DNA of 64,000 nucleotides, taken from positions 1 through 64,000 of IMG/VR virus record IMGVR_UViG_3300049215_000223. One strand, given 5' to 3'. This document shows, piece by piece, positions 1-64,000 of this stretch. The notes under the pieces are model-generated. The model was not told the origin of the DNA. It was given only the letters and a program-made list of their open reading frames with translations, and ran no database searches. Source of the stretch: a virus. Position 1 is the stretch's first letter, and each line of letters starts with the position of its first letter. The position numbers and the translations under genes were made by a program.

Positions 1-4
1 AGAC

Positions 5-75
5 CAAATAGTATGGGAATTGAACCCATCTCGATTCTATTACAAGTAGAACTGAAGCACCAGCTTCCACTATTA
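5..75 (-). tRNA. tRNA-Thr (anticodon TGT)
   Basis: The minus strand folds into a tRNA. The acceptor is TAATAGT/ACTATTT (6 of 7 pairs) and the T-stem ATGGG/CCCAT carries the loop TTCAATT. The anticodon stem TTCTA/TAGAA carries the loop CTTGTAA, which gives anticodon TGT (reads ACA). The variable loop is TCGAG. The D-arm is odd: it can only form a short-looped hairpin (GAAGC-TGGT-GCTTC). No CCA is encoded. Folded by eye, so exact ends may shift by one base. Confidence 0.72.
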
Positions 76-96
76 TATTGCCATCACATCACTCAG

Positions 97-139
97 CGCA
101 TTGACCAGGACTCGAACCTGATTGGTTGCCATACAATGC
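97..139 (-). ncRNA. tRNA-like minihelix (acceptor plus T-arm only)
   Basis: Acceptor-like strands GCATTGT/TCAATGC (6 of 7 pairs) flank a T-arm of TCAGG, loop TTCGAGT and CCTGG. Only an 11-nt connector stands where the D-arm, anticodon arm and variable loop should be. The discriminator position is G and CCA is not encoded. The element at 12476-12521 has the same architecture and the same connector length. It may be a tRNA deletion derivative or a functional minihelix RNA. Confidence 0.5.
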
Positions 140-147
140 TTTAGATA

Positions 148-228
148 TTATTTGTTATCAATAGGATGACCGCAAGACTGACAGTTCATATGTCGATAAT
201 CAATTTGAGGAATAGAAATTAGTAACAT
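148..228 (-). CDS. 26-aa peptide with one CxxC knuckle
   Basis: A short frame whose ATG overlaps the TAA of the gene upstream (TAATG), the coupling seen across this region. The C-terminal half reads MNCQSCGHPIDNK, like the first half of a zinc ribbon. It lies between a GW-tail gene and the tRNA cluster. Function unknown; it may be a truncated Cys-ribbon protein. Confidence 0.4.
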   Translation of the reverse strand: MLLISIPQIDYRHMNCQSCGHPIDNK

Positions 229-530
229 TAGCACACCGCCGAATGTTCCCAGCCATCATAATCTTCTGGTCAAACACTAAGAACATCAGAAACAAATTCT
301 CTGTCTAGATCACCAAACTTCTCTTCAAAAGAAGCTGGCGTGTAAGTTTGACTCAAAGGAGATACTTGGGCATGAAAGGGGATTCCATATTTTTCTGAAA
401 TCTTTACAGCCTCTTTGATTGCCTTCTCTGCAATTTCTAATTGAATTCCAACTTCATCATCAAACTTATCAGCTAGAGCTTTGAACTCGTCTTCAAGTTT
501 CAGTTCTTCCTCAGTCTTGTCGTCATCCAT
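228..530 (-). pseudogene. GW-tail family gene interrupted by in-frame TGA
   Basis: Eighty-six acidic, helical residues run from ATG 530 to an in-frame TGA at 270-272. The same frame then continues for 13 codons ending in DGWEHSAVC and TAA. That tail matches the C-termini of the neighbours at 1666, 2087, 4630 and 5032 (GW[ST]xSSxxC), so the stop probably interrupts an intact family member. Alternatives are readthrough of TGA or a base-calling error. Confidence 0.6.
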
Positions 531-539
531 AATATACTC

Positions 540-1511
540 CTATAGTTGTTTTGCTTTGGCTAGGTACCAGCCACGAGCTTTATCACTCAGCGGTTTCTGG
601 ACTTGCTTCCAATCCAGATTGCTAGCTGCCATTTCGTCTTGGGTTTCTTTTTGAACATCACCAAGAACCCAGGCTACGAATTTACCAGTCAGCTTCATAT
701 CAACACCGCCGACCGCCGTAGCGCCTTGGTCTAGACGAGCCTCAGTCAATACCATCGAAACGAAGGCATCAATGCTGGCAGCGGATGCTGCGTCAACCTG
801 AGCCGGTTTAGCAGTAGCAATGTTCTTATGCTTCTCACCTTTAGCTTTGAAGACTAGATTGGCGAAATTGGTATAACCAAGATGCTCTTGGGTAGTCGGG
901 TAAAAGACTAGACCTTCACCAGTGCCTTTGATGCCGAAAATAGCTTCCACCCAGGGATCGTTTTCTTCAACCGCACTTACCCAACTATTGATGTTATCCA
1001 CATCCTTAGTCAAAGTCTCGCTAGAAGCTGACCATTCCATATCCAAACCTTCATTGTACCAGGGTAGAATGTAGGTGTCAGGAATGCCGCCTACGATATG
1101 CTTTAGGTCGCCTGGCTCAATGACCAGGGATTCAGGATTCTCCATGGAACGAACGGCAAAGACCGCAAAGCACTTCTTGGGAAGTGTAGAGACCGCAACA
1201 CCTTTTTGAATGCCGGGACCGATCCATTCGCCATAGACGATATGGTTGTTCTTAAGATTCCACTTATCTTTGTTCTCTTCAACCCACCTGGCGAAGCCCG
1301 CATTGTCGTTACCAACTGACAGTTCAGCGGTACGACTTTGGGCAATCACCCTACCATCTTGATGACATTGGATGGCAGCGTTGGTACCATGGAGTTTTAC
1401 TTTTGGTCGATAGTGTACCAGGCTCTTACCATTTAGAATCTCTGGATGAGCGGAAGTAAACTTGCGTATATTGTGAAAACTTTCAATCTCTGTCCAAGCT
1501 ACAAATGCCAT
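540..1511 (-). CDS. RNA ligase, Rnl2-like nucleotidyltransferase
   Basis: A 323-aa ATP-dependent ligase that would seal nicked RNA through a lysyl-AMP intermediate. Nucleotidyltransferase motifs are visible in order: motif I KVKLHGTNAA (Lys near residue 39), motif III VYGEWIGPGI, motif IV EGLVFYP and motif V VFKAKGEKH. A C-terminal helical extension follows. It lies just downstream of tRNA-like genes, as expected for phage tRNA repair. The TAG stop is directly before the next gene, showing that TAG acts as a true stop here. Confidence 0.85.
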   Translation of the reverse strand: MAFVAWTEIESFHNIRKFTSAHPEILNGKSLVHYRPKVKLHGTNAAIQCHQDGRVIAQSRTAELSVGNDNAGFARWVEENKDKWNLKNNHIVYGEWIGPGIQKGVAVSTLPKKCFAVFAVRSMENPESLVIEPGDLKHIVGGIPDTYILPWYNEGLDMEWSASSETLTKDVDNINSWVSAVEENDPWVEAIFGIKGTGEGLVFYPTTQEHLGYTNFANLVFKAKGEKHKNIATAKPAQVDAASAASIDAFVSMVLTEARLDQGATAVGGVDMKLTGKFVAWVLGDVQKETQDEMAASNLDWKQVQKPLSDKARGWYLAKAKQL

Positions 1512-1666
1512 TATCTTCCTCTTGATTTAGTACTCAGTCGTGATCTAAATTTTTTCTTCTTTTGTTCCTGAGGAAACTTATAGAAGAATAGATAGATCAT
1601 TAGACAGATATCAAAGATACAAATTATAATATCTACGATACTGAGTATGATATCTAACTTATCCAT
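1511..1666 (-). CDS. 51-aa membrane protein with basic tail
   Basis: The frame opens at an ATG overlapping the TAA of the gene upstream (TAATG) and ends with a TAA overlapping the ATG of the RNA ligase gene. One Ile/Leu/Val-rich segment (about residues 4-27) is followed by a Lys/Arg-rich tail ending in RSRLSTKSRGR. This suggests a single-pass inner-membrane peptide. Both overlaps support it as real. Function unknown. Confidence 0.6.
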   Translation of the reverse strand: MDKLDIILSIVDIIICIFDICLMIYLFFYKFPQEQKKKKFRSRLSTKSRGR

Positions 1667-2076
1667 TAGCAGTAGCTACTAGAAGTAGACCAGCCAGCAG
1701 AATTGATTTCGGTTTCCAAATCGGAAACATCAATCATCTCTAGCTTTTGAGCCAGATAACAATCACCTTCATCACGTAGCCATTGACTATTGAAAAGAGC
1801 AGGTAAGTTAGCTTCTTCGCGGAGCCGATTAACTTCCCTCAAAGCCTTGGTTGCTTCCCTGATCTTGCGATTAATCTGAGAGGCGGTATCACCAAACTCA
1901 GCTTCCAAGTCTTTGTAAAGGTTAACATCGTTGACGTTGACCTTCCCAAGTCCGCCCTCTTCCCATTCAATCGCAATGATCTCGGGACCATCTTTAAGTT
2001 GATTGCCAATCACGACACCAACATTACCATCCTCATCTTGGATCTTGGTGTTGATTTCCATTTCAATAGCTTTCAT
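1666..2076 (-). CDS. GW-tail family protein (136 aa)
   Basis: The start at 2076 is set by an AAAGGAG ribosome site 7 nt upstream that overlaps the preceding stop. The N-terminal 50 residues look like a small beta-barrel (VGVVIGNQ...IIAIEWEEGG), as in KOW/SH3-like proteins. A helical, charged middle follows, then the tail INSAGWSTSSSYC. Members at 2087, 4630 and 5032 share this plan. Function unknown. Confidence 0.7.
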   Translation of the reverse strand: MKAIEMEINTKIQDEDGNVGVVIGNQLKDGPEIIAIEWEEGGLGKVNVNDVNLYKDLEAEFGDTASQINRKIREATKALREVNRLREEANLPALFNSQWLRDEGDCYLAQKLEMIDVSDLETEINSAGWSTSSSYC

Positions 2077-2086
2077 GATATCTCCT

Positions 2087-2491
2087 TTAGCAATGCAACG
2101 AAGATGTAGACCAACCGGCAGCATCCATTGCTCGAAGCAAAGGACCAACAGCCTCATACATTTCGTGCAGGTCTTGACCTCCAGCTTCAGCCATCTTAAC
2201 AGCTTCAGTCAGCTTGTTAGCGGCTTCCTGAACCCTTTCACGACATGCGGTTTGTAGCTTTGAGAACTCTTCAGATAGGCGATCGTATTCAGCCTTCGCA
2301 TCAGCCTCCAACATCAAAGCCGAAGTTTTGACTTTGTTGACCGTATCGCCCGCCCAACGCTTATCCCATTTAACAACTACCACATTAGGATCATCAGTCT
2401 GAGCAATTACTTTGCCAACAGGCGGAGGATTTTCATACCTGGCATTGGTCTTGCTAACCTTTTCCGAGACACGAGTTCCGATGCTAAACAT
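2087..2491 (-). CDS. GW-tail family protein (134 aa)
   Basis: Barrel-like N-terminus (GKVIAQTDDPNVVVVKWD), coiled middle and terminal GWSTSSLHC. The start at 2491 follows a good sigma-70-type promoter at 2514-2541, so this gene probably heads a leftward transcript with the genes at 1666, 1511 and 540. Function unknown. Confidence 0.7.
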   Translation of the reverse strand: MFSIGTRVSEKVSKTNARYENPPPVGKVIAQTDDPNVVVVKWDKRWAGDTVNKVKTSALMLEADAKAEYDRLSEEFSKLQTACRERVQEAANKLTEAVKMAEAGGQDLHEMYEAVGPLLRAMDAAGWSTSSLHC

Positions 2492-2513
2492 TTTGTTTTC
2501 CTTTATTGTTGAG

Positions 2514-2541
2514 AATTTATCCACTGTTAATTTTTTGTCAA
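2514..2541 (-). promoter_or_regulatory. sigma-70-like promoter
   Basis: TTGACA at 2541-2536, a 16-nt spacer and TAAATT at 2519-2514, about 23 nt upstream of the start at 2491. It lies between the displaced gene fragment and the GW-tail gene. Confidence 0.55.
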
Positions 2542-2543
2542 GA

Positions 2544-2711
2544 CTAGTATTTGGAGCCAGTGAAGGGTTTGACCAAACCAGACTGAACGTCCTTCTGAAA
2601 TTTGTCCCAGTAACCCTCTGGATACAATTTAAGAATTTCCAAAGCGTTCTCATAGGCAAACTCTCGGAACCAACCGGAAGTAATGCTAGAACATACCTTG
2701 GAAAGTGCAAA
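2544..2711 (-). pseudogene. Displaced 3' fragment of the nucleotidyltransferase-like gene
   Basis: About 55 codons (FALSKVCSSITSGWFRE... to a stop) closely match the C-terminus of the gene at 3016-3933 at protein level, though the DNA has diverged clearly. No start exists. The fragment is cut off from its parent by the plus-strand HNH gene. This looks like the original gene end left behind when an endonuclease element with its own version of that end inserted. Confidence 0.65.
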
Positions 2712-3041
2712 TATAATCTTTCTAAAAAAGAATATCTCAATCAGAAACGACAAGAGCGTCGTCAATCAAGATATCTTTATTTATTGAATTATTTATCAAA
2801 TCATGGGTGCGTGGATTGCGGAGAAACCGATCCTATCGTATTAGATTTTGACCATGTATCAGGTGACAAAATTGACGCTCTTAGTCATATGGCACATGCT
2901 GTTAGACCAATGGATGTTATCCAACAAGAGATTGAAAAATGTCAGATTAGATGTTCAAACTGCCATAGAAGAAAAACTGCCAAGGAGCAGAATTGGTACT
3001 ACTATGTAGATTTTTCTAATATGACACTGAAGACTTCGTAA
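2712..3041 (+). CDS. HNH homing endonuclease, 5' end unclear
   Basis: A basic N-terminal region leads into CVDCGETDPIVLDFDHV (first Cys pair and catalytic DH) and CQIRCSNCHRRKTAKEQ (second Cys pair and HxxR), a classic HNH nuclease. The frame is open leftward through antisense sequence, but no ATG lies near the homology start, so a non-ATG start or 5' truncation is likely. It sits on the opposite strand between duplicated ends of a minus-strand gene and overlaps the right copy by 26 nt. Confidence 0.75.
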   Translation, partial: YNLSKKEYLNQKRQERRQSRYLYLLNYLSNHGCVDCGETDPIVLDFDHVSGDKIDALSHMAHAVRPMDVIQQEIEKCQIRCSNCHRRKTAKEQNWYYYVDFSNMTLKTS

Positions 3042-3933
3042 AGGGTTTTACTAGACCTTTCTTGATATCTTCCTGGAATTTTTCCCAGTATCCAATAGGA
3101 TATAGCTTCAAGATATCAAGAGCGTTTTCGTATGCGAAAGCTCTAAACCAACCACTGGTAATAGAGCTGCACACTTTACTCAAGGCAAACTTCCAGGCGT
3201 ATTCTGGAGTCCATACATTGGGGTGTGGTACGAGAGAACGCTCAATGGCAAGAACGGCAGCCTCTTCGATAACACCATTCATTCGCACTTCCTTGGGAAG
3301 AGCAAAGAATTTGTTCTTGTCGCACTGAACCTGCTCGCCATCCTTCATGTAATAGGTGTAAGCTGGTCGCTCACCACGAGCAACGGATTCATGAATAGTA
3401 TCATGGTCATACACGTACTGAATAGCGTCGTCAGCAAAGAACCCATCCTTGGATTGATTCAGTTTGGGGTGAGAATAGTTGTAGGTCTCTTTCTCACGGA
3501 GCTTGAAGAAGGCTTGGTACTCCGGGCGAATCTCACAACCCACATGTTTCAACACATGGTAGTCAAGTAGAGTCTTCCAGAAGTGTGGGCTGTTCTTCAA
3601 GTACTTATGTGAAGCCTTGATGGTGAACAGCATGTCCAGCGAGGGAACATCACCGAAAGGAGTCTCGATAGATTCCGGATCACCTTCTACGATATCCAAA
3701 AGCATTTCCGTGCTGGTACCAGGAACATTGATTTCGAATTCGCAGTTGGTAGAACCTTCCACGATCATCTTGTTCTTGACAGCATACACCTTGGTCGGAT
3801 TGACCTTGGCGGAATTCTTTTCCATCCAAGTATCAAACTCTTCCTTCGTGCAAACGAAGTCAAAGTCCTTAGGTTGACGCATCAAAAGCTTGGGCGCGCG
3901 AAGTGCCAAAGCACGAGAGCCAATGAGAATCAT
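3016..3933 (-). CDS. Putative nucleotidyltransferase-fold protein (305 aa)
   Basis: Begins MILIGSRALALR and continues to PKDFDFVC, matching the GS-x-AL...D-x-D pattern of minimal nucleotidyltransferases. The rest is helical with several aromatic patches. Its last 55 residues are duplicated at 2544-2711 beyond the HNH insertion. Substrate unknown. The fold call rests on the N-terminal motif only. Confidence 0.55.
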   Translation of the reverse strand: MILIGSRALALRAPKLLMRQPKDFDFVCTKEEFDTWMEKNSAKVNPTKVYAVKNKMIVEGSTNCEFEINVPGTSTEMLLDIVEGDPESIETPFGDVPSLDMLFTIKASHKYLKNSPHFWKTLLDYHVLKHVGCEIRPEYQAFFKLREKETYNYSHPKLNQSKDGFFADDAIQYVYDHDTIHESVARGERPAYTYYMKDGEQVQCDKNKFFALPKEVRMNGVIEEAAVLAIERSLVPHPNVWTPEYAWKFALSKVCSSITSGWFRAFAYENALDILKLYPIGYWEKFQEDIKKGLVKPFTKSSVSY

Positions 3934-3951
3934 TTTCTAGATTTTTCTTTC

Positions 3952-4195
3952 TTAGCATGGTGTTCCCGAAGGAGACCACCCCTCATCATCATAATCGTAT
4001 GCGCCATTGCGATAGCCTAGATTGCACTCATAGGTAGAGCTATTCCAGCCTTCATCTCTAACGCCCCGTCTTTTGGATTAATAGCTGAATCAAAGCGTCC
4101 ACATCTACTGGAGACAGCTCACCTCGCGACTCCTTGTCGCGAATCTGTTGGTAAGTTTCTTGCATCAGCTTTTCAAATTCAGCATTCAAATCCAT
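3952..4195 (-). pseudogene. GW-tail gene with +1 frameshift
   Basis: ATG 4195 opens a frame that stops after 46 residues. A one-base shift near the G4 run (4064-4067) joins it to a frame carrying two copies of the family tail, DEGWNSSTYEC and DEGWSPSGTPC, then TAA. The N-terminus resembles the next gene (EFEKLMQ). One extra G explains it, so decay, programmed shifting or a homopolymer error are all possible. Confidence 0.55.
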
Positions 4196-4209
4196 TTTGA
4201 ATTCCTTAT

Positions 4210-4407
4210 TCAACCACACCAATTAGAACGACGCCAAGCTTCATCGGGCATTGGACCAAGATGGTCCTTCATGCCTAGGCGTTCTTCCAACATTTTCTGA
4301 AGCTTCTCAGCTTCCTCCTTACTATGCTTACGTTCCCTGTAATCATAGCGTAAGTTTTCAAAAACTGACTGCATCAGCTTTTAAAACTCCCATTCTAAAT
4401 CATCCAT
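4210..4407 (-). pseudogene. GW-tail relative with nonsense codon at position 9
   Basis: Starts MDDLEWEF, then TAA (4383-4381), then KLMQ. The neighbour at 4195 reads EFEKLMQ, so TAA replaces a Glu codon. The frame continues to DEAWRRSNWCG and TGA. Translation could restart at the in-frame ATG at 4374, giving a 54-aa product. The start overlaps an upstream TAA (TAATG). Confidence 0.5.
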
Positions 4408-4478
4408 TAATGCTTCCCTCTACACCAACAGGCGCAATGTGCAATGCACAATGCACAGTTTACGAGAGCAAACTTCAT
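4407..4478 (-). CDS. 23-aa Cys/His-rich peptide
   Basis: A tiny frame (MKFALVNCALCIAHCACWC...) ends with TAATG overlap into the next gene. The underlying DNA is a run of short GTGCATT-like repeats, so the Cys pattern may be a by-product. No strong ribosome site. Confidence 0.25.
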   Translation of the reverse strand: MKFALVNCALCIAHCACWCRGKH

Positions 4479-4553
4479 CCGGTTGCCAATTGCAATTGTC
4501 ACCGTCAATTTCGTTTGCCCTGCAATAAATAGATTTTTTTTGCTTGAGGCTTC

Positions 4554-4628
4554 TTATCTCTCAGAGAGAGAGAGAGAGAGAGCTAGCAATAAGCCGCCCA
4601 CAATACCAATACAAATAGCTGTAATCAT
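4554..4628 (-). CDS. 24-aa membrane peptide containing a (CT)10 tract
   Basis: ATG lies 1 nt after the TAA of the gene at 4630. The product is hydrophobic (MITAICIGIVGGLLLA) and then LSLSLS encoded by the dinucleotide run. Any change in repeat number other than a multiple of three units alters the frame. Real expression is uncertain. Confidence 0.35.
   Translation of the reverse strand: MITAICIGIVGGLLLALSLSLSER
4563..4582. repeat. (AG)10 microsatellite
   Basis: Ten uninterrupted AG units on the plus strand, inside the 24-aa frame on the minus strand. Dinucleotide tracts this long are prone to slippage. Confidence 0.9.
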
Positions 4629-4629
4629 A

Positions 4630-5025
4630 TTAACACCAAAGAGAAGAGCTGCTCCAACCACCATGTTCGATGGTTGATTCTAGCTCCTTTACATCAATGA
4701 GTTTCAATCGATGCAAATCGTAATGACTAACCTTAGATTTATTTTCTAGATTGTGAAGCTCTTGTAATGCATGAAAGGCTACTTGAAAGGCGTCTTTGGC
4801 AGCATCTATTTTGGATTGATACTCTACAGCAGTCTTCTTAATCTCTTCTAGATCGTAGAGGTGAAGCTCCTTAATATCAAAACTATCTGCCGCCCCGGAG
4901 GAGTCATTTGCAGGTTTGACTTGTACCAAACCATCCGCATCGGGCTGGGTAGTTACAATGTAACGATACTCGATACCATCACAAGTGAAAACCTCAGCGC
5001 CAACAACACAATCTTTTGCTTTCAT
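4630..5025 (-). CDS. GW-tail family protein (131 aa)
   Basis: Barrel-like N-terminus (VGAEVFTCDGIEYRYIVTT), then a long helical region and the tail EHGGWSSSSLWC. It is 6 nt downstream of the gene at 5032. Probably co-transcribed with 5032 and 5414 from the promoter at 5868-5896. Confidence 0.7.
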   Translation of the reverse strand: MKAKDCVVGAEVFTCDGIEYRYIVTTQPDADGLVQVKPANDSSGAADSFDIKELHLYDLEEIKKTAVEYQSKIDAAKDAFQVAFHALQELHNLENKSKVSHYDLHRLKLIDVKELESTIEHGGWSSSSLWC

Positions 5026-5031
5026 GATTCC

Positions 5032-5403
5032 TCAGTAGCAGTTAGAAGAAGACCAGCCAACGTCCATGGCAATCTCCTTCAATAGGCTAGTGTCAAGGTC
5101 GTAGTCGTAAGACAGGTTGCGAATAGTCGTGCCGCGCTTTTCAGCTATGTCCCTAGCTTCTGATAGAAGCTCTGTAGCTTGTTCAAGCTTTGCTTTAATC
5201 TGTTCAAAGTCCTTCTCAAAGGACTCATCATAGGCTTCTAGACAATCGAATGCTACCCTATCTAGCTCGCCATCTTCCCATTCGACAGCAATCATATCCG
5301 GTTCGGAAACGCTACGACCAATTACCGTAGCCTTACGAGGGGGATCCCAATCGGCATGACGGGCGATTACTTTCATACCAGCTTCAAAGTCTTCAGCTTC
5401 CAT
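5032..5403 (-). CDS. GW-tail family protein (123 aa)
   Basis: The N-terminus holds ATVIGRSVSEPDMIAVEWED, close to the matching stretch of the 1666 gene (VVIGNQ...IIAIEWEEG). A coiled region of about 55 residues and the tail DVGWSSSNCY follow. A small beta-barrel tied by a coil to a Trp/Ser/Cys tail is the family plan. Function unknown. Confidence 0.7.
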   Translation of the reverse strand: MEAEDFEAGMKVIARHADWDPPRKATVIGRSVSEPDMIAVEWEDGELDRVAFDCLEAYDESFEKDFEQIKAKLEQATELLSEARDIAEKRGTTIRNLSYDYDLDTSLLKEIAMDVGWSSSNCY

Positions 5404-5413
5404 TTTATTCTCT

Positions 5414-5818
5414 TTATTGAGTTACTTGTTGTCTCATCCTGGCATAGCGGGCAAATGCTTCTGCCGCAACTACCTTAGCCCCCTCACATAGGAAGCAATT
5501 AACATGAGTTACTGTATATCCAGTAGCCGTTTCTAAACGGTTCTCAAAGTGTCCCGCGCCCGCACATGCAGGACAAGTATTCTTGGTAACATCATCATTA
5601 CCAGCCAAGTCTTCGAGCACTTCCATATCTGAAATATACTCCTGAACAAGCTCAAGTGCCTCTGGACTGAGAGTTACTTCTTTTGCTTTTACGTAAGTTT
5701 GAGAAGCATCTTTTTCTAATTCTACCGAATAGAATGTTACTTGATCATTCTCAATACAGTGTGCTACAACTTTTCCAAATCCTCTAGGTGTGTTTACCCT
5801 AGTGCCTTTATGAAACAT
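5414..5818 (-). CDS. Barrel plus DnaJ-type zinc-finger protein (134 aa)
   Basis: Residues 1-45 resemble the family barrel (RVNTPRGFGKVVAHC). A CPACAGAG...CFLCEGAK module near residues 80-115 resembles a DnaJ-type zinc finger, and the protein ends in a basic helix without the GW tail. It is the first gene after the promoter at 5868-5896. Confidence 0.65.
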   Translation of the reverse strand: MFHKGTRVNTPRGFGKVVAHCIENDQVTFYSVELEKDASQTYVKAKEVTLSPEALELVQEYISDMEVLEDLAGNDDVTKNTCPACAGAGHFENRLETATGYTVTHVNCFLCEGAKVVAAEAFARYARMRQQVTQ

Positions 5819-5867
5819 TGCTCTTTACCTTTCCAATTAAATCCTAACTGCGAATATTGAGGATGTA

Positions 5868-5896
5868 ATTATAGGCACGAACATTTCGTTAGGCAA
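5868..5896 (-). promoter_or_regulatory. sigma-70-like promoter
   Basis: TTGCCT (5896-5891), 17-nt spacer, perfect TATAAT (5873-5868), about 50 nt upstream of the gene at 5414-5818. The best sigma-70-type site seen in the left half. Confidence 0.6.
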
Positions 5897-5940
5897 GGGG
5901 TACCATTTAGAAAAAATGATTCCCCTATCGGAAGGTTGGA

Positions 5941-6081
5941 TTAGGCATCCGCAGGAGGATGTTGAAGAACATCTACCGCAGCCATCACCATATGGCTACA
6001 ATTTTCTTCTTGGTCAATCAGCCAGTAATAGGCTGCCAGAACGAACAGAGCCGTGATGTGTTCATTATGAGAACGAATCAT
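5941..6081 (-). CDS. 46-aa helical protein
   Basis: ATG overlaps the TGA of the gene at 6078 (ATGA). The product has a hydrophobic stretch (ALFVLAAYYWLI) and ends HPPADA. Coupling to the coiled-coil gene upstream supports it. Function unknown. Confidence 0.55.
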   Translation of the reverse strand: MIRSHNEHITALFVLAAYYWLIDQEENCSHMVMAAVDVLQHPPADA

Positions 6082-6389
6082 TTCTTTTCCCTTTGGGCAA
6101 GAAGAATTTCCCAAGTTTCCGGATCCAAATCAGGAAGAATCTTTCGGAAGCGTTCAATATCTTCCTCACGTTCCAATGACTTGTGGTCCAGGTTCCTGTG
6201 CCGCCAGATACGCAATTCTTCCAGAAGCCTATCTCGAATGAGATTCGTTTCGATTAGAAGCGATTCGGCATCCGTCAAGGCTTTCTTAGCTTGAGAAACC
6301 TTGCTACGAATGCCCTTCTGCTCACGTTCTACTTCTGCAATCTTGAGAAGCAACGCCTCCTCTTGGAGGCGTTGCGCTTCGGTCAACAT
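6078..6389 (-). CDS. Coiled-coil protein (103 aa)
   Basis: Almost entirely charged helix with heptad-like Leu/Ile spacing (residues 1-75), ending in LPDLDPETWEILLAQREKK. I chose the start at 6389 because longer frames would overlap the gene at 6413. Function unknown. Confidence 0.6.
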   Translation of the reverse strand: MLTEAQRLQEEALLLKIAEVEREQKGIRSKVSQAKKALTDAESLLIETNLIRDRLLEELRIWRHRNLDHKSLEREEDIERFRKILPDLDPETWEILLAQREKK

Positions 6390-6412
6390 GCGAATCTCGT
6401 TTGTGAAATTGT

Positions 6413-6685
6413 TTACAGACCCAAGTGAATGCGATCGTTCACATTCATCTTGAGGATTGACTTCTGAGCTTCGGGGCTGAGACCATTCCAAATCTCGACA
6501 CCCTTCTCCGAAGAGCTGATCTCTCGTACGATCTCCCATCCGCGCCCACACTCGACTTCGATCCACTTGTTGGTCTCTTCATCGCGAACCCATTTCGTGT
6601 AAATGCGGTCTCGGCGTTCGACCACGATCTTGTGGCACTTGTCACCCAGATTTGTCATACGACCAGTAACTTGACATTGAAACAT
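6413..6685 (-). CDS. 90-aa phage protein
   Basis: Starts MFQCQVTGRMTNLGDKCHKIV and ends in a mixed alpha/beta segment (GLSPEAQKSILKMN). There are two Cys near the N-terminus but no full zinc site. A ribosome site (AAAGGAG) precedes it. Function unknown. Confidence 0.6.
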   Translation of the reverse strand: MFQCQVTGRMTNLGDKCHKIVVERRDRIYTKWVRDEETNKWIEVECGRGWEIVREISSSEKGVEIWNGLSPEAQKSILKMNVNDRIHLGL

Positions 6686-6697
6686 TTGATTTCTCCT

Positions 6698-6913
6698 TTA
6701 CCTCTTTTGAGGCATGTGTTTTTCACAAGAACATTTGGGCATCCAAAACCTTACTGTAACAATCACGCAGACAGCCATGACCAGTAAGGATTTGAATTCA
6801 ACCCTATAGCCTTCACCAACAATCAGGTTGTTGATTGTCCATAAACATGCAAGCGTGATTACACACTTGATGGTATATGGAATAACCCAATTGGTAATGA
6901 AGAATTTAAACAT
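6698..6913 (-). CDS. Two-helix membrane protein (71 aa)
   Basis: Two hydrophobic helices, about residues 10-32 and 42-57, then a short tail with CSC. Likely an inner-membrane protein. Function unknown. Confidence 0.55.
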   Translation of the reverse strand: MFKFFITNWVIPYTIKCVITLACLWTINNLIVGEGYRVEFKSLLVMAVCVIVTVRFWMPKCSCEKHMPQKR

Positions 6914-6924
6914 GACCTACCCTA

Positions 6925-7203
6925 TCACGAATCAGATTCGTCGTCAGCCTGCGTGCGCCGACGATGTTCCGCCTTCGTGTGCTTGTTGCGATCTTCCTTC
7001 TTCTCTCGTGCCTTGAGCGCGGGATTGAAAGGAATCAGATGCTTCCATTCGTCCATGATGTAGCTGTCGCGACCAAAGTCAACGACAACTTCATTCTCGG
7101 AATTGCCCACACGCGCATAGACAACGCCCTTTGCGCCCGCGAGATCCTCCGCGAACTTTGCGCCAACGTACGAAACTTCATCATCCTTCATGAAACGAGC
7201 CAT
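6925..7203 (-). CDS. Small beta-barrel protein with basic/acidic tail (92 aa)
   Basis: AKGVVYARVGNSENEVVVDF near residues 24-43 suggests a KOW/SH3-like barrel, related in style to the GW-tail N-termini. A highly charged KEDRNKHTKAEHRRR stretch and an acidic end follow. Function unknown. Confidence 0.6.
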   Translation of the reverse strand: MARFMKDDEVSYVGAKFAEDLAGAKGVVYARVGNSENEVVVDFGRDSYIMDEWKHLIPFNPALKAREKKEDRNKHTKAEHRRRTQADDESDS

Positions 7204-7207
7204 GTAT

Positions 7208-7378
7208 TTATTCCTTATTCTTGATTACTTGTGGACGCCACAAAACCTTGAGATGTTTACGGCATCTCAAACATTCCAAATTGCCACCGCCCCAATCGTG
7301 AAATTCATGAGGCTGATGACCTACAATCCAACACCAAGGACGGAGATTTAATTTAGTGATAGTCAGACTAACAATCAT
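7208..7378 (-). CDS. 56-aa protein with CxxC
   Basis: An open frame from ATG 7378 with a His-rich middle (HQPHEFHDWGGG), then LECLRCRKH and a basic end. Its stop is 5 nt before the gene at 7203. Probably zinc-binding through C-x2-C and neighbouring His. Function unknown. Confidence 0.55.
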   Translation of the reverse strand: MIVSLTITKLNLRPWCWIVGHQPHEFHDWGGGNLECLRCRKHLKVLWRPQVIKNKE

Positions 7379-7625
7379 TCACAGGTCATCTGATGCTATC
7401 GAGTTGTTGGTTCCTGCTCCGGTTAACGGTGATTGAACCTTTTGCGTCGATTCTAAGTGCCGATCCGCTACACCTGTGTGTCTATCTATTTAATATAAAA
7501 GTCATAACCAACCTACCACACCGAGAGAGGGTTAAGCCTAGCTGTTTCATTTTCACTCATTATCCCGCTAAGCGAACAATGATATGACACGTTTTATCTT
7601 TTAACGGACAAACGTGTAAAACTTT
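7379..7625. other. Non-coding gap
   Basis: No convincing gene. An 8-bp inverted repeat (ACACGTTT/AAACGTGT, about 7590-7620) lies just beyond the gene at 7626 and may act in 3'-end formation, but it lacks a clear T-run. Confidence 0.4.
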
Positions 7626-7988
7626 TTACTTCTTGGACTTGTGCTTGGCAGCCTTGGTAGCAGCACGCTCCAAAGCAACACGCGCAACATTCGTCTCGCT
7701 GCGCTTTTGATTCAAGCTTCCGTGCTTGTGCGCAAGCCAATCCTTGGCAACCTGCTCGCCTTCGGCGGCAAGCTTGGTTGCAAAGACCTTGAGCGAAGGC
7801 GCTCCCTTGGAAGGCTTCCAGGTCTTGCGATGAGGATGAGCATCGTTGCTCGTATCTTCACGCGTGAAATGTGCTTGATGCCAACGCTGCTTGATCGTAA
7901 GCTGCGTTGTGGCAGTACCGACTTCACCACGCGGTCCACGCGCAGCCTCTTGCGGCACTTCCTCTTGAGTCTCTTTCATGTCTTCCAT
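7626..7988 (-). CDS. Basic 120-aa protein
   Basis: An acidic N-terminus (about 15 residues), then a strongly basic body ending in AATKAAKHKSKK. The KHKSKK end and high Lys/Arg/His content suggest a nucleic-acid-associated protein. No known domain recognised. Confidence 0.55.
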   Translation of the reverse strand: MEDMKETQEEVPQEAARGPRGEVGTATTQLTIKQRWHQAHFTREDTSNDAHPHRKTWKPSKGAPSLKVFATKLAAEGEQVAKDWLAHKHGSLNQKRSETNVARVALERAATKAAKHKSKK

Positions 7989-8354
7989 ATCTCTGTTCCT
8001 TTGGCACTCGCTATTGCGATTCAGGGATTGTTGATGCGGCAGAGCAGACTTACCGTATCGATTGTCAATTTCCTCGTCTGTAGGTTTCCCCTATTCATTG
8101 GGGATTCGCCCATGCACGGGAGCTAGTTCTGCGGGGAGAAAAGAGTACATTCTTTTTCCTTGCGTCGGCTTTTCACCGCGAGTGTTTATTAATTTCCCCC
8201 AATACCTGTATCCACACAACTCGTTCTATTGGGTAATTCTTCAAACCTGTTTTATAGACTCCGGTGCCTAAATTACTTAGCATGCCAGCACCATCTATGT
8301 CTCAGGCAAGAAGAAGATTTTTAGAATCTAAGCATGACCAAGTAACTGTCAAGC
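7989..8354. other. Non-coding gap
   Basis: No well-supported gene; only a doubtful 36-aa minus-strand frame near 8283. It contains short hairpins (GGGGATTCGCCC region). I see no promoter or tRNA that I can defend. Confidence 0.35.
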
Positions 8355-8561
8355 TCAGTTCAGATTTTTATTATCCAATGGCTCGAAGCCCATCATGGCA
8401 CGGATGTAAGCTTCCTCCGTCCACCCACATGCATTGATGAAATCTGCAATGAATTCGCAGTGTTGGCTGATGGAATCGTCATCATCAGGATCGATCTTCT
8501 TATCGTAAAGAAGATCAACTTGTTTGGATACATACTCGTACGGAAGTTTCGGCAGGTTCAA
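8355..8561 (-). CDS. CGWT-motif protein (68 aa)
   Basis: Starts with TTG overlapping the TGA of the gene at 8558 (TTGA); an AAGGAGAG site about 8 nt upstream supports this start. It contains FINACGWTEEAY, matching YMQACGWTWDEL of the next gene, so the two are paralogues. Function unknown. Confidence 0.6.
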   Translation of the reverse strand: MNLPKLPYEYVSKQVDLLYDKKIDPDDDDSISQHCEFIADFINACGWTEEAYIRAMMGFEPLDNKNLN

Positions 8562-8731
8562 TTTGAACTCTCCTTGTAGTTCAGTAGTTCATCCCATGTC
8601 CAACCACAGGCTTGCATATATGCTTCAATTGTAGCAGCGCATTCTTCTGCCTGCTCTATGTTCTCTAGCTTACCACCAAAGAGCAATTGGTCAAGACCCA
8701 GAACCATTTGGCTGTAAGATAAACGTTTCAT
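8558..8731 (-). CDS. CGWT-motif protein (57 aa)
   Basis: Paralogue of the gene at 8355. Start 8731 overlaps the TGA of the metalloprotease gene (ATGA). Acidic helical segment, then ACGWTWDELLNY. Function unknown. Confidence 0.6.
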   Translation of the reverse strand: MKRLSYSQMVLGLDQLLFGGKLENIEQAEECAATIEAYMQACGWTWDELLNYKESSN

Positions 8732-9267
8732 TTTTGGCACGGAGGAAAACGGCGGGCATCGCACCACCAAATCTCACAAAAGGAATACATATCCCTACAT
8801 GTGAGGTGATCAGATGAATCATCAGTGTGACTCATCATAACTGTTTGTTTTCGATGACTCATATCATCGTCGTGATCTAAACCAATAGCATGACTAATCT
8901 CATGCAAAACGGCTTGGGCAAAGTCTCTTTTAGAAACATCTGTAGCTTCAAAAAGAACATTGTCTTCACCACGATAGTTAGCTCGACCAATCACCTCATG
9001 ACCATATACCTTTTCCAACTCTTTTCGAGTTGAAGGGAAAATGGCGATGAGGGCTTGTGAATGGTCCTCTTGGTTGGCGACTTCACGAAAGGTTACAGTA
9101 TCGTTAGTAGCAGCTTCCCATTCTACCAAAGCAGAGTGGATAGCTTTCTTTTGCTCGTCAGTGAATCCAGTTGGACTAACGTATACGTTGTACTGATGAG
9201 TTGGGCTAAGCATTCGAGGTGGAACGCAGCCAGTTAGTACAACGAAGCCAAGCATTTTGAAATTCAT
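8728..9267 (-). CDS. Matrixin-like zinc metalloprotease, lipoprotein
   Basis: A 179-aa secreted protein. The lipobox VVLTGC near residue 14 predicts lipid anchoring after export. HEISHAIGLDH is the metzincin zinc site HExxHxxGxxH, followed by a Met-turn candidate (VMMSHTD). A second protease with the same zinc motif but different sequence is at 34748-35383. Possible roles are envelope remodelling or attack on neighbouring cells. Confidence 0.8.
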   Translation of the reverse strand: MNFKMLGFVVLTGCVPPRMLSPTHQYNVYVSPTGFTDEQKKAIHSALVEWEAATNDTVTFREVANQEDHSQALIAIFPSTRKELEKVYGHEVIGRANYRGEDNVLFEATDVSKRDFAQAVLHEISHAIGLDHDDDMSHRKQTVMMSHTDDSSDHLTCRDMYSFCEIWWCDARRFPPCQK

Positions 9268-9294
9268 ACTACAACCGTCTTGGTTACAAGACGC

Positions 9295-9552
9295 CTACTT
9301 TCGATCCTCGAAATCTTTTTGAGCATCTTCTAGCTTGGAGAAGTAATGTCCCCAATAGAATTCAGCATGAGTCCATTCGAAAATACCAGGCTCAATTTCT
9401 TGAACCTTTAGATTCTCACGATGGACAACGTAATGGTTGTGCAGGTTTTCTGGAATGTGACGAATCACAATGCGAGCAGGCATCATGCCCTCATCCACTT
9501 TGATGGAACCAGACTGAATGATATCAGACTCGTTGACAATCTTCATCTTCAT
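9295..9552 (-). CDS. 85-aa phage protein
   Basis: Mixed alpha/beta: MPARIVIRHIPENLHNHYVVH, then FEWTHAEFYWGHYF and a charged helix. No motif recognised. 3 nt from the next gene upstream. Confidence 0.55.
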   Translation of the reverse strand: MKMKIVNESDIIQSGSIKVDEGMMPARIVIRHIPENLHNHYVVHRENLKVQEIEPGIFEWTHAEFYWGHYFSKLEDAQKDFEDRK

Positions 9553-9555
9553 GAT

Positions 9556-9744
9556 CTATCCCTTTCTTTCCAGAATCATACTGGTCGTTGCGCTGTTGGC
9601 TTCATTGAGAACAACCAGCTGCAAGTCACGTGTATCGACTTCAGGATGCTTCTTCATGATCTCTTCCAGAGCATTGAAGACCTCATCGCCGATATCAAAC
9701 CCTTCACGAGTATAACAAGCTTTATCATCGAACAATCGTTTCAT
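9556..9744 (-). CDS. 62-aa phage protein
   Basis: Starts MKRLFDDKACYTREGF and has a central helix (DEVFNALEEIMKKHPEV). First gene downstream of a 15-bp intercistronic element (36 nt). Function unknown. Confidence 0.55.
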   Translation of the reverse strand: MKRLFDDKACYTREGFDIGDEVFNALEEIMKKHPEVDTRDLQLVVLNEANSATTSMILERKG

Positions 9745-9780
9745 GCTCTTTCGTTCCGTTCCTTATACTCTATGGTTCTA

Positions 9781-9796
9781 GCCGTTGGGCGATGGG
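9781..9796 (-). repeat. 15-bp intercistronic element, copy 1
   Basis: CCGTTGGGCGATGGG on the plus strand (minus strand CCCATCGCCCAACGG). Leftmost copy, 36 nt upstream of the gene at 9744. Confidence 0.75.
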
Positions 9797-9869
9797 CGCC
9801 GTTCAGCCACACTGTAATTGTTACTGCAACATAGCAATAACTTTTTCTATGTGCTCGTCCTGCAAACCG

Positions 9870-10229
9870 TCATTGAACTTGGTTGCCACCAATCATTTGA
9901 CCCAACCGAAGATGGGGGTGCTGAACCCAAATGCTATACAGCTTCTCTACCATCATTCGTTTTTGTTTGAGACCCAAGGCATGTCCCCATTTAGCTCCAT
10001 TCCACCAAGCTTTACCAGTTGCTTCGCGTTGCTCATACCAGGCATCATTAGCCAGTCGAGCCTTTTCTTCTGCTGCCTTAGCCTTCATAGTAATATGATT
10101 AAGGTCAGTTTCCAACTCTCTGTTTCTTTCACTCAGAGCTTGAACGAGTTTCTCCAGTTCCACTACTCGTGGTGAACAGACGGAGCAAGCACATCGAACT
10201 AACTGGCTTGTATGTTTAAACTCATCCAT
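9870..10229 (-). CDS. Coiled-coil protein with CxCxxC N-terminus (119 aa)
   Basis: CACSVC near residue 13 precedes a long coiled coil (VVELEKLVQALSERNREL onwards), then a Trp-rich segment (GKAWWNGAKWGHALG). Probably structural or regulatory. Function unknown. Confidence 0.6.
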   Translation of the reverse strand: MDEFKHTSQLVRCACSVCSPRVVELEKLVQALSERNRELETDLNHITMKAKAAEEKARLANDAWYEQREATGKAWWNGAKWGHALGLKQKRMMVEKLYSIWVQHPHLRLGQMIGGNQVQ

Positions 10230-10238
10230 TGTTATCCC

Positions 10239-10376
10239 TCACCAATACTTGGCAATGAAATGCCATGCCACGCAAATGGCTGCGATAGTTGCAGCCAAAG
10301 ACAATAGCATTGTCACAATCCACACTACTAGGAAACCACTAACAAAAGTGGCTCCTGAATTGAAACGCGCTTTCAT
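10239..10376 (-). CDS. 45-aa single-pass membrane protein
   Basis: MKARFNSGA, then a hydrophobic helix of about 30 residues (VVWIVTMLLSLAATIAAICV). ATG lies 1 nt after the TGA of the gene at 10378, supporting co-translation. Confidence 0.55.
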   Translation of the reverse strand: MKARFNSGATFVSGFLVVWIVTMLLSLAATIAAICVAWHFIAKYW

Positions 10377-10377
10377 T

Positions 10378-10590
10378 TCAGCGGCGACCGAGAATCGTGG
10401 CTACGATGGCAACCAGAAGGAACAGGAGGAGGATCGAAAGACCAATGCCCGCACTGATCCAAAGCGGCGAAAGAACCCAAAGCCAGCTCCAAGTGATCAC
10501 ATGACCCAGCTTGAGACCGATGAAGAGAAGTGTGAGCAGCCCGGCAAATCCAACACCACTCGACGAAGACGACGATGAACTATCACTCAT
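10378..10590 (-). CDS. Membrane protein with poly-Ser N-terminus (70 aa)
   Basis: MSD followed by eight serines, then two hydrophobic helices (residues 13-30 and 40-66) and GRR. Function unknown. Confidence 0.55.
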   Translation of the reverse strand: MSDSSSSSSSSGVGFAGLLTLLFIGLKLGHVITWSWLWVLSPLWISAGIGLSILLLFLLVAIVATILGRR

Positions 10591-10726
10591 GATACTTATT
10601 CCTTTTTGTTTTGTTTATGCAGATTCTGCCAGATGATTTTCTGGCGAAAAATTCTTCTTCATAACCATCTAGATGAGGTCGGTCTGTCAACCATTCTTCA
10701 TGGAAGTATTCCGACCTAACATTCAA
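10583..10726 (-). CDS. Possible 47-aa protein with TTG start
   Basis: An open frame whose end overlaps the start of the gene at 10590. Composition looks protein-like (EYFHEEWLTDRP, DGYEEEFFARK). Only a TTG start is available, and it lies inside the 3' end of the gene at 10716. Tentative. Confidence 0.3.
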   Translation of the reverse strand: MNVRSEYFHEEWLTDRPHLDGYEEEFFARKSSGRICINKTKRNKYHE

Positions 10727-10898
10727 TTCTTGTTCCCACCTGTAACGCTCCTTCAGATGAACCGAAATCTAATTCTTCAAAACCAGAATCGGTTAATTTA
10801 TTGATGAAGCGGGTGTACTTCCTATCCGGGTTATAAACCCGTTCCTTCGGCATGGAGTCCAAAAGATCTTGTGCCGAACCCATCTTCACGTGCTTCAT
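10716..10898 (-). CDS. 60-aa protein
   Basis: I chose the second of two nearby ATGs (10904 or 10898) because AGGAGAA sits at proper spacing from it. It contains MPKERVYNPDRKYTRFIN. Function unknown. Confidence 0.5.
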   Translation of the reverse strand: MKHVKMGSAQDLLDSMPKERVYNPDRKYTRFINKLTDSGFEELDFGSSEGALQVGTRIEC

Positions 10899-10938
10899 TT
10901 TCATTTCTCCTGGCTTTACGCCAATTGATTGTTTCGTT

Positions 10939-11424
10939 TCACTCGTAATGCGGGCGAGGAGTTGACTCGCCCGGATGCTCTTCAACGCAGATACTCAACT
11001 CGGCACCACCTAGTACCGAATAGATATTACCTTCCTGCACTTCACCGAAGATGTTTTGCAGGTGCTTTTTGAATTGATCAACTTGCTTCTCGTCGGGAAC
11101 CAATTGGAATCCCCACTTGCAAGCTTTGATTGGATTGCCGTCGTCATCCTTAGCGCCTTCTTTGGCGCGGTTACAGGTCCAACAGGATGAGTCGTGATGT
11201 TCGTGCGAAGTGGCTTGAACCGGAATGCTGGCAAGAGGTTCACTATGATTGAACCACCATCCACCTTCTTCGGGTCCACCATAGTGGCGAGTCACCTGAT
11301 AAGCATTGACATACATCAATGTAGATGTGCCTGGGCGAACGTAATCCTCAGGAGGATAATCACATTCATGGCATGCGCCACAGCTATCTATCTCTTGGTC
11401 ACATGTCATACATACTTGACTCAT
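10939..11424 (-). CDS. Cys-rich phage protein (161 aa)
   Basis: An N-terminal CMTCDQ...CGACHEC zinc-binding region, then YGGPEEGGWWF and an ending EEHPGESTPRPHYE. The GGPEEGGWW and PRPHYE signatures are ones I associate with a widespread phage family of unknown function. A second CxxC (CWTCNRA) lies near residue 80. Confidence 0.65.
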   Translation of the reverse strand: MSQVCMTCDQEIDSCGACHECDYPPEDYVRPGTSTLMYVNAYQVTRHYGGPEEGGWWFNHSEPLASIPVQATSHEHHDSSCWTCNRAKEGAKDDDGNPIKACKWGFQLVPDEKQVDQFKKHLQNIFGEVQEGNIYSVLGGAELSICVEEHPGESTPRPHYE

Positions 11425-11426
11425 GA

Positions 11427-11753
11427 TTATTCGTCCTTCATGTCTTTCATTCCATGATGATCAACGACTTCGCCTTGACGCTTGTCCATGTACCTGACGA
11501 CTTCATCCAGAGAAACCGGACGATACTCGTGAGTAATTTCTTTGCAGTCCACTCCAACGTCAACGCTCTTTCCATGAGGAGGAAGCGAGCCGTGAGAATG
11601 TCCATACAAATGAATTGAATCGTGATGTGACTTGTTCCAAACACGCTGCCCGTAATGGAACAGAACGATGAACTTGCCTTCGACTTTCAATTCTTTATAG
11701 TTTTGAAACACGATTGGGTATACATCTGACAATTGCGTGTCCTGTTGCCGCAC
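11427..11753 (-). pseudogene. C-terminal half of a calcineurin-like phosphoesterase
   Basis: FIVLFHYGQRVW, then HLYGHSHG and VDVGVD are the distal half of a metallophosphoesterase, with the GHxHG metal-binding loop. The proximal half that supplies the other ligands (DxH, GDxxD, GNHD) is absent. Only a GTG start is available and the upstream 84 nt encode nothing matching. Probably a truncation. Confidence 0.6.
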
Positions 11754-11837
11754 TTGTAATAGTGCAAAAGGCGAGCTAACTCTAGAAGAGTTTAGAAGTT
11801 GGGCACTTAGACTGGCGGAAAATCTAAGCTAACATTT

Positions 11838-12362
11838 TTACCCGAATACGTGTTTGAACATTTTGCATTGATAGCACAAGTATGTGCCATCACGCTTGTC
11901 TGCGTAAGCGTCTGGATTATACTCGGCGTGAGAGCCACGACAAGTAGCTCCAGGAGTTGTAGCTTGGAAAGGAGAATCATCTTCATCCTCTTCTTCCTCG
12001 ACCTCTTCTACCTCCTCCTCGTCACACAATGCCACGAAGAAGTCGGGAGCCCAAGCAGTGGGAACACAACCTACAGTAGAGATTTGGTGTTCATTTACGT
12101 AGTAGAATTGAACATGTTCTGAATCGCAATTAATATTGCACGTGTTCCAGAACTCCAAAACTTTATCAAGCTGATTTAGAAGCACAAAATTATTCAGAGC
12201 TTGTGCGTCAGTTGCTTGATCCACATCGCTCATGTCCCATTCGTTTTCGATGATGGACATGATTTCCGTACTTGCTTGCGTGAGCGCTTCGTACTCTGTA
12301 TTCCAAAGAGTAATCCTATTCTCGTCGTCATACGGATATGACATTGTGAGTACCCACACCAT
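11838..12362 (-). CDS. 174-aa protein with acidic run and C-terminal Cys ribbon
   Basis: Start 12362 is preceded by AAAGGACG. An alpha/beta body, then an uninterrupted acidic stretch (EEEVEEVEEEEDEDD) near residues 115-130, then CRGSHAEYNPDAY...CYQCKMF, a possible zinc ribbon. It is downstream of a sigma-54-like box and a 15-bp element. Function unknown. Confidence 0.6.
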   Translation of the reverse strand: MVWVLTMSYPYDDENRITLWNTEYEALTQASTEIMSIIENEWDMSDVDQATDAQALNNFVLLNQLDKVLEFWNTCNINCDSEHVQFYYVNEHQISTVGCVPTAWAPDFFVALCDEEEVEEVEEEEDEDDSPFQATTPGATCRGSHAEYNPDAYADKRDGTYLCYQCKMFKHVFG

Positions 12363-12394
12363 GATACTTCGTCCTTTCAATTACTAGGTTCATA

Positions 12395-12409
12395 CCGTTG
12401 GGCGATGGG
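12395..12409 (-). repeat. 15-bp intercistronic element, copy 2
   Basis: CCGTTGGGCGATGGG, 32 nt upstream of the gene at 12362 and 28 nt downstream of a sigma-54-like box. Confidence 0.75.
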
Positions 12410-12437
12410 CTAGTTACAGCCACAACAGAATATTGCA

Positions 12438-12453
12438 TGCAAAATCTGTGCCA
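12438..12453 (-). promoter_or_regulatory. Sigma-54-like promoter box
   Basis: TGGCACAGATTTTGCA on the minus strand matches the sigma-54 consensus TGGCAC-N5-TTGC, with GG and GC exactly 10 nt apart. The predicted start near 12427 would put the 15-bp element in the leader of the gene at 12362. No activator site identified. Confidence 0.5.
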
Positions 12454-12475
12454 ACGATTTCAGAAAAAAGATAAA

Positions 12476-12521
12476 TGGCTGTCCAGCCTGGACTCGAACC
12501 AGGGACCTGAGCTACTGAACA
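12476..12521 (-). ncRNA. tRNA-like minihelix with encoded CCA
   Basis: TGTTCAG pairs over all 7 positions (one G-U) with CTGGACA, followed by discriminator G and an encoded CCA. The T-arm is CCTGG, loop TTCGAGT, CCAGG. Between the first acceptor strand and the T-arm lies only TAGCTCAGGTC (11 nt), so D and anticodon arms are missing. The connector begins like positions 8-15 of a normal tRNA (TAGCTCAG), which suggests an internal deletion. The element at 97-139 has the same plan. Confidence 0.6.
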
Positions 12522-12526
12522 ATACT

Positions 12527-12727
12527 TCAAAGGAAAATGCGGCGAAGATATTCGCGCGCAATTACGAATGGAATGAAAGGCAATGCAAAGACTGCTAGCC
12601 CACCATCACCACTATGATCGCTCTTGTGACCAGAAATTGCATACCACGCCCAAACAACAGCGCATAATGCTAACCACAAAAACAGTAAGGCTAGTGGGAC
12701 ACCCACCACCCAATAAATGACATGCAT
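12527..12727 (-). CDS. Membrane protein (66 aa)
   Basis: One long hydrophobic N-terminal helix (VVGVPLALLFLWLALCAVVW), a polar loop, a second hydrophobic segment and a basic end (REYLRRIFL). Function unknown. Confidence 0.55.
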   Translation of the reverse strand: MHVIYWVVGVPLALLFLWLALCAVVWAWYAISGHKSDHSGDGGLAVFALPFIPFVIAREYLRRIFL

Positions 12728-12940
12728 TTAGTTTTTCCAATTCTCCCAAAGTCTTAGAGCCCGTTCCTTATTCGGAGTACAACGCTCACGAACGTATACA
12801 TCAAGAGGCTCTTTGAATGTGCGCCCGCATACAAGGCAGTCTGCACTAGACTGCATCCCTAAACGATTAGTGTTTTGATGGTGAGCCAATGCATGACCAA
12901 ACCTATCAAACACAATCTTGGGATCGTATGGGGAACTCAT
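12728..12940 (-). CDS. 70-aa protein with His pair and CxxC
   Basis: HALAHHQNTNRLGM followed by ADCLVCGRTF suggests one zinc site. A basic helical end follows (RCTPNKERALRLWENWKN). Start 12940 overlaps the TGA of the frame upstream (ATGA). Confidence 0.6.
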   Translation of the reverse strand: MSSPYDPKIVFDRFGHALAHHQNTNRLGMQSSADCLVCGRTFKEPLDVYVRERCTPNKERALRLWENWKN

Positions 12941-13044
12941 GGCTTCTTGAGGAAGAGACGTAGTAGTTGATACACTAGACCAACCAGAAAGCCTGTAGCA
13001 AAAATTGCCCAGCTATATTTCCAACCAAACCCAGCCCAGCCCAT
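12937..13044 (-). CDS. 35-aa membrane peptide
   Basis: Starts inside the 3' part of the frame at 12975-13115 in another phase and ends in an ATGA overlap with the gene at 12728. Trp/Phe/Gly-rich and hydrophobic (WAIFATGFLVGLVYQLL). With the overlapping frame it may be one frameshifted gene; a GGGCT duplication lies at the junction. Confidence 0.4.
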   Translation of the reverse strand: MGWAGFGWKYSWAIFATGFLVGLVYQLLRLFLKKP

Positions 13045-13115
13045 GCAATGAATCCCACAACTAGCAGGATTGGTTGGAGTAGCCAGCAGATAGCAATAAT
13101 GATATCGCTTTTCAT
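12975..13115 (-). CDS. 46-aa membrane protein
   Basis: ATG overlaps the TGA of the gene at 13112 (ATGA). Two hydrophobic stretches (IIIAICWLLQPILLVVGFIA), ending in TAG. It may continue in the overlapping frame at 12937 if the duplicated GGGCT is an error. Confidence 0.45.
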   Translation of the reverse strand: MKSDIIIAICWLLQPILLVVGFIAWAGLGLVGNIAGQFLLQAFWLV

Positions 13116-13285
13116 TTCTCCAACTCTGCTTTCAGTTCGGTTGAGTCACTGCTTTCTAGAAGAGCAACGATCCACTGTGTAAGCACATGCTCTATGCCTT
13201 GACGAGGCATTCCGCTACGCTCCATATTCAGATGGAATTGAACTTGCTCCAAAATAGCTTTCTTGCCTTCGGGTCCGATTTTCAT
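13112..13285 (-). CDS. 57-aa helical protein
   Basis: ATG 13285 follows a structured leader (13294-13400) and a GGAG site. MKIGPEGKKAILEQVQFH, then a long helix ending AELEK. Ends in ATGA overlap with the next gene. Function unknown. Confidence 0.55.
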   Translation of the reverse strand: MKIGPEGKKAILEQVQFHLNMERSGMPRQGIEHVLTQWIVALLESSDSTELKAELEK

Positions 13286-13293
13286 ATTCGCTC

Positions 13294-13400
13294 CAAAAAA
13301 TTGTCCGGGTTTGTTTTATGAGAGAAGGTGTCGTCTGTAAGCAGCTTGTCCGACAGACTACCCGGAACCCTGGTCAGCCACACATCCCTATGCCCTGACC
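13294..13400 (-). promoter_or_regulatory. Structured RNA leader with terminator-like end
   Basis: In minus-strand order: hairpin GGTCAG/CTGACC (13400-13395 with 13377-13372), then a long-range stem ACCCGG/CCGGGT (13365-13360 with 13310-13305) enclosing GTCTGT/ACAGAC, then a T6 run, then the ribosome site of the gene at 13285. This resembles an attenuator or riboswitch-like leader. No known class recognised. Confidence 0.4.
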
Positions 13401-13486
13401 ATTTACTCTTGGATGCTTATGGTTGTTCTTAGATTTAGCCGCCCTTCATAGAGGGTAACCTAAGAGCCATTGGGGATTACATCTTG

Positions 13487-14197
13487 TTACTTTAGAAGTC
13501 CACGTACACCTGAACCCAAACCAGGTTTGGATTGCAAAGTGGATCCAGCTTGGTGACCTGTTCGCCACGCATCGGCATCAATGTTAGACTTGAAGCTAAC
13601 TGATCTAGATGAAGGATACTTGTGCTTCATAAGAGCGGCTGCATCATCCGCATGTTTATCCACAATTGCCAAAGCACTTGAAGATGCTTGCGCACGAACT
13701 TCTTTCTTGGCGGCAGCTAGCGATTCACCAATCGCTTGCACTGCGCCGAGGTAGAAACTGTTGTGCCAATGCTTGCCTTCACCACGATTGAGATCGCGAG
13801 GAGCAAGTAGATTGGCAAGACGAACCAGCTCTACCGCGAAGTAGGCATACTGATATCGCACCGTAGCAATATCAGACGGACGACCAATGCAATAGAATCC
13901 AAGCTTGCGATCCGCATTGTATCTGAGAACACCCTCGCACGCATATGCTTGCGTCAAGTATGTTAGCATTACATTCTGCCAACGCGTTTGCCGTTGATTC
14001 CAATCGGTAACTGCAATGCCATCTTCGATGGTTACTTCATTGCTACCTTCGGTGATTTCCAATTCAGCTTCTGCCAGGCAGTGTTCCTGAATTAGCTTCT
14101 CAGCCAAACGCGCAGCCGTAGCCGCTTCGTTCAGATTGCTGGATGTAGAAAGGTTCCGTAGTTTACGAACCTTATCGATCACAGATTCTCGTTCCAT
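13487..14197 (-). CDS. DUF2786-type protein (236 aa)
   Basis: Residues 1-45 (VIDKVRKLRNLST...NEAATAARLAEKLIQEH) match the DUF2786 helical repeat pattern found in many phage and bacterial proteins. The longer body (residues 60-236) follows the usual partner-domain layout. Molecular role unknown. Confidence 0.65.
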   Translation of the reverse strand: MERESVIDKVRKLRNLSTSSNLNEAATAARLAEKLIQEHCLAEAELEITEGSNEVTIEDGIAVTDWNQRQTRWQNVMLTYLTQAYACEGVLRYNADRKLGFYCIGRPSDIATVRYQYAYFAVELVRLANLLAPRDLNRGEGKHWHNSFYLGAVQAIGESLAAAKKEVRAQASSSALAIVDKHADDAAALMKHKYPSSRSVSFKSNIDADAWRTGHQAGSTLQSKPGLGSGVRGLLK

Positions 14198-14206
14198 TGT
14201 TTCCTC

Positions 14207-14923
14207 TTAGGGACAGCAGTATACGTGATTGGTTGAATCTACCAATGTACAAGGTGAACTCATACTTCCACCGAAATGACACTGATATGCAGAGTTTAGT
14301 CCGCTACAATCAGAGTCGAAGCCAGCAGCCTTGCCGCACGCGCAGACTTCTCCGTACACACAAGAACCATAATTGCAATTTCCGCAAGCAATGGTTCCTC
14401 CACACTGATCGCTTTGCGTATCGCAAAGCTCGTAGCCTTCCCAATTGCAGCTGCCCGTATGACCACACACCTGAGTGGTCAAGCAGGATTCACCGCTGCT
14501 GCAAGTGGTACCACATTGGGCGGGCGTTCCGCAATTGATATTGCCACCGCAGTTGTCGGAATGATTTCCACAATAGGGCAGACCACCATCCGCAGGATTG
14601 GTGCACGCTGCACTCTTGGTCAAAGGCACACACGAGTCTTGCCCGGATGAAGAATCCAAGGAAGAGTCATTGACTGGATTGATAGAAACATCTTGGCTCC
14701 CACCATCCAGCCCAACGCTTCCATCCACATCATTGCACTGACATGGATCGTATCCACTCTCATCCTTGGAACAAGTCTGAAAACTGCTGGTCCCATTGGG
14801 ACACACGCATGAGAGTGCTTGTCCAGACGTGCACTTGATATTGGAGACAACAGAATCTCCAACGCAAGCAGCGATGGCGAGACCAGCCATCATACTCATG
14901 ATTATGTAGCTATGACGGGTCAT
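14207..14923 (-). CDS. Cys/Gly-rich lipoprotein (238 aa)
   Basis: Start 14923 gives a signal peptide with lipobox AIAAC. A Ser/Asp-rich linker leads to repeated Cys/Gly motifs (DNCGGNINCG, DQCGGTIACGNC). This composition is typical of surface lipoproteins of Myxococcota, so it may be host-derived. It is 9 nt upstream of the DUF2786 gene. Function unknown. Confidence 0.7.
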   Translation of the reverse strand: MTRHSYIIMSMMAGLAIAACVGDSVVSNIKCTSGQALSCVCPNGTSSFQTCSKDESGYDPCQCNDVDGSVGLDGGSQDVSINPVNDSSLDSSSGQDSCVPLTKSAACTNPADGGLPYCGNHSDNCGGNINCGTPAQCGTTCSSGESCLTTQVCGHTGSCNWEGYELCDTQSDQCGGTIACGNCNYGSCVYGEVCACGKAAGFDSDCSGLNSAYQCHFGGSMSSPCTLVDSTNHVYCCP

Positions 14924-15012
14924 GGTTTCTCCTGAAAACAACTGCACTCAGTGGGTCGCCCACCACCATGGTAGCTCGTTCTAACACCGGATTCTGCGTG
15001 CAGGAACTTTTA

Positions 15013-15102
15013 GGTTAGGATTGACGTGGGCTAGATCCGGCGCTTCATCAGCAAGCTGATCGAATTGCCTGGGGATTGCCTCGTCGCCTTATTAGCCTAA
15101 CC
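15013..15102 (-). ncRNA. Candidate structured RNA
   Basis: GGTTAGG (15013-15019) and CCTAACC (15096-15102) can close a domain containing the perfect hairpin ATCAGC/GCTGAT and a GGCG/CGCC helix. No ORF overlaps convincingly. Orientation assumed from neighbours. Not matched to a known family. Confidence 0.35.
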
Positions 15103-15178
15103 AAAAGAAATGCGGGCGCTAATACGGAGCAGCTATGCCGGAAAGGAGGACTTGTTGCCTATCCATATCGGCGCCCAG

Positions 15179-15236
15179 CGCAATATAGGGGAGTCGAACC
15201 ACCCACAACAGGTTCCGGTGAACGGATTACCATTGC
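15179..15236 (-). ncRNA. Degenerate tRNA-like element
   Basis: Acceptor-like GCAATGG/ATATTGC (5 pairs plus G-U) and a T-arm with loop TTCGACT (stem 3 pairs plus one wobble). A 26-nt interior can form a 4-bp GTTC/GAAC hairpin. Discriminator G, no CCA. Weaker than the two minihelices. Confidence 0.35.
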
Positions 15237-15264
15237 CCTCTTTCCGGAGGAATTGCAATTGCTC

Positions 15265-15375
15265 TCAGCCTTTGAGACGAAAGAGCTTAGTAAGAAGATA
15301 CGCTATGAGATATAGCACTAGCAGTGCCATACCAATTACACACAACGTACCAACGATGTCGTATAGAGTTTTCAT
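15265..15375 (-). CDS. 36-aa membrane peptide
   Basis: ATG overlaps the TGA of the gene at 15372 (ATGA). One hydrophobic helix (TLCVIGMALLVLYLIAYLL) and a basic end (KLFRLKG). Function unknown. Confidence 0.5.
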   Translation of the reverse strand: MKTLYDIVGTLCVIGMALLVLYLIAYLLTKLFRLKG

Positions 15376-15713
15376 TCGCTTGGGAGCAAGTCCCGAATCT
15401 TGGCGAGACGTGCAATCATGTAATCGACTATCTCACGATTGTGAAAGTCTGATCGTTTTGTGTTGGTGATTGCTTCTGCCGCCTCTAACCAAGCATCACT
15501 CATTTGGCAAATCATATTGCCTGTAGAGTCGCATTGCCTAACTGCGACTGCTAGAAGCTCCTCAGCAGTAACAATGGTGCCTGTATCTGGATTGCGGTAA
15601 GTGGTCATGAGATCCGGATAGAGATTTCGCATGCGCTTGCCTTGCTCGGCATACGCTCGAAGACTCGCGCGAAAAACGGTCCAGTCGTCTTCTGACATGA
15701 GATTTGTAGTCAC
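15372..15713 (-). CDS. Helical protein (113 aa)
   Basis: Helical throughout: WTVFRASLRAYAEQGKRMR near the start and MIARLAKIRDLLPSE at the end. A second ATG at 15698 is possible. Function unknown. Confidence 0.55.
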   Translation of the reverse strand: MTTNLMSEDDWTVFRASLRAYAEQGKRMRNLYPDLMTTYRNPDTGTIVTAEELLAVAVRQCDSTGNMICQMSDAWLEAAEAITNTKRSDFHNREIVDYMIARLAKIRDLLPSE

Positions 15714-15790
15714 GACTCCACCTGCTTATGCCGAGCACGACCTCGTGTTACCTCACACACCCTCGAGCGATTCACTAAAATCGCTTCCCC

Positions 15791-16468
15791 CTATGGGATC
15801 TCGATCGTCCCGCGGTAAATCTCAACGTTGGCACGCACCCCAATCGTCATACGCAGTGCGCGATCTAGAGTGTCCTCATCCACGTCACGCACAGGAATAA
15901 CCTGGAGTCGTGACCCATCACGACGATACGAGCGCACCCAACTCGCGCGTTCCAATATGTCTTCAATCGGCTCAAGAATCTCCGCCGCGAGGATCTTGGC
16001 TACCTCGGCAGCATAGCGACCCTCTTCATATTCAACGGTAGTGTACCCCTGCTCACCGGTTTCCGGATTCTGCGCCCATGAGTCTGTCACGCGCGCGCAA
16101 CCGCAACGCATGCAACACTCTGTCACGATGACGCCGCCGCCGTTCCCATGTACGCCCGGATTCTCTTCGAGACCGCCAAGGATCTCGTACGGGCTCTGCC
16201 AATCGTGACTGCGAGCTGAGCACTCGGGCTCCTCCGCATCGAGTACCACGGTACGCGAGCCTAGCTCCTCGTAGTAGTCCTCATCTTCCGGCGCGCGCAC
16301 CTCGACGTGCACAAACAGCGCGCCCTCGCCGTCGTAGTTTGCGCGATCGACATTCGACTCTGCGATATCGAGCGCGTCATCCACGCTATCAGCCTCACAC
16401 GTGCCGTACTCTTCGCCCTCCTCGTATAGCGTCCACGTCCTCTCAGCGATTAACCGAGTTTTTGTCAT
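15791..16468 (-). CDS. GC-rich 225-aa protein with CCxxCGC
   Basis: Start 16468. An acidic N-terminal half with a helical array (DSVDDALDIAESNVDRANYDG), then TECCMRCGC and DSWAQNPETGEQGYTTVEY, then a basic helix. Codons are strikingly GC-rich compared with genes on either side, suggesting a different origin. No function recognised. Confidence 0.6.
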   Translation of the reverse strand: MTKTRLIAERTWTLYEEGEEYGTCEADSVDDALDIAESNVDRANYDGEGALFVHVEVRAPEDEDYYEELGSRTVVLDAEEPECSARSHDWQSPYEILGGLEENPGVHGNGGGVIVTECCMRCGCARVTDSWAQNPETGEQGYTTVEYEEGRYAAEVAKILAAEILEPIEDILERASWVRSYRRDGSRLQVIPVRDVDEDTLDRALRMTIGVRANVEIYRGTIEIP

Positions 16469-16700
16469 GTCTGTATCTGCCCTTGCGCATGGTTGAATGT
16501 AGCCGAATATCAAGCAATCGGATCTTTTTGCCGTTGGTCCCCGCACGATTGACTCGTCGCAATAGACACATGTGCCAACCCACGTGTCACGGATATTTAG
16601 AAGTAGATCATAGTACTAGGCAGCTCTCTTCCTCTTGATCCTTTACTGCTGCTCAACTTCTAGTGCTATGCGATTGATATGTAATCTCACGCACAGCTAT

Positions 16701-16737
16701 GAAAAGAATAAGGGGATAGGTTTGCACCCTATCCCCT
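16701..16737 (-). terminator. Rho-independent terminator
   Basis: Minus strand: GGGGATAGG, 7-nt loop, CCTATCCCC, then TTATTCTTTTC. It ends the gene at 16747. Confidence 0.75.
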
Positions 16738-16746
16738 CAGACTAGT

Positions 16747-17106
16747 TCACTTCGCGGGCTGATCGGCGCGGCGCGTGACGCCGCCCTTCTTGCCCTTCGC
16801 GATCACGAAGAGGCTCGAATCGCCCTTCGCGTTTTCGCGGACGTACTCCATGACGCGCGTTTCGAGCGTCTTGTAGTTTTCCGGCTGAGCATTGAGCTGC
16901 TGAAGCGCAAAGCCAGCGACGGCGGGCATGTTGATCGAAAGACCCTTGTGCGAGTCGAACACGGTGCGGACCGCATCCGCAATCGCCGAAAGCTCCGTCT
17001 CGCGTTCCGCGACGTACTTGACGAGAGCCGCATCGAACGCAAGGCGCGAAGCCTTCTCGTCGATCTTGCCATCCTTCGTAGCGAGTGTAATCGTAAGTGT
17101 ACTCAT
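16747..17106 (-). CDS. 119-aa protein, paralogue of 26131 gene
   Basis: Helical protein with INMPAVAGFALQQL and an ending AKGKKGGVTRRADQPAK. The 26131 gene reads LNVPALEGFVMQAL and AKGKNGGIWRWKDAK at the same positions, so they are paralogues. The basic Gly-rich tail suggests nucleic-acid contact. Start overlaps the TGA of the frame upstream. Confidence 0.65.
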   Translation of the reverse strand: MSTLTITLATKDGKIDEKASRLAFDAALVKYVAERETELSAIADAVRTVFDSHKGLSINMPAVAGFALQQLNAQPENYKTLETRVMEYVRENAKGDSSLFVIAKGKKGGVTRRADQPAK

Positions 17107-17285
17107 GATTTCGTATCTCCAATTTGATTTTCTGTGTTTGTATTTACTATGCCGATTTCACGAAATTGTGAATAGATCGTTAGCTCATACAACGAAGCAA
17201 AGTAAGTGCTAAGATTGCGCGGCGTGGTGCCACGCTTGGACTTGCGCCCAGCACCTACCGATTCATGCCGTTTGGCGATGGGCAC
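17103..17285 (-). CDS. Possible 60-aa protein starting in a repeat
   Basis: The frame ends in ATGA overlap with the gene at 17106. Its only good start is a GTG inside 15-bp element copy 3, so the first residues (PIAKR) are repeat-encoded. The body is basic, then helical (NLSTYFASLYELTIYSQF). Either real or leader sequence. Confidence 0.35.
   Translation of the reverse strand: MPIAKRHESVGAGRKSKRGTTPRNLSTYFASLYELTIYSQFREIGIVNTNTENQIGDTKS
17268..17282 (-). repeat. 15-bp intercistronic element, copy 3
   Basis: CCGTTTGGCGATGGG; lies at the 5' end of the doubtful frame at 17103-17285, otherwise 161 nt from the gene at 17106. Confidence 0.75.
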
Positions 17286-17451
17286 CGTTACAGTGTCCCT
17301 GAAATTAGAAGTACATGTTATTATGCTCGCTCAACACGAGACACATATATAATTTCCTTGGTACATGTACTAAAACCAAGGTTCATATCCTATATGGCGG
17401 CGGGTGCGGGCTGCTTAAAATTTTCTTTTTGGTTCAAAGTTAGAAATTGTT
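17286..17451. other. Non-coding gap with hairpin
   Basis: A 7-bp inverted repeat (CCTTGGT/ACCAAGG, about 17364-17389) without T-run. No credible gene. Confidence 0.4.
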
Positions 17452-17958
17452 TCAAGCGGCGAAGCTGCGAAGCCCCTTGAGAGCATCTTCAGCTGATTCT
17501 TGAGCATTTTGGTGCCCGTAGAAGCCCCAACAGGAGTCTACCTCCGCACCATCGTCATCCAGAATCCGATAACCAAAGACTTCACCAGCCAGGTAGTCGG
17601 AAAACTCTTGAACTTCACTTTGGAGACAGTTCAAGATAGTGGCATGAAGCTTGGGGCTAATGCGTTTGACCTTCCAATCCTCACGAACTTTGTACTTACT
17701 GACGTAGATGATTCCGCACTGCCCACTATCCCATGGACATGTGAACGGTCCCGTGCTAAGCACCACACCCGAATGGATGTAAGCATAAACAGGAAGCGTA
17801 ATCATGGAAGGATCTTTTACAGCCTCTTCGATCTCTGAAGCGGAGACACATTTGTCACCCAAGAGATAACGAGAAGAAGTGTAGAGCATTGTTCCAAGAT
17901 GATCAAACTCTTTTCGAGGATTGATCGGATCAATGTCGTGAACGATTTCGATTTTCAT
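17452..17958 (-). CDS. Conserved phage protein, WDSG type (168 aa)
   Basis: NPRKEFDHLGTMLYTSSRYLLGD near the start and TCPWDSGQCGIIYVS in the middle are a pattern I associate with a common phage family of unknown function. Full-length by that pattern. Confidence 0.6.
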   Translation of the reverse strand: MKIEIVHDIDPINPRKEFDHLGTMLYTSSRYLLGDKCVSASEIEEAVKDPSMITLPVYAYIHSGVVLSTGPFTCPWDSGQCGIIYVSKYKVREDWKVKRISPKLHATILNCLQSEVQEFSDYLAGEVFGYRILDDDGAEVDSCWGFYGHQNAQESAEDALKGLRSFAA

Positions 17959-17964
17959 GAATCC

Positions 17965-18381
17965 TCAGAGAGAGGTGAAGTTTGGTTGCGCCATGAACGG
18001 CGCGAAGAATTGCGGATTGTTGTAAGAGTAAACGCAAAGAACCGAATCCTTCGCAAGCTCTTCCGCTTTACGAATCAGCTTCGCACCAATGCCGCGCCGA
18101 CGATATTTCCATGACACGTAAATCTGAACGCAAGCATGACCGTCCTTGTTCAGGAAGTTGTAGGCATCAGACTCGTAAGTGAATAGAGCCCAACCAACTT
18201 TCAAATCATTGACGCAGGCATAAATGCCTTTGGCTTTGATCGAACGCTCGTGCCGGATTCTTGTATAGAAGTCCAGAGCTTGATTCATTCCGGAGAATCC
18301 ACCCAACGTCAATGAGCGAGTGATCGCCATGAGATCGGGATTGTCAACAATGTCATCCATCTCGATCACTTGGATCGTCAT
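17965..18381 (-). CDS. GNAT-family N-acetyltransferase
   Basis: A 138-aa acetyl-CoA-dependent transferase. VSWKYRRRGIGAKLIRKAEEL is the acetyl-CoA-binding motif A (R/QxxGxG/A), near residues 95-115. The substrate-side N-terminal half is variable. Substrate unknown. Confidence 0.75.
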   Translation of the reverse strand: MTIQVIEMDDIVDNPDLMAITRSLTLGGFSGMNQALDFYTRIRHERSIKAKGIYACVNDLKVGWALFTYESDAYNFLNKDGHACVQIYVSWKYRRRGIGAKLIRKAEELAKDSVLCVYSYNNPQFFAPFMAQPNFTSL

Positions 18382-18506
18382 GGTTTCTTGAAGAGATTTT
18401 TTTGAGGTGATCATCTTCTTTACTAAACATCAGGTAAAGTATTATGAGACATATTCCACCACAAACACAATAGATGGAGGTTTCATCGCAATACATGGTT
18501 ACTTCT

Positions 18507-18731
18507 TTAGGTCATTTGACCTTTGACAATTTTCAGAATCTCACGCGAAGAAACAAGCGTACACTTAGACATAATCTCAGCGATGCGTCGCTTCGGGATA
18601 TCATAGTGCGCATACGACTCATTGTGAAACCAACAACGCTTTATATTCAGCGTTTGTGCCATTGCATGCAGGTTCTCTATCGAATAGGGAAGGCACACTA
18701 GATGGCATTGATTGTCACAAAAGTATTGCAC
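18507..18731 (-). CDS. DUF4031-like protein (74 aa)
   Basis: CHLVCLP near the start, then LHAMAQTLNIKRCWFHN and HYDIPKRR, then SSREIL. This matches the DUF4031 pattern of small phage/bacterial proteins. Role unknown. Confidence 0.6.
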   Translation of the reverse strand: MQYFCDNQCHLVCLPYSIENLHAMAQTLNIKRCWFHNESYAHYDIPKRRIAEIMSKCTLVSSREILKIVKGQMT

Positions 18732-18733
18732 GT

Positions 18734-18910
18734 TCAGTAATGCCTGGTATTATCCGGGCACTGGCGAGCCAGACCCTTGATTTCCCACTTGCCACCGCTA
18801 TCTTTGTGATAGCAATACAAGCTGTCTTGGTAGTAGTTGGCAGGCGGCGCATAAGGATCATGCAAGCAACCTGCACACACGAGAATGAAAACGATGAGAG
18901 AGAGTTTCAT
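18734..18910 (-). CDS. Small lipoprotein (58 aa)
   Basis: Start 18910 gives MKLSLIVFILVCAGC, a signal peptide with lipobox VCAGC. The mature part is short with two further Cys. Probably lipid-anchored. Function unknown. Confidence 0.6.
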   Translation of the reverse strand: MKLSLIVFILVCAGCLHDPYAPPANYYQDSLYCYHKDSGGKWEIKGLARQCPDNTRHY

Positions 18911-18929
18911 GTTTTGAACTTTCAACTAA

Positions 18930-19397
18930 AAAGGGAGATGTGGGTGTCTTCAACGAGAACAATCTCGTACTGTTGCGAAGCGCATTGGTCTTGGAATCAA
19001 GAGCAGAAAATGTCCTGCTCATATAGCAACTGCAAAAGTTGTTTGGAAGCGCTATAAAGATGGGTGTTCGTTTGAAAAGTTCTTTGAACTATCTCAAAGC
19101 AATTGTTATTACTGTGATGCTCCACCATCAAATAAAGCTAATGCGTATAACTCTCAAAAGAAAACTACTGAAGAGCGGCGCGCTCAAGCTTGGTTTATTT
19201 ACAATGGATTGGATCGAGTAGATAGCTCAAAACCACATATAGAGGATAATATTGTACCATGTTGTAAGTTTTGTAACGCAGCTAAGATGGCTATGACTCA
19301 AAAAGAGTTTTATGATTGGATCAATCGTGCCCATTCTAATCTAGTTAGTAAGGGCAGGATTAACAATCCAAGTTCCATCGGAACCAACAATCTTTGA
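18930..19397 (+). CDS. HNH endonuclease without a visible start
   Basis: An open frame from after a TAA (18927-18929) to 19397. CYYCDAPP, then YNGLDRVDSSKPHIEDNIVPC and CKFCNAAKMAM form an HNH zinc-nuclease core of a type common in phage mobile genes. No ATG or GTG exists upstream of the core, so it is 5'-truncated or uses a rare start. It is on the opposite strand to all neighbours and its 3' end overlaps the gene at 19341. Confidence 0.65.
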   Translation, partial: KGRCGCLQREQSRTVAKRIGLGIKSRKCPAHIATAKVVWKRYKDGCSFEKFFELSQSNCYYCDAPPSNKANAYNSQKKTTEERRAQAWFIYNGLDRVDSSKPHIEDNIVPCCKFCNAAKMAMTQKEFYDWINRAHSNLVSKGRINNPSSIGTNNL

Positions 19398-19487
19398 CCA
19401 AGAGCGTAATTCAAGAAACGCATATAACCACGCATCCAGAAAGCAACCAAACTCAATCGCTTTGCTTTGATGGATAACGCGGTACAT
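19341..19487 (-). CDS. 48-aa protein
   Basis: MYRVIHQSKAIEFGCFLDAW, then a hydrophobic helix and SDGTWIVNPALTN. The last 57 nt overlap the HNH gene in antisense, so its end may have been replaced by the insertion. Confidence 0.45.
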   Translation of the reverse strand: MYRVIHQSKAIEFGCFLDAWLYAFLELRSWSKIVGSDGTWIVNPALTN

Positions 19488-19490
19488 GTT

Positions 19491-19667
19491 TTACTCCTCT
19501 GGCTCTAACCAACAGGGATCAGACCAAAACTCTTCTTGAAACTCTTCTTGAAACTTTTGTTTCTTCTCGTTGCGCTTTCGATCGCGAAAGGAATCCTTGG
19601 GAAGCATGTCGCGTGTGCCGAATCGCTTGGGAAGTTTCTGCTGACGGTGTTTGATTTTCTGTCCCAT
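19491..19667 (-). CDS. 58-aa basic/acidic protein with FQEE repeat
   Basis: A basic N-terminus (MGQKIKHRQQKLPKR), then a tandem FQEEFQEEF from an exact 12-nt duplication, ending SDPCWLEPEE. It starts 1 nt after the stop of the gene at 19669. Confidence 0.5.
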   Translation of the reverse strand: MGQKIKHRQQKLPKRFGTRDMLPKDSFRDRKRNEKKQKFQEEFQEEFWSDPCWLEPEE

Positions 19668-19668
19668 T

Positions 19669-19845
19669 TTACTTTGTCACTTCGATGGTACCAACGGTGT
19701 TGCCATTGGTATCCAGAATCTTGCCAGAAACGTCTAGCCAAGAAAGATGTAGGAATTTGTCGCTCAGCTTTTCCAAAGCTTTCGCCACATCGCCGCGCGT
19801 ACAGAAAGCAGCGTTACCAGTTTCCAGTTTGATGATGATGTTCAT
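19669..19845 (-). CDS. 58-aa phage protein
   Basis: MNIIIKLETGNAAF followed by VAKALEKLSDKFL and ILDTNGNTVGTIEVTK resembles a small phage family with KxxTxNAAF and DxNGNxVG. Start chosen at 19845. Function unknown. Confidence 0.55.
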   Translation of the reverse strand: MNIIIKLETGNAAFCTRGDVAKALEKLSDKFLHLSWLDVSGKILDTNGNTVGTIEVTK

Positions 19846-19849
19846 TGAC

Positions 19850-20065
19850 TCACCTATACAGGTAGAGAAACACAATTACTGACACCGATATGACTCTGAG
19901 TGTCCAGTGCGTTGACATTGCCATATCAGGATCGACGATCTTTCCTTCACCGCCACAATTATCACACAATTCCAACTTGGCAGGGAGCGAATGCTCTACC
20001 TCTTCACCATCATCGTCTTCGAGAGTGAAGGTGAACGGAGTGATAGCTGTTTTATTCTGAGTCAT
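19850..20065 (-). CDS. CxxCxGxG protein, C-terminus possibly frameshifted
   Basis: An N-terminus with a beta segment (TPFTFTLEDDDGEEVEHSLP), then LCDNCGGEGKI, half of a DnaJ-like zinc finger. The annotated end is hydrophobic and unlike a zinc protein. The +1 frame instead reads WQCQRTGHSESYRCQ, which would supply the second Cys pair. A frameshift near 19930 is suspected. Confidence 0.45.
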   Translation of the reverse strand: MTQNKTAITPFTFTLEDDDGEEVEHSLPAKLELCDNCGGEGKIVDPDMAMSTHWTLRVISVSVIVFLYLYR

Positions 20066-20289
20066 TTGCTAGCCATTTCTTCGGCAGTGTCTACGATCTT
20101 TTCTTTGACTGCGCTCATGTCGCCATTGTGCGCAATACAGTGTATCACCAACAACACATTGCAGAGGCAAAGACAAAAGACAAAGAAAGACAGACCCACA
20201 AGCATGAATCCGGTCAAGACATCTTTCCAATCAGGAAGAATCGCATCCGGTTCTGGCGGCGGTGGTGTGAAAATGTCTTGTGAATTCAT
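20062..20289 (-). CDS. Single-pass membrane protein (75 aa)
   Basis: Pro-rich N-terminus (FTPPPPEPD), one hydrophobic helix near residues 25-50 and a charged helical tail. Overlaps the next gene by ATGA. Confidence 0.55.
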   Translation of the reverse strand: MNSQDIFTPPPPEPDAILPDWKDVLTGFMLVGLSFFVFCLCLCNVLLVIHCIAHNGDMSAVKEKIVDTAEEMASK

Positions 20290-20293
20290 GTAC

Positions 20294-20638
20294 TTATTGA
20301 ACGGTGAGAGTCAACTTGTTGGAGATACTGCCCTTGTTCACAACCACGAGGACGAATACACTCGTAGTGCTAGGAGTATATTCCATGTGACAGGAATCTT
20401 TGGCGTTGATATCTTCGGCAACTGCGTCTGCATCCTTGTACAATACGCAATCGATATTGCCGCCGACATTCGTACCATGCGCATCGATGGTGGTCTTTTC
20501 TCCACCCTTCAATTCCACACTGTACATGACGCCTTGGCGCGGATCCAATTCACGAGAAACGACCAGCGTTCCACGAGTCGGACTGGCAAGCGCAATGCTG
20601 GAAAAGCAAAGCGCGCTAACGATGAGGCTGAGTTTCAT
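20294..20638 (-). CDS. Exported protein (114 aa)
   Basis: Signal peptide MKLSLIVSALCFSSIALASP with a likely cleavage after ALA. The mature part is beta-rich (GTLVVSRELDPRQGVMYSVEL) with two Cys. Probably periplasmic. Function unknown. Confidence 0.6.
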   Translation of the reverse strand: MKLSLIVSALCFSSIALASPTRGTLVVSRELDPRQGVMYSVELKGGEKTTIDAHGTNVGGNIDCVLYKDADAVAEDINAKDSCHMEYTPSTTSVFVLVVVNKGSISNKLTLTVQ

Positions 20639-20639
20639 A

Positions 20640-20831
20640 TCAACCGTTGTTGATTTTCTTGTCCAGCTCTTTGCGGACTTCGTGAACGTTCTCGCGAAGC
20701 TTGTTCACCTTTTGGGTCAAGCTCTTGTCTTTCACGTCTATGGAGCATTCCTCTGCCGCAATGAGTTTCTCTTCGGCTTTGCGCAGATAGTATTCCGTAT
20801 CTTGCGCGTTCCTCTTGGTCTCTTCGCTCAT
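20640..20831 (-). CDS. Coiled-coil protein (63 aa)
   Basis: Start 20831 (MSEETK). Two heptad-like helices, ending VRKELDKKINNG. Function unknown. Confidence 0.5.
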   Translation of the reverse strand: MSEETKRNAQDTEYYLRKAEEKLIAAEECSIDVKDKSLTQKVNKLRENVHEVRKELDKKINNG

Positions 20832-20848
20832 GATCTTCTCAATTCTTG

Positions 20849-21112
20849 TCAATCAGAATGACAGGCTTTTTGCTCAATCTCGAAATCGGACCAGTCATAA
20901 AATGACTCGTCCCATGAATCGAAACATAAGTAAGTGAATCCGTCAGTTGTATCAGTAGAGTCTCTGATCCACTCTTCGAAGAAGGGTCCGAATTTTTGAT
21001 TCGCATCCTCACTCATTTTTCCTAGAAGAGAAGAGGGCATCAGGTTATGATCGTCATCCTCTACATCAAAGCCCCAAAGAAGACAGAACTCTTTCAACTG
21101 ATCTTTAGTCAT
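20849..21112 (-). CDS. Acidic 87-aa protein
   Basis: LKEFCLLWGFDVEDDDHN, then FGPFFEEWIRD and a Tyr/Trp/Asp-rich end (SWDESFYDWSDFE). Function unknown. Confidence 0.5.
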   Translation of the reverse strand: MTKDQLKEFCLLWGFDVEDDDHNLMPSSLLGKMSEDANQKFGPFFEEWIRDSTDTTDGFTYLCFDSWDESFYDWSDFEIEQKACHSD

Positions 21113-21119
21113 GGCTCTC

Positions 21120-21317
21120 TCAGTTCTTTCGAATCGTTTGAACGAAAGACACGATTGCGTCTTTCATGTCGCGCCCTTCTGCGCGTGCCTTCTTGGCAAC
21201 ATCGAATACCTTAGAGATATCCATGATATCGATCTGGATGCCAGAACAGTTCTCGCAGTAAAGCTTGTTGATCTCTGCATCCAATTTCTTGGCTGCAATC
21301 TTTTCCGCTCGGGTCAT
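21120..21317 (-). CDS. 65-aa protein with CENC
   Basis: MTRAEKIAAKKLDAEINKLYC, then ENCSGIQID and a charged helix. I separate it from the upstream frame because the shifted frame there ends in an ATGA overlap exactly at this ATG. Confidence 0.5.
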   Translation of the reverse strand: MTRAEKIAAKKLDAEINKLYCENCSGIQIDIMDISKVFDVAKKARAEGRDMKDAIVSFVQTIRKN

Positions 21318-21491
21318 TTGAAATTCTCCCAATCGTATTCCTGATTCTCTTCTTCTGGCTTCTCCAGAAGCTAGGTTGACGTTGACAGTTTGAAGTTTGA
21401 AAAGCAAGACACCAATGGGATCATCTTTGGAATGTTTGCCATAGGCAAGAGCATTACCTACGAATGCCCGCGCTACTTCGAGATTGGTCAT
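21314..21491 (-). pseudogene. 59-codon gene with apparent frameshift
   Basis: MTNLEVARAFVGNALAYGK opens in one frame. After about 40 codons the +1 frame reads LLEKPEEENQEYDWENFK and stops with ATGA overlap, more natural than the in-frame continuation, which would fuse it to the next gene. The shift site is not at a long homopolymer. The alternative is a 123-aa fused gene (21120-21491). Confidence 0.4.
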
Positions 21492-21835
21492 GGTGCAAAG
21501 GCTCCCCATTCATTGTCAGAGATAGTATAGAAAACCATTTCTACACCTTGCGCACGCAGGGAAGCGCGGCAATAATCACAAGGCTTTGCTAATGCAAGCT
21601 GTCCGTTTCGCAACACTCGTGCTACGTAAACCTCAGCGCCATGCCCACACTTGCGAAGCAATCGCCTTTCCGCATGTACACTTGGGATCTTCTCGCTATT
21701 AGCAGCAGTCGAACCGTTACGACTGTAGACCAGAACTCGGTCTCTACGTAATGCTACTGCTCCGACAAAAGCTTTACGTACACGATCCGTATCAGGTCGT
21801 GCTACTTCGGCTGCTGTCAATAACAGTTTGAGCAT
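21488..21835 (-). CDS. Cytidine/deoxycytidylate deaminase-like protein (115 aa)
   Basis: HAERRLLRKCG (zinc His and catalytic Glu) and PCDYCRASL (two zinc Cys) are the CDA-fold signature HAE...PCxxC. This is short for a dCMP deaminase, so the substrate is uncertain (free nucleotide or RNA base). It would act on zinc-activated water to deaminate cytosine. Start M 21835. Confidence 0.65.
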   Translation of the reverse strand: MLKLLLTAAEVARPDTDRVRKAFVGAVALRRDRVLVYSRNGSTAANSEKIPSVHAERRLLRKCGHGAEVYVARVLRNGQLALAKPCDYCRASLRAQGVEMVFYTISDNEWGAFAP

Positions 21836-21839
21836 TGTA

Positions 21840-22049
21840 TTACTCGACGATGATCTCGATGCTTGCTAGTTTGCCCTTCACGTACTTCCAAGAAACGTGA
21901 CTGACGATTGCACCATACATATCATCACCACAATCGATGTAAATGAAATCACCCGAACGCGGAAGATCGATGGTGGGAATTTCCAGAGTAGTAAGCTCTT
22001 CTTCGTCGTCAGAATTGACTTGGCTTACTCGAAAGACTTTGACTTTCAT
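21840..22049 (-). CDS. Small beta protein (69 aa)
   Basis: Start 22049. MKVKVFRVSQVNSDDEEEL, then GDFIYIDCGDDMYGAIVSHVSW, a likely small beta-barrel. Function unknown. Confidence 0.5.
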   Translation of the reverse strand: MKVKVFRVSQVNSDDEEELTTLEIPTIDLPRSGDFIYIDCGDDMYGAIVSHVSWKYVKGKLASIEIIVE

Positions 22050-22270
22050 TTTGAGAACTCCTTCACGGAAACATCCGCGAACTTCCAATCGTCATGAGGC
22101 AGATTGATCTTGAGGCAATCGCCAATGGCATTCACCGTCAAGACAACAAAGGTTGGACGAAAGGGAGTTTCTTGAGCCTCCATCCAAGCCGCAATGATGA
22201 TTCTGCGATTGCACTCATCGTCTTCCAGGACGGAGCCACAAAGCTTTTGATGAATGAGCAGTTGATCCAT
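22046..22270 (-). CDS. 74-aa protein
   Basis: A short helix, then beta segments (PTFVVLTVNAIGDCLKIN) ending DVSVKEFSK. ATGA overlap with the next gene. Function unknown. Confidence 0.5.
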   Translation of the reverse strand: MDQLLIHQKLCGSVLEDDECNRRIIIAAWMEAQETPFRPTFVVLTVNAIGDCLKINLPHDDWKFADVSVKEFSK

Positions 22271-22271
22271 G

Positions 22272-22538
22272 TTAGCTTACCGCCTTCGTGCTGATACGAA
22301 TACCGAACTTCTTCTTGCCGTATTGCACGTGGTACGGATACCAATTGGTATCGCCTTTGCCCCACACACGTCCGAGCGAATCCGTAAAGAGTCCTTCGCC
22401 CAATAGCATCTTCAACCACTTCTTGGTCAAAGCAGGATCGTCATCCACTTCCAGGAAACGCTCCGATCCCAATTCCACCCAGCCGTCAAGCTGAATGGTG
22501 CATTGCGCATCTAGCTCTTTGTGGGTGAGGGTGAGCAT
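22272..22538 (-). CDS. 88-aa protein
   Basis: LDGWVELGSERFLEVDDD, then a helix and GDTNWYPYHVQYGKKKFGIRI. Mixed alpha/beta. Function unknown. Confidence 0.5.
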   Translation of the reverse strand: MLTLTHKELDAQCTIQLDGWVELGSERFLEVDDDPALTKKWLKMLLGEGLFTDSLGRVWGKGDTNWYPYHVQYGKKKFGIRISTKAVS

Positions 22539-22643
22539 TTACAGCCAGCGATCGATCTTGGGAGAATGCCGAGTCTTGCTCGGATCCGAAGGCTGAGGCG
22601 TACATGCCGTCAGCAAAAGACAGATGAGGAGAATCGTTTTCAT
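22539..22643 (-). CDS. 34-aa lipopeptide
   Basis: MKTILLICLLLTAC is a signal peptide with lipobox LLTAC; only about 20 mature residues follow. Stop TAA directly precedes the next ATG. A very small predicted lipoprotein. Confidence 0.5.
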   Translation of the reverse strand: MKTILLICLLLTACTPQPSDPSKTRHSPKIDRWL

Positions 22644-22644
22644 T

Positions 22645-22934
22645 TCATTTTCTGAAGGTGTAATTGGCTTCGTAGCTTTCGCAGTAGCCAGGTTTGTCGT
22701 ACGTAACTTTCCAACAGGCTTTCCGGTAGTGAGACTCCACATCCATCCATTGATGATTGAAGATGTGGTTCCTGGAAACATCTAGCTTTGCAGCAATGAG
22801 TCCAACCGCTTCACTTTGAAGAACGACGGCATACTTACCCGTACAATTCTCTTTGATGAGCTGGTTGAAAACCTCGAAGACTTCGTTGGGAATGCTTCGG
22901 CAGCTTCCAAAAGCCTTTGCTGCTGGATATTCAT
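22645..22934 (-). pseudogene. Conserved phage protein with one-base deletion
   Basis: MNIQQQRLLEAAEAF opens in one frame. The shifted frame carries IPNEVFEVFNQLIKEN, a helix, then DVESHYRKACWKVTYDKPGY and YTFRK. Together they form one continuous family-like protein of about 96 aa. One extra C in the run at 22888-22890 (GGG on plus) would restore it. Decay or homopolymer sequencing error. Confidence 0.6.
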
Positions 22935-23119
22935 CGCTTCCGCCTGTTGACTAGAGGGAAAGCATATCCTTGTTGCTCACTTGGTTGCCACTTCTCTTGC
23001 CAGCTAGGACGTAACCAGTCTTCTGACCAGCACTTACCAGTATAAAGAACGAGCCCCATAATGAACACCGCATAGATTCTGCTAAGCAGATCAATGTTGT
23101 CCACGATGAAGTGACTCAT
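22931..23119 (-). CDS. Membrane-associated protein (62 aa)
   Basis: A hydrophobic helix near residues 12-28 (IYAVFIMGLVLYTG), then a Trp-rich amphipathic stretch and NRRKR. ATGA overlap with the next gene. Confidence 0.5.
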   Translation of the reverse strand: MSHFIVDNIDLLSRIYAVFIMGLVLYTGKCWSEDWLRPSWQEKWQPSEQQGYAFPLVNRRKR

Positions 23120-23131
23120 GTCTTTATCCCT

Positions 23132-23383
23132 TTAGTCTACGAGAGCTTGTTTCACGAACAAGGCATGATCTTTTTTCTGATCGCCTCTCAGCCCAAGAGA
23201 GAACGCTTCTCCATATAGGACAATCGTTCCATCCATCAGCCGAAAGAATCCGCCTCGAACAGCTTTCCACTGTTTGGGCATTCGTGCGGCGAAGTCTGCA
23301 TGCTTCTCCGTCTCTGGAAAGAGATACAGAGTTTCGATTCCGTTATCCTCGTATTGGAATACCAAGTACTTCATCCCATTCAT
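23132..23383 (-). CDS. 83-aa protein
   Basis: MKYLVFQYEDNGIETLYLFPE, then HADFAARMPKQWKAVRGGFF. Alpha/beta, phage-like, no motif. ATG overlaps the TGA of the gene upstream. Confidence 0.5.
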   Translation of the reverse strand: MNGMKYLVFQYEDNGIETLYLFPETEKHADFAARMPKQWKAVRGGFFRLMDGTIVLYGEAFSLGLRGDQKKDHALFVKQALVD

Positions 23384-23634
23384 GATTGATCTTTGGGAGC
23401 GTTGTAGAATATCTCTACCGCGAATCCAAACTTCTCACGAGCACGCATCGCCGCGAGAATGGTTTCGTTCCTGGTCTTCTGATTCATTCGACCAAAGGGC
23501 ATGTATCCACCTCCATATCGACCAAACCAAAAGAACGACATTGCACTGTTTGAAATGTCATCGGGCAGAATCCAACAGCGAGATACCCCGCCGTCTTTCT
23601 GTTTCCAGACGTGTAGCTTTGCTTTCTCATTCAT
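23380..23634 (-). CDS. 84-aa protein
   Basis: Start 23634. Basic, then Gly/Phe-rich (FFWFGRYGGGYMPFGRMN) and a helix. Function unknown. Confidence 0.5.
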   Translation of the reverse strand: MNEKAKLHVWKQKDGGVSRCWILPDDISNSAMSFFWFGRYGGGYMPFGRMNQKTRNETILAAMRAREKFGFAVEIFYNAPKDQS

Positions 23635-23670
23635 GCCGCAACCTCGCATGATTCGGGCATCTTGACCCAT

Positions 23671-23789
23671 GCAGGAATTGAATGCCCACTTCGGGCAACC
23701 AAATTGAACTCACACCCGCATGGTTGTGCATGAGCAATCAATCGGGATAGAACCCGCTGCTCGAAACACTCTTGACAGAAGCTTGCACC
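23671..23789. other. Non-coding gap with nested hairpins
   Basis: GAGCA/TGCTC (23732-23736 with 23758-23762) encloses CGGG/CCCG. Several T-loop-like strings occur but no tRNA fold is satisfied. No gene seen. Confidence 0.35.
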
Positions 23790-24212
23790 TCAGTTGAAAC
23801 AGTTGCCGTTCAATGCAGGCGGTCCCGCATCAGCTCCCAAGCAAACCGCATTGGGGTGACCAGGATCCACGCAATCGGAATCCTGCAAACACGAATGCGT
23901 GCAAAGCGGAGGAACTCCCGGAATCGGTTGTTCGCATGTGTCCCTTGCCGGAAGAGCACAAGGCTGAACCGGACTGCACGTCCAGTAAAGACAAGGCTCC
24001 AAGTAGCCAGCAGGTTGATCGCATGCCGATGAATCCTCATCCGACGCATCCGAAACCACATCAGCCATGACTACATCGACCGTAACCACATCGGCAACGG
24101 ACGAATCAGAAGCGCCTGCTTCGGTCGGATTGCAATCGGAGGGAATGTAAACGTTCCCCGTTCCGCCGCATGCTAGCAACGCGCTGCATACCAGAAGTGA
24201 AATGACTTTCAT
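23790..24212 (-). CDS. Asp/Val/Ser-rich lipoprotein (140 aa)
   Basis: Start 24212. Signal peptide MKVISLLVCSALLACGG with lipobox. A low-complexity linker built from V-D-V-V-x-A-D units, then a Cys-rich domain (CSPVQPCALPARDTCEQP) with 12 or more Cys. The layout is typical of Myxococcota surface lipoproteins. Ligand unknown. Confidence 0.7.
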   Translation of the reverse strand: MKVISLLVCSALLACGGTGNVYIPSDCNPTEAGASDSSVADVVTVDVVMADVVSDASDEDSSACDQPAGYLEPCLYWTCSPVQPCALPARDTCEQPIPGVPPLCTHSCLQDSDCVDPGHPNAVCLGADAGPPALNGNCFN

Positions 24213-24349
24213 ATTACTCTGTACTTTCCTTTGGGTCCAACCAAGTTGTATCCTTCGATACCACAATAGGACATGCCACACCAGAAAGGAATGGCTTCCA
24301 AGTTTGCGGTTGGAATGTCGTACTTACGACCACGCACAAACTTCTTCAT
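24209..24349 (-). CDS. 46-aa protein
   Basis: MKKFVRGRKYDIPTANLEAI, then FWCGMSYCGIEGYNLVG and a basic end. ATGA overlap with the lipoprotein gene downstream; compact basic N-terminus. Function unknown. Confidence 0.5.
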   Translation of the reverse strand: MKKFVRGRKYDIPTANLEAIPFWCGMSYCGIEGYNLVGPKGKYRVI

Positions 24350-24816
24350 GTGAATTGATCTTCGGTTCCTTGGTTCCAATCACGAACGATTCGCCCGTAA
24401 TTGTCAATGCGTTCGTTCCAGCTGTATTGGATTCGAGCCTTGGTGCCCTTGCGAATCCACATCTTGCCTTTGACGTCATAGGGCAAGGTCCAAACATCCG
24501 CATGCGTGCGGTATCGGTTCAATGCCTTGTTGACGATGGAATGAAACTTGACCCAATCTTCCCATTCCAAAAGACTGGACACGGGTTTGGGCTTGGAGGA
24601 AATCGGGCATTCGCCAGGATGGTTTCCGCAATACGCCTTCTTCTTGGTCAAGCGAACCTTACGCAACCAAGCGCAGGAAAAACCCTTGGACGTTCGCCCA
24701 ATGGTCAGCTCCGCGCGAAAGCGTCCGTCCTTTTCGATTCGGGCTTTCAGATGGTTGACAATGATGCTAACCTTTTCGTCCGTGTACGCGCTATGAAACT
24801 GAATCGTGTATGCCAT
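24346..24816 (-). CDS. 156-aa basic protein
   Basis: MAYTIQFHSAYTDEKVSIIV, a Cys/Lys-rich centre (WLRKVRLTKKKAYCGN) and ...RIVRDWNQGTEDQFT. No domain recognised. 17 nt downstream of 15-bp element copy 4. Confidence 0.5.
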   Translation of the reverse strand: MAYTIQFHSAYTDEKVSIIVNHLKARIEKDGRFRAELTIGRTSKGFSCAWLRKVRLTKKKAYCGNHPGECPISSKPKPVSSLLEWEDWVKFHSIVNKALNRYRTHADVWTLPYDVKGKMWIRKGTKARIQYSWNERIDNYGRIVRDWNQGTEDQFT

Positions 24817-24833
24817 GATATCCTCGCTTCATG

Positions 24834-24848
24834 CCGTTGGACGATGGG
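24834..24848 (-). repeat. 15-bp intercistronic element, copy 4 (variant)
   Basis: CCGTTGGACGATGGG; one base differs in the core. 17 nt upstream of the gene at 24816. Confidence 0.7.
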
Positions 24849-24874
24849 TTCCTAGGTTTCGCCTTGAAAGAATC

Positions 24875-25186
24875 TTATAAATTGTTACAGTAGACCCACG
24901 CTTGATTCTTATCGTTCACCCCGCACACGTAGTAATACGTATGCACCTGGTCTTGAAAGCAAACGGTTCCAATGTAATTGTACCCCAATGCTTCCACCAC
25001 CATCCATTGACTGTCACCGTCTTTGCAAGTGAAGTGAATCGCATTCCTGCAATCCGTCTCACTCACAATCGGTGTGTAATCCATCTCGCAAGTGTTGAAC
25101 CATTCTTGCGCTTGTGTTCCTGTATCTTCGGGTGCAGACGATCCGCAACCCATGAGAATCATTGCAAGAATTGAAAGCTTGACCAT
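24875..25186 (-). CDS. Lipoprotein (103 aa)
   Basis: Start 25186. MVKLSILAMILMGCGSS is a signal peptide with lipobox. The mature part has six Cys, probably disulfide-bonded (DYTPIVSETDCRNAIHFTC). Function unknown. Confidence 0.6.
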   Translation of the reverse strand: MVKLSILAMILMGCGSSAPEDTGTQAQEWFNTCEMDYTPIVSETDCRNAIHFTCKDGDSQWMVVEALGYNYIGTVCFQDQVHTYYYVCGVNDKNQAWVYCNNL

Positions 25187-25307
25187 ATCCAAACGCTCCT
25201 GTTTACTTGTCTTGGAACTGGCGCACCACTAGGGCGCGGGAGTGGATTATACCAAGCCCGAAGTCAAGCGGTTTATAGATTCCCGTCAAGCTAAAGTAAC
25301 CAGTACA

Positions 25308-25370
25308 TTAGCCATCTTAGGATTGAACCTAGGGAGCGTCATACGCCATGTGCGTTTGGGTATATGGTCA
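25308..25370 (-). ncRNA. Degenerate tRNA-like element
   Basis: Acceptor-like TGACCAT/ATGGCTA (6 of 7 with one wobble), T-arm CTAGG, loop TTCAATC, CTAAG (4 of 5), and a 31-nt interior with a 4-bp ACGC/GCGT hairpin. No CCA. No ORF competes. Confidence 0.35.
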
Positions 25371-25402
25371 CAATCAAAGCACCTTCCACGTTTATCCTAT
25401 GC

Positions 25403-25567
25403 TTAGATTGCGCTTTCAGTCTTACAGTCAAGACACATGAATAAACGTAGCCATGTGTCGTTTCCGCTTTGATGCCATGTGCCTTTGGCAAGATTCTCGC
25501 CCGCACACTTGCATCCCTCTTGGCTCAATTCCTCTTTGGGATCTTGAGGCTTTCCAAACACTTGCAT
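25403..25567 (-). CDS. 54-aa protein with two CxC/CxxC pairs
   Basis: GCKCAGENL and CLDCKTESA flank a WHQSGNDTWLRLF segment, a possible small zinc ribbon. ATG is 1 nt from the stop of the gene at 25569. Confidence 0.5.
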   Translation of the reverse strand: MQVFGKPQDPKEELSQEGCKCAGENLAKGTWHQSGNDTWLRLFMCLDCKTESAI

Positions 25568-25568
25568 G

Positions 25569-25805
25569 TCAGTGACTCAGTTTGGGCATGAGCGCGAGAG
25601 AGAACTCTCGCATAATCTCTTTATCCACCTTAGCCTTTAGGACTTCCAGCTTGGATAGAGCTTCGGCATATTCGCCAGGTGCGAATACTTCCTTACACTT
25701 GTCAATGCTCACTAACAAGGATAGCTGAACCGTAATCAGCTCATCCAATGTCAGTGTCATCGTTGGCTCGCTTACAGACGCAAGCAGTTTCTTTTTGCGT
25801 CTCAT
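25569..25805 (-). CDS. Helical protein (78 aa)
   Basis: Start 25805, 15 nt after 15-bp element copy 5. Basic N-terminus (MRRKKKLLAS), then amphipathic helices. Function unknown. Confidence 0.5.
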   Translation of the reverse strand: MRRKKKLLASVSEPTMTLTLDELITVQLSLLVSIDKCKEVFAPGEYAEALSKLEVLKAKVDKEIMREFSLALMPKLSH

Positions 25806-25820
25806 GCTTATTCCTTCTAG

Positions 25821-25835
25821 CCGTTTGGCGATGGG
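25821..25835 (-). repeat. 15-bp intercistronic element, copy 5
   Basis: CCGTTTGGCGATGGG, 15 nt upstream of the gene at 25805. Confidence 0.75.
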
Positions 25836-25960
25836 AAAAGATTCGTCTCTACACCATTGCAATGGCTACTCATCCCTCATCACCTTGGGTTGCAGCCCGC
25901 TGGTAAGTAGACTTTGGATATTCCCACTAATATGCAGAGACGAACATTCTCGTAAGCACT

Positions 25961-26057
25961 GTTCTACAGACGTCCCAATAACCGATCTCAGAGGCGATCG
26001 AATCTCTTACTCTCGATTAGAGGTTAGTGGCGATCATCCCACGACTATCTGTAGAAC
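25961..26057 (-). ncRNA. Candidate structured RNA
   Basis: A perfect 10-bp stem GTTCTACAGA (25961-25970) with TCTGTAGAAC (26048-26057) encloses about 77 nt that can form further hairpins (ATCGA/TCGAT, GTGG/CCAC). It lies in a 268-nt gap with no gene. Transcribed strand unknown; minus assumed. Confidence 0.4.
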
Positions 26058-26089
26058 GGTACCTACGAAGATACCGTGTGTTGGGAATT

Positions 26090-26113
26090 GGGGCATATGT
26101 TTCCACATGCCCC
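26090..26113 (-). terminator. Possible terminator stem-loop
   Basis: GGGGCAT...ATGCCCC immediately past the gene at 26131, but without a following T-run, so it may be only a stabilising hairpin. Confidence 0.35.
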
Positions 26114-26130
26114 CATGTTCCCTTTGCGGA

Positions 26131-26487
26131 TTACTTGGCGTCCTTCCAACGCCAGATGCCGCCGTTCTTTCCCTTCGCCGTGCCGAGGAGCTTGCCCGAA
26201 GCCTTCTCCGCGTGACGGTTCTCTTCGAGAAACGCCTTGACGCGTTCCGAAAGGCGCGAATACGTCGCGGGAGTCGCCTGCAACGCCTGCATGACGAAAC
26301 CTTCGAGCGCAGGAACGTTCAGACGAGCACCCGGATAGCGATCGAAGATCGCATTCACCGCGTTGCTGATTGCTTCCTGATCCGCCGATTGCTCCGCCAC
26401 GTAGACGTCGAATGCATCCGACGCCGCCTGAAGAAACGCCGCCTTGTCCGAAAGGCTCTTGACCTCGATCTCGATTGACTTGCTCAT
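26131..26487 (-). CDS. 118-aa protein, paralogue of 16747 gene
   Basis: Start 26487. Helical, with RLNVPALEGFVMQALQA and AKGKNGGIWRWKDAK aligning with the 16747 protein. GC-rich. The basic Gly/Lys end may bind nucleic acid. 58 nt downstream of element copy 6. Confidence 0.6.
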   Translation of the reverse strand: MSKSIEIEVKSLSDKAAFLQAASDAFDVYVAEQSADQEAISNAVNAIFDRYPGARLNVPALEGFVMQALQATPATYSRLSERVKAFLEENRHAEKASGKLLGTAKGKNGGIWRWKDAK

Positions 26488-26545
26488 GATGTTTTTCCCT
26501 TTTTCCTTTTCCTTGTTTCGTGACCCTTGTACCCTCATCTTCATG

Positions 26546-26560
26546 CCGTTTGGCGATGGG
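26546..26560 (-). repeat. 15-bp intercistronic element, copy 6
   Basis: CCGTTTGGCGATGGG, between the genes at 26581 and 26487. Confidence 0.75.
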
Positions 26561-26580
26561 GCTTAGACTTGACCGAACGG

Positions 26581-26790
26581 TCAGTAATCGTCTTCGATCT
26601 GCTCTTCGACTACATCCTCGTAATTGCCCCGCTCGCCCAATACCTCAGGCGCATAGGTGCTCTTGACTACGTGAATGCATTCGTCGCAAACCCTAGAAAG
26701 CGGAATCCCTCGCGCATCATTCATCCACCAAGAATTCATCTTGTCATGGGTTTGCTTGTGCGCTTGCAGATTGTCTCGATTGACGCTCAT
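26581..26790 (-). CDS. 69-aa protein with CDEC
   Basis: Start 26790, 9 nt past element copy 7. MSVNRDNLQAHKQTHDKM, then LSRVCDECIHVVKS and an acidic end. Possible zinc site. Function unknown. Confidence 0.5.
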   Translation of the reverse strand: MSVNRDNLQAHKQTHDKMNSWWMNDARGIPLSRVCDECIHVVKSTYAPEVLGERGNYEDVVEEQIEDDY

Positions 26791-26799
26791 GCTCTCTAA

Positions 26800-26814
26800 C
26801 CGTTGGGCGATGGG
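26800..26814 (-). repeat. 15-bp intercistronic element, copy 7
   Basis: CCGTTGGGCGATGGG, 9 nt upstream of the gene at 26790 and 14 nt left of a GG-N10-GC palindrome. Confidence 0.75.
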
Positions 26815-26828
26815 AGGTTTTGAGAATT

Positions 26829-26861
26829 GGTATAGGGACTGCACATAGCAATCCCCATACC
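26829..26861. promoter_or_regulatory. GG-N10-GC palindrome (sigma-54-like boxes)
   Basis: Plus GG(26829)-N10-GC and minus GG(26861)-N10-GC face each other with 5 nt between the GC pairs. The minus box reads TTGGTATGGGGATTGCTA. Lies upstream of the gene at 26790. Confidence 0.55.
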
Positions 26862-26880
26862 AAGTTACGCGAAAGCCCTT

Positions 26881-27300
26881 TCAGGCTTTCAGCACCCGCT
26901 TTGCAGCGCTGATCATTGCGGCAAGCACCGCATCGCTCTTGCTCACCAATTCGGGATACTCTTGACGCAAAGCGTCGTATCCAGCTTTGCCAGGAGCAAT
27001 GCCGTTGTTCTTCTGCACGTAGGTGCGAATCTTGCCCGACATGCTGTTGGGCTGATTGCCACGCCCCTTTTTGCCCTTGCCCTTGTTGACTTCCTTTTCC
27101 AGGGAAGCCAGGGAGATCGCATCTTGGCTCTGCTCGTCGATGCTCTTTTGATCCTTGAGCGTCAAGCATGCCGCCAGCATCTTTCGATGATTGTCGGTCA
27201 TGGGTTCCTTGACGTTCGGCTTCAAACCGAGAAGGTTTGCATGCGTGCCGACGATGGCGACCAGGGATTGAAGCTGCTCGCGACTGTTGATCTGAATCAT
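26881..27300 (-). CDS. 139-aa protein
   Basis: Helical N-terminus, a Lys/Gly-rich hinge (NKGKGKKGRGNQP) and a C-terminal helical region. Possibly nucleic-acid-binding through the hinge. ATGA overlap with the gene at 27297. Confidence 0.5.
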   Translation of the reverse strand: MIQINSREQLQSLVAIVGTHANLLGLKPNVKEPMTDNHRKMLAACLTLKDQKSIDEQSQDAISLASLEKEVNKGKGKKGRGNQPNSMSGKIRTYVQKNNGIAPGKAGYDALRQEYPELVSKSDAVLAAMISAAKRVLKA

Positions 27301-27647
27301 CGAACCACCTTACCTTTGAAACCGCACTTCTTGGCGACGTGCGGGAAGTGACGACGAAGCGTCTTCACACGAGACGGATTGACCCTGTAGGACATGCTGC
27401 CTTCGATCTTCATGATGGCACCATGCTCGCATGCACGACTCAGATCGTGCAGGATGTGATTCAGGTTGTAGGTTCGGTCCACCTTGAGAAAGTGAACCAG
27501 GGCTTCACCTGCCGTGAACGTTCCACCCGATTCCAGACGGGTCCAGAAGAGAAGGTGTCGAACGCGCGAAGGCACGTTGTGATGCACCGCATTCCCTTTG
27601 ATCGTGGTGAACTCTGCCGGAAACACACTCGCATTCAAGTAACGCAT
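27297..27647 (-). CDS. 116-aa protein, winged-helix-like
   Basis: Start 27647. TTIKGNAVHHNVPSRVRHLLFW, then ALVHFLKVDRTYNLNHILHDL and MSYRVNPSRVKTLRRHF. Helix, helix, beta-turn order suggests a small DNA-binding domain, but I do not recognise the family. Confidence 0.45.
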   Translation of the reverse strand: MRYLNASVFPAEFTTIKGNAVHHNVPSRVRHLLFWTRLESGGTFTAGEALVHFLKVDRTYNLNHILHDLSRACEHGAIMKIEGSMSYRVNPSRVKTLRRHFPHVAKKCGFKGKVVR

Positions 27648-27667
27648 TCTCGTTCTCTTGTTTCTCG

Positions 27668-27682
27668 CCGTTGGGCGATGGG
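27668..27682 (-). repeat. 15-bp intercistronic element, copy 8
   Basis: CCGTTGGGCGATGGG, 6 nt after the stop of the gene at 27689 and 20 nt before the start at 27647. Confidence 0.75.
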
Positions 27683-27688
27683 TTGTGG

Positions 27689-28225
27689 TTACTTCGGAAT
27701 CACTGTCAGACCACGACTCGATTGCATGTACTCCCCCGCATAGAAGCGCTTGAGGAGATCCCACAATGCCGCACGTGGTATCGGAAAGTTTGGAACCTGA
27801 TTGATCTTCTCTTCCCTATTGAACTTGCGTCCAGGGATATTGCGCCAAGCTTGCAAGGTCTCTTCCTTGTAGGGCGCACGAATGTGCAGGTAATCACCAT
27901 GGTCTTCTACCATGACAGTCACCTTGCGATCGATGAGAACGTTTGCGAGCATATCGAAACCGATCTCGCGCAGACGAACGATTGCCGCCATTAGATGCTC
28001 ACCGGGCAATCCACACGCAATGCTGTAGACGATTCGATTGCCTTCCTTGCGGGCGTCTTCTGAAACGTTGGGCGCTTTCTTGCCCATGAAGCCATGCTTG
28101 CTTCGACATGAAGGACCCATGCCATATTCGATAGACTTGGAATCCAGTAAGGCTTCCCCGCAGATTGCGCAGGTTACCTTCAACATCTTGGTTGCGGGCG
28201 CGTCATGATAATCTGTCATGCTCAT
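27689..28225 (-). CDS. DUF6011-like zinc motif plus HARP-like protein (178 aa)
   Basis: CAICGEALLDSKSIEYGMGP and a later Cys resemble the DUF6011 zinc motif. Residues 105-150 (DYLHIRAPYKEE...WRNIPGRKFNREEK...NFPI) resemble the HARP repeat of SMARCAL1-type proteins. Suggests a nucleic-acid-related role. Domain calls are by eye. Confidence 0.55.
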   Translation of the reverse strand: MSMTDYHDAPATKMLKVTCAICGEALLDSKSIEYGMGPSCRSKHGFMGKKAPNVSEDARKEGNRIVYSIACGLPGEHLMAAIVRLREIGFDMLANVLIDRKVTVMVEDHGDYLHIRAPYKEETLQAWRNIPGRKFNREEKINQVPNFPIPRAALWDLLKRFYAGEYMQSSRGLTVIPK

Positions 28226-28240
28226 ACCCTCACATTCAAA

Positions 28241-28255
28241 CCGTTTGGCGATGGG
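28241..28255 (-). repeat. 15-bp intercistronic element, copy 9
   Basis: CCGTTTGGCGATGGG; begins directly after the TAA of the gene at 28256 and ends 15 nt before the start at 28225. Confidence 0.75.
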
Positions 28256-28408
28256 TTACTTACACCTACGCTTGTAGTCAGAACGATAGGTTCTGGCGCT
28301 TGTGTTGAAGTGTACCATGCCCATTGCCGCAAGCGCAGGCATGCTGATGTACTTAGCATCGCGATACTTTTTGAGTACCGTATCCAATGCTCGCTTCATG
28401 GAAGCCAT
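28256..28408 (-). CDS. 50-aa basic protein
   Basis: MKRALDTVLKKYRDAKYISMP, then AALAAMGMVHF and a basic end (SDYKRRCK). ISMPALAA resembles the NMPAVAG stretch of the 16747 family. ATG directly follows the TAG of the gene at 28409. Confidence 0.5.
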   Translation of the reverse strand: MASMKRALDTVLKKYRDAKYISMPALAAMGMVHFNTSARTYRSDYKRRCK

Positions 28409-28630
28409 CTACTTTGGTCCCGTCCAAGTCAGCACATGGTTATCCTCAGACACCATGCCCGTGCGCTTGAGAAGATCGATGACCTTGTTGTAGGATTCCT
28501 GGGATAGCTGTCCCATGAGTTCGGCATACAGTCTGCCGTTGGGAACACTTCCCAAGTCACGGATAGCAGATCCTACTGCCATGACTGCGCTCAATCCCGC
28601 TTTGACTTCTTCCTTGGTGACCGTGTTCAT
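28409..28630 (-). CDS. 73-aa helical protein
   Basis: VTKEEVKAGLSAVMAVGSAIRD, then a helix and LTWTGPK. Ends in TAG immediately before ATG. 15 nt downstream of element copy 10. Confidence 0.5.
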   Translation of the reverse strand: MNTVTKEEVKAGLSAVMAVGSAIRDLGSVPNGRLYAELMGQLSQESYNKVIDLLKRTGMVSEDNHVLTWTGPK

Positions 28631-28645
28631 GCATTCACCTTCTAA

Positions 28646-28660
28646 CCGTTATGCGATGGG
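28646..28660 (-). repeat. 15-bp intercistronic element, copy 10 (variant)
   Basis: CCGTTATGCGATGGG; 15 nt upstream of the start at 28630. Confidence 0.7.
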
Positions 28661-28683
28661 TAGCACACACTCCCGATTGAGAG

Positions 28684-28734
28684 GGTATCAGGGAATACAA
28701 GGGATTCTAACCCCGCATGCGTATCCCTGATACC
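28684..28734. ncRNA. Strong hairpin between two element copies
   Basis: GGTATCAGGG pairs perfectly with CCCTGATACC (10 bp), then ATAC/GTAT extends the stem; the loop holds GGG/CCC. Bracketed by copies 10 and 11 with no gene. Terminator, processing site or small RNA. Confidence 0.5.
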
Positions 28735-28746
28735 TTGTCGTTTCTC

Positions 28747-28761
28747 CCGTTATGCGATGGG
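28747..28761 (-). repeat. 15-bp intercistronic element, copy 11 (variant)
   Basis: CCGTTATGCGATGGG; 6 nt after the stop of the gene at 28768. Same variant as copy 10. Confidence 0.7.
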
Positions 28762-28767
28762 TTTCTC

Positions 28768-29403
28768 TCAGCCGTGAGAGAAGCTTGCTCGCGTGGTAAC
28801 TGCGGCTTTCATTCCGAAGGTAAGCTTGCCAGTTGATCCGCCTGTCTTACGGCATGCTGGACCCTTGGGCTGAGCTAGAATCCTAGCAATGGCATCTTGG
28901 CGAAGGATGACGGTAGAGATCGGTTGACCGTCCTTGCCAAACATCTTGGTTGACACGACCGTGCCAAACCAATCGGGCGCACCATCGAAGAGACGACGAT
29001 CACACCATCGATCCGCATCCGAACACGAATCGAACCCTTGACGCAAGGTGATATCGTCACCCGCCGCGTTGAAGATACAAGCGATCCACGCCTTTTCCTC
29101 TCGCGGTTCTTTGATCGGTTTGGTCGCAGGTTCACCCTTGGCGCTCGTGTCGGCATTGGCGATGTTTTCCGCCAACATGTGACCCAGCACGACCGCAGAG
29201 ATTGCTTGCAGTGCAGGCGTAGGATACAATTCCTTCGCATCCAATTGCGTGAGAATGGGAGTCACGAATTGCGCCAACGTTCCCGTCAGAAGCCATTCGC
29301 GATGTTGGGCGATGAAACCTTCTGCACTACGTGCGCCCTGCTTGGCAGCCTTATTCAGGAAGCCCTTGGCAGTCATCTTGCGCTCTTTCTTTTCGGTGCT
29401 CAT
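28768..29403 (-). CDS. 211-aa protein of unknown function
   Basis: Basic N-terminus (MSTEKKERKMTAKGFLNKAAK), two helical stretches, a middle with FDSCSDADRWCDRRLFDGAPD and a Gly/Ser-rich end. GC-rich. No domain recognised. Confidence 0.55.
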   Translation of the reverse strand: MSTEKKERKMTAKGFLNKAAKQGARSAEGFIAQHREWLLTGTLAQFVTPILTQLDAKELYPTPALQAISAVVLGHMLAENIANADTSAKGEPATKPIKEPREEKAWIACIFNAAGDDITLRQGFDSCSDADRWCDRRLFDGAPDWFGTVVSTKMFGKDGQPISTVILRQDAIARILAQPKGPACRKTGGSTGKLTFGMKAAVTTRASFSHG

Positions 29404-29418
29404 GACTTACCTTTCATA

Positions 29419-29433
29419 CCGTTGGGCGATGGG
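29419..29433 (-). repeat. 15-bp intercistronic element, copy 12
   Basis: CCGTTGGGCGATGGG, 15 nt upstream of the start at 29403. Confidence 0.75.
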
Positions 29434-29447
29434 TTGACGTTGCGAAT

Positions 29448-29586
29448 TAGCTAAGAGCATCCCCTTGGGGCATTACGCTTTTATGCTTAGCTATAGAGAG
29501 TAAAGAGCGGAGCACTATAGCATGGTTCAGTAACTAATTACAGCACGCAGCGCGCCTGTATAACACACTATAGTCGGTCTGCTCTT
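29448..29586 (-). ncRNA. Candidate structured RNA, two stem-loops
   Basis: Stem 1: TAGCTAA + GCAT with ATGC + TTAGCTA (29448-29493), apex CCCC/GGGG. Stem 2: AAGAGC/GCTCTT (29503-29508 with 29581-29586) plus ACTATAG/CTATAGT, with an internal loop. No gene in 29434-29701. Strand unknown; minus assumed. Confidence 0.4.
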
Positions 29587-29588
29587 AG

Positions 29589-29669
29589 TTGTGGATTAGG
29601 GAATCGAACCCAATGCGACACCAACCTTGGAAGGCGCAACGTCCCGTTGCCTTTTCAGTGTCATTCACA
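29589..29669 (-). ncRNA. tRNA-like element with enlarged middle arm
   Basis: TGTGAAT/ATCCACA acceptor-like stem (6 of 7), T-arm with loop TTCGATT, and a central arm closed by GACAC/GTGTC that contains a strong CAACG/CGTTG hairpin where D and anticodon arms would be. No CCA. Abuts the structured RNA on its left. Confidence 0.35.
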
Positions 29670-29684
29670 ATTCATTGATTCACG

Positions 29685-29699
29685 CCGTTTGGCGATGGG
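29685..29699 (-). repeat. 15-bp intercistronic element, copy 13
   Basis: CCGTTTGGCGATGGG; 2 nt after the stop of the gene at 29702, with structured RNAs rather than a gene downstream. Confidence 0.75.
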
Positions 29700-29701
29700 C
29701 T

Positions 29702-29875
29702 TCACTTCCCAGTCAATCGATGGTAGCCGTAGAAGACGACACCACCGATCAAGAAGTACCACGGCACGCCGTGATCGGAAACATGAAACGCCGTTTGACC
29801 CGTTCCCGGAATCATCGAGATCACGATCGCCATGGTGAAAACCGTGGCGAGAAGAATGACGAACAATCGACCCAT
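29702..29875 (-). CDS. 57-aa membrane protein
   Basis: MGRLFVILLATVFTMAIVIS is a hydrophobic helix, then a loop and a second hydrophobic stretch ending GYHRLTGK. ATG is preceded by AAGGGAG. Function unknown. Confidence 0.55.
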   Translation of the reverse strand: MGRLFVILLATVFTMAIVISMIPGTGQTAFHVSDHGVPWYFLIGGVVFYGYHRLTGK

Positions 29876-29904
29876 TGTCTTGCTCCCTTGCCCTTCGCTT
29901 CATG

Positions 29905-29919
29905 CCGTTTGGCGATGGG
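29905..29919 (-). repeat. 15-bp intercistronic element, copy 14
   Basis: CCGTTTGGCGATGGG; 29 nt upstream of the start at 29875 and just downstream of a terminator hairpin. Confidence 0.75.
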
Positions 29920-29923
29920 AAAA

Positions 29924-29966
29924 GCTACGGCAAAGTAAAAACGACCACGCCCTACTTTGCCGTAGC
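29924..29966 (-). terminator. Long terminator-like hairpin
   Basis: A 14-bp perfect stem (29924-29937 with 29953-29966), followed on the minus strand by TTTTCCC. No gene precedes it within 400 nt, so it may end a non-coding transcript from the palindrome-bearing region to the right. Confidence 0.55.
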
Positions 29967-30005
29967 ATGTTTTGGTTTTACGCAGCTTGTCTCAGGTACT
30001 TCGCG

Positions 30006-30020
30006 CCGTTTGGCGATGGG
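30006..30020 (-). repeat. 15-bp intercistronic element, copy 15
   Basis: CCGTTTGGCGATGGG; no gene directly downstream. Confidence 0.75.
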
Positions 30021-30054
30021 TATGTTTCATTGTTCACATACCTTTGGTTATTAG
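30021..30054. other. Hairpin between copies 15 and 16
   Basis: GGTATGT/ACATACC (7 bp) fills most of the 34 nt between two element copies. No coding frame. Confidence 0.4.
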
Positions 30055-30069
30055 CCGTTTGGCGATGGG
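30055..30069 (-). repeat. 15-bp intercistronic element, copy 16
   Basis: CCGTTTGGCGATGGG, 34 nt from copy 15. Confidence 0.75.
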
Positions 30070-30080
30070 CTAGCTTCCCT

Positions 30081-30096
30081 TGGCACCATTCTTGCA
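30081..30096 (+). promoter_or_regulatory. Sigma-54-like box
   Basis: TGGCACCATTCTTGCA, a full match to TGGCAC-N5-TTGC with 10 nt between GG and GC. No plus-strand gene follows, so it may be a lone box of the palindrome family or a promoter for a non-coding RNA. Confidence 0.4.
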
Positions 30097-30134
30097 ACGC
30101 GTGCGCGCGTCGCGCGTTATGAGGCGGCGACTTT

Positions 30135-30167
30135 GGCACGCACCCTGCACATTGCAACGACCATGCC
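30135..30167. promoter_or_regulatory. GG-N10-GC palindrome
   Basis: Plus box TGGCACGCACCCTGCA and minus box TGGCATGGTCGTTGCA facing each other with 5 nt between GC pairs. Beside an alternating GC-rich stretch (30100-30120). Confidence 0.55.
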
Positions 30168-30294
30168 ATATCCCGTTTGACATTATGTGAAGGCGTAGCC
30201 CGCTGCGCTGACCATACATTGCCCTATATGACACTACATGTATGGTGGGCAAGTGCGTTCGCTATAAAATTTCAGCCACACTGGAATCCCGCTT

Positions 30295-30327
30295 GGCATG
30301 TAAACTGCATATAGCAACAAGCATGCC
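30295..30327. promoter_or_regulatory. GG-N10-GC palindrome
   Basis: Plus box TGGCATGTAAACTGCA and minus box TGGCATGCTTGTTGCT, with the 33-bp geometry of the other copies. Located just left of the terminator at 30341. Confidence 0.55.
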
Positions 30328-30340
30328 AGCCCGAAAGCGG

Positions 30341-30387
30341 AAAAAGAAAAAGCCCTACCACCTTTCCGCCAAGAAGGTGATAGGGCT
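30341..30387 (-). terminator. Rho-independent terminator
   Basis: A 14-bp stem (30351-30364 with 30374-30387, one mismatch), then TTTTTCTTTTT on the minus strand. Ends the operon carrying the genes at 30395-30943. Confidence 0.75.
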
Positions 30388-30394
30388 AAGAAGT

Positions 30395-30451
30395 TTAGTA
30401 GCCCGAGCAGGGCATGATGAACAGCTCGACGAGACACTCGATCTTGATCAT
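30395..30451 (-). CDS. 18-aa peptide with perfect ribosome site
   Basis: MIKIECLVELFIMPCSGY, preceded by AAGGAGG at ideal spacing, directly after the stop of the gene at 30462 and directly before a terminator. The ribosome site is the best in the window, which supports translation despite the length. Confidence 0.45.
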   Translation of the reverse strand: MIKIECLVELFIMPCSGY

Positions 30452-30461
30452 GACTCCTCCT

Positions 30462-30713
30462 TCAGAAGAGATCGGTTCGTTCGCTGGGCAGAGCCACACG
30501 CGTGCATTGCGGGTAACTCTGAATCAGACACATCCCCTTGAGGTCGCACCAATCCTCCAAGGACAGATGCGACACCACCGTGCCATACAGCACGTCGCGT
30601 GGATTGTGACGCTTGCAGACCATCACGTGATACTGCATCGCGATAGCTTCCGCTTCGACGACACGGATCTCGAATGTCTTGGACGTGAGAAGACTTTGAA
30701 CGACAGTCATCAT
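30462..30713 (-). CDS. 83-aa protein
   Basis: Tandem ATGs at 30713 and 30710. A beta/alpha start (TVVQSLLTSKTFEIRVVEAE), then LEDWCDLKGMC. Function unknown. Confidence 0.5.
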   Translation of the reverse strand: MMTVVQSLLTSKTFEIRVVEAEAIAMQYHVMVCKRHNPRDVLYGTVVSHLSLEDWCDLKGMCLIQSYPQCTRVALPSERTDLF

Positions 30714-30943
30714 ACACCTTCCTTCAAGAGACGGGAGAAGTACACTTCCCATTCGCGGGAAGCGATACCAGCAAAGTCGAGAGGAGAACCCTCCTCGTGG
30801 TCTGACTCTTCGGGCAACATGCCCACGAAGGGACAAGTGCTTTCGCAGTCGTCGTCACACGGACCCTCGCGTCGCTCCGATTCACGAAAGCGATCGATTG
30901 CCGTGTAGTCGTCACCTGCAACGATGTCGAGATAGAAACTCAT
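30710..30943 (-). CDS. Acidic 77-aa protein
   Basis: MSFYLDIVAGDDYTAIDRF, a Cys-containing acidic middle (GPCDDDCESTCPF) and a helix (WEVYFSRLLKEGV). Overlaps the next gene start. Confidence 0.5.
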   Translation of the reverse strand: MSFYLDIVAGDDYTAIDRFRESERREGPCDDDCESTCPFVGMLPEESDHEEGSPLDFAGIASREWEVYFSRLLKEGV

Positions 30944-30972
30944 GTCATCCTCCGATATGATGGCGGTTCATG

Positions 30973-30987
30973 CCGTTGGGCGATGGG
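30973..30987 (-). repeat. 15-bp intercistronic element, copy 17
   Basis: CCGTTGGGCGATGGG; 2 nt after the stop of the gene at 30990, 29 nt before the start at 30943. Confidence 0.75.
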
Positions 30988-30989
30988 AC

Positions 30990-31322
30990 TCAGGGGAAGC
31001 ACTTGTTATACTTGTCGCGCCAATCCTGAATTGCTGCGTCAGCGCTCGTACCTTTTCCGATGATAGAGTATCCCGGATGATGAGCCGTCCAATCGAATCG
31101 ACTCCACTTCGTGCAGACGATCTGATAGTCCGGTATGTGTGCAGACTTGGGACGTTCCGGTTTCGCAATCAAAGGGATCTTGCGATCTCCCTCGCGAAAC
31201 TCTAGGGAATCGCTATGGGAATTGGGAAACACACAATCCCCTTGTTTGACGTGTTTGATGATACGGGTTAGAGGTATGGCTTTACCATCCGTATCTAGAC
31301 GTGCTTTGGTTGCTTTAGCCAT
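30990..31322 (-). CDS. 110-aa basic protein
   Basis: Start 31322 inside the end of the upstream gene (8-nt overlap). LTRIIKHVKQGDCVFPNSH, then FDWTAHHPGYSIIGKGTSA and a helix. Function unknown. Confidence 0.5.
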   Translation of the reverse strand: MAKATKARLDTDGKAIPLTRIIKHVKQGDCVFPNSHSDSLEFREGDRKIPLIAKPERPKSAHIPDYQIVCTKWSRFDWTAHHPGYSIIGKGTSADAAIQDWRDKYNKCFP

Positions 31323-31473
31323 CGAGCCATTCTCGCTTTCGACGAGCATCGTTGGCACGGCGATCCTGCTTGGATCGCATCTTGCCTGCTTTGCGGTGCA
31401 TGGCTGCAACTGCAACCCCCGAACGCTTGGGACGATGATCCTCTTCTTTGATGTGAATCAAAGTCTTGCTCAT
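31315..31473 (-). CDS. Basic 52-aa protein
   Basis: MSKTLIHIKEEDHRPKRSG, then a Lys/Arg-rich helix (RRANDARRKREWLDG). Likely nucleic-acid-associated. 15 nt after element copy 18. Confidence 0.5.
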   Translation of the reverse strand: MSKTLIHIKEEDHRPKRSGVAVAAMHRKAGKMRSKQDRRANDARRKREWLDG

Positions 31474-31488
31474 GTCTACACCTTCAAG

Positions 31489-31503
31489 CCGTTTGGCGAT
31501 GGG
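31489..31503 (-). repeat. 15-bp intercistronic element, copy 18
   Basis: CCGTTTGGCGATGGG; 1 nt after the stop of the 27-aa frame and 15 nt before the start at 31473. Confidence 0.75.
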
Positions 31504-31504
31504 T

Positions 31505-31588
31505 TTAGGTACGAATCTCGACGATACACAGATAGGCGAGAATACCCACTACCGCCCAACCTGCAAGTGTCATGCCAATGATGACCAT
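31505..31588 (-). CDS. 27-aa membrane peptide
   Basis: MVIIGMTLAGWAVVGILAYL, then IVEIRT. The ATG is buried in an 11-bp hairpin stem. No clear ribosome site. Confidence 0.35.
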   Translation of the reverse strand: MVIIGMTLAGWAVVGILAYLCIVEIRT

Positions 31589-31596
31589 GACACTTG
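31564..31596. repeat. 11-bp perfect inverted repeat over a start codon
   Basis: CAAGTGTCATG (31564-31574) and its complement (31586-31596) around an 11-nt loop. In RNA it would hide the ATG of the 27-aa frame, or act as a 3' hairpin of the gene at 31612. Confidence 0.7.
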
Positions 31597-31611
31597 TGAG
31601 AGGGGTGGCTT

Positions 31612-31938
31612 TCAATCCCGCCCCATTGCTTCATTGTAGCCATCGCAACCAAACGCCATGCCAGCTTGCATAGCATTCTCGCGCTTCCAATCGGAATCGT
31701 CGTCGCGAGTTTTGCGGTAGTTCGGATTCTTGCGGTACCTGGAAGAGATCCCGTGCTTTGATAGCTCGGAATCCTCCAATCCGTCAAGCTCGATGTACTT
31801 CACGCTTGAATCCCCAGGATCCGCGTGGAATGCTTCGATCGCTTCTTCGAGTGAATCGAAGTCTTCGCCCGTGAAGCAATCGTCGTTTTCCTCGTCAGGG
31901 TGCGAACCCCAATGCGAGACACTGAACGGCTTACTCAT
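31612..31938 (-). CDS. 108-aa protein
   Basis: VSHWGSHPDEENDDCFTGED, a helix, YIELDGLED, then RKNPNYRKTRDDDSDWKREN and a Gly-rich end (GMAFGCDGYNEAMG). The RNPxYR...DDDSxWKRE stretch looks like a conserved phage pattern. Function unknown. Confidence 0.55.
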   Translation of the reverse strand: MSKPFSVSHWGSHPDEENDDCFTGEDFDSLEEAIEAFHADPGDSSVKYIELDGLEDSELSKHGISSRYRKNPNYRKTRDDDSDWKRENAMQAGMAFGCDGYNEAMGRD

Positions 31939-31961
31939 CCGTCACCTCACATCAACCTGTT

Positions 31962-32081
31962 TCACACCGTTTGGCGATGGGCGTCGCAGTAACGACATTG
32001 TGAGCGAATGCACATGGCATACTTATTGCTCACGTAGTCCGCGCATGAGTACATGCACCTTGGATACCGCAACAATTGCAC
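31962..32081 (-). CDS. Cys-rich ~39-aa peptide running into a repeat
   Basis: CMYSCADYVSNKYAMC, then SQCRYCDAHR gives three CxxC-like pairs. The stop lies beyond element copy 19, so the last residues come from the repeat. Start uncertain (GTG 32081 or ATG 32054). Confidence 0.4.
   Translation of the reverse strand: MQLLRYPRCMYSCADYVSNKYAMCIRSQCRYCDAHRQTV
31967..31981 (-). repeat. 15-bp intercistronic element, copy 19
   Basis: CCGTTTGGCGATGGG, 28 nt upstream of the start at 31938. Confidence 0.75.
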
Positions 32082-32128
32082 GACAACCGTTTTACCGTAT
32101 CGCCGCGACTGACAACCTACCTTTCATA

Positions 32129-32143
32129 CCGTTTGGCGATGGG
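32129..32143 (-). repeat. 15-bp intercistronic element, copy 20
   Basis: CCGTTTGGCGATGGG, 25 nt left of a GG-N10-GC palindrome. Confidence 0.75.
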
Positions 32144-32168
32144 ACATTCATCCAGCTGCAATTGACTT

Positions 32169-32201
32169 GGCTCGAACATTGCACATTGCAAAACCAATGC
32201 C
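32169..32201. promoter_or_regulatory. GG-N10-GC palindrome
   Basis: Plus box TGGCTCGAACATTGCA, minus box TGGCATTGGTTTTGCA, 5 nt between GC pairs. It follows the terminator of the gene at 32273, so a promoter for the leftward operon is plausible. Confidence 0.6.
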
Positions 32202-32220
32202 AACCAAAAAGCAGAACGCA

Positions 32221-32253
32221 AAAAAGCCCGACACCCTTTCGGGCATCGGGCTC
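32221..32253 (-). terminator. Rho-independent terminator
   Basis: AGCCCGA/TCGGGCT with an inner GCCCG/AGGGT-like stem, followed by a T6 run on the minus strand; 20 nt past the gene at 32273. Confidence 0.75.
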
Positions 32254-32272
32254 TTTCTGCTGCGGCTGGAAA

Positions 32273-33055
32273 TCAGCTTTCCAGTGCGGCGCGAATCTCG
32301 GCGAGGCGATCTTCTTCGAGCTTGATCGTCTGCGCGTAGGTCAGCGCTTGCGTCGCACTGAGCACCGCGAAGCACTCCGCTGCTGGCATGGCGAGCGCTT
32401 GATCGAGCAAGCGCATCTCGTTTTCGCTGAGCGCTTCCCTCGCCGCTTCGCGAGTCTCGCAGATCGTATCAGCCGCGAGACGTTCGCGAGCGATCAGATC
32501 GCGCATCCGTCGCGCCTCGTAATCGGGCATTCCTGCGACGTAACCCTTACCCGTGGCGCGACGTTCGACCGTTTGGACGGGGCGAGGGTCGAGCGCACGG
32601 ATCGCTGTCATGTTGGCGCGCAATTCTTGCGCCCCGAACGTGAGGACGTTGTGCTCGTGAACGTTGCCCGAATCATCTACGACGCGCGGACCTTGCGCAT
32701 CGTAGCCAGTGAACGCGGCGATGGCACGGATCTTGTCGTTCAGGATCTCCTTGTCCAGCGTGAACGGAATTCCGTTCTCGGTGTAACGAGTGCCAGCGGC
32801 GCGCATGGCGAGCACGAAACCCTTGGCATCGATCGTGCCTTTCGGCTCGACGGGAAAGGCGAGACGCGGGGCGGCGAGCTCGATGGGTGCGCTCTCTTCT
32901 TTCTTGGCACGGAGCTTGCGCATCGTGGGTTTCACGACGGGCGACGCAGGGCGGTCGATCGCCTCGACGATGGCATGGCTCTTGCTATCGTCCGTGACGG
33001 GCGAGGCGTAGGACGCGGCGAGGGAAGCGAGAAACGTTGCGGTCAGATCAGTCAT
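32273..33055 (-). CDS. GC-rich 260-aa protein
   Basis: Disordered Ala/Pro/Lys-rich N-terminal third, a middle beta/alpha part (DAKGFVLAMRAAGTRYTENGI) and a long charged helix (ARRMRDLIARERLAADTI onwards). First gene left of the divergent region. Its GC-rich codons contrast with the AT-rich DNA to its right. No domain recognised. Confidence 0.6.
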   Translation of the reverse strand: MTDLTATFLASLAASYASPVTDDSKSHAIVEAIDRPASPVVKPTMRKLRAKKEESAPIELAAPRLAFPVEPKGTIDAKGFVLAMRAAGTRYTENGIPFTLDKEILNDKIRAIAAFTGYDAQGPRVVDDSGNVHEHNVLTFGAQELRANMTAIRALDPRPVQTVERRATGKGYVAGMPDYEARRMRDLIARERLAADTICETREAAREALSENEMRLLDQALAMPAAECFAVLSATQALTYAQTIKLEEDRLAEIRAALES

Positions 33056-33084
33056 GGCGGGAACCTCCTAACCCTAGGTGCTAG

Positions 33085-33099
33085 CCGTTTGGCGATGGG
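33085..33099 (-). repeat. 15-bp intercistronic element, copy 21
   Basis: CCGTTTGGCGATGGG, 29 nt upstream of the start at 33055. Rightmost copy. Confidence 0.75.
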
Positions 33100-33120
33100 G
33101 CGACCGCCCTGTTTTGCCTT

Positions 33121-33153
33121 GGCTCGGGCTTTGCATAGTGCAAAAGGTATGCC
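33121..33153. promoter_or_regulatory. GG-N10-GC palindrome
   Basis: Plus box GGCTCGGGCTTTGC, minus box TGGCATACCTTTTGCA, 5 nt between GC pairs. Its minus box could drive the gene at 33055. Confidence 0.6.
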
Positions 33154-33200
33154 AAAGTAGGGAAAACTCCCACCATGTAGGCAAAACTCTTATCCTTCGT

Positions 33201-33233
33201 GGTACCGACCTTGCTTATTGCAAAAACAATACC
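33201..33233. promoter_or_regulatory. GG-N10-GC palindrome
   Basis: Plus box TGGTACCGACCTTGCT, minus box TGGTATTGTTTTTGCA. Second of three palindromes in 220 bp. Confidence 0.55.
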
Positions 33234-33311
33234 AATGATCAATAAGAAAAGAAAAAACTATTATGTTATCATTGTAAAAGAATAATTACTATCTAATTGT
33301 AATTGATCGAT

Positions 33312-33344
33312 GGTATGATCATTGCTTAGAGCAATAACAGTGCC
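33312..33344. promoter_or_regulatory. GG-N10-GC palindrome
   Basis: Plus box TGGTATGATCATTGCT, minus box TGGCACTGTTATTGCT; the minus box is a perfect sigma-54 consensus. Confidence 0.6.
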
Positions 33345-33389
33345 ACCCCCAATTCCACAGCCAGAGTAAACCTGGGGGATGACCGGCAT

Positions 33390-33405
33390 TGGCACGCTTC
33401 TTGCC
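33390..33405 (+). promoter_or_regulatory. Sigma-54-like promoter box
   Basis: TGGCACGCTTCTTGCC matches TGGCACG-N4-TTGC exactly, without a partner box. It points to the two protease genes 560 nt to the right, so a long leader or another RNA would lie between. Confidence 0.5.
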
Positions 33406-33966
33406 TCCCAAACGGGGGTCTAACTGCCAATTGAACCACCAAACTAGATACAAACAGATACAAACTAACCCCAAACAAACATAATTACCATATCTGTATC
33501 GCCATTACCATATAAAACCATACAAATATCGTCACATATGGTCATTTTACAATTCCATATTCCTTAAAGCATCTTATCACATTATAAACAATATAATATC
33601 AACCATACATGAACATATATGACCATATGTTGCCATACATATATGACCATATGTTGCCATACATATAGTATCACATATAGTCATTCAATAGATTAGGGTA
33701 GCCAGTCAACACCAGGCGAGGATAACCTACCTGACACCCAATTGCTGGCACGAGAATCAATTTAAAACTATCTTCCCACCCCAAACAACCCCATGACGCC
33801 AGAAGAGAGACCAAGAGTCTTATAAATAGATTTAAGGGCAAAGCTCATCCATAAATATTAATGAGTAAAATGCAAATAGATCAAAAGGTTCTGGGGTTAA
33901 TAAGGCATTTTTCTTTTAACCTTCTCACACGCAAGCCACCTGCAGGGTTAGAAGATCGGAATTTAC
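33406..33966. other. AT-rich non-coding divergent region
   Basis: No gene supported. Many CCATAT/ATATGG motifs at 33485-33690 around a 24-bp tandem repeat. Gene direction changes here and base composition shifts. A replication origin, partition site or regulatory hub is possible. Confidence 0.4.
33613..33660. repeat. 24-bp tandem repeat, two perfect copies
   Basis: Units 33613-33636 and 33637-33660 are identical (each starts ACATATATGACC), followed by a partial third unit. Confidence 0.9.
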
Positions 33967-34743
33967 ATGAAGAACGCTTCAAGATTGCTCGCTCTTTTCA
34001 CATTGGCATTAGTAATAACCTCATGCGGAGGGATGATAACCAACAGGCAACCCAGTTCATTAGTAAGGCACATGGGAAGTAGTACGGTAGCATTAGTATT
34101 CCAGGTAGAGGGAGAATACAGACCATTTTGCACAGGTGTATGGGTAGAAGACAAGAAGATACTAACAGCCAATCACTGTATTAATGCGGTAGCCAAGGCG
34201 ATAGCTCAGAAGGAATCAGGCGATGAGGAAGCGCTTGTACCAGACGATACGGTAGGCACACCAATTCATTATATTTTAGAGAACGAAGTCCAAGCGGTAG
34301 GACAAGAGCCATATGCCATTCACTTAGGCAAAGCGGTCAAGGTAGATGAGGATCATGACTTAGCATTAGTGGAAGCATTAGGACCGGTACCATCGCATGA
34401 CGTAGCGAAGTTAGTAAGTACCTCACCAGCGATTGGAGAGAAGCTACATTTTGTGGGACATGTTAGAGGTTTGTATTGGACATATGTTGATGGAATAGTT
34501 GCAGCATATCGTGAGGATTTGGTACATAAGGGACCAATCATGCAAGTATCAGCACCAGTTTACTTTGGTAATTCTGGAGGCGGAGCCTTTACAGAAAGTG
34601 GCGAGTTATGTGGCATTGCATCTTATTTGATGCCAGCACCAATTACAGCGGGATACATTCACGCAGAGAGCATTCGCAAGTTTTTAATGCCATCGGACGA
34701 TGTTAAGGCACCATTCCGTGGCAAGATCATCAACAAGGAGTGA
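33967..34743 (+). CDS. Trypsin-like serine protease, lipoprotein
   Basis: A 258-aa exported protease. Signal peptide with lipobox VITSCGG near residue 20. The catalytic triad is visible: His in LTANHCIN, Asp in DHDLALVE, Ser in GNSGGGAF. Lipid-anchored in the envelope or secreted. It overlaps the ribosome site of the metalloprotease gene, so both are co-expressed. Confidence 0.85.
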   Translation: MKNASRLLALFTLALVITSCGGMITNRQPSSLVRHMGSSTVALVFQVEGEYRPFCTGVWVEDKKILTANHCINAVAKAIAQKESGDEEALVPDDTVGTPIHYILENEVQAVGQEPYAIHLGKAVKVDEDHDLALVEALGPVPSHDVAKLVSTSPAIGEKLHFVGHVRGLYWTYVDGIVAAYREDLVHKGPIMQVSAPVYFGNSGGGAFTESGELCGIASYLMPAPITAGYIHAESIRKFLMPSDDVKAPFRGKIINKE

Positions 34744-34747
34744 AAGT

Positions 34748-35383
34748 ATGTTTAAACGCTTTTGCTTATTCGTTATGGTTATCATTCTTAGTTTAGTTGG
34801 AGTAGATTGTGGACCGCCACCGGTTCGCCCATTTGCTTATACGCATCACGGACATGCAGCTTATGCACCCATTAAGATCATTCCAATATGGATTGACAAG
34901 GAATTTAGTGAGGGAGATAAGCTAGCGATAGACGATGCGATTAACCAATGGAATTTTGCATTGAACAACTACATAGTGTTGAGGGTAGTGAACGACAACT
35001 TTGATATGGAGCCGAGTGTAATTAATCGGGTTATGTTAAAGGGCGAGGGATGGTTGATACTCAAGATTAACAGTGGCAGTGAGTTTGTGCATGATGAAGG
35101 GTGTATGTTGACACTTGCCTTTGTGAACGAGATAGGTGGAAACAGGGCATACTTTATTAGGGACAGGCTTGGGAGTGATCAGATGATAGGGGTAGCGATG
35201 CATGAGATTGGGCATTTGCTAGGTGCAAAGCATGATCATGCTCATTTGATGAGACCTGTATTTAATTGGGCGACTTATCGATGTGTAGATGAGGAAGCTA
35301 TCAAGAAGGTAGCGGCATATCAGCATTTAGAGTTCAAGTACATGAATTACTGTGAATATGGACCAGAGCTTCAGGACAAGTGA
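34748..35383 (+). CDS. Matrixin-like zinc metalloprotease, exported
   Basis: Start 34748 follows GGAGTGAAAG. N-terminal hydrophobic signal with VDCGPPP (possible lipobox). MHEIGHLLGAKHDH is HExxHxxGxxH; a later Met (HLMRPVF) may form the Met-turn. 211 aa. Similar plan to the 8728 protease. Confidence 0.8.
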   Translation: MFKRFCLFVMVIILSLVGVDCGPPPVRPFAYTHHGHAAYAPIKIIPIWIDKEFSEGDKLAIDDAINQWNFALNNYIVLRVVNDNFDMEPSVINRVMLKGEGWLILKINSGSEFVHDEGCMLTLAFVNEIGGNRAYFIRDRLGSDQMIGVAMHEIGHLLGAKHDHAHLMRPVFNWATYRCVDEEAIKKVAAYQHLEFKYMNYCEYGPELQDK

Positions 35384-35442
35384 TTTAGGAGAACAAAGAA
35401 TAGGAGAGGAACTTATCTTTGACGTTCATTGGATTGATATTA

Positions 35443-35634
35443 TTAGGACTCATCGGCTTCGATGAGAGTTTTATTTTCCACTGTATCTAGGGCGATGGCA
35501 TAGCTATTTTCAAGGAAGATATCTCGCCATCTAGAATAGATTTGAACTCTAGTAACGCCTGGATGTTTGGCATTGGAGCAGGTAGAACAATAGCCAATGT
35601 TTACTAGGGTATTTTGGCAGAATGGGCAGATCAT
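35443..35634 (-). CDS. Cys-ribbon array, last member, truncated (63 aa)
   Basis: MICPFCQNTLV...CSTCSNA is the family ribbon (CxxC...CxxC), but the usual C-terminal ITPxNV...TFS part is missing. Translation is coupled to the 35631 gene by ATGA. Confidence 0.6.
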   Translation of the reverse strand: MICPFCQNTLVNIGYCSTCSNAKHPGVTRVQIYSRWRDIFLENSYAIALDTVENKTLIEADES

Positions 35635-35984
35635 GAGAAGGTTAGGATGGTTGCTAGTTTTTGCTCGGCATTTTGGGGAGTGACATTTTGGATGAGATAA
35701 GGGATGTCAAGGATTTTTTTAGCGAAGAACCAGGTTAGTTTTGAGTTATTAGTTTCTGGATTTTTGGTACGAAAGATGATGGTACGATTGCCAGTGAGCC
35801 GCAGATTGAGTTCATACTCGAAGTCTTCCTTTTGGATTTTGAATACAATCTCTTGGAGGTCTTTGTCATGGTAGAATCTAGCTTTGCAAGGTTCGCAATT
35901 CCACCAAGGGGACATGACAGTAGAACAGGCTCCATGGCAGAAGGGACAATAGAATTGGGGCGTTTTGAAGATATTGGGGTCCAT
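35631..35984 (-). CDS. Cys-ribbon array protein (117 aa)
   Basis: CPFCHGAC...WWNCEPC ribbon, beta-rich middle, end NVTPQNAEQKLATILTFS. A complete member that shows the family signature well. Preceded by a 46-nt gap, so it may have its own start signals. Confidence 0.7.
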   Translation of the reverse strand: MDPNIFKTPQFYCPFCHGACSTVMSPWWNCEPCKARFYHDKDLQEIVFKIQKEDFEYELNLRLTGNRTIIFRTKNPETNNSKLTWFFAKKILDIPYLIQNVTPQNAEQKLATILTFS

Positions 35985-36030
35985 GAGGGAGGGTCCGGGC
36001 GAGATCGGAAATTTATGTCGCGTAAATTTA

Positions 36031-36369
36031 TTAAATAAAGGTTCTTAGTTTATAGAATCTATCTGCCCAATCCTTGGCGTTATTTGGATTGATATTTGGA
36101 AGATAGTCTAAGGAGATGAGATGGTCATCTTTGGATCTAGATTTGTTGAGGATGTAAGAAGCGAAGGTATGTTCTTGGATAGCGAGGCAGAGAAGGATAT
36201 TATATTCTGGAGTTTGGACTTCGAATTGAATTAGCCAAGGTTCGATGCCTTCATTTTCGGATGGATCCTTTTTGAACATATACATTATTCTTGAGACAGG
36301 GCAGGCATCACAGACCCAAATGAGTCTGGTAAGTCTATCTGCTTCACACTGACAATATCTGCATTTCAT
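36031..36369 (-). CDS. Cys-ribbon array protein (112 aa)
   Basis: CRYCQCEA...WVCDACP ribbon. The C-terminal signature is degenerate (INPNNAKDWADRFYKLRTFI). Confidence 0.65.
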   Translation of the reverse strand: MKCRYCQCEADRLTRLIWVCDACPVSRIMYMFKKDPSENEGIEPWLIQFEVQTPEYNILLCLAIQEHTFASYILNKSRSKDDHLISLDYLPNINPNNAKDWADRFYKLRTFI

Positions 36370-36692
36370 GAGAATACTGCCAGCTTGAGGAGTTTCAATG
36401 CCAATGCTTCAACTTGTTTAAGATTAATTTCGGCTGGCATTTTGTTAACATTCATTATATGACTTCCAGAATTGGAGTATCTTCCGTCATGAAGAGGTCT
36501 GAAATTATCTTTCAATCCACTTAAACTAGTTGTATTCTTTGCTAGATCGATATCAATTTCATATTATTTATCTTTAAGAATCATATAAAAAGTAATACGA
36601 TTAGGTCTAAACCAAACGCGACATGGGGTGCAGTATTGCGTATCGTGGGTACCAGAGGTAATTTTAGAACAGAATTTGCAAAAAGATATCAT
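36366..36692 (-). pseudogene. Cys-ribbon array gene with in-frame TAA
   Basis: MISFCKFCSKI...CTPCRVWFR runs 42 codons to TAA (36566-36564), then the same frame continues 65 codons to KLLKLAVFS and TGA, overlapping the next ATG. Every family landmark is intact apart from the stop. A recent nonsense mutation, readthrough, or a miscalled base. Confidence 0.75.
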
Positions 36693-36958
36693 GAGAATAA
36701 CACGTAGGTTTTAACTTTTTCAATCATATTTTCGGGCGTGAAGTTTGGCAAGGAATCCATCTGGAACAGCAGCTCTCCATTTGTATATATTTCGCACTTT
36801 TGATCTTCAAAGTTAAGATAAACTTCATATTTGCCTGTAGCTAAAACAACGCCATTGAGTTTGTCTTTTTTACCAAACTGATGGACGACCACGACAGAAT
36901 GGTAATCGCAACAATTACTTACTGGAATGGGAGACTGGCAGTAGTAACATTTTTTCAT
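36689..36958 (-). CDS. Cys-ribbon array protein, short (89 aa)
   Basis: CYYCQSPIPVSNCC ribbon with unusual second pair, end NFTPENMIEKVKTYVLFS. Shortest member with a full signature. Confidence 0.65.
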   Translation of the reverse strand: MKKCYYCQSPIPVSNCCDYHSVVVVHQFGKKDKLNGVVLATGKYEVYLNFEDQKCEIYTNGELLFQMDSLPNFTPENMIEKVKTYVLFS

Positions 36959-37269
36959 GAAAAGGTAACAATAGTTTTAAGTTTGGCGTACAATTTTTCT
37001 GGGGAGTCTAGTTTGAGTTCTTCATTAAGAACTATTGGCATATCTCCAAAATTTTTGGTTTCTTTATTATAATAAAATATATAAGACTTACCATTGTACA
37101 AGTGTAATCTAAAGGGAGGGATGCTACATACTTGTAATTGATTGGTAGTATGTAGAGAATAATGAGATTGCTTGATGAAGGTGTCAGCATCAAAACTAAT
37201 ATGAGTAGGACAGATAAAATCCTCAAGGGCGGCAGGAGTTAGTTCACGTTGGCATAATGGACATTTCAT
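36955..37269 (-). CDS. Cys-ribbon array protein (104 aa)
   Basis: CPLCQREL...FICPTHI: the second half has C and H rather than CxxC. End DSPEKLYAKLKTIVTFS. Confidence 0.65.
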   Translation of the reverse strand: MKCPLCQRELTPAALEDFICPTHISFDADTFIKQSHYSLHTTNQLQVCSIPPFRLHLYNGKSYIFYYNKETKNFGDMPIVLNEELKLDSPEKLYAKLKTIVTFS

Positions 37270-37637
37270 AGGAAGATTAGATAGGTTTTGAGTTTGTGCT
37301 TAGCATTCTCGGGAGTGATTGGAAGGATTTCGTTAGCAATCATTAGAACGTCTACCAGTTTAGCACGGACACGTTGACGTTCAGGAGTATATGGAACTTT
37401 ATAAATCAATAGAGTTTGAGTCGTTTCGAAATCAAATTGAAAATGATAAGTTCCATCCTTAGTAGGATCATTTGTATGAAGGGTGAATTCCACATAAACC
37501 AATTTACCATTATTGTATCTTATAAGCGTGGTACAATGTTTAGTACAAGTTTCACAATACCAAGACTCTGGCTGACGATCCTTAAACATAGGTAAAGGAA
37601 CTGTATGATCAGGGGTTTGGCAGAATGGACAATTCAT
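37266..37637 (-). CDS. Cys-ribbon array protein (123 aa)
   Basis: CPFCQTPD...SWYCETCTKHC, beta-rich middle, end PITPENAKHKLKTYLIFL. ATGA coupling on both sides. Confidence 0.7.
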   Translation of the reverse strand: MNCPFCQTPDHTVPLPMFKDRQPESWYCETCTKHCTTLIRYNNGKLVYVEFTLHTNDPTKDGTYHFQFDFETTQTLLIYKVPYTPERQRVRAKLVDVLMIANEILPITPENAKHKLKTYLIFL

Positions 37638-37935
37638 GAAAAAGTTAGTAGAGTTGGAAGTTTCTTTTCAAAGTTTTGGGGTGATACTCTAGCTCTAAAA
37701 TGATATTATTAATTTTGACATCAGTACTATTGGTAGTTAGTCTAAAGAAAGGCTGATCAAAATAGAAGAAAGAAGCAGTATAGTTCTTATAGTAAAATGA
37801 ATAAGAAGCTATATCATTCATCACTATAGAGAACCAATAGTTAACATTATACTTGGAACAGTGATATCGTATGTATGCTCCATCATTGGTACTGAACATT
37901 TCAGTAATCATTCTTACACAGAAATAGCACTTCAT
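37634..37935 (-). pseudogene. Cys-ribbon array gene with frameshift near its end
   Basis: CYFCVRMI...YHCSKYN opens normally. At the C4 run (37678-37681, GGGG on plus) the frame leaves the family signature. The neighbouring frame reads PQNFEKKLPTLLTFS and overlaps the next ATG. One missing C restores it. Decay or homopolymer miscall. Confidence 0.7.
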
Positions 37936-38270
37936 GCGAATGTTAACAAGGTTTGGAGTTTTTCTTTTACATTTTGCGGATTGACTCCCTGGATTAGTTC
38001 TGAGATTTCCAAGATAGGAGGCTTATACATGTCGAGCCCATTGAAGAGTCCAGTCTCACTATGTAATGCTCTGACTCTAGTTTTATTTTGGGTAAACAGT
38101 AGTTCTATAATATACATGGTGTTGGGTTTTCTGACAGAGAACGACATAGCCTCTAGTGATTCGGGACCTTCTTTAAACTCGACGCAGCATACGGCACATC
38201 TCCACCAATCACCAGGTTGGATGGTTATTTTAATACAGCGCCCGGAGCAGAAATAGCAATAGTAGTTCAT
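37932..38270 (-). CDS. Cys-ribbon array protein (112 aa)
   Basis: CYFCSGRC...WWRCAVCC, end GVNPQNVKEKLQTLLTFA. Typical length and signature. Confidence 0.7.
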   Translation of the reverse strand: MNYYCYFCSGRCIKITIQPGDWWRCAVCCVEFKEGPESLEAMSFSVRKPNTMYIIELLFTQNKTRVRALHSETGLFNGLDMYKPPILEISELIQGVNPQNVKEKLQTLLTFA

Positions 38271-38629
38271 GAAAATGTAATTATTGTTTTGATTCTTTTA
38301 GGAGAGATTAATGTGGAAGTAAGATTATCAAACTGTTGCAGTGGCATATCATAAATCTTGCTATACCCCGAGGCGTCTCGTCTTTCCAACCAAACAGCTG
38401 TATAGTCCATTTCGAAAAAAGAAGTTAACGAAATTATTCTATCATCATAGAAATATGCAACTTCAGCATAAGACATTCCTGTTTTAGGACGAAACTCAAA
38501 CCAAGACTCAGGAATTGAATGTTCTCTAAGTTTACTAACTATTTCTTTATTACAGTAGTATATTTGTTTCTGAGCATCTGAATGATGAAGTTGTAATATA
38601 CTTTGACAGATGGGGCACTTATAACTCAT
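38267..38629 (-). CDS. Cys-ribbon array protein (120 aa)
   Basis: CPICQSIL...YYCNKEI: second Cys pair reduced to one Cys. End STLISPKRIKTIITFS. Confidence 0.65.
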   Translation of the reverse strand: MSYKCPICQSILQLHHSDAQKQIYYCNKEIVSKLREHSIPESWFEFRPKTGMSYAEVAYFYDDRIISLTSFFEMDYTAVWLERRDASGYSKIYDMPLQQFDNLTSTLISPKRIKTIITFS

Positions 38630-38943
38630 AGGAATGTTAGGATAGTTGTGATTTTAGATTCAATATTTTTAGGATTAATATTGGGGGCTGGATTAAAATG
38701 ATGGATGTTCTGACCCTTTTCATCTATCAAATCAGCTTTATCAGCTTCGGGGAAAATATGAAGTATATATTTTTTACCTCTAATAAGAGTCCACAGTTCA
38801 ATAGTATATGCTGTAATTTGTCTATTAACACGAAATGTAGATCGGCAAGACGTACAACCCCAATATATATTATTACCTGACATTTTACCTATTTGGCATC
38901 GGCGCTTACAAAAATAACAAATATAAAATAATGATTCGCTCAT
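38626..38943 (-). CDS. Cys-ribbon array protein (105 aa)
   Basis: CYFCKRRC...WGCTSCRSTF, end NINPKNIESKITTILTFL. Confidence 0.7.
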   Translation of the reverse strand: MSESLFYICYFCKRRCQIGKMSGNNIYWGCTSCRSTFRVNRQITAYTIELWTLIRGKKYILHIFPEADKADLIDEKGQNIHHFNPAPNINPKNIESKITTILTFL

Positions 38944-39251
38944 AGGAAAGTTAAGTACAGTTTAATTTTTTCTTCTACATTGCTTGGAGTAATATTGGGT
39001 GGAATAAATGGAAGACGAACAACCGAATCATGAATATATCCGGGACCACATATTTCAGAGCATTTATACTCTAAGTCTATAACAAAAGAATATCCAGGCT
39101 GATTGCCTTTCTTACCAAGTTTACAATCCATGAATACCCATTTAATAACATCCTGTTCAAGTTGGTATTCTACATTGCAATCGAAGCATTTACGACGAAT
39201 AGCGGAGCCGTAAAACTGTGGGAGCATGTTATTGCAATATAAGCAGTTCAT
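38940..39251 (-). CDS. Cys-ribbon array protein (103 aa)
   Basis: CLYCNNML...RKCFDCNVEY, end NITPSNVEEKIKLYLTFL; a textbook copy of the family ending. Confidence 0.7.
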   Translation of the reverse strand: MNCLYCNNMLPQFYGSAIRRKCFDCNVEYQLEQDVIKWVFMDCKLGKKGNQPGYSFVIDLEYKCSEICGPGYIHDSVVRLPFIPPNITPSNVEEKIKLYLTFL

Positions 39252-39607
39252 AGGAAATAAGCTAGTGTTTGTAGCTTCCTATCTAAATCTTCTAAATTAA
39301 AAATATCTATTTTCTTAGTTGGCAGTTTAATGAGTGTGGAAGCAACGCCGCCATAGCGCTTTAATATTTGTCTGGAATAGATATGAGCTTCGTTAGGGAA
39401 CGAGGAATTTTGGAAGTAAGTGTATACATTAAAATTTTTAGTAGAGAACCGCAAATAACTTAATTCTGGCTCATCAAAAGCATCCTTGAAATACTGCGAG
39501 TATTCAGTTGCACAATACCCACTACAATATTCATAATACAATCTGCCCTGCAAAGGTGGACGATGGATAGCTCCATTACAATAGGGGCAATGAATAAATG
39601 GTTTCAT
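39248..39607 (-). CDS. Cys-ribbon array protein (119 aa)
   Basis: CPYCNGAI...YEYCSGYC, end DIFNLEDLDRKLQTLAYFL; the ITPxN core is replaced by NLED. Confidence 0.65.
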   Translation of the reverse strand: MKPFIHCPYCNGAIHRPPLQGRLYYEYCSGYCATEYSQYFKDAFDEPELSYLRFSTKNFNVYTYFQNSSFPNEAHIYSRQILKRYGGVASTLIKLPTKKIDIFNLEDLDRKLQTLAYFL

Positions 39608-39972
39608 GAGAACGTTAGATAGACAGGTAATTTAGACTCTACATTTTCTGGTGTAATATCGGGGTGAAAGTCTAAGGTAAAAATAGTTTCGCTGGGTTTC
39701 CTATTATCGAATGGAATCTTAGCGATGGAAAATTTGGGGTGAGTTGGATCTAACTTGCCGTGGTAGAAGTTGACACGGTAATTTGTTTCTTTGAAGCGGC
39801 AGATCAAAGATGTCCATGTATAGCTAGTAACATCGCCAAGAGCCATCGCAATAAATTGTACCCTTACTGAACCATGATAATCGCACTGATAGGCAGGAAA
39901 ATTCATTCTTCCCCCAGGTCTATCGTTGGTTGCAGTTTTACGACACTCAGTTTGGCAATATGTACATTTCAT
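39604..39972 (-). CDS. Cys-ribbon array protein (122 aa)
   Basis: CTYCQTEC...YQCDYHG (C and H in the second half), end DITPENVESKLPVYLTFS. Its start lies 1 nt after the stop of 39974, a rare spaced junction. Confidence 0.7.
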   Translation of the reverse strand: MKCTYCQTECRKTATNDRPGGRMNFPAYQCDYHGSVRVQFIAMALGDVTSYTWTSLICRFKETNYRVNFYHGKLDPTHPKFSIAKIPFDNRKPSETIFTLDFHPDITPENVESKLPVYLTFS

Positions 39973-39973
39973 G

Positions 39974-40303
39974 TTAGCTAAATATTAGATAGGTTTTAAT
40001 TTTGTTTTCTATATTTTGAGGAGTGATATGATCTGGTATAAAATTTAGTGAGAAGATTAAATCTCCAAACCACATAGACATAAAATCATCTCTTATCCAT
40101 TCTAGGATTTCAAACTTATTACTTACAATATGTAATCTGGCATCGTAATCTTTATTATTAATAGTTCTTCTAAATAGAATTAAATCATAAACATTATCTT
40201 TCTTTCGAAAGTAACAATTACAAGATTGGCACGTCCAATGTTCTTCCTGAGAAATATTCCACTCATACTGTGTACAAGATGTATTACAATAACTACAGAT
40301 CAT
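39974..40303 (-). CDS. Cys-ribbon array protein (109 aa)
   Basis: CSYCNTSC...HWTCQSCNCYF, end HITPQNIENKIKTYLIFS. Confidence 0.7.
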   Translation of the reverse strand: MICSYCNTSCTQYEWNISQEEHWTCQSCNCYFRKKDNVYDLILFRRTINNKDYDARLHIVSNKFEILEWIRDDFMSMWFGDLIFSLNFIPDHITPQNIENKIKTYLIFS

Positions 40304-40632
40304 GAGAAGTTGATATACGTTCTTATTTTATCGGCAACATTTTGTGGAGTAACACCAATTAAAATATATGGGAATGACACTACAATAATAAGGGTTCCCT
40401 CGGGATCTTCTGGGTAAGCAACTATTCTAGATTCACCACTATCGTACATTAGTTGTAGACTATAAAGATGATTCTTTACCCGTGCATCTAAACAAACAAC
40501 ATTCACGTCGCCATTATAGTGAATTTGATAATGAGCCATACAATCTTCACAATACCACCAATCATCAACTAAATCAGCCTCATCTCTGTCCATGCAGTTT
40601 TTATTGCAAAAACTGCAAATTGGTGTAGTCAT
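40300..40632 (-). CDS. Cys-ribbon array protein (110 aa)
   Basis: CSFCNKNC...WWYCEDCMAHY, end GVTPQNVADKIRTYINFS. Confidence 0.7.
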   Translation of the reverse strand: MTTPICSFCNKNCMDRDEADLVDDWWYCEDCMAHYQIHYNGDVNVVCLDARVKNHLYSLQLMYDSGESRIVAYPEDPEGTLIIVVSFPYILIGVTPQNVADKIRTYINFS

Positions 40633-41069
40633 GTGAACACCGTCAGATTCATAAGACGGTTGAATAGTTTCTGCGCTTCTGTGTGCATATCATTGTCAGT
40701 TGAGATTGGTATAAATTTGACGCTAATAATAGGGGATACGAGATTTTTAGCCGTCCAGCTTGAAGGGATCATGTACCCATCCATCGTACTGAACGAAGGG
40801 CTAGCTTTCCCTGTAAGTTGATGTATTCTAGTACATTGTTTGCCTTCCATAGCAAACCAATTATTTTTAACTTTGAAAGGCAGATGGTAATTCCAGCACT
40901 GCCACCTTTCACTCTCACGGACCAAGACTCCCATATGAGGAGTGTACGCTACTTTACGGGCTGGGCAATCAATGTTCCAGCAATGCAAGTCCATGCGTTT
41001 AGTTGTTTCATTAAACTTATTTATCTCACTGCGATTATACATTACTGAGAAACAAGATGGACAGTTCAT
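40629..41069 (-). CDS. Cys-ribbon array protein, longer (146 aa)
   Basis: CPSCFSVM...LHCWNIDC, a larger middle, end AQKLFNRLMNLTVFT. Longest of the short subfamily, with a divergent tail. Confidence 0.65.
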   Translation of the reverse strand: MNCPSCFSVMYNRSEINKFNETTKRMDLHCWNIDCPARKVAYTPHMGVLVRESERWQCWNYHLPFKVKNNWFAMEGKQCTRIHQLTGKASPSFSTMDGYMIPSSWTAKNLVSPIISVKFIPISTDNDMHTEAQKLFNRLMNLTVFT

Positions 41070-41434
41070 AGGAAGACCTTTAGATTCAAAATTCTTCTAA
41101 CCAAATTCTCATAGAAAGAAATGTCATCGGCAACTGGGTAAAATTGATTATCAAGTGTTATGCATTGATTTGCGCTCTGCCCTGGTTGCCATATTTCTGA
41201 ATAAGACCAACCATCATTATAACTAGTGAAATCATAGCTTTTGCCATCTACTACAATATTAATTTCATAGTCATTAATACGCTGGCTAGGATATTCTGCA
41301 AATCCCCAGAATCTAGTATTCTCTCCATCATCTAGACAGTAAGGGTTTTGACATTCCACTTCATAATACCTAGGACCTCCCTTAGGCTCTCGTTCTTTGA
41401 ATGTAAGTGGAGTTAGGCAGACGGGGCAGTTCAT
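41066..41434 (-). CDS. Cys-ribbon array protein (122 aa)
   Basis: CPVCLTPL...VECQNPYC, end ISFYENLVRRILNLKVFL. Ending resembles that of the 40629 gene, so these two may be recent sisters. Confidence 0.65.
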   Translation of the reverse strand: MNCPVCLTPLTFKEREPKGGPRYYEVECQNPYCLDDGENTRFWGFAEYPSQRINDYEINIVVDGKSYDFTSYNDGWSYSEIWQPGQSANQCITLDNQFYPVADDISFYENLVRRILNLKVFL

Positions 41435-41775
41435 AGGAAAGTTAGTATAGTTGATAGTTTATGTACGACGTTGGATGGAGTGACGTTGGGAATGGTAGGC
41501 AACTCAAGCACGACTCTTTGAGTAAATTGTGCATCATCTGCTTGTAAAATTTCAGTGATACGACATTCCTGACCAGGATATAACAATTGAACTGAATATC
41601 TATTGTTACTTATTGATACTGCCAAACAAATCATACTTAGTTCTTGAGTCTTAACATCTACAGTATGACGAACCATAACTGGACATTTATGACATTTCCA
41701 AACCTCAAGAAATTGGGACAGATTGTCTTCTAGTTGTGCCAGCTCGCATGGTTGTTGGCAGAAGTGACAGTTCAC
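41431..41775 (-). CDS. Cys-ribbon array protein (114 aa)
   Basis: CHFCQQPC...WKCHKCPVMV, end NVTPSNVVHKLSTILTFL. The start may be GTG/ATG at the overlap with the 41772 stop. Confidence 0.7.
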   Translation of the reverse strand: MNCHFCQQPCELAQLEDNLSQFLEVWKCHKCPVMVRHTVDVKTQELSMICLAVSISNNRYSVQLLYPGQECRITEILQADDAQFTQRVVLELPTIPNVTPSNVVHKLSTILTFL

Positions 41776-42173
41776 GAGAACACCAGTAGCATTCTTATTT
41801 TAGCCTCAACATTCTGTGGCGTCATCTCAGGAAAGATATCTCCCTTGTCAGCATCAAACTGCCTAATGCACTGTAAGTCCTTATTGACTTTCTCACCAGG
41901 AATACCGGGATCTCCGATATACCAGAGCGAAGCAATCTTCCTATCAGGAGTGCAGCTCCATCGATACGTCTCTCCATTAATTTTGGTATAGAGATTGATT
42001 CCGCTTATATTTCCGCTTTGATAATGTAGATATTCAGATTGACAATGATGACAAAAATAAACGCTCATACCATATCTACTTACTTCTTCTAATGGAGCAT
42101 ATGGCGCGGGGCGTCCGCAGAACTTACATGGTTTAGGTAAATGATGCTTTTGAAACTGATTATCATCACTCAT
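41772..42173 (-). CDS. Cys-ribbon array protein (133 aa)
   Basis: A polar N-terminal extension of about 15 residues, then CKFCGRPA...YFCHHCQSEY, end EMTPQNVEAKIRMLLVFS. Confidence 0.7.
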   Translation of the reverse strand: MSDDNQFQKHHLPKPCKFCGRPAPYAPLEEVSRYGMSVYFCHHCQSEYLHYQSGNISGINLYTKINGETYRWSCTPDRKIASLWYIGDPGIPGEKVNKDLQCIRQFDADKGDIFPEMTPQNVEAKIRMLLVFS

Positions 42174-42538
42174 AGGAATATCATTAATTTTTGAAGTCTG
42201 TCCAATAGATTTTCAGAAGTATCAGCTTTAATCCGAGAGGTTTGTATCACAAACTTCCAGGCATTCATCATGGTCTTGTTTGCATATTGGTCATGAATTT
42301 TATAAACTCTAGATTTTGATTCATTTCCAAAATTATCTATTGCATATGGAAGGACATACATATGCTGGATAGCCGCGCGATTATCCGACTCCACTTCATA
42401 GTGATTGATTTCGTGAACGTTGGTAGCCCCTTGCAACTCAACTTTGGTAGGACAAAAGTATACGTTGACTTTTGCCACCTGACGGTACTGTAATACTTTA
42501 CCGCACAGTGGACAGGTCCTAATTTCAAAATTAATCAT
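42170..42538 (-). CDS. Cys-ribbon array protein (122 aa)
   Basis: CPLCGKVL...YFCPTKV, end SENLLDRLQKLMIFL. I prefer ATG 42538 over 42556 because the promoter at 42562-42590 would start transcription near 42555. Confidence 0.6.
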   Translation of the reverse strand: MINFEIRTCPLCGKVLQYRQVAKVNVYFCPTKVELQGATNVHEINHYEVESDNRAAIQHMYVLPYAIDNFGNESKSRVYKIHDQYANKTMMNAWKFVIQTSRIKADTSENLLDRLQKLMIFL

Positions 42539-42561
42539 AGCTGGGGAGGGCTCCATCCTAT

Positions 42562-42590
42562 ATTGTATGTCTTTTGAGGCGCAGAGTCAA
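42562..42590 (-). promoter_or_regulatory. Sigma-70-like promoter inside the array
   Basis: TTGACT (42590-42585), 17-nt spacer, TACAAT (42567-42562), in the largest gap between short array genes (after 42594). Confidence 0.6.
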
Positions 42591-42593
42591 GGA

Positions 42594-42965
42594 TCACGAG
42601 AACACTAAGTACATCTTTATGCGGTTAACAACCTCTTGTGTATCGTGCCAAGGCAAATAGAGTGCCTTCTCCAACGTTATAAGATGTTTTTCAAATTGAT
42701 TGGGTCCTTCTAACCCATCTCTCCAGTCTGTAGTGCAAATTCTTGTTTTCTTGGCATCTTCAGTATCCCACATGGTTATGTCATATGGTCCAACTTCTAG
42801 AGAGAATATCTCTGGATTATTATTATATGGATTAACCCAAACAGAAGCATGACTAATGTTAACCATAATTTCCAAATCTTCTATCCAAGTTTGTTTTTTA
42901 GGGCATTGGAGAATTTCTTTATTGAAAGTAACTTCCATTAAATTATTACAAATAGGACAATTCAT
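42594..42965 (-). CDS. Cys-ribbon array protein (123 aa)
   Basis: CPICNNLM...LQCPKKQ, end HDTQEVVNRIKMYLVFS. Its stop is followed by the internal promoter rather than an overlapping gene. Confidence 0.7.
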   Translation of the reverse strand: MNCPICNNLMEVTFNKEILQCPKKQTWIEDLEIMVNISHASVWVNPYNNNPEIFSLEVGPYDITMWDTEDAKKTRICTTDWRDGLEGPNQFEKHLITLEKALYLPWHDTQEVVNRIKMYLVFS

Positions 42966-43291
42966 GAGAACAACATTAGGGTATCTAGTTTATCTTCCAT
43001 CAAATCAAGATTCTTAAAATCAGTTTTAAGAACTCTGTCAATTTTAACTGCATCGTATAACAAACAATAATCTAATTTATAAACAATAGTGTGTAAATCA
43101 TCATAGTTTATTCTAACGTAATACTTACCCAACATAAATTCTTGTCTAGATATTGTGGTTGGATAGTTATTATAGATTGCTATAAAGCGAGCCATATCAC
43201 TCACAGCACAGCCTGATGCCGTACACCAATACGCAGTGTCATTTAGGGCTTGATGAGACATCAGCTTTGCAGCGCAGAAGGGACAATTCAT
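42962..43291 (-). CDS. Cys-ribbon array protein (109 aa)
   Basis: Start 43291 overlaps the TGA of the GIY-YIG gene (ATGA). CPFCAAKL...YWCTASGC, end LDLMEDKLDTLMLFS. Confidence 0.7.
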   Translation of the reverse strand: MNCPFCAAKLMSHQALNDTAYWCTASGCAVSDMARFIAIYNNYPTTISRQEFMLGKYYVRINYDDLHTIVYKLDYCLLYDAVKIDRVLKTDFKNLDLMEDKLDTLMLFS

Positions 43292-43914
43292 TTCCAAATT
43301 TTGCCAGCGACAATAAGACCAATTGTTCTGTGAGATACTCCGTATTTCTCTCCCAATAATCTGTGAGATTGACCACCATTTTTATAATCTAATCTTATGA
43401 AGTTAACAATTTCATAAGTAAGCTTTGCATTTGGGTTATTTTCACCCTGAACTTTTAGAGCAACTGATTTAGATATCTTTTTGGAAGTTTCGATAGATAT
43501 TGTTTTCCCAAAATTTGCATTATTAGCACCAGAATGTGCGAGAGACATTTTTAATTTAGTATCTTTAGATGCGCATTTGCCACGCTTTATCACAGACATT
43601 TTCTTTTTACTTTCTTCTGAATGTTTGCCGTGTGAACCGCCTTCTTTGATATTATAACCAAATTTATTATTTCTGGTTTCTAAAAGATTTATCCAAAAAA
43701 TCTCAGCAATGTCTACCTCCTCCTGAGTTGTAAAATTTTCGATGGGCACAAACTGAAATTTATCTATTCCATATTTTTGCATTGCTAGATAAATGGGATA
43801 TTTGTATCTAGTTGAATTATACTTGTGCCTGCTCCATCTACCAAATGGATTATCTGTCTGACCGACATATAATTTACCGTTTATAATATTTTTGATTATA
43901 TAAATAAAGTGCAT
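43288..43914 (-). CDS. GIY-YIG homing endonuclease
   Basis: A 208-aa nuclease. FIYIIKNIINGKLYVGQTD is the GIY-YIG core, RWSRH supplies the catalytic Arg, and a Glu (VPIENF) follows. A NUMOD3-like DNA-binding stretch (GGSHGKHSEESKKKMS) and a C-terminal helix-turn-helix (LLGEKYGVSHRTIGLI) follow. It is inserted between two array genes with TAATG and ATGA overlaps, so coupling along the array is kept. Confidence 0.88.
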   Translation of the reverse strand: MHFIYIIKNIINGKLYVGQTDNPFGRWSRHKYNSTRYKYPIYLAMQKYGIDKFQFVPIENFTTQEEVDIAEIFWINLLETRNNKFGYNIKEGGSHGKHSEESKKKMSVIKRGKCASKDTKLKMSLAHSGANNANFGKTISIETSKKISKSVALKVQGENNPNAKLTYEIVNFIRLDYKNGGQSHRLLGEKYGVSHRTIGLIVAGKIWK

Positions 43915-44279
43915 TAGCTAAAAATTATATAAAGAGATACTACTTCTTTTAATTTGGTTAAATCAGGGAAATCTGGAATTAGCATTTTTGGTATGTCAAT
44001 ATACGATGACTTGCCTTCTTTCATACAATTAATTCTACATTTCTGTAGAACAAAATCTATCTCTAAAAATCTTGAATATTTTGGATTCAAAGATAGCTTC
44101 ATAAAATCTACTTTACCAGTTTCTTCATTAACTTTTAGTTGTAGAGTATGATTCATTCCCCTATTACAGGTACGCTCTTTACAATAGGTTAAAGTTGCTG
44201 AATTTGGTGCTACGGGCTCTAATTTTCTTAAATTACGAAGCTTATTGCCACAGATTGGGCAGGTCAGAGTATCGTCCAT
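43914..44279 (-). CDS. Cys-ribbon array protein (121 aa)
   Basis: CPICGNKL...TYCKERTC, end PDLTKLKEVVSLYIIFS. First gene left of the plus-strand gene at 44352, so it probably has its own start of transcription in 44280-44351. Confidence 0.7.
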   Translation of the reverse strand: MDDTLTCPICGNKLRNLRKLEPVAPNSATLTYCKERTCNRGMNHTLQLKVNEETGKVDFMKLSLNPKYSRFLEIDFVLQKCRINCMKEGKSSYIDIPKMLIPDFPDLTKLKEVVSLYIIFS

Positions 44280-44351
44280 GTATCAGTATATAACCCACGA
44301 AATCGAGTAATAATGTCGCATCCTTACAATAAAAGAAAAGATAAGGAAAAT

Positions 44352-44747
44352 ATGAAATTATTTGACAGAGTTGAATGGTACTACAAACTGGCACAAGAAA
44401 CCACTTCACCACATCAAATACTTAAATCTGTTATTCAGAATATTATTAAAACCGTCGAGTCACGCCCACATGCTTCTGCAGAAGAGAAGGGCGACCTACT
44501 TAAAGTACTTAAAGAAGCTACCAGTAATGGAGAACCTGATGGTAATGTTGATGCTACCTGGTCTGCAAAATTAGCCAAACTAATGGATCAAGTTAATTCA
44601 TTAAGAGGGGATGAAGATCAAAAGGATCAAGATAAAGTGGGACACGATGTGTTTCATACTTTAGAATACGCCTGGAAACATATAGAGAGTTGTGGGCACA
44701 AAGCACACGTGCAAAAGCCAGTAGGAACCAGTAAGTTAGGAAAATAA
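44352..44747 (+). CDS. 131-aa protein with LA-type N-terminus
   Basis: AAGGA 5 nt upstream of ATG 44352 supports this start over 44313. MKLFDRVEWYYKLAQ resembles the N-termini of the proteins at 50156 and 53656. Charged helical body, His/Lys-rich end. Convergent 3' overlap with 44736. Confidence 0.55.
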   Translation: MKLFDRVEWYYKLAQETTSPHQILKSVIQNIIKTVESRPHASAEEKGDLLKVLKEATSNGEPDGNVDATWSAKLAKLMDQVNSLRGDEDQKDQDKVGHDVFHTLEYAWKHIESCGHKAHVQKPVGTSKLGK

Positions 44748-45125
44748 CGTATAGGTATCTAATTTCTTTTTAAGCAATTCAAGATCATAGAATGGAAGTT
44801 CCAGCAGACTATCTATCTCACATACTGGTTTAGATAATGACATTGGTTCCATATCTGGAGAGTTCTCAAAAATTCCAATCACGTTCTTAAAAATCATTGT
44901 ATAATTACACTTACTACTTATCAAGCTTCTGCGATAGAACAAATTAATATAGTACTCATCAATCCTAAAAGAGTCAGCCAACATATTATTAGAAGCATCA
45001 TACAATCTTCTGTGTAGGGTATTATATTTTGGAAACTGACAGTTTCTACATTCCCTTAATGTGAGCAAATCAGAATTGGTATGACTAGCCCAAACTAATG
45101 GTTGATGGCAAAAAGAGCAGTTCAT
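44736..45125 (-). CDS. Cys-ribbon array protein (129 aa)
   Basis: CSFCHQPL...RECRNCQ, end YDLELLKKKLDTYTLFS. Confidence 0.7.
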   Translation of the reverse strand: MNCSFCHQPLVWASHTNSDLLTLRECRNCQFPKYNTLHRRLYDASNNMLADSFRIDEYYINLFYRRSLISSKCNYTMIFKNVIGIFENSPDMEPMSLSKPVCEIDSLLELPFYDLELLKKKLDTYTLFS

Positions 45126-45454
45126 GAAAATGTTATGTAAGTTTTTAACTTTTTAATCAAATGTTTATAATCAGAGAAATCAGGTTCAAAATATGGCAAG
45201 TGCTGACCTTCTGTCTTACTAGTATTTCTAATCTCTAGATCTTTAATAAGCGGAGACCATATTACTATTACTCCATGTGTTAATGGAATTGATACCAATG
45301 ATAATTCATCATATGAGTCCATCAGAGAAATATAGTATATTTTGTGATCTAATTTATTGGTACATTCTTTCTGTAAGCAATTACTTTTTTCGGAACCTAA
45401 AAATGAATTGCACAATGGTTCTTTACAGATTGGACAGTTGATTGGCATTTTCAT
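45122..45454 (-). CDS. Cys-ribbon array protein (110 aa)
   Basis: CPICKEPLC...CLQKEC, end SDYKHLIKKLKTYITFS. Possible second start at 45448. Divergent from the plus gene at 45518 across a 63-bp gap containing a TATACAT/ATGTATA inverted repeat. Confidence 0.7.
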   Translation of the reverse strand: MKMPINCPICKEPLCNSFLGSEKSNCLQKECTNKLDHKIYYISLMDSYDELSLVSIPLTHGVIVIWSPLIKDLEIRNTSKTEGQHLPYFEPDFSDYKHLIKKLKTYITFS

Positions 45455-45517
45455 GATGAATGGATTCCGTATATTTTTTATACATAAGCATGTATAGATT
45501 CAAGAGAAGTTAAGAAG

Positions 45518-45943
45518 ATGAGTGTAGTTAGAAGTAAATTAGAACATAGAACGATACTAGATTTTAGCAAGGGCAAGTTATCCAAGAATTTAGTTAAGAA
45601 CTCGCTGCGACAAGTGGATGTACTAGATTGTGTGTCAGCTCCTGGAGTTCATAAACTGATTGTCAACAGAATAAAAGTTGGCATGTATATGATTCAATTA
45701 TGGTTTTCAGATAGAGACACTTCTAGAAATAGAAGAAAATTAAAAGAGTATGGGAAGTTCAATATTCATATTTATGAAGAATGCGCTTCTGGAGATTACA
45801 GATTGATTAGATTAAACCGTGATGTTAGATTTAATAACCAGTACTGGGCATCACTTAATAAAAAGTCAGGCTTAATGGCTAACTCTCTCACTGATGCAAT
45901 TGTTCATTGTAATAGACTCAGTCGTTTAAAAGCATTCTTATGA
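45518..45943 (+). CDS. AFL-tail protein (141 aa)
   Basis: A beta-rich middle (KVGMYMIQLWFSDRD), then SGDYRLIRLNRDVRFNNQYW and an end NRLSRLKAFL. The 50199 protein has the same order (VGEFIIRIEEY, MTYRKNFHQD, LKRMTAFL), so the two are related. Function unknown. Overlaps the converging array gene by 6 nt. Confidence 0.55.
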   Translation: MSVVRSKLEHRTILDFSKGKLSKNLVKNSLRQVDVLDCVSAPGVHKLIVNRIKVGMYMIQLWFSDRDTSRNRRKLKEYGKFNIHIYEECASGDYRLIRLNRDVRFNNQYWASLNKKSGLMANSLTDAIVHCNRLSRLKAFL

Positions 45944-46591
45944 AAACATATTGTATATTTTTATCTTATTGATTAGCTGCTCTTTATTGTGAGTATTGGT
46001 TAGATTAACGGCAGGAACACTCAAGTCCATGAGGTCCTCTAGTTTCTGTGTAAAATCAGCGCGGAATATTCTAGATGTGCCAGTGGTAAAGTCCGTGTTA
46101 ATATGGAAGAAAGAGTTATCTAAGCTGAACCCAGCAAACTCACGAAACATCCAACAATTGTAAGTACCATCATCATTAATATTCAGTGCAAATGAATAGA
46201 AGCAAATCTTCTTCTTCAAATTATCAATAGAAGAAAAAACAGATGGCGTATGACTCGTTGCTGCCATAGTCATATTGCTGCTACTGAGACTAGGAGCTGG
46301 AGTACTTGGTTTTATAAGTCGAGTGTCTATATCGTAATTGCAAACGGGACAAGTTTTGCACACAATAAATGGTTTGGCATAAATAGACCAAAATCGGTCA
46401 CCAAGTTCATAGGTGCCATCAAACTTGAAGTTAGCATATACTCTACCCTTAGGTTTGTCTTTGAGGCGGATGCGTAGTTCGTCTGGACTAACGGACAAGC
46501 TCATTCCCACTAACTCTGCACTACCAACAATCATTGGTCGTTGACAGATCAGACACTTATTACGATAGTTTAATAGCTCTTGTAAATTCAT
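45938..46591 (-). CDS. Long Cys-ribbon array protein (217 aa)
   Basis: LQELLNYRNKCLICQRPM...CKTCPVCNYD, then a second beta domain, end KEQLINKIKIYNMFS. Twice the length of the short members, with an LxxLLxYRxxC lead shared by the other long ones. Confidence 0.65.
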   Translation of the reverse strand: MNLQELLNYRNKCLICQRPMIVGSAELVGMSLSVSPDELRIRLKDKPKGRVYANFKFDGTYELGDRFWSIYAKPFIVCKTCPVCNYDIDTRLIKPSTPAPSLSSSNMTMAATSHTPSVFSSIDNLKKKICFYSFALNINDDGTYNCWMFREFAGFSLDNSFFHINTDFTTGTSRIFRADFTQKLEDLMDLSVPAVNLTNTHNKEQLINKIKIYNMFS

Positions 46592-47202
46592 GAAAATATC
46601 AAGTAAGTTTTCATCTTGGTGAGAAAATGTTCCTTGTTCCTAAACCTATATCGTGGTAGCAACGGAAGTACGATTGAACCAATAGAATCAGCTCCCCAAT
46701 TATTTTCTAGACTATAATCTTTTTTACCATATGTCAAGGCGCTTTTATTTTCTTTAAAACTAGATGCCATCACATACCAATTGATATTATCACTACAAGA
46801 TAATACTTCATTCTCAATAGGGAATGAGTAAATAAATTCTTTAGTTAAATCAAATCGTAAACACTCACTTTTAATATAAGTAAGACAGCTGCAAAAAGAT
46901 TCTATCCAAATATCATTCTCTGTTAAAAATTTTAATAATCTGGGCTCATCATTTGTTTTAAACTTATTGGTCTTATGAAATATTTTAAGTTTGAGAGTCT
47001 TTTTGTAAGTAATTCTTAAATTCATTTCTACATACTCTGGTGTTACCAGAGGAGTTATCTCTACATTTTTTTCTTCATCAGATTTAGATCCTCTTCCTGT
47101 AGTAATTGATTTTCTAGTTACTATTTTAATAGTAACCGCTTCGCCACAACTGAAACAGGGATTATTATAAGTAATAAAATCTTTAACAGTAAATTTTTTC
47201 AT
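46588..47202 (-). CDS. Long Cys-ribbon array protein (204 aa)
   Basis: VKDFITYNNPCFSCGEA...SFCSCLTYI, end KEHFLTKMKTYLIFS. TAATG overlap with prfB upstream: the release-factor gene sits inside the array transcript. Confidence 0.65.
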   Translation of the reverse strand: MKKFTVKDFITYNNPCFSCGEAVTIKIVTRKSITTGRGSKSDEEKNVEITPLVTPEYVEMNLRITYKKTLKLKIFHKTNKFKTNDEPRLLKFLTENDIWIESFCSCLTYIKSECLRFDLTKEFIYSFPIENEVLSCSDNINWYVMASSFKENKSALTYGKKDYSLENNWGADSIGSIVLPLLPRYRFRNKEHFLTKMKTYLIFS

Positions 47203-48296
47203 TATTCTAATTTACTCTTTGTATGAAGAAACGAAACAATGAACCCATGTAAGTTCCCATTAAGCACATCATCGGCATCCCTAATCTCATGTTCAGTACG
47301 ATGATCTTTAACAAGTTGATAAGGAGAAAGCGTGTATGTACGCATTTGATTACCAAAAGCATTTTCTGATTGTGATAAGAAGTATTTTTCTTTTTCGGAC
47401 ATTTGCTTCTTCAGTTCTATGTCATACAACTTAGCTTTAAGCATTTTTAGAGCCGTTCGTTTGTTAGCGTGAAAGTCTCTTTCCGTTCTAACGAAGATAT
47501 GTATACCACTAGGAAAATGCTTTAATCTAACTGCCGAACTTACCTTGTTCTGGTTTTGACCTCCAGGTCCACCAGAAGTTTGAGCTGTTATTTCCATATC
47601 TTTATCATTTATCTTTATGTCAATTGTGTCTTCAATGTCAGGCACAACAGCCACAGCGGCAAAAGAGGTATGTCGAGCGTCGCCAGAGTTAAAAGGAGAG
47701 TTACGGATCAGTCTATGAACTCCAGCTTCTCCCTTAAAGAAACCATATGCATAAGGACCATCTATCCTTAGAGATACAGAATCGGTACAGATGCCGCCAT
47801 GCTCTTCAGATGGCTTCATGTCTAATATCTCTAGTTTGAATTTATAACTATCTGCATAGCGAGAATACATACGGAGCAGCATAGTAACCCAATTGGCTGC
47901 CTCCAAGCCTCCTGCGCCTGCGCTGATGGTCAAAATGGCAGGGTTGTTATCTGTAGGATCATTCATCATTTCTTGAAACTCAATTCTGGACAGAATCTCT
48001 TCTACCAAACTGATTTCAGGAATCATAGCCTCTGTTTCTTTAGGCATGGTATTCAGGCACTCTTGAAAGAAAGATACCTGCTCTTTGAGGTATGCCAACT
48101 GCTCTAACAAATCGGATAGCTTCTGCCTTTCCTTCATAAGATCGGCAGCTTCTTTAGGATTGTCCCAAAAGTTAGGGTTGTTGACGAGACTATCTATTTG
48201 TTCCAATCGCAATGTGTGCTGATTGACTGGAACCATTTTTTCCAGGGATTTTATTTTGCCCTGGCAGGATTCAATTAATTGTATTATAGTTTTCAT
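47202..48296 (-). CDS. prfB: Peptide chain release factor 2
   Basis: A 364-aa, full-length class-1 release factor that terminates translation at UGA and UAA. N-terminal helical domain; the SPF codon-recognition tripeptide is in LIRNSPFNSGDARHTSF; the catalytic GGQ is in SGGPGGQNQNK. The C-terminal YQLVKDHRT stretch is typical. SPF, rather than PxT, marks RF2. Unlike most bacterial prfB there is no internal UGA frameshift. It is coupled by overlaps to array genes on both sides, whose stop codons are mostly UGA. Confidence 0.93.
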   Translation of the reverse strand: MKTIIQLIESCQGKIKSLEKMVPVNQHTLRLEQIDSLVNNPNFWDNPKEAADLMKERQKLSDLLEQLAYLKEQVSFFQECLNTMPKETEAMIPEISLVEEILSRIEFQEMMNDPTDNNPAILTISAGAGGLEAANWVTMLLRMYSRYADSYKFKLEILDMKPSEEHGGICTDSVSLRIDGPYAYGFFKGEAGVHRLIRNSPFNSGDARHTSFAAVAVVPDIEDTIDIKINDKDMEITAQTSGGPGGQNQNKVSSAVRLKHFPSGIHIFVRTERDFHANKRTALKMLKAKLYDIELKKQMSEKEKYFLSQSENAFGNQMRTYTLSPYQLVKDHRTEHEIRDADDVLNGNLHGFIVSFLHTKSKLE

Positions 48297-48916
48297 GAGA
48301 AGGTAACCAAAGTTTTTATGCGTGTAATTATCTTATCTCTACCCATACCCTCTAGATTCATAATCTTTGTTCTAAGGGGTTCGGTGTTCGCATTATCGCG
48401 GAGGTAAATGTTGGTAGAGTTAAAGATCCAGTCATTCTGAACCCAGAGATTGTCTACCACAAAACTCTCCATATATAGTCGAACACTTCTAATTTTCCAA
48501 ACTGAAGGTTCGTTCGGTACTGAGTCACATCTAAAGTTATCGCTAGAGATACAGTAATTTAAACCACATGATCTACTGGGGCAGTATAGCTCAATGTGTG
48601 GTCCCAAATTTTCGAATGTCTCTTGTACCAAAAAGCAATCTAGTATTTCAGTACTGCGATCTTCTTTATTTAAAAGATCGAACTTAACGAGATTAGTTCT
48701 AATGTCTATTTCTACATTAGCCTCTAACTCAAAGCCCGGCGTCGTATGCTTCATGTGAAATTGGAATTTACCATCTTTTTCCTTGGACTTTATAATAGGA
48801 ACATCATTGGAAGAACGGCTGAAATTGATGAATATTATTTCCAATTTGCCACCACAGAAGACGCAACTTTCTTTTATCTTAAAGAAGTCTTCTATGCTGT
48901 CAAAATAACATTTCAT
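48293..48916 (-). CDS. Long Cys-ribbon array protein (207 aa)
   Basis: IEDFFKIKESCVFCGGKL with a later LYCPSRSCGLNYC pair, end GRDKIITRIKTLVTFS. ATGA-coupled to prfB. Confidence 0.65.
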   Translation of the reverse strand: MKCYFDSIEDFFKIKESCVFCGGKLEIIFINFSRSSNDVPIIKSKEKDGKFQFHMKHTTPGFELEANVEIDIRTNLVKFDLLNKEDRSTEILDCFLVQETFENLGPHIELYCPSRSCGLNYCISSDNFRCDSVPNEPSVWKIRSVRLYMESFVVDNLWVQNDWIFNSTNIYLRDNANTEPLRTKIMNLEGMGRDKIITRIKTLVTFS

Positions 48917-49518
48917 ACAAAAACTAATAGCCTCTTTATCCTACTCAATGCTTCTTGTGGATTTTTGAGATCCATAGGAATCAATGGAATATATTCGTCA
49001 TTAATGGATCCGTCAACTAAGTGTGCAGTGTAATGAGTTTGTTTGGTTGAATAAATACTAGTGATTTCATACAAGATTCCGTTTTCTTCTAAACTAACTC
49101 TTTCTGAGTTTAATAAAACTTTAGTTAATTTCTTATCAGTTAAATCAATACATATTTGCCAAGTACATGAAAATAAGAAACACTGTTCACATTCTGCTCT
49201 TAGACCCTGATATAAAGTCCCAGAGCGGGGAAGAGGGTTAGGATTAGATGCTATAATTCCCTTAACCCTCCCGCCTGTATACATATGCCGTGTAACTTCC
49301 CTACCGTAAACCTCTATTTTAATTTCGTTGGTATGTGGGTCGATAGTTAAAATATCCTCATTGTTTCCGCCAGACAAGTAAAAAGATATTTTTTGTTTGC
49401 CTCCCTGCCACACAAAATCTTCTACCATAAACTCATTGTTAAAAGTAAGCGTGGAGTCACAGAATGGGCAGTATTTGTGATATTCTAGCGCTTGCTTGAT
49501 GTCAGTGAAAGATATCAT
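48913..49518 (-). CDS. Long Cys-ribbon array protein (201 aa)
   Basis: ITDIKQAL-type lead, CPFCDSTL...ECEQCFLFSC, end PQEALSRIKRLLVFV. ATGA overlap with the kinase-like gene upstream. Confidence 0.65.
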   Translation of the reverse strand: MISFTDIKQALEYHKYCPFCDSTLTFNNEFMVEDFVWQGGKQKISFYLSGGNNEDILTIDPHTNEIKIEVYGREVTRHMYTGGRVKGIIASNPNPLPRSGTLYQGLRAECEQCFLFSCTWQICIDLTDKKLTKVLLNSERVSLEENGILYEITSIYSTKQTHYTAHLVDGSINDEYIPLIPMDLKNPQEALSRIKRLLVFV

Positions 49519-50156
49519 GAGGATGACGAGTCGTAATATTCATCGAACACTTCTTCGGTAAGTCCTGCGTCAATCAAAATAGGACGACCATCTTTGGTTC
49601 CCCAGGAAGATATCCTAGCAATGTCTCCTGCCAGTAAATCAAATTTTTCGCCTAGACGTTTCATTTCTTTATAAACCTCTGAGTCGGCAACCTTATCAAA
49701 TCCTTTAGGCTTTTCTGAGGTGGACTTCAAACCATATCTAAGAGCCTCACCAAAATCATCAAAATCTAGCCCAGTCATCTCTTTGAAATCTTTGGTAGTT
49801 ATCTTGTCTAAATAGTGTGTTTCTAGCCAGGAGTGATTCTTTGCGCAACTGATGATTTCATTGATGAACTTGGACTTCATCTTAGGGTTGCATTCCACTT
49901 CGTTTTGAGCAATTCCTTTGTCATTCTTAGCCATTTTAACAACTGTCTTATCAGGTGTCAAATACACAATTCTGGAGGAGCCAGAGGATAAGTGCTCTAA
50001 GTTTTTCTCAGCATATTCCTTGCGGGCGGTATACGTTTCCAGCCCTTCCAAGTTCTTTAGGATTGTCTTTAGATCCTTAGAATCGGCAGGCAGCTCTTCG
50101 CTTTCGGCTAGCGATTGGAAGAAATGGGCTAATTTGAGCAACTTATTGATATCCAT
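49515..50156 (-). CDS. Protein kinase-like protein
   Basis: Start 50156. HLSSGSSRIVYLTPDKTVVKMA looks like kinase strands 1-3 with the Lys, AQNEVE like the helix-C Glu, and GRPILIDAGLTEEV like the DxG metal loop. The HRD loop is not clear, so catalysis is uncertain. The N-terminus INKLLKLAHFFQSLA is shared in style with 44352 and 53656. About 213 aa. Confidence 0.55.
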   Translation of the reverse strand: MDINKLLKLAHFFQSLAESEELPADSKDLKTILKNLEGLETYTARKEYAEKNLEHLSSGSSRIVYLTPDKTVVKMAKNDKGIAQNEVECNPKMKSKFINEIISCAKNHSWLETHYLDKITTKDFKEMTGLDFDDFGEALRYGLKSTSEKPKGFDKVADSEVYKEMKRLGEKFDLLAGDIARISSWGTKDGRPILIDAGLTEEVFDEYYDSSSS

Positions 50157-50198
50157 ACGATAATGCAAACTTAGTAATATTACGTTATATTTTAGAAT

Positions 50199-50741
50199 AT
50201 GAACAATGTATCTAAGGAAGAATACCTAAGACTTATTGAAGAATATGTCAATGACCAATATGGTGATAATGATGGCGATGAAACAACCTTAGACGTTGGA
50301 GCATTTGAAGGGGGATGGATCCCCGCCGATCCACCTGCCAAAGAAAGAATGAAAAATGCTCTAGGTGGGGGCAGTAGCTGCATTGATTTAACCACCGCTA
50401 AGAAAGATAAGATTTCAGACGCACTTTACAAATATCACAATATAAAGGTTGGGGAATTCATTATTAGAATTGAAGAATATCACGGCAGACCTGGTAAAAC
50501 TGGTAAGACTGTTAACCTAACAATGGACGTTTCAGTATGGGAAGAAGTATACAGGACCCCATCTGGTACCCCTTGTAAAATGACATATCGTAAGAATTTC
50601 CACCAAGATAATAAATTTGACAAACGACCTTGGCTAAACTACTTTAGTAATAGTGGAGATGCTCATAACATCCCAGCAGATACAGTAGTTGATGTTATTA
50701 GATGGATGCAAGCTCTTAAGAGAATGACTGCGTTTCTTTAA
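50199..50741 (+). CDS. AFL-tail protein (180 aa)
   Basis: Acidic N-terminal third, Gly-rich turn (NALGGGSSCID), then the same beta-rich order as the 45518 protein and an end LKRMTAFL. Convergent 4-nt overlap with the array gene at 50738. Confidence 0.55.
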   Translation: MNNVSKEEYLRLIEEYVNDQYGDNDGDETTLDVGAFEGGWIPADPPAKERMKNALGGGSSCIDLTTAKKDKISDALYKYHNIKVGEFIIRIEEYHGRPGKTGKTVNLTMDVSVWEEVYRTPSGTPCKMTYRKNFHQDNKFDKRPWLNYFSNSGDAHNIPADTVVDVIRWMQALKRMTAFL

Positions 50742-51379
50742 GAGAACAATATTAATTTTTCTAATCTTTTCAAAGTCTCATCATGAGATGTAAATGGAAT
50801 TAAACCTGTATGCAAATGATTAGTTAATTCATCAGTTATATATTTATTTTCTCTCAAAGATTTAACTTTACCATAATTAATAAAAGTTTCCTTGGATTTA
50901 TAGTATGTTACCATGCTGTATACTTTATAGCCACCTAACATTGCTGGCTTAATTAGCCAACATTGTTCAGTGTGAACTGATAATTCTCCAATAGAGCAAT
51001 TTTTATAATCAAAATTCAAAGGGTTAGTTGCATAATTATATCTTTCACAACTATTACAGTGTTTGTAAATCTTATAACCAGCCAAATTTTCATCTAAACT
51101 TTTGAATCGATCCATTAGAAATCGTGGAGATACATCCTCATATCTAATTTCATCGTGAGTAAAAAATTCTATTCTAAGAGAGTTGTCATCGAATCCAAAA
51201 GAATAACCAACCTTGTAGTGCTTCTGCTTTTTGGTCAAACCATCTAACGGAAACAGAATCAACATACGATTATCTTCAAACCTAATTTTTTGTCTTCTGT
51301 TAGAGTGAAATGCAATGTTCAATGGGTTTTGACAGATAGGGCACTCTTTTTTATAATCAAGGAATTCGCGTAGTTTCAT
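50738..51379 (-). CDS. Long Cys-ribbon array protein (213 aa)
   Basis: LREFLDYKKECPICQNPL...KHCNSCERYNYAT, end DETLKRLEKLILFS. ATGA overlap with the lipoprotein gene upstream. Confidence 0.7.
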   Translation of the reverse strand: MKLREFLDYKKECPICQNPLNIAFHSNRRQKIRFEDNRMLILFPLDGLTKKQKHYKVGYSFGFDDNSLRIEFFTHDEIRYEDVSPRFLMDRFKSLDENLAGYKIYKHCNSCERYNYATNPLNFDYKNCSIGELSVHTEQCWLIKPAMLGGYKVYSMVTYYKSKETFINYGKVKSLRENKYITDELTNHLHTGLIPFTSHDETLKRLEKLILFS

Positions 51380-52206
51380 GGGATAGTCTTACAGCATCTA
51401 AAACCGGTATCATAATAGGAAAATGTGGGTCCATGACCATCTGTTCGGGGGCTGCAACGATTTCTAACGCCATGTGGGTGTCCACCCTTAAATACAGATA
51501 CATAAGGTGTGCCGCCTGATGAAACTGCCCACTCATCGGCATTCCCCGTCATATCATATACTCCATATGGTGAGATACAGTTTGGCATTGAACCGGAAGG
51601 AACAGTTTTATCTAGTTGCTCAAAGGTATGTGTTGCTGGGTCTTGCCAAGGTAAATCTATACGGCAAGCATTGGTATCACGAACATACCCATAAGGGTAT
51701 GGAAGATCACTTGGACCTCGACAAGCTTGCGTCCATTCTGTATCTACACAGAGACGTTTACCTTCTGATTCACAAGTCGCTTTAGCTTGATTCCAAGTAG
51801 TTTGCAATTGAGGTTTACTTCCTAATTTATTTGGATATTCGTATTTATCAATACAAAAATTCATGTGTCTAGTCTGACCTTTACAGACCGTTGGCTTCTG
51901 GAACTCCCCGCACCTCATCGGAGAACTCCACTCTTCACAAGTACCAGCATCGTCTTTCTTTACACAAAGAGGAGCATCTAGCCATTTGAGGCAAATCTCT
52001 TCTAGATTTATGCAATATTCTCCGGTTATTTGAACCATATCAGATGGGCAGGTAGATACTGGTTGCACCACAACATCATCTAATGTCAGATCTATAGGGC
52101 TAGAATCTTTTGTTATTGTCTGTGCTCCAATCCGAGATGAAAATTTCTCCGTAGCACAACTCGTTAAAACCAACAAAACTAAAATACAAATACTACTGCG
52201 TCTCAT
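51376..52206 (-). CDS. FGE/SUMF1-like lipoprotein
   Basis: Start 52206 after GAGG. Signal peptide with lipobox VLTSC, then a 240-aa formylglycine-generating-enzyme-type domain: CIDKYEYPN near the start, GKRLCVDTEWTQACRG, PYGVYDMTGNADEW, KGGHPHGVRNRC and GFRCC at the end. These are the family landmarks; whether it oxidises a Cys or only keeps the fold is unknown. Lipid-anchored outside the cytoplasm. Shares the array transcript. Confidence 0.75.
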   Translation of the reverse strand: MRRSSICILVLLVLTSCATEKFSSRIGAQTITKDSSPIDLTLDDVVVQPVSTCPSDMVQITGEYCINLEEICLKWLDAPLCVKKDDAGTCEEWSSPMRCGEFQKPTVCKGQTRHMNFCIDKYEYPNKLGSKPQLQTTWNQAKATCESEGKRLCVDTEWTQACRGPSDLPYPYGYVRDTNACRIDLPWQDPATHTFEQLDKTVPSGSMPNCISPYGVYDMTGNADEWAVSSGGTPYVSVFKGGHPHGVRNRCSPRTDGHGPTFSYYDTGFRCCKTIP

Positions 52207-52252
52207 GCAACCTCGCACCCATATAATATAGCCACAGTGGGGCGAAGTGCAA

Positions 52253-52951
52253 CTAAGAAAACAATAACAGCGTCTTGAGTTTATTCAGTAAAAATTCATG
52301 CTCCAGAGGATACCTTAAAAATTTCTCCGAATTCATTTGTATAACTTGCTGCGTCCCCAAGATGTAGGGTGGCATTGGCATATTGTAAGTAATGCTAGTA
52401 GTCTCTGTTGCAAAATCAGTTTTGAAATAATACTTCATTCTCATACCATTGAGAATGAAGTATTCCGATATAAGAGTAATTGGTTTTAGCTGCATCATGT
52501 CCATGTCAAAAATAATAGGTCCTGTAGATAATTGGTATCTGTACTGACAGCTGGAATGATGGGAGCACTGCAATCTTAGATTGATATTGAATCCAGTTTG
52601 TAACTGTTGAGTAAAGTGTCTCTTAACAAAATCATCCGGTGATGTACTGTATTCCGTGACTGTAGAGACTCCACCCGTTTCATAATATTCAGACTTAATA
52701 CTACAGGACGGATCTTTTAAGTTAGCAAGTATAAGAAAATATACCTGTCCTGATGGAGAAAGACGAGATTCCAAACAGCATGGGAAGGCTACCTGATCTC
52801 CCCCTTTAACTAACTTATAAGCACTCATTGGCTTGATAACAGTATAATCATCATCCATATGAATACCATGATTGAATACGATGGATAAAGGATTACCGCA
52901 TAGACAATTAGTCCTGAAGTTGAAGAGCTGCTCAAATGTCGCAAGTTGCAT
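52253..52951 (-). CDS. Long Cys-ribbon array protein, first of the array (232 aa)
   Basis: FEQLFNFRTNCLCGNPL (one Cys of the first pair shifted), later LQCSHHSSCQY, end HEFLLNKLKTLLLFS. No array gene lies upstream; a terminator at 53016-53060 separates it from the next gene. Confidence 0.65.
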   Translation of the reverse strand: MQLATFEQLFNFRTNCLCGNPLSIVFNHGIHMDDDYTVIKPMSAYKLVKGGDQVAFPCCLESRLSPSGQVYFLILANLKDPSCSIKSEYYETGGVSTVTEYSTSPDDFVKRHFTQQLQTGFNINLRLQCSHHSSCQYRYQLSTGPIIFDMDMMQLKPITLISEYFILNGMRMKYYFKTDFATETTSITYNMPMPPYILGTQQVIQMNSEKFLRYPLEHEFLLNKLKTLLLFS

Positions 52952-53143
52952 GATCGTCTATATAACTCCCTCCCCCTATAAGATCCCCCATGCGAATGTC
53001 GAGATCGGGTTGGGCAAAAAGAAAAAATAAAGAGCGGCAAACTTTGACATTTGCCGCTCTAAGATTAAGCTATGGGTTGTGTACGCTACCGAACTAACAG
53101 ACCTGGTAGTGGGTCATTACATAACTACCCGACACTCGGATTA
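52952..53143. other. Intergenic region
   Basis: Holds the terminator at 53016-53060, a GGTAGT/ACTACC hairpin near 53105-53130 and, on the minus strand before 52951, AT-rich TATATA-like sequence that may be the array promoter. Confidence 0.4.
53016..53060 (-). terminator. Rho-independent terminator
   Basis: An 11-bp perfect stem AGAGCGGCAAA/TTTGCCGCTCT, then TTATTTTTTC on the minus strand. Confidence 0.8.
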
Positions 53144-53656
53144 TTAAAATGGTGCTTTGGTTACTAAGCCTGGATTTTTAACTTGTAGGTAAACTTCTTT
53201 AATAGCGTCGGCAGTTCCTGGTTTGCTATAAGTCTTTTTGAACTCACTAATGGCTTTTTGGGTCTCTGGACCTAATATGCCGTCTACTTTTATTGGAAGT
53301 ATTTTACCGTATGGTACTAATATTTGGTTTAATTGATCTTGAGTTTCTTTTGAAACAGATGGTGCGGTCGGAGCAACAGTTGCGGGAGGAGCAGGTGCAT
53401 CCTCTTTGGTTACCATATCTTTCCAGCTTTTTAATGGCTTATCTTCTACTCCGGACAATTGCTCACGCAAAGTAAGCTTCCTACCACCAGGCGTTCCTGG
53501 TGAACCTGGAGTTTTAACGGTTGGTCCAGTCAATGTTGCTTGTGGTACTGGTATTTGTCCTTGTGCTATTGCTTGTAAGAATGTAGCGCGGTCGCCATAA
53601 ACGGCAAGTTTCTCAAATTCTTCAGCTCTTTTTAACAATGAATCATATTTCTTCAT
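53144..53656 (-). CDS. Peptidoglycan-binding-domain protein (170 aa)
   Basis: An N-terminal helix (LLKRAEEFEKLA), a Pro/Ala-rich linker, and a C-terminal PG_binding_1-like module (LPIKVDGILGPETQKAISEF), near residues 115-155. Suggests a cell-wall-associated or virion protein. No catalytic domain visible. Confidence 0.6.
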   Translation of the reverse strand: MKKYDSLLKRAEEFEKLAVYGDRATFLQAIAQGQIPVPQATLTGPTVKTPGSPGTPGGRKLTLREQLSGVEDKPLKSWKDMVTKEDAPAPPATVAPTAPSVSKETQDQLNQILVPYGKILPIKVDGILGPETQKAISEFKKTYSKPGTADAIKEVYLQVKNPGLVTKAPF

Positions 53657-53707
53657 ATTTAAGCACCTTCTGAAAATACTACAAAATATATGTTGTTATG
53701 CCTAGCA

Positions 53708-54400
53708 TTATTCATCATCATCGTCATCTTCTTCTTCATTTTCAGGGAGAGGGTAACAATGATCATCGTCATGGTTAATGGGTATTTCTTCTAATAATTC
53801 TCCCAATCCCTCTGATTCGGGTCTGAGTTTATCCCCAAATACACCTTCATCAATACCATTTCCCTCTAGATTTTCTACTCCAAATAGTTCTAATGCACCT
53901 AATCCTTCAGGGCGCCTTGGACTCAAATGGAAATGTGGCTTTGGATTCTCTGGGGTCTGAGTTTGAGGCGGGGCAAGAGGGTGTGGGAATGGTGAACAGG
54001 CTGAATTGGAGCCTTTGATGCCATTTATCAAATTCCAAATATTGAGTCGCATAACTGGCAAAGTTAGTCCAGGAGGACCGAAGTTATTTTTTTCTACACT
54101 GGCAAGACCCGCCTTGGCAAAAATAACAATATCAGCCAGGTTTCGGTTGGTATAATCCCTGAAGTCAGGTAGCACCACCAAAATTCTCAGACGCTGGAGG
54201 TGCACATTACTTGGATAATTTGGATCTGCCGCCACTCTAGCATTGAATTCAATTAGACTCATAGCCTCATTGATTTCTAATTGCTTTGCTAAAGTAGATT
54301 CAATACTTTGGTTTTGGCTGGTATCAGTTTGCAACAAACCCAAAACACTTGAGTTAATGGTGTCGTTGACAAAGATGATAATTCCTGGCATTTGACTCAT
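53708..54400 (-). CDS. 230-aa protein with Pro-rich and acidic tail
   Basis: An ordered N-terminal half (MPGIIIFVNDTINSSVLGLL), a Pro/His-rich middle and a run of acidic residues at the end (ENEEEDDDDDE). No domain recognised. May be a virion or scaffold-type protein. Confidence 0.5.
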   Translation of the reverse strand: MSQMPGIIIFVNDTINSSVLGLLQTDTSQNQSIESTLAKQLEINEAMSLIEFNARVAADPNYPSNVHLQRLRILVVLPDFRDYTNRNLADIVIFAKAGLASVEKNNFGPPGLTLPVMRLNIWNLINGIKGSNSACSPFPHPLAPPQTQTPENPKPHFHLSPRRPEGLGALELFGVENLEGNGIDEGVFGDKLRPESEGLGELLEEIPINHDDDHCYPLPENEEEDDDDDE

Positions 54401-54475
54401 AATTGTATGATATTTTATCCCATTGACAATTTAAAGGATCGTGATTAAGTTGTCATGACATATTTTGGAGAAACC

Positions 54476-54976
54476 ATGATTGATAATCCTACTTTTCGTT
54501 TTGCTATTAGAGAAGACTTATCAGACCAAGAAGATAAGTTTGTACCGTCACGTGGCACTGAACGTGCGACTGGCTGGGATGTGCGAGCCGCAATGAAAGA
54601 CCATCAAAATCTAGTAATACGTGCAGGTTTCTATTACAAAATTCCGCTGGGGTTTCGCGTTTTTGCGCCTGAAGGCTGGTGGTTAGAACTACGTCCCCGT
54701 TCCTCAACCTTTGGCAAAAAGCAATTACATTCTTTATATGGTGTTATAGATGAGGACTACGAAGGCGAGTGCCTATTTGCCTGCCAATATCTACCGGATA
54801 TTAGAAGCATGGGCGCGGACCTCACAATTGAATTTGGAGAAGCCATTGGTCAGATTCTTCCCGTCAAAAGACAAGAAATGCAAGTCGAGAAAATCTCGAA
54901 CGAAGATTACCAACGTGCATGTCAGGCAAGAAATGCCAAAAGAGGAGCTGGGGGCTTTGGCTCAACAGGAAAGTAA
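54476..54976 (+). CDS. dut: dUTP diphosphatase (dUTPase)
   Basis: A 166-aa trimeric-type enzyme that splits dUTP to dUMP and PPi, keeping uracil out of DNA and supplying ThyA. All five motifs are present: GWDVRA, RPRSST, GVIDEDYEGE, GEAIGQILPV and RGAGGFGSTG. Start 54476 has TTGGAG at proper spacing, better than 54455. It leads the plus-strand nucleotide cluster. Confidence 0.9.
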   Translation: MIDNPTFRFAIREDLSDQEDKFVPSRGTERATGWDVRAAMKDHQNLVIRAGFYYKIPLGFRVFAPEGWWLELRPRSSTFGKKQLHSLYGVIDEDYEGECLFACQYLPDIRSMGADLTIEFGEAIGQILPVKRQEMQVEKISNEDYQRACQARNAKRGAGGFGSTGK

Positions 54977-54977
54977 T

Positions 54978-55904
54978 ATGATAGATTTATTTGATAACAG
55001 CAAACATTACGAATTGGATCCAGAGAGCTTGAAAAAGAAAGATAATCCAACCGCTCACAAAGAACACGCCCGCACACTATTGGGAGCTAGTGGAAGCACT
55101 GGTCCTATGGGAGCGACAGGGTATATGCCACCCACGGTGGTGGGAGTTACTGGACCCACAGGATCTGCAGGGCATACATTCAGACCCATCGTAACTCCAG
55201 AGGAAGAGGATGTTATTAAAAAGTTCTTTGATGCGAACCCTCAACTCAAGGCTGACAAAGAAAGTATAGATAATTCACGCTATGTAACTAGCGTTTTTGT
55301 TGAAGGAAATGATAGAACTTATAAATATGATCCAGATGTTGAGTGGATTCAAACCTATTCGGGCAGACGTTTTTGTCCAACCAATCCTAATCCAGACGCT
55401 ATTGTCATTCAAGATATTGCTCACTCACTAGCCATGCAGTGCCGCTTTAGCGGGCATGTAAAGAAGTTTTATTCAGTAGCTCAGCATAGCGTATTAGTTA
55501 GTTACATCTGTGACTCTGCTGATGCTCTATGGGGATTGATGCATGACGCTTCAGAAGCTTACCTAGTAGATGTGCCGCGACCGCTAAAGCGCTCCGGTAA
55601 GTTTGATGCTTATTTAAGGTTTGAGGCAGAAATGCAAAGAGCCGTTTGTACCAGATTTGGATTGCCAGAAAAAGAACCGCCTTCAGTCAAGAGGGCTGAT
55701 ACCATATTACTAGCCACAGAAGCTAGAGACTTAATGTCGCCACTACATCCAGATTGGACTCAGGCATGTGATCCATTACCATTCAAGATTGATCCATTGC
55801 CACCAGATAAGGCTAAAGATCTATTCATGAAGAGATTCTTTGAATTGACTGGAATGCCTGGAGCCTATGAACATTATCTGGATTATGAATACAATAACTC
55901 TTGA
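54978..55904 (+). CDS. HD-domain phosphohydrolase with collagen-like insert
   Basis: About 308 aa. The C-terminal part carries YSVAQHSVLVS (His) and GLMHDASEAYLVDVPRPLK (HD pair and later Asp), as in YfbR-type 5'-deoxynucleotidases, which fits the dNTP genes around it. The N-terminal 100 residues contain GXY-like repeats (GASGSTGPMGATG, GVTGPTGSAG), unusual for this enzyme. Starts 1 nt after the dut stop. Confidence 0.75.
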   Translation: MIDLFDNSKHYELDPESLKKKDNPTAHKEHARTLLGASGSTGPMGATGYMPPTVVGVTGPTGSAGHTFRPIVTPEEEDVIKKFFDANPQLKADKESIDNSRYVTSVFVEGNDRTYKYDPDVEWIQTYSGRRFCPTNPNPDAIVIQDIAHSLAMQCRFSGHVKKFYSVAQHSVLVSYICDSADALWGLMHDASEAYLVDVPRPLKRSGKFDAYLRFEAEMQRAVCTRFGLPEKEPPSVKRADTILLATEARDLMSPLHPDWTQACDPLPFKIDPLPPDKAKDLFMKRFFELTGMPGAYEHYLDYEYNNS

Positions 55905-55917
55905 TATAGATATATTT

Positions 55918-56307
55918 ATGAAAAATCCTCAATTTGATAAAGCTAAAGCTCAGATAGAAGCTCTCTTTAAAGTAAAGATGGCTGAAGCTGAAACAAAAGA
56001 GCAAGAGACAGAAAAGAAAAATTTAGTTGCCAAGGCAAAAGCTGAGCGTACCCACGCACTTAAAGAATTGACAGCAGCTTTACCTAAACCCAAATACTAC
56101 TACGATGTTAAAGTAGAGTGTATGTTGCCTGCCACTTTGACCTATAGAGTTCTAGCTGAAGATGCTCAGCAAGCGGCTGAACTGATTAAAGGCAAAAGTC
56201 CAAACTCTGTCCAACATAAGTTGATTGGTAGGAAAGAGATGGTTCTTAGAGTTTACGATGCTAGTAGTACGATGATGAGATTTATGAAAAAGCTATTGGG
56301 GGGCTAA
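55918..56307 (+). CDS. 129-aa protein
   Basis: Start 55918 (MKNPQF). A charged N-terminal helix (residues 10-50), then a small alpha/beta part. Function unknown. Directly abuts the SET gene. Confidence 0.5.
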   Translation: MKNPQFDKAKAQIEALFKVKMAEAETKEQETEKKNLVAKAKAERTHALKELTAALPKPKYYYDVKVECMLPATLTYRVLAEDAQQAAELIKGKSPNSVQHKLIGRKEMVLRVYDASSTMMRFMKKLLGG

Positions 56308-56799
56308 ATGTATAAGGATTATCTTAGAAGACTTCCTACAGCAAAAGGTTTTGGAGTTTTCACAACAGTAGTTATTCCTGCCAAAGTACCTATTGTAGAA
56401 TTTAAAGGTGATTTGTTTTTAACAGATCAAGTTAAACATGATAGTGAATATATTCTTCAGATTGGTATCAATACCTTTTTAGGTCCATCCGGAGAAATAG
56501 ACGACTATATTAATCATAGCTGTAATCCGAATTGCTTAGTTCATATTGTTGGTAATAGAGCTATACTTTATTCCATGTATCTCATTCCAGCTAATATAGA
56601 ATTAACCTTTGATTATTCAACAACTGCTACCGACACTCCAGAAGAGTGGAGCATGTCTTGTCAGTGTGGATCTTCCAATTGCCGAAGAACAATTAGCGGA
56701 TATAATACATTAGATCGGCAGGCAAAGGATAGTTATAAGAATGCTAATGCGCTTCCGTTGTACATAACTAATCCAAGTATGGTTCAAAAGAAATTCTAA
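56308..56799 (+). CDS. SET-domain protein (putative lysine methyltransferase)
   Basis: A 163-aa compact SET fold. KGFGVFTTVVIPAK at the start, YINHSCNPNC (NHSCxPN signature), ELTFDYS, and post-SET CQCGSSNCR. It would transfer methyl from SAM to a protein Lys. SET proteins are uncommon in phages; the target is unknown (host or phage protein). Confidence 0.8.
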   Translation: MYKDYLRRLPTAKGFGVFTTVVIPAKVPIVEFKGDLFLTDQVKHDSEYILQIGINTFLGPSGEIDDYINHSCNPNCLVHIVGNRAILYSMYLIPANIELTFDYSTTATDTPEEWSMSCQCGSSNCRRTISGYNTLDRQAKDSYKNANALPLYITNPSMVQKKF

Positions 56800-56814
56800 T
56801 ATTTAAGAGGAAAG

Positions 56815-57468
56815 ATGAGTTTATTATATTATGTAATCGATACAGAAACTACTGGATTAAAAGCTGGCTATAATGAAATGACCGAAATAGGTATCATACG
56901 TTGTACAGATCGTGTGCAACTATGGCGACAAATCAGATGTGAATATCCTGAAAGAGCAAACTTCGATGCTCTTGCCATTACCAAAAAGACTATGGCAGAT
57001 TTGGATAAAGGGTTTAACAAAGAAGCAGTAGTTGGAGAGTGTAATAAGTTCTTTGCAGAAGATGGGGCAACTTCGGCTCATCGATGCATCGTCGCACACA
57101 ATGCACCCTTTGATAGGCGCTTTTTGCATGCTCTTTGGGAATCATGTGGTTTAGAATTTCCAGCCAACTTATGGCTAGATACCATCGCCCTAACTAAGGA
57201 CTACGCCAAGAAAGTAGGGCTGGTTGCACCAAATGTCAAGCAATCTTTTGCCTTACACCCAGCTTGTGACTTGGTGGGAATCAAAAAAATCTCTGAAGCT
57301 CACAATGCTAAAGTCGATAGTAGAAACACTTTCTTACTGCATCGCCATCTTGTGGAAGAGAAGAAATGGGATTACCTTCCTTTCGTCAAGACAGCTGTTC
57401 ATACTGTAACGACACAGCCAGTTGCAGATGATGATGAGGGATTAGATCCATCATTACTTGATTTATGA
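56815..57468 (+). CDS. DnaQ-like 3'-5' exonuclease
   Basis: A 217-aa DEDDh-type nuclease. YYVIDTETTGL (DxE), HNAPFDRRFLHALW (Asp of ExoII), HNAKVDSRNTFLLHRHL (HxxxxD). Could proofread or trim DNA or RNA. Starts after AAGAGGAAAG. Overlaps the next gene by ATGA. Confidence 0.85.
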   Translation: MSLLYYVIDTETTGLKAGYNEMTEIGIIRCTDRVQLWRQIRCEYPERANFDALAITKKTMADLDKGFNKEAVVGECNKFFAEDGATSAHRCIVAHNAPFDRRFLHALWESCGLEFPANLWLDTIALTKDYAKKVGLVAPNVKQSFALHPACDLVGIKKISEAHNAKVDSRNTFLLHRHLVEEKKWDYLPFVKTAVHTVTTQPVADDDEGLDPSLLDL

Positions 57469-58115
57469 AAAGCCCTAGCCTCGATAAACTGTACGCCATA
57501 TTAAATAAGCATATATTATTAGCTCAGTCTTATACTGAGATTGATGGATTAGAGTTTATCATTAAGTCTTGCAGATTAAAACCATATTCATACTTCTTTG
57601 AAGATAGAGATGAGAGAATAATTCTACATCGTCATTGGTTTGATGAGTTCGGAAATTCTATCAAAATAGATAAGAACAAAAGAGTTAGAATAGTCTATGG
57701 AGATCTTTCCTTGGATCAAAATAAGGCTGTGTGTACAGATTTGTACCATGGTCTGTCTATGGAGAAGGTTGCTAAGATGAGCAAGCTGGCTTATCTATTG
57801 GCGGGTAAAGATGAGGATTTGTACGAGGACTGTTTCTTTTTAACTTTCCTAGGGATTGACAATTATCTCAGGTGCTACACCTATCTGTATAATGAATGGC
57901 ATCAGGTTTCGCCATTGATACTAGGAATGAAGCATTTAAAAAACATCAGTAAAAACGCGGATATCAAGCATTTTCTGGAATTAAAAAACAAAGATAATAT
58001 GCCGGTACCTTGCATTTCGGTAAATGAATGGATAACATTGATGCCACCCAATGCCGAATTCACGGCAATTATCGAGAAGCAGCATGAAGTTGTCTCTCAA
58101 TTTTTTAGAAAGTAA
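57465..58115 (+). CDS. 216-aa protein
   Basis: Helical start (LDKLYAILNKHILLAQSY), a mixed middle (RIVYGDLSLDQNKAVC) and a helical end. No domain recognised. Between the exonuclease and IF-1 genes. Confidence 0.5.
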   Translation: MKSPSLDKLYAILNKHILLAQSYTEIDGLEFIIKSCRLKPYSYFFEDRDERIILHRHWFDEFGNSIKIDKNKRVRIVYGDLSLDQNKAVCTDLYHGLSMEKVAKMSKLAYLLAGKDEDLYEDCFFLTFLGIDNYLRCYTYLYNEWHQVSPLILGMKHLKNISKNADIKHFLELKNKDNMPVPCISVNEWITLMPPNAEFTAIIEKQHEVVSQFFRK

Positions 58116-58118
58116 CGT

Positions 58119-58337
58119 ATGAATAACAGAGATAGACTGGAATTTGAAGGTGAAGTGCTCGATGCGAACAAAGGAAAATTTAAGGTCAAGGTTCATGAGA
58201 ACATGATCGTCCTTTGTACTTTGAGCGGAAAAATCCGCATGAACTCCGTTAAGATTTTAATCGGAGACAAAGTTAAAATTGAAGTTTCAGAGTATGATAC
58301 TACGCAGGGTAGAATAATTTACCGCATCAAAGCCTAA
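58119..58337 (+). CDS. infA: Translation initiation factor IF-1
   Basis: A 72-aa OB-fold protein. DRLEFEGEVLDANKGKFKV, LCTLSGKIRMNSVKILIGD and VSEYDTTQGRIIYR line up with bacterial IF-1 over its whole length. IF-1 binds the 30S A site during initiation. Rare in phages; suggests control of initiation. Stands 3 nt after the gene upstream. Confidence 0.88.
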   Translation: MNNRDRLEFEGEVLDANKGKFKVKVHENMIVLCTLSGKIRMNSVKILIGDKVKIEVSEYDTTQGRIIYRIKA

Positions 58338-58461
58338 GCTTCTTTTCTAGGCGCGACAAAAAGCTAACCAACCTTTGCAAAAGCGAAGGGGCGGCGGCTG
58401 TCTGTGCAGAAACATGGGATGGCTCAACTAGAATACTATGTATATCTATACTCATGTGCTC

Positions 58462-58734
58462 TCAGGCGTCATCAAATTCTAATTTCTCTAAAGTTACCTT
58501 GATGTTAGGCAACTCCTTCAAAAGGTCCATATTTTCTTTTAGATCCTTAAGAAGGTAAGAGTCGTAGTCCTGTATCGAAAATAGATCAGGAAAGACTATT
58601 TCAACTTGTGGTAACAGGTAATCGACACTGGCGTGAAACCTAATGTCTTGAATTAAACCAATTTGGCGATCACCTACGAAAACTTTGGTGGTCCCAGTAG
58701 TTGGTCCTACAATTATCTTTAATTCTTTATCCAT
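58462..58734 (-). CDS. 90-aa protein
   Basis: Start 58734. ELKIIVGPTTGTTKVFVGDR, then a beta segment and a charged helix ending EKLEFDDA. Divergent from the IMPDH-like gene. Function unknown. Confidence 0.5.
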   Translation of the reverse strand: MDKELKIIVGPTTGTTKVFVGDRQIGLIQDIRFHASVDYLLPQVEIVFPDLFSIQDYDSYLLKDLKENMDLLKELPNIKVTLEKLEFDDA

Positions 58735-58831
58735 CTTAAAACTCCTGATAGGTGGCAAAATAAACCACCATATATATACGATAATATGAGGGATGATATA
58801 GGTTGCGCGGTGCTCAAATTGCGGAGGCAAA

Positions 58832-59875
58832 ATGATTCGTGAAGGCTTAACATTTGATGATGTGCTACTTGTTCCTCAACACTCCACCGTAGAAAGTCGC
58901 TCCAAAGTAGACCTTTCTGTTACTTGGGGAGATTTACACTATAATCATCCCATTATTCCTGCCAATATGAAAACCGTAACTGGTTTAGAAATGGCAACAA
59001 AAGTAATTGAGAGTACTGGTCTAGCCATACTACACCGCTTCATGCCTATTGAAGAGCAAATACAGGCAGCAAAATTTTTAAACGATAAGTTCAAAAATAA
59101 GCATTTCGCAATGTCTGTAGGTGTAAAATCATCTGACCGTGAAGCAGTCAAACGCTTCATGGAAGTGGGTGTTAGGATGTTTTGCATCGATATTGCCCAT
59201 GGCGATTCCAAACATTGCCTGGATATGATTTCCTGGATTAAAAATAACAGCATGATGGGCGCCTTTGTAATTGCTGGAAACGTGGCTACAGGTCATGGAG
59301 CTAGACTATTGTGGGAAGCTGGCGCTGATGTAGTTAAAGTAGGCGTTGGTCCAGGCAGTTTGTGCACCACTAGGATTGAGACAGGTAATGGTGTTCCTCA
59401 GCTAACCGCCCTAATGGATGTAGCAGAGACTCAAAGACAATTACGAGAGCGTGAACGAGCTTCTAAATATCCAAATGAAAAACAGCGTACATTTCCATTC
59501 ATTGCTGATGGTGGCATCAAGAGTCCTGGCGATGTAGTCAAGGCTCTTTGCTTTGCTGATATGGTTATGGTGGGTAACATGTTCGCTGGTTGTGCAGAAA
59601 CACCAGGTCAAGTATTGTCAATAGATGGGCGCTCTTTCAAAGAATATGTTGGAAGCTCTACTCATAAAACAAACCGAGTGGAAGGTGTAGCTGCTATCGT
59701 TCCTATCAAAGGAACATTCCAAAGCGTCTTGAACAAGCTTATAGAAGGATTACAATCAGGCTGCTCATATCAAGGTGCCCATAATTTGGCTGAACTTAGG
59801 GATAATCCCGAATTTATTAGAATCACTGTAGCGGGATTAAAAGAATCCCACCCACATGATGTAATTTTAAAATGA
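58832..59875 (+). CDS. IMP dehydrogenase/GMP reductase family enzyme
   Basis: A 347-aa TIM barrel without CBS domains. GLTFDDVLLVPQ at the start, GVGPGSLCTTRIETG with the catalytic Cys, and GCSYQGAHNLAEL near the end. Length and the last motif fit GMP reductase; the N-terminal motif is shared with IMPDH. Either would alter guanine nucleotide pools. The IMPDH Arg-Tyr flap is not clear. Confidence 0.8.
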   Translation: MIREGLTFDDVLLVPQHSTVESRSKVDLSVTWGDLHYNHPIIPANMKTVTGLEMATKVIESTGLAILHRFMPIEEQIQAAKFLNDKFKNKHFAMSVGVKSSDREAVKRFMEVGVRMFCIDIAHGDSKHCLDMISWIKNNSMMGAFVIAGNVATGHGARLLWEAGADVVKVGVGPGSLCTTRIETGNGVPQLTALMDVAETQRQLRERERASKYPNEKQRTFPFIADGGIKSPGDVVKALCFADMVMVGNMFAGCAETPGQVLSIDGRSFKEYVGSSTHKTNRVEGVAAIVPIKGTFQSVLNKLIEGLQSGCSYQGAHNLAELRDNPEFIRITVAGLKESHPHDVILK

Positions 59876-59882
59876 GGATAAC

Positions 59883-60098
59883 ATGCCAATCGCACTTAGA
59901 ATTGTATTAGCTATCGCCACTTTGCTTACTACTTTATTCCTATTGGGATTAGGTGTGTATGGATTAGTTACAGGATCAATAGGGCTAGCTATCACCTGCC
60001 TGTTTATGGGAGCAGGTTTCGGTTATTTTGATTACATAGATTACAGATTCTTTTTCATGAAAAAGACTGTTGCAACGACACCTCCACCTAAAGAGTAA
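59883..60098 (+). CDS. Membrane protein (71 aa)
   Basis: Two hydrophobic helices (residues 6-30 and 34-50), aromatic loop (YFDYIDYRFFF) and a short polar tail. Between the IMPDH-like and ThyA genes. Confidence 0.5.
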   Translation: MPIALRIVLAIATLLTTLFLLGLGVYGLVTGSIGLAITCLFMGAGFGYFDYIDYRFFFMKKTVATTPPPKE

Positions 60099-60103
60099 GT
60101 AAT

Positions 60104-61000
60104 ATGAATGGGGAAGAATTAAGTTATTTACAACTACTGGGAGAGATCTTACATAAAGGCTCTCAGCGCGAGGATAGAACTGGTGTTGGTACCATTGGAT
60201 TATTTGGAACTCAGCTAAGATTCTCTTTGGAGAATAGTAAAGTTCCCATGCTAACTACCAAAAAGATGTTTACCAAAGGTGTAATTGAAGAATTGTTATT
60301 CTTCCTACGCGGTGAGACAGACACAAAGAAACTAGAAGCCAAAGGTGTTAACATTTGGAAAGGTAATACGAGCCGAGAATTCCTTGACAAAAGAGGACTT
60401 CAGCATCTACCCGAAGGTAGCATGGGTAAAGGTTATGGCTTTCAGTGGAGAAACTTTGGCGGATATGTCGATCAGGTAAGTGATGGCGGCATTGGATATG
60501 AACTATATGATATTCCAGGTATCGATCAATTAAAGAGTGTTATTAATACCTTAAAGTATAATCCAACCGATAGGCGCATAATCATGTCAGCCTGGAATCC
60601 ACAACAGCTACCAGAAATGGCACTGCCACCATGCCACATGATGGTTCAATTCTATGCTGATGCTGGTAAGTTGTCAGCCCAATTCTACATGCGCTCCGTA
60701 GATACCTTCCTAGGGCTCCCATTCAATTTATTAAGTTATGCCATCCTGACCCACATCATTGCCCATACCGTGGGCATGGAAGCGAAGGAGCTGGTGTTTG
60801 TGGGCGGCGATACCCATATTTATCAGAACCACATCCAGCAGGTAGTTCAGCAGATTAGCCGAGAGCCTTATCCATTCCCAACTATGAAAATAAATAAGAG
60901 CTTGACTTGCGTTGAAGACATAGAAGCCTTACAATTATCAGACTTTGAATTTATTGATTATCAATGCCACCCTGCAATTAAAGCAGAAATGGCAGTATGA
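60104..61000 (+). CDS. thyA: Thymidylate synthase
   Basis: A 298-aa enzyme making dTMP from dUMP with methylene-THF. REDRTGVGTIGLFG near the start, nucleophile Cys in LPPCHMM, then LPFNLLSYA and GDTHIYQNH. Full length. Works with dut upstream and the DHFR gene downstream, which regenerates THF. Confidence 0.93.
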   Translation: MNGEELSYLQLLGEILHKGSQREDRTGVGTIGLFGTQLRFSLENSKVPMLTTKKMFTKGVIEELLFFLRGETDTKKLEAKGVNIWKGNTSREFLDKRGLQHLPEGSMGKGYGFQWRNFGGYVDQVSDGGIGYELYDIPGIDQLKSVINTLKYNPTDRRIIMSAWNPQQLPEMALPPCHMMVQFYADAGKLSAQFYMRSVDTFLGLPFNLLSYAILTHIIAHTVGMEAKELVFVGGDTHIYQNHIQQVVQQISREPYPFPTMKINKSLTCVEDIEALQLSDFEFIDYQCHPAIKAEMAV

Positions 61001-61332
61001 TTACTAGAAAATTGAAATCTATGTCTAATACTCCTATGATTGTTACCAGCGGATTTACCAGCACTCACTTGTTCTTCTATCATGAAGGTGCTGCTGTGAA
61101 GATTTATCGTAATAGATTAGTAGTCACTGGAAGCCTTAAGAATGCCGCATTTGCACTTGCTAGAGATGTGTTGAATGATAAAGCAGTTTCCACAAGCTGG
61201 AATAACATACTTGAAGCTAATCGTAGTTCTGGCAAATATGTATTGAAATATTTAAAAAATAATAAACCAGATTTTTTTGATGAGCTTAATCAACATTTTC
61301 AAAGAATTTGTAACATGAAAGCATTTTGGTGA
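60997..61332 (+). CDS. 111-aa protein
   Basis: ATG overlaps the thyA stop (ATGA). TSTHLFFYHEGAAVKIYRNRL, helical end with ICNMKAFW. The end resembles the AFL-tail proteins at 45518 and 50199 but similarity is weak. Function unknown. Confidence 0.5.
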   Translation: MITRKLKSMSNTPMIVTSGFTSTHLFFYHEGAAVKIYRNRLVVTGSLKNAAFALARDVLNDKAVSTSWNNILEANRSSGKYVLKYLKNNKPDFFDELNQHFQRICNMKAFW

Positions 61333-61336
61333 AACT

Positions 61337-61774
61337 ATGCGTGTTAATGGAAGTTTTACAGATAATTATAATAGACTGTTAGAGATGAATAAGCAATTGG
61401 GTGATGATGTTGAAGAGCATCTATTAGTATGGGCGCGCGATGTAGTGGACACTTTAAAAGCGCTTAATAAAAAAGCTACCTATAAAGTAGTTATTACTTT
61501 AGAGCCCAACCCTTCTGATGAAAAGGGTACCGATAATGCTAAAATAGAAGTATGGCAAACTGATCAAAGTGAAATGGAAGTTACTCTCCAGGACCACTAT
61601 TGGGTTGGCGCTCAACACAAACCATTCATTAAAGTAATGTCTGGCAGGCGCGATAATTTAGCGACTTGTATTAAAGAAGTTAATGAACGCATGGACAATA
61701 TTGCTAAAAGATTAGCAAGCTCCGACATCATTGAAAAAGATGGCAAGAAATATAGATTGGTGGAAATCAAATGA
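61337..61774 (+). CDS. 145-aa protein
   Basis: Helical first half, beta segments with HYWVGAQHKPFIKVMSGR, and a helix (NERMDNIAKRLA). ATGA overlap with the DHFR gene. Function unknown. Confidence 0.5.
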   Translation: MRVNGSFTDNYNRLLEMNKQLGDDVEEHLLVWARDVVDTLKALNKKATYKVVITLEPNPSDEKGTDNAKIEVWQTDQSEMEVTLQDHYWVGAQHKPFIKVMSGRRDNLATCIKEVNERMDNIAKRLASSDIIEKDGKKYRLVEIK

Positions 61775-62307
61775 TTGGAATTATAGCTGCAGTAACACAA
61801 AATGGCGTAATCGGTGTCGAAAACAAATTGCCCTTCGACTATCCTGAAGACATGAAACACTTTAGAACTACGACAGCAAACTCTACTATTATCATGGGAC
61901 GTAAGACTTTTGAAGGTATCGGAAAGCCATTACCAAAGAGACGCAATATTGTCATCAGCCGAACAAAAGTAGATGTGCCGGGTGTTGAAACTTTTCCAAG
62001 TATTTCTGCTGCCGGGGATGCTGGTGCATTCCATGCTTTAGAAGTACAATTTACAAATGAAAAAACTGGTGAGGTAAAGATTATCCCTCAACCCAATACT
62101 TGGTTTATTGGTGGAGCCTCAATATATGAAGAGGGCATGCAACATGCTCACAAGATTGTTCTCACCCTAACGCCTGATGTAGAGCTACGTACCCCTGCCA
62201 TTAAGTTTCCCTGGATCAATCCAATGAAGTTTTCGCTCGACAGCGTGATGCCACTTTCCGAAGGTAGTGTTTTACGACTAGCCACTTATACGGCAGTTAG
62301 TGTGTAA
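61771..62307 (+). CDS. folA: Dihydrofolate reductase
   Basis: A 178-aa enzyme reducing DHF to THF with NADPH. MIGIIAAVTQNGVIGVENKL, PEDMKHFR (acidic catalytic region), IIMGRKTFEGIG, NTWFIGGASIYE. An insert near residues 80-110 makes it a little longer than usual. Complements ThyA. Confidence 0.9.
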   Translation: MIGIIAAVTQNGVIGVENKLPFDYPEDMKHFRTTTANSTIIMGRKTFEGIGKPLPKRRNIVISRTKVDVPGVETFPSISAAGDAGAFHALEVQFTNEKTGEVKIIPQPNTWFIGGASIYEEGMQHAHKIVLTLTPDVELRTPAIKFPWINPMKFSLDSVMPLSEGSVLRLATYTAVSV

Positions 62308-62785
62308 AAGTAGAAACAACTGTAATATTAATCAGAGTGTGACCACTTGGAGGATTGGTATTTGGTGATCCGATCCCAACCCAAGTTTCATAAACAGCGC
62401 CCGCAACATAGTAGCCTTGCATCTTGTAGTAAGTAATCTCTACTATTCCAGTAATGGAACCAATACTCGCTATACGACCAGAGATAACAGCTCCTTCTGG
62501 CACATCAGCTGCACTTTGCGTCGTACTAAACTCAGCATATACCTGACCTTGGCTAGTTCCAATGTTATTATTAATACGTCCAGCTGGTGTCAGTTTAGAT
62601 GTTAAACCAACTTGAGCATCTGATTGCAGATTGGGCTGTAGCTGTCCAATAAGTATTTGATCATTATAAGAATCACCTTGCGCTCCAGAAGAGGATAGTG
62701 CTGGAAAGGCAGTGCCAGACCTTCCCAAAGGTGAAATTGGGCTGCTTAATCCAGTATGTGCTATATTCCAATCAGTTGATGCCAT
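62297..62785 (-). CDS. 162-aa probable virion protein
   Basis: Ser/Gly/Thr-rich and beta-predicted (GAVISGRIASIGSITGIVEI), like tail or fibre-associated proteins. 4 nt after the larger structural gene. Overlaps the folA 3' end by 11 nt. Confidence 0.5.
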   Translation of the reverse strand: MASTDWNIAHTGLSSPISPLGRSGTAFPALSSSGAQGDSYNDQILIGQLQPNLQSDAQVGLTSKLTPAGRINNNIGTSQGQVYAEFSTTQSAADVPEGAVISGRIASIGSITGIVEITYYKMQGYYVAGAVYETWVGIGSPNTNPPSGHTLINITVVSTFTH

Positions 62786-62789
62786 TTAT

Positions 62790-64000
62790 TTATGCCTGTA
62801 CTTGTACTGATACTCCGTCCCAAGGACCGATTACGAAAGCATAGGTTTGTGTGGTGTTAGCATTAGCTAGCTGTAACCAAAGTTTACCACCATATAGATC
62901 GCCACCAACTCCACCCTGAACAGCTTTCAGCCAACGACAACTTCCCTTACGAATTTTGCCTACAGGTGTAGCTCCAGTTAAAAGTGCTTGGTACGAAATA
63001 CACCATACATCTTCTAAAACGTAAGTATCATTATATGTATTTGCCAGTTTTTCTCTATCATAGTTATTTTGTGAGATAACTACAGTAGCCGAGGCTTGAG
63101 CAGTCATTAGACCAAATGTTCCATTTTGAAACGAATCATTGACTCCACCCCAACCACGCCTTCTCCAGAATCTAAAGTAATTATTTCCAATTGAAACATT
63201 TTGTGGTTGCCACAAATCTTGGCTTGCTGTTGTAAAGGTTGTAGTTTGAGCGGTTCTACTTGGGGTGAATATCGCATCAGCAGTTGGGCAATACCAAACA
63301 TATGGATCCACGTCGCCATCTTCTTGGTTATCAACTCGTGTAAATGCAAATCCCATGTACGAGCCAGCATTCACAAATGGCGTTCCAATTGCCAGAGTAA
63401 AAGAGCCGTCAGCTGATACTCCAGTACCATAAACATTGTTTACTGCAACAATAGCAGCTTTTCCTATATTATTAATGCTAGTTGAGTTACCAAACCAGTT
63501 AGAGGGCGTGTTTACACCACCGGTACCTTCAATTACAAATGTTCCGGCAGTTGGAAATCCATTATTAGTACCTCCGCCCGCAGGTGCGATGATTCCCGTA
63601 CATCCGGTACTTGTAGATAAACTAGAGAATCTAGAAGTAGATTCTGCATAACCATCTACGCACTGATAATATACTGTGCCCGATGTGGTAGTATTTTGTT
63701 TCCAGATAACAATTTCCCTGAAAAATTCAATTGCTGTTGCACTTGGCGTCACTGAAGCGCCCGATAAATCTCCAGTGATAACGTGAGTGTGATCCCAGCC
63801 ATGAGGGTCTGCTCCATATCCATCTACACGAGGTTGTACTACCAAATAACCTTGTCCTTGCGCAACTGAACCGCCTGTGGACATAGTTCCTGTACCACCA
63901 GAACATCCAGTAAAGCTGATTCCATTTGTTCCAGTATAGGTAACGGTCTGAACTCCAGCATTTGTAGTTACTAAAATAGTTCCTGAAGAGTAAAATCCAG
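62790..64000 (-). CDS. Large probable tail/structural protein, cut by window edge
   Basis: The frame stays open to the right edge; a Met at 63884 is internal, and upstream codons read GVQTVTYTGTNGISFTG. Gly/Thr/Ser/Asn-rich beta-type sequence throughout (STGGSVAQGQGYLVV, VTPSATAIEFFREIV) without Cys clusters. Typical of phage tail-fibre or base-plate proteins. At least 403 codons present. Confidence 0.6.
   Translation of the reverse strand, partial: GFYSSGTILVTTNAGVQTVTYTGTNGISFTGCSGGTGTMSTGGSVAQGQGYLVVQPRVDGYGADPHGWDHTHVITGDLSGASVTPSATAIEFFREIVIWKQNTTTSGTVYYQCVDGYAESTSRFSSLSTSTGCTGIIAPAGGGTNNGFPTAGTFVIEGTGGVNTPSNWFGNSTSINNIGKAAIVAVNNVYGTGVSADGSFTLAIGTPFVNAGSYMGFAFTRVDNQEDGDVDPYVWYCPTADAIFTPSRTAQTTTFTTASQDLWQPQNVSIGNNYFRFWRRRGWGGVNDSFQNGTFGLMTAQASATVVISQNNYDREKLANTYNDTYVLEDVWCISYQALLTGATPVGKIRKGSCRWLKAVQGGVGGDLYGGKLWLQLANANTTQTYAFVIGPWDGVSVQVQA

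Follow-up and report, generated by a model that had tools for sequence, protein, structure and literature searches.

A phage-encoded release factor 2 in a clade of very large phages that use the standard genetic code

Introduction

Release factors have been described in two settings among very large phages. In huge phages, RF1, RF2, RRF, tmRNA, and SmpB are reported in the inventory-style passages of one study (PMC7162821), and the Lak megaphages, in which TAG is recoded, carry RF2 (PMC6784885). In the literature that we searched, phage RF2 is explained mainly by such UAG recoding. Bacterial RF2 is the product of prfB, in which an autoregulatory frameshift is common but not universal, being absent in Actinomycetota; the loss of the frameshift site accompanies RF2-specific stop usage, and unregulated or excess RF2 is harmful in both E. 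coli and B. subtilis (PMC12421855). Here, we describe the RF2 gene found in a viral DNA stretch of 64,000 nucleotides (the window), which forms positions 1 to 64,000 of a 178,722-bp viral record (G000; the G and L numbers are our labels for the genomes and loci of this phage and its relatives).

Results

Identity and motifs of the RF2 gene

The RF2 gene lies at 47202..48296 on the minus strand and encodes 364 amino acid residues from an ATG start to a TAA stop, in a single uninterrupted reading frame with no programmed frameshift. In a profile search, the protein scored 376.1 bits against NCBIfam TIGR00020 (prfB; cut-off 370), with residues 9-357 covering nearly the whole model, and just 207-214 bits against the RF1 models, whose cut-offs are 400-423. 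It also matches the solved RF2 chains of E. coli, B. subtilis, and Thermus, with E values down to 6e-72. The stop-codon recognition motif SPF (47691..47699, minus strand, residues 200-202) aligns to the SPF of E. coli, and the catalytic motif GGQ (47556..47564, minus strand, residues 245-247) is flanked by a loop that has diverged in the window copy; both motifs are unchanged in 16 of 16 phage copies of RF2. The AlphaFold model of the window protein, built on 13 phage sequences and of moderate confidence (pLDDT 73) with an unreliable GGQ loop, has RF2 chains and RF2-ribosome complexes as its best Foldseek hits (E 5e-26). The predicted product is a full-length class-I release factor RF2 with intact recognition and catalytic motifs, and its gene is the sole one with an RF-1 domain in the 178,722-bp record. 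The initial annotation had called a complete RF2 with SPF and GGQ at exactly this position, leaving the strand unstated, and the reading frame, the prfB score, and the motif positions bear it out.

The phage and its genome

The same annotation had taken the gene to be phage-encoded, which agrees with the tail genes in the record and with the same flanking genes in 12 other phage loci. The record encodes a baseplate wedge protein (phrog_6) and a sheath-like protein with a partial match to the sheaths of Bacillus phage G and an Eggerthella phage. The contig G014 (193,526 bp) is 100% identical to G000 over ~104 kb and runs beyond its right end, so the genome of the window phage amounts to at least ~268 kb. 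G014 was considered as an RF2-less twin of the window phage and rejected as such, being an overlapping partial assembly that does not include the window stretch. The large structural genes read normally with the standard code. We conclude that the window phage is a large contractile-tailed phage of at least ~268 kb with the standard code. Across G000 and G014, there are two tRNAs in all, one for Thr at window 5-75, right where G000 starts, and one for Arg in G014.

Under no genetic code do clear long genes appear in the 4-34 kb part of the window, and a recoding of TAG, TGA, or TAA was rejected, with the genes outside this part reading normally. This poorly coding 30-kb stretch (window 4000-34500) has a GC content of 43-53%, compared with 35-40% in the gene array around RF2, and only 12 of its 46 ORFs of at least 80 aa have homologues in relatives, compared with 41 of 52 at 34.5-64 kb; no Rfam match at the gathering score was found in it. 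Elsewhere in the record, an FGE-sulfatase-like gene (PF03781) is located in the array region (window 51376-52218, minus strand), and long Gly-Pro-rich tandem repeats of 9/45 bases (L007 9106-14271; G000:C1 about 173106-178271) apparently belong to a collagen-like fibre gene.

Gene array around RF2

RF2 is overlapped on both sides by genes of the array, as the initial annotation had stated. The upstream gene (48293..48916, minus strand, 207 aa), for which no match to any known family was found, has homologues in 9 of 12 relatives, and its stop and the start of RF2 form an ATGA overlap at 48293..48296 on the minus strand. This overlap is kept in 6 of 13 loci; in the other seven, gaps of 3-152 nt precede RF2, and in L013 the apparent overlap is that of a TTG further upstream, the gap before the conserved ATG of RF2 being 59 nt. 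On the other side, the downstream gene (46588..47202, minus strand, 204 aa), with homologues in all 12 relatives, starts within the RF2 stop (TAATG, one shared base at 47202). Two further upstream genes on the same strand, at 48913..49518 (201 aa) and 49515..50168 (217 aa; phrog_4301, of unknown function), have homologues in 8 and 12 of the 12 relatives, respectively, and the second downstream gene (45938..46591, minus strand, 217 aa) has them in four. The remaining array downstream (36689..45454, minus strand) consists of overlapping genes of ~110-130 aa, mainly with NTGA overlaps. RF2 itself ends in TAA in 10 of the 13 loci, including the window, and in TGA in three.

Phage RF2 clade and the missing frameshift site

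Scans of viral contigs yielded phage RF2s with 51-66% identity along the entire protein, and the bacterial RF2s reached at most 42% among the best 80 of 582 matches, from a scan that sought two phage-conserved peptides and thus sampled bacteria unevenly. The tree places fifteen phage RF2s in a single clade (SH-aLRT 100) on a stem of 0.97 changes per column. The dN/dS ratios of the two closest pairs are ~0.08 (L008-L009) and ~0.11 (L010-L013); the synonymous sites of the window copy are saturated or nearly so. As judged from these comparisons, RF2 and its flanking genes are kept in a monophyletic phage clade, with the RF2 family under purifying selection.

A CTTTGA frameshift site was found in none of 13 phage RF2 genes within the first 150 nt, whereas 69 of 80 bacterial loci have CTnTGAC or CTTTGA close to where the gene starts; the comparison is rough, since the bacteria were scanned over more sequence and with a pattern that was slightly less strict. 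It therefore seems that the phage gene encodes an RF2 that lacks the host's brake.

Mosaic structure of the GGQ segment

Two main forms exist of residues 236-284 of the phage RF2s, the 49 residues around the GGQ motif. One, form A, resembles the bacterial sequence (MRASGAGGQNVNKVESAVRL). In contrast, form B, which typically reads AQT(S/A)GGPGGQN(Q/V)NKV and is found in the window copy (47445..47591, minus strand) and others, is without the Arg that 76 of 79 bacterial sequences have. The segment is mosaic relative to the rest of the protein: L014 and L020 share 91% identity in the core and 63% in the GGQ segment, and the segment identities reach 88% for L020-L008 and 92% for L014-L017. When the segment is left out of the tree, the window copy falls with L008 and L009, both form-A phages (99/95), but has a GGQ segment closest to that of L016, and the Arg/Thr state needs four changes. 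By this evidence, forms A and B would have changed places at least four times, for which recombination is the simplest account; convergence is a possible alternative, the segment being just 49 residues long. An origin of form B from PrfH or ArfB was rejected, with form B scoring below form A on both models. The activity of the window copy may be altered, given its diverged segment. In a separate difference, RHTSF is changed to RQTSF in six phage RF2s (L014, L016, L020, L021, L022, and L208); the His is near-invariant and adjoins the codon-recognition loop.

Stop codons

Stops were counted with a simple ORF caller on ORFs of at least 80 aa, leaving out the odd 4-34 kb stretch. The record has 75 TAA, 64 TGA, and 5 TAG stops (n = 144), and ~96% of genes end in UAA or UGA, the two codons recognized by RF2. 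The overlapping stops comprise 36 TGA and 12 TAA, and the stops with neither an overlap nor a close follower comprise 49 TAA, 21 TGA, and 4 TAG (n = 74). Within the array, TGA occurs at 23 of 30 junctions, in keeping with the earlier description of the array stops as mostly UGA. It is found in 21 of 21 four-base overlaps because the NTGA geometry forces it; the gapped junctions have 5 TAA and 1 TGA. Outside overlaps, no preference for UGA was found (TGA 21/74, 28%, vs. a 32% background, p = 0.54), and TAG, which is not read by RF2, is depleted (4/74 vs. a 29% background, p = 9e-7; 5/144 overall). The initial annotation had seen in the UGA stops the reason for RF2 and had suggested a genome-wide stop count as a check. 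This idea fares poorly: the geometry forces TGA, the ATGA upstream of RF2 exists in only 6 of 13 loci, and the bias revealed by the count is against UAG, the lack of a genome-wide UGA preference counting against a UGA-coupled mechanism. The UGA stops around RF2 are a by-product of overlapping genes and not a target chosen for RF2.

Among genes of at least 200 aa, TAG ends 44 of 1111 in the RF2-carrying clade (with G014) and 23 of 99 in the relatives in which RF2 was not found, namely, G022 and short contigs (Fisher p = 2e-10), a contrast that represents one single clade-level event and involves a thinly sampled second group whose short contigs may be incomplete. In samples of named phages analyzed with the same caller (at least 100 aa), TAG ranges from 2.6% (Atu_ph07) to 25% (SPO1), with 2.6-6.5% in T4, GAP32, and Atu_ph07, which were compared by their stop usage. 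Since some ordinary phages also avoid UAG, the avoidance need not come from RF2, and it may reflect the host instead. UAG closes three genes of the window phage, the RNA-ligase gene at 540-1511, a DUF7275 gene at 3016-3933, and the gene at 52253-52951; each of these stops falls at, or close to, the position where the homologues end, and UAG is therefore still a stop in this phage. The RNA ligase (PF09414, minus strand) possibly acts in tRNA repair.

Translation genes of the relatives

Each of the five relatives that measure at least 430 kb (G003, G005, G006, G007, and G010) encodes UAG-suppressor tRNAs with a CTA anticodon, and no such tRNA was found in the ~268 kb covered of the window phage, whose genome is incomplete. 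tmRNA scores above the Rfam cut-off in the same five genomes and in G009, and does not do so in G023. In G003, G006, G007, and G010, a tmRNA and a UAG suppressor are at most ~5 kb apart, with tRNA-Thr genes equally near. An RRF gene was seen in only one relative, the RF2 carrier G005 (L333; G005:C1 114522-114998), and searches of the relatives for phage PrmC and SmpB returned none. G022, in which RF2 was not found, also lacks tmRNA, and the 140 kb of it that were sampled contain no tRNA. In G010, two UAG-suppressor tRNAs that differ in sequence lie next to each other (L219 12881-13035; G010:C1 212881-213035), and the structural genes of this phage have no in-frame UAG. G007 has a possible UAA-decoding tRNA with a TTA anticodon beside two UAG suppressors (L307 10073-10149), which may be a tRNA-like false call.

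Large-scale in-frame UAG in the relatives was rejected. Of 18 candidates, two were examined singly, and the others, with one or two matches each, were set aside. One of the two is real: in an HNH-like gene of G010 (L225 10943-11509), an in-frame UAG replaces a Trp codon conserved in the homologues, with homology on both sides, and this is the only convincing case seen; the other resembles an antisense shadow ORF. No in-frame stops were found in two structural genes of G000 and 11 relatives. On this sequence evidence, we take UAG not to be reassigned in the phages of the RF2 clade, so that RF2 would sit outside any large-scale recoding.

Discussion

We consider it probable (roughly 0.6) that the phage RF2 is part of the phages' own translation toolkit in a clade of very large standard-code phages, securing termination at UAA and UGA. 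During infection, the supply of phage RF2 would lie beyond the reach of host autoregulation, and phage messages would terminate at UAA or UGA, many ATGA junctions included, without reliance on host RF2. Acting through the UGA frameshift of host prfB, the phage protein would also lower the expression of that gene and shift the RF2:RF1 balance. RF2 stands beside UAG-suppressor tRNAs and tmRNA in the largest relatives, and there the wider module may impair termination at UAG by RF1 in host genes and leave phage genes unharmed. RF2 may additionally take part in ribosome rescue and in suppressing RF1/UAG termination, and competition with host RF1, the other effect named by the initial annotation, is weakly consistent with the UAG avoidance and the suppressor tRNAs of the relatives. 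Excess RF2 is harmful to cells (PMC12421855); hence, a benefit to the phage is not automatic.

According to the initial annotation, extra RF2 could accelerate termination-reinitiation along the array, specifically where it is coupled to UGA, an idea to which the TGA at 23 of 30 junctions and the overlaps on both sides of RF2 lend themselves. We regard this as very unlikely: TGA is forced by geometry in 21 of 21 cases, the non-overlap stops show no UGA preference, the overlap is missing in 7 of the 13 loci of RF2 carriers, and RRF depletion left coupling unaffected in E. coli (PMC7538156). It is improbable, if less so, that RF2 serves a Lak-like UAG recoding, in which some genes would read UAG as an amino acid and RF2-type stops would be the only ones left, with RF2 either kept from such a state or paired with a suppressor in the unsequenced part of the genome. 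The suppressor tRNAs in every one of the five relatives that reach 430 kb, the depletion of UAG as a stop, the G010 HNH-like gene, and the precedent of Lak RF2 (PMC6784885) point that way, but the two structural genes examined in 12 relatives have no in-frame stop, reading UAG as sense brings little or no gain in coding cover, UAG closes three window-phage genes at or close to the point where their homologues end, and the ~268 kb seen of the incomplete window phage genome yielded no suppressor.

The termination factor might instead act mainly in ribosome rescue of the ArfA/BrfA type, on mRNAs that are broken in the late stage of infection. RF2 is the factor that ArfA and BrfA specifically recruit, and they depend on its GGQ but not on its SPF (PMC8012679); the importance of rescue in this clade is shown by the tmRNA of six large relatives. 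Against this, SPF, which rescue could spare, is invariant in 16 of 16 phage copies, and phage SmpB was searched for with no hit, which leaves rescue as the main function improbable. A stray or decaying bacterial gene, acquired by chance or misassembly, would recall the many RF2-bearing "phage" records of the public collection that look like bacterial fragments. This is extremely unlikely in view of the monophyly of the phage RF2s, the same flanking genes in 12 of 12 loci, the purifying selection, and the absence of any bacterial relative above 42% identity among the best 80 of 582. Finally, suppressor, tmRNA, feedback-free RF2, and host-driven GGQ swaps may be read jointly as a takeover of UAG with the phage genes unrecoded. 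The UAG-suppressor tRNA would cause read-through of host messages that end in UAG, tmRNA would clear the ribosomes stalled by it, the feedback-free phage RF2 would sustain UAA/UGA termination of phage genes, and the GGQ segment would be swapped between phages because it is targeted by something in the host, for example a defence factor or an enzyme that modifies it; we think it unlikely that the whole chain holds.

If RF2 secures UAA/UGA termination as part of the phages' own toolkit, a standard-code clade that keeps it over a long divergence and without host feedback separates RF2 for recoding from RF2 for the control of termination. The clade, whose largest members have UAG suppressors and tmRNA, thereby offers a protein set for testing termination control, and the two exchangeable GGQ segments make the catalytic loop of a release factor the subject of a natural experiment.

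Comparison with known systems

The huge phages of more than 200 kb carry the same kind of phage-encoded termination factor as the window phage, as far as the inventory passages describe it, and those passages do not include a conserved RF2 locus, a missing frameshift, a UAG bias, or a GGQ mosaic (PMC7162821). With RF1 and RF2 listed there and RF2 in Lak (PMC6784885), the kind is already known. In the literature searched, which lay outside most subscription journals, we came across no report of a standard-code setting for RF2, of the lack of the frameshift, of the relatives' suppressors and tmRNA, or of the GGQ mosaic. The Lak phages resemble the window clade in having RF2 in a very large phage and a UAG-suppressor tRNA, the latter here in the relatives of the window phage. 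However, Lak phages recode TAG and the window phage does not, and Lak RF2 is ~35% identical to the window RF2 and falls outside the phage clade in the tree, though on a long branch. In Lak-A2, RF2 has SPY for SPF and RMTSF for RHTSF, with Met replacing His. PrfH and ArfB share the GGQ domain with RF2, but the window RF2 scores far under their cut-offs (97 of 166.65 bits for the PrfH model and 31 of 100 bits for ArfB). It is the bacterial RF2 (prfB, TIGR00020) that the window RF2 matches in domain layout, SPF, GGQ, length, and fold; compared with the bacterial copies kept (best 80 of 582), it is at most 42% identical, is without the programmed frameshift, has GGLEAANW where bacteria have GGTE, and carries the form-B GGQ segment without the near-invariant Arg.
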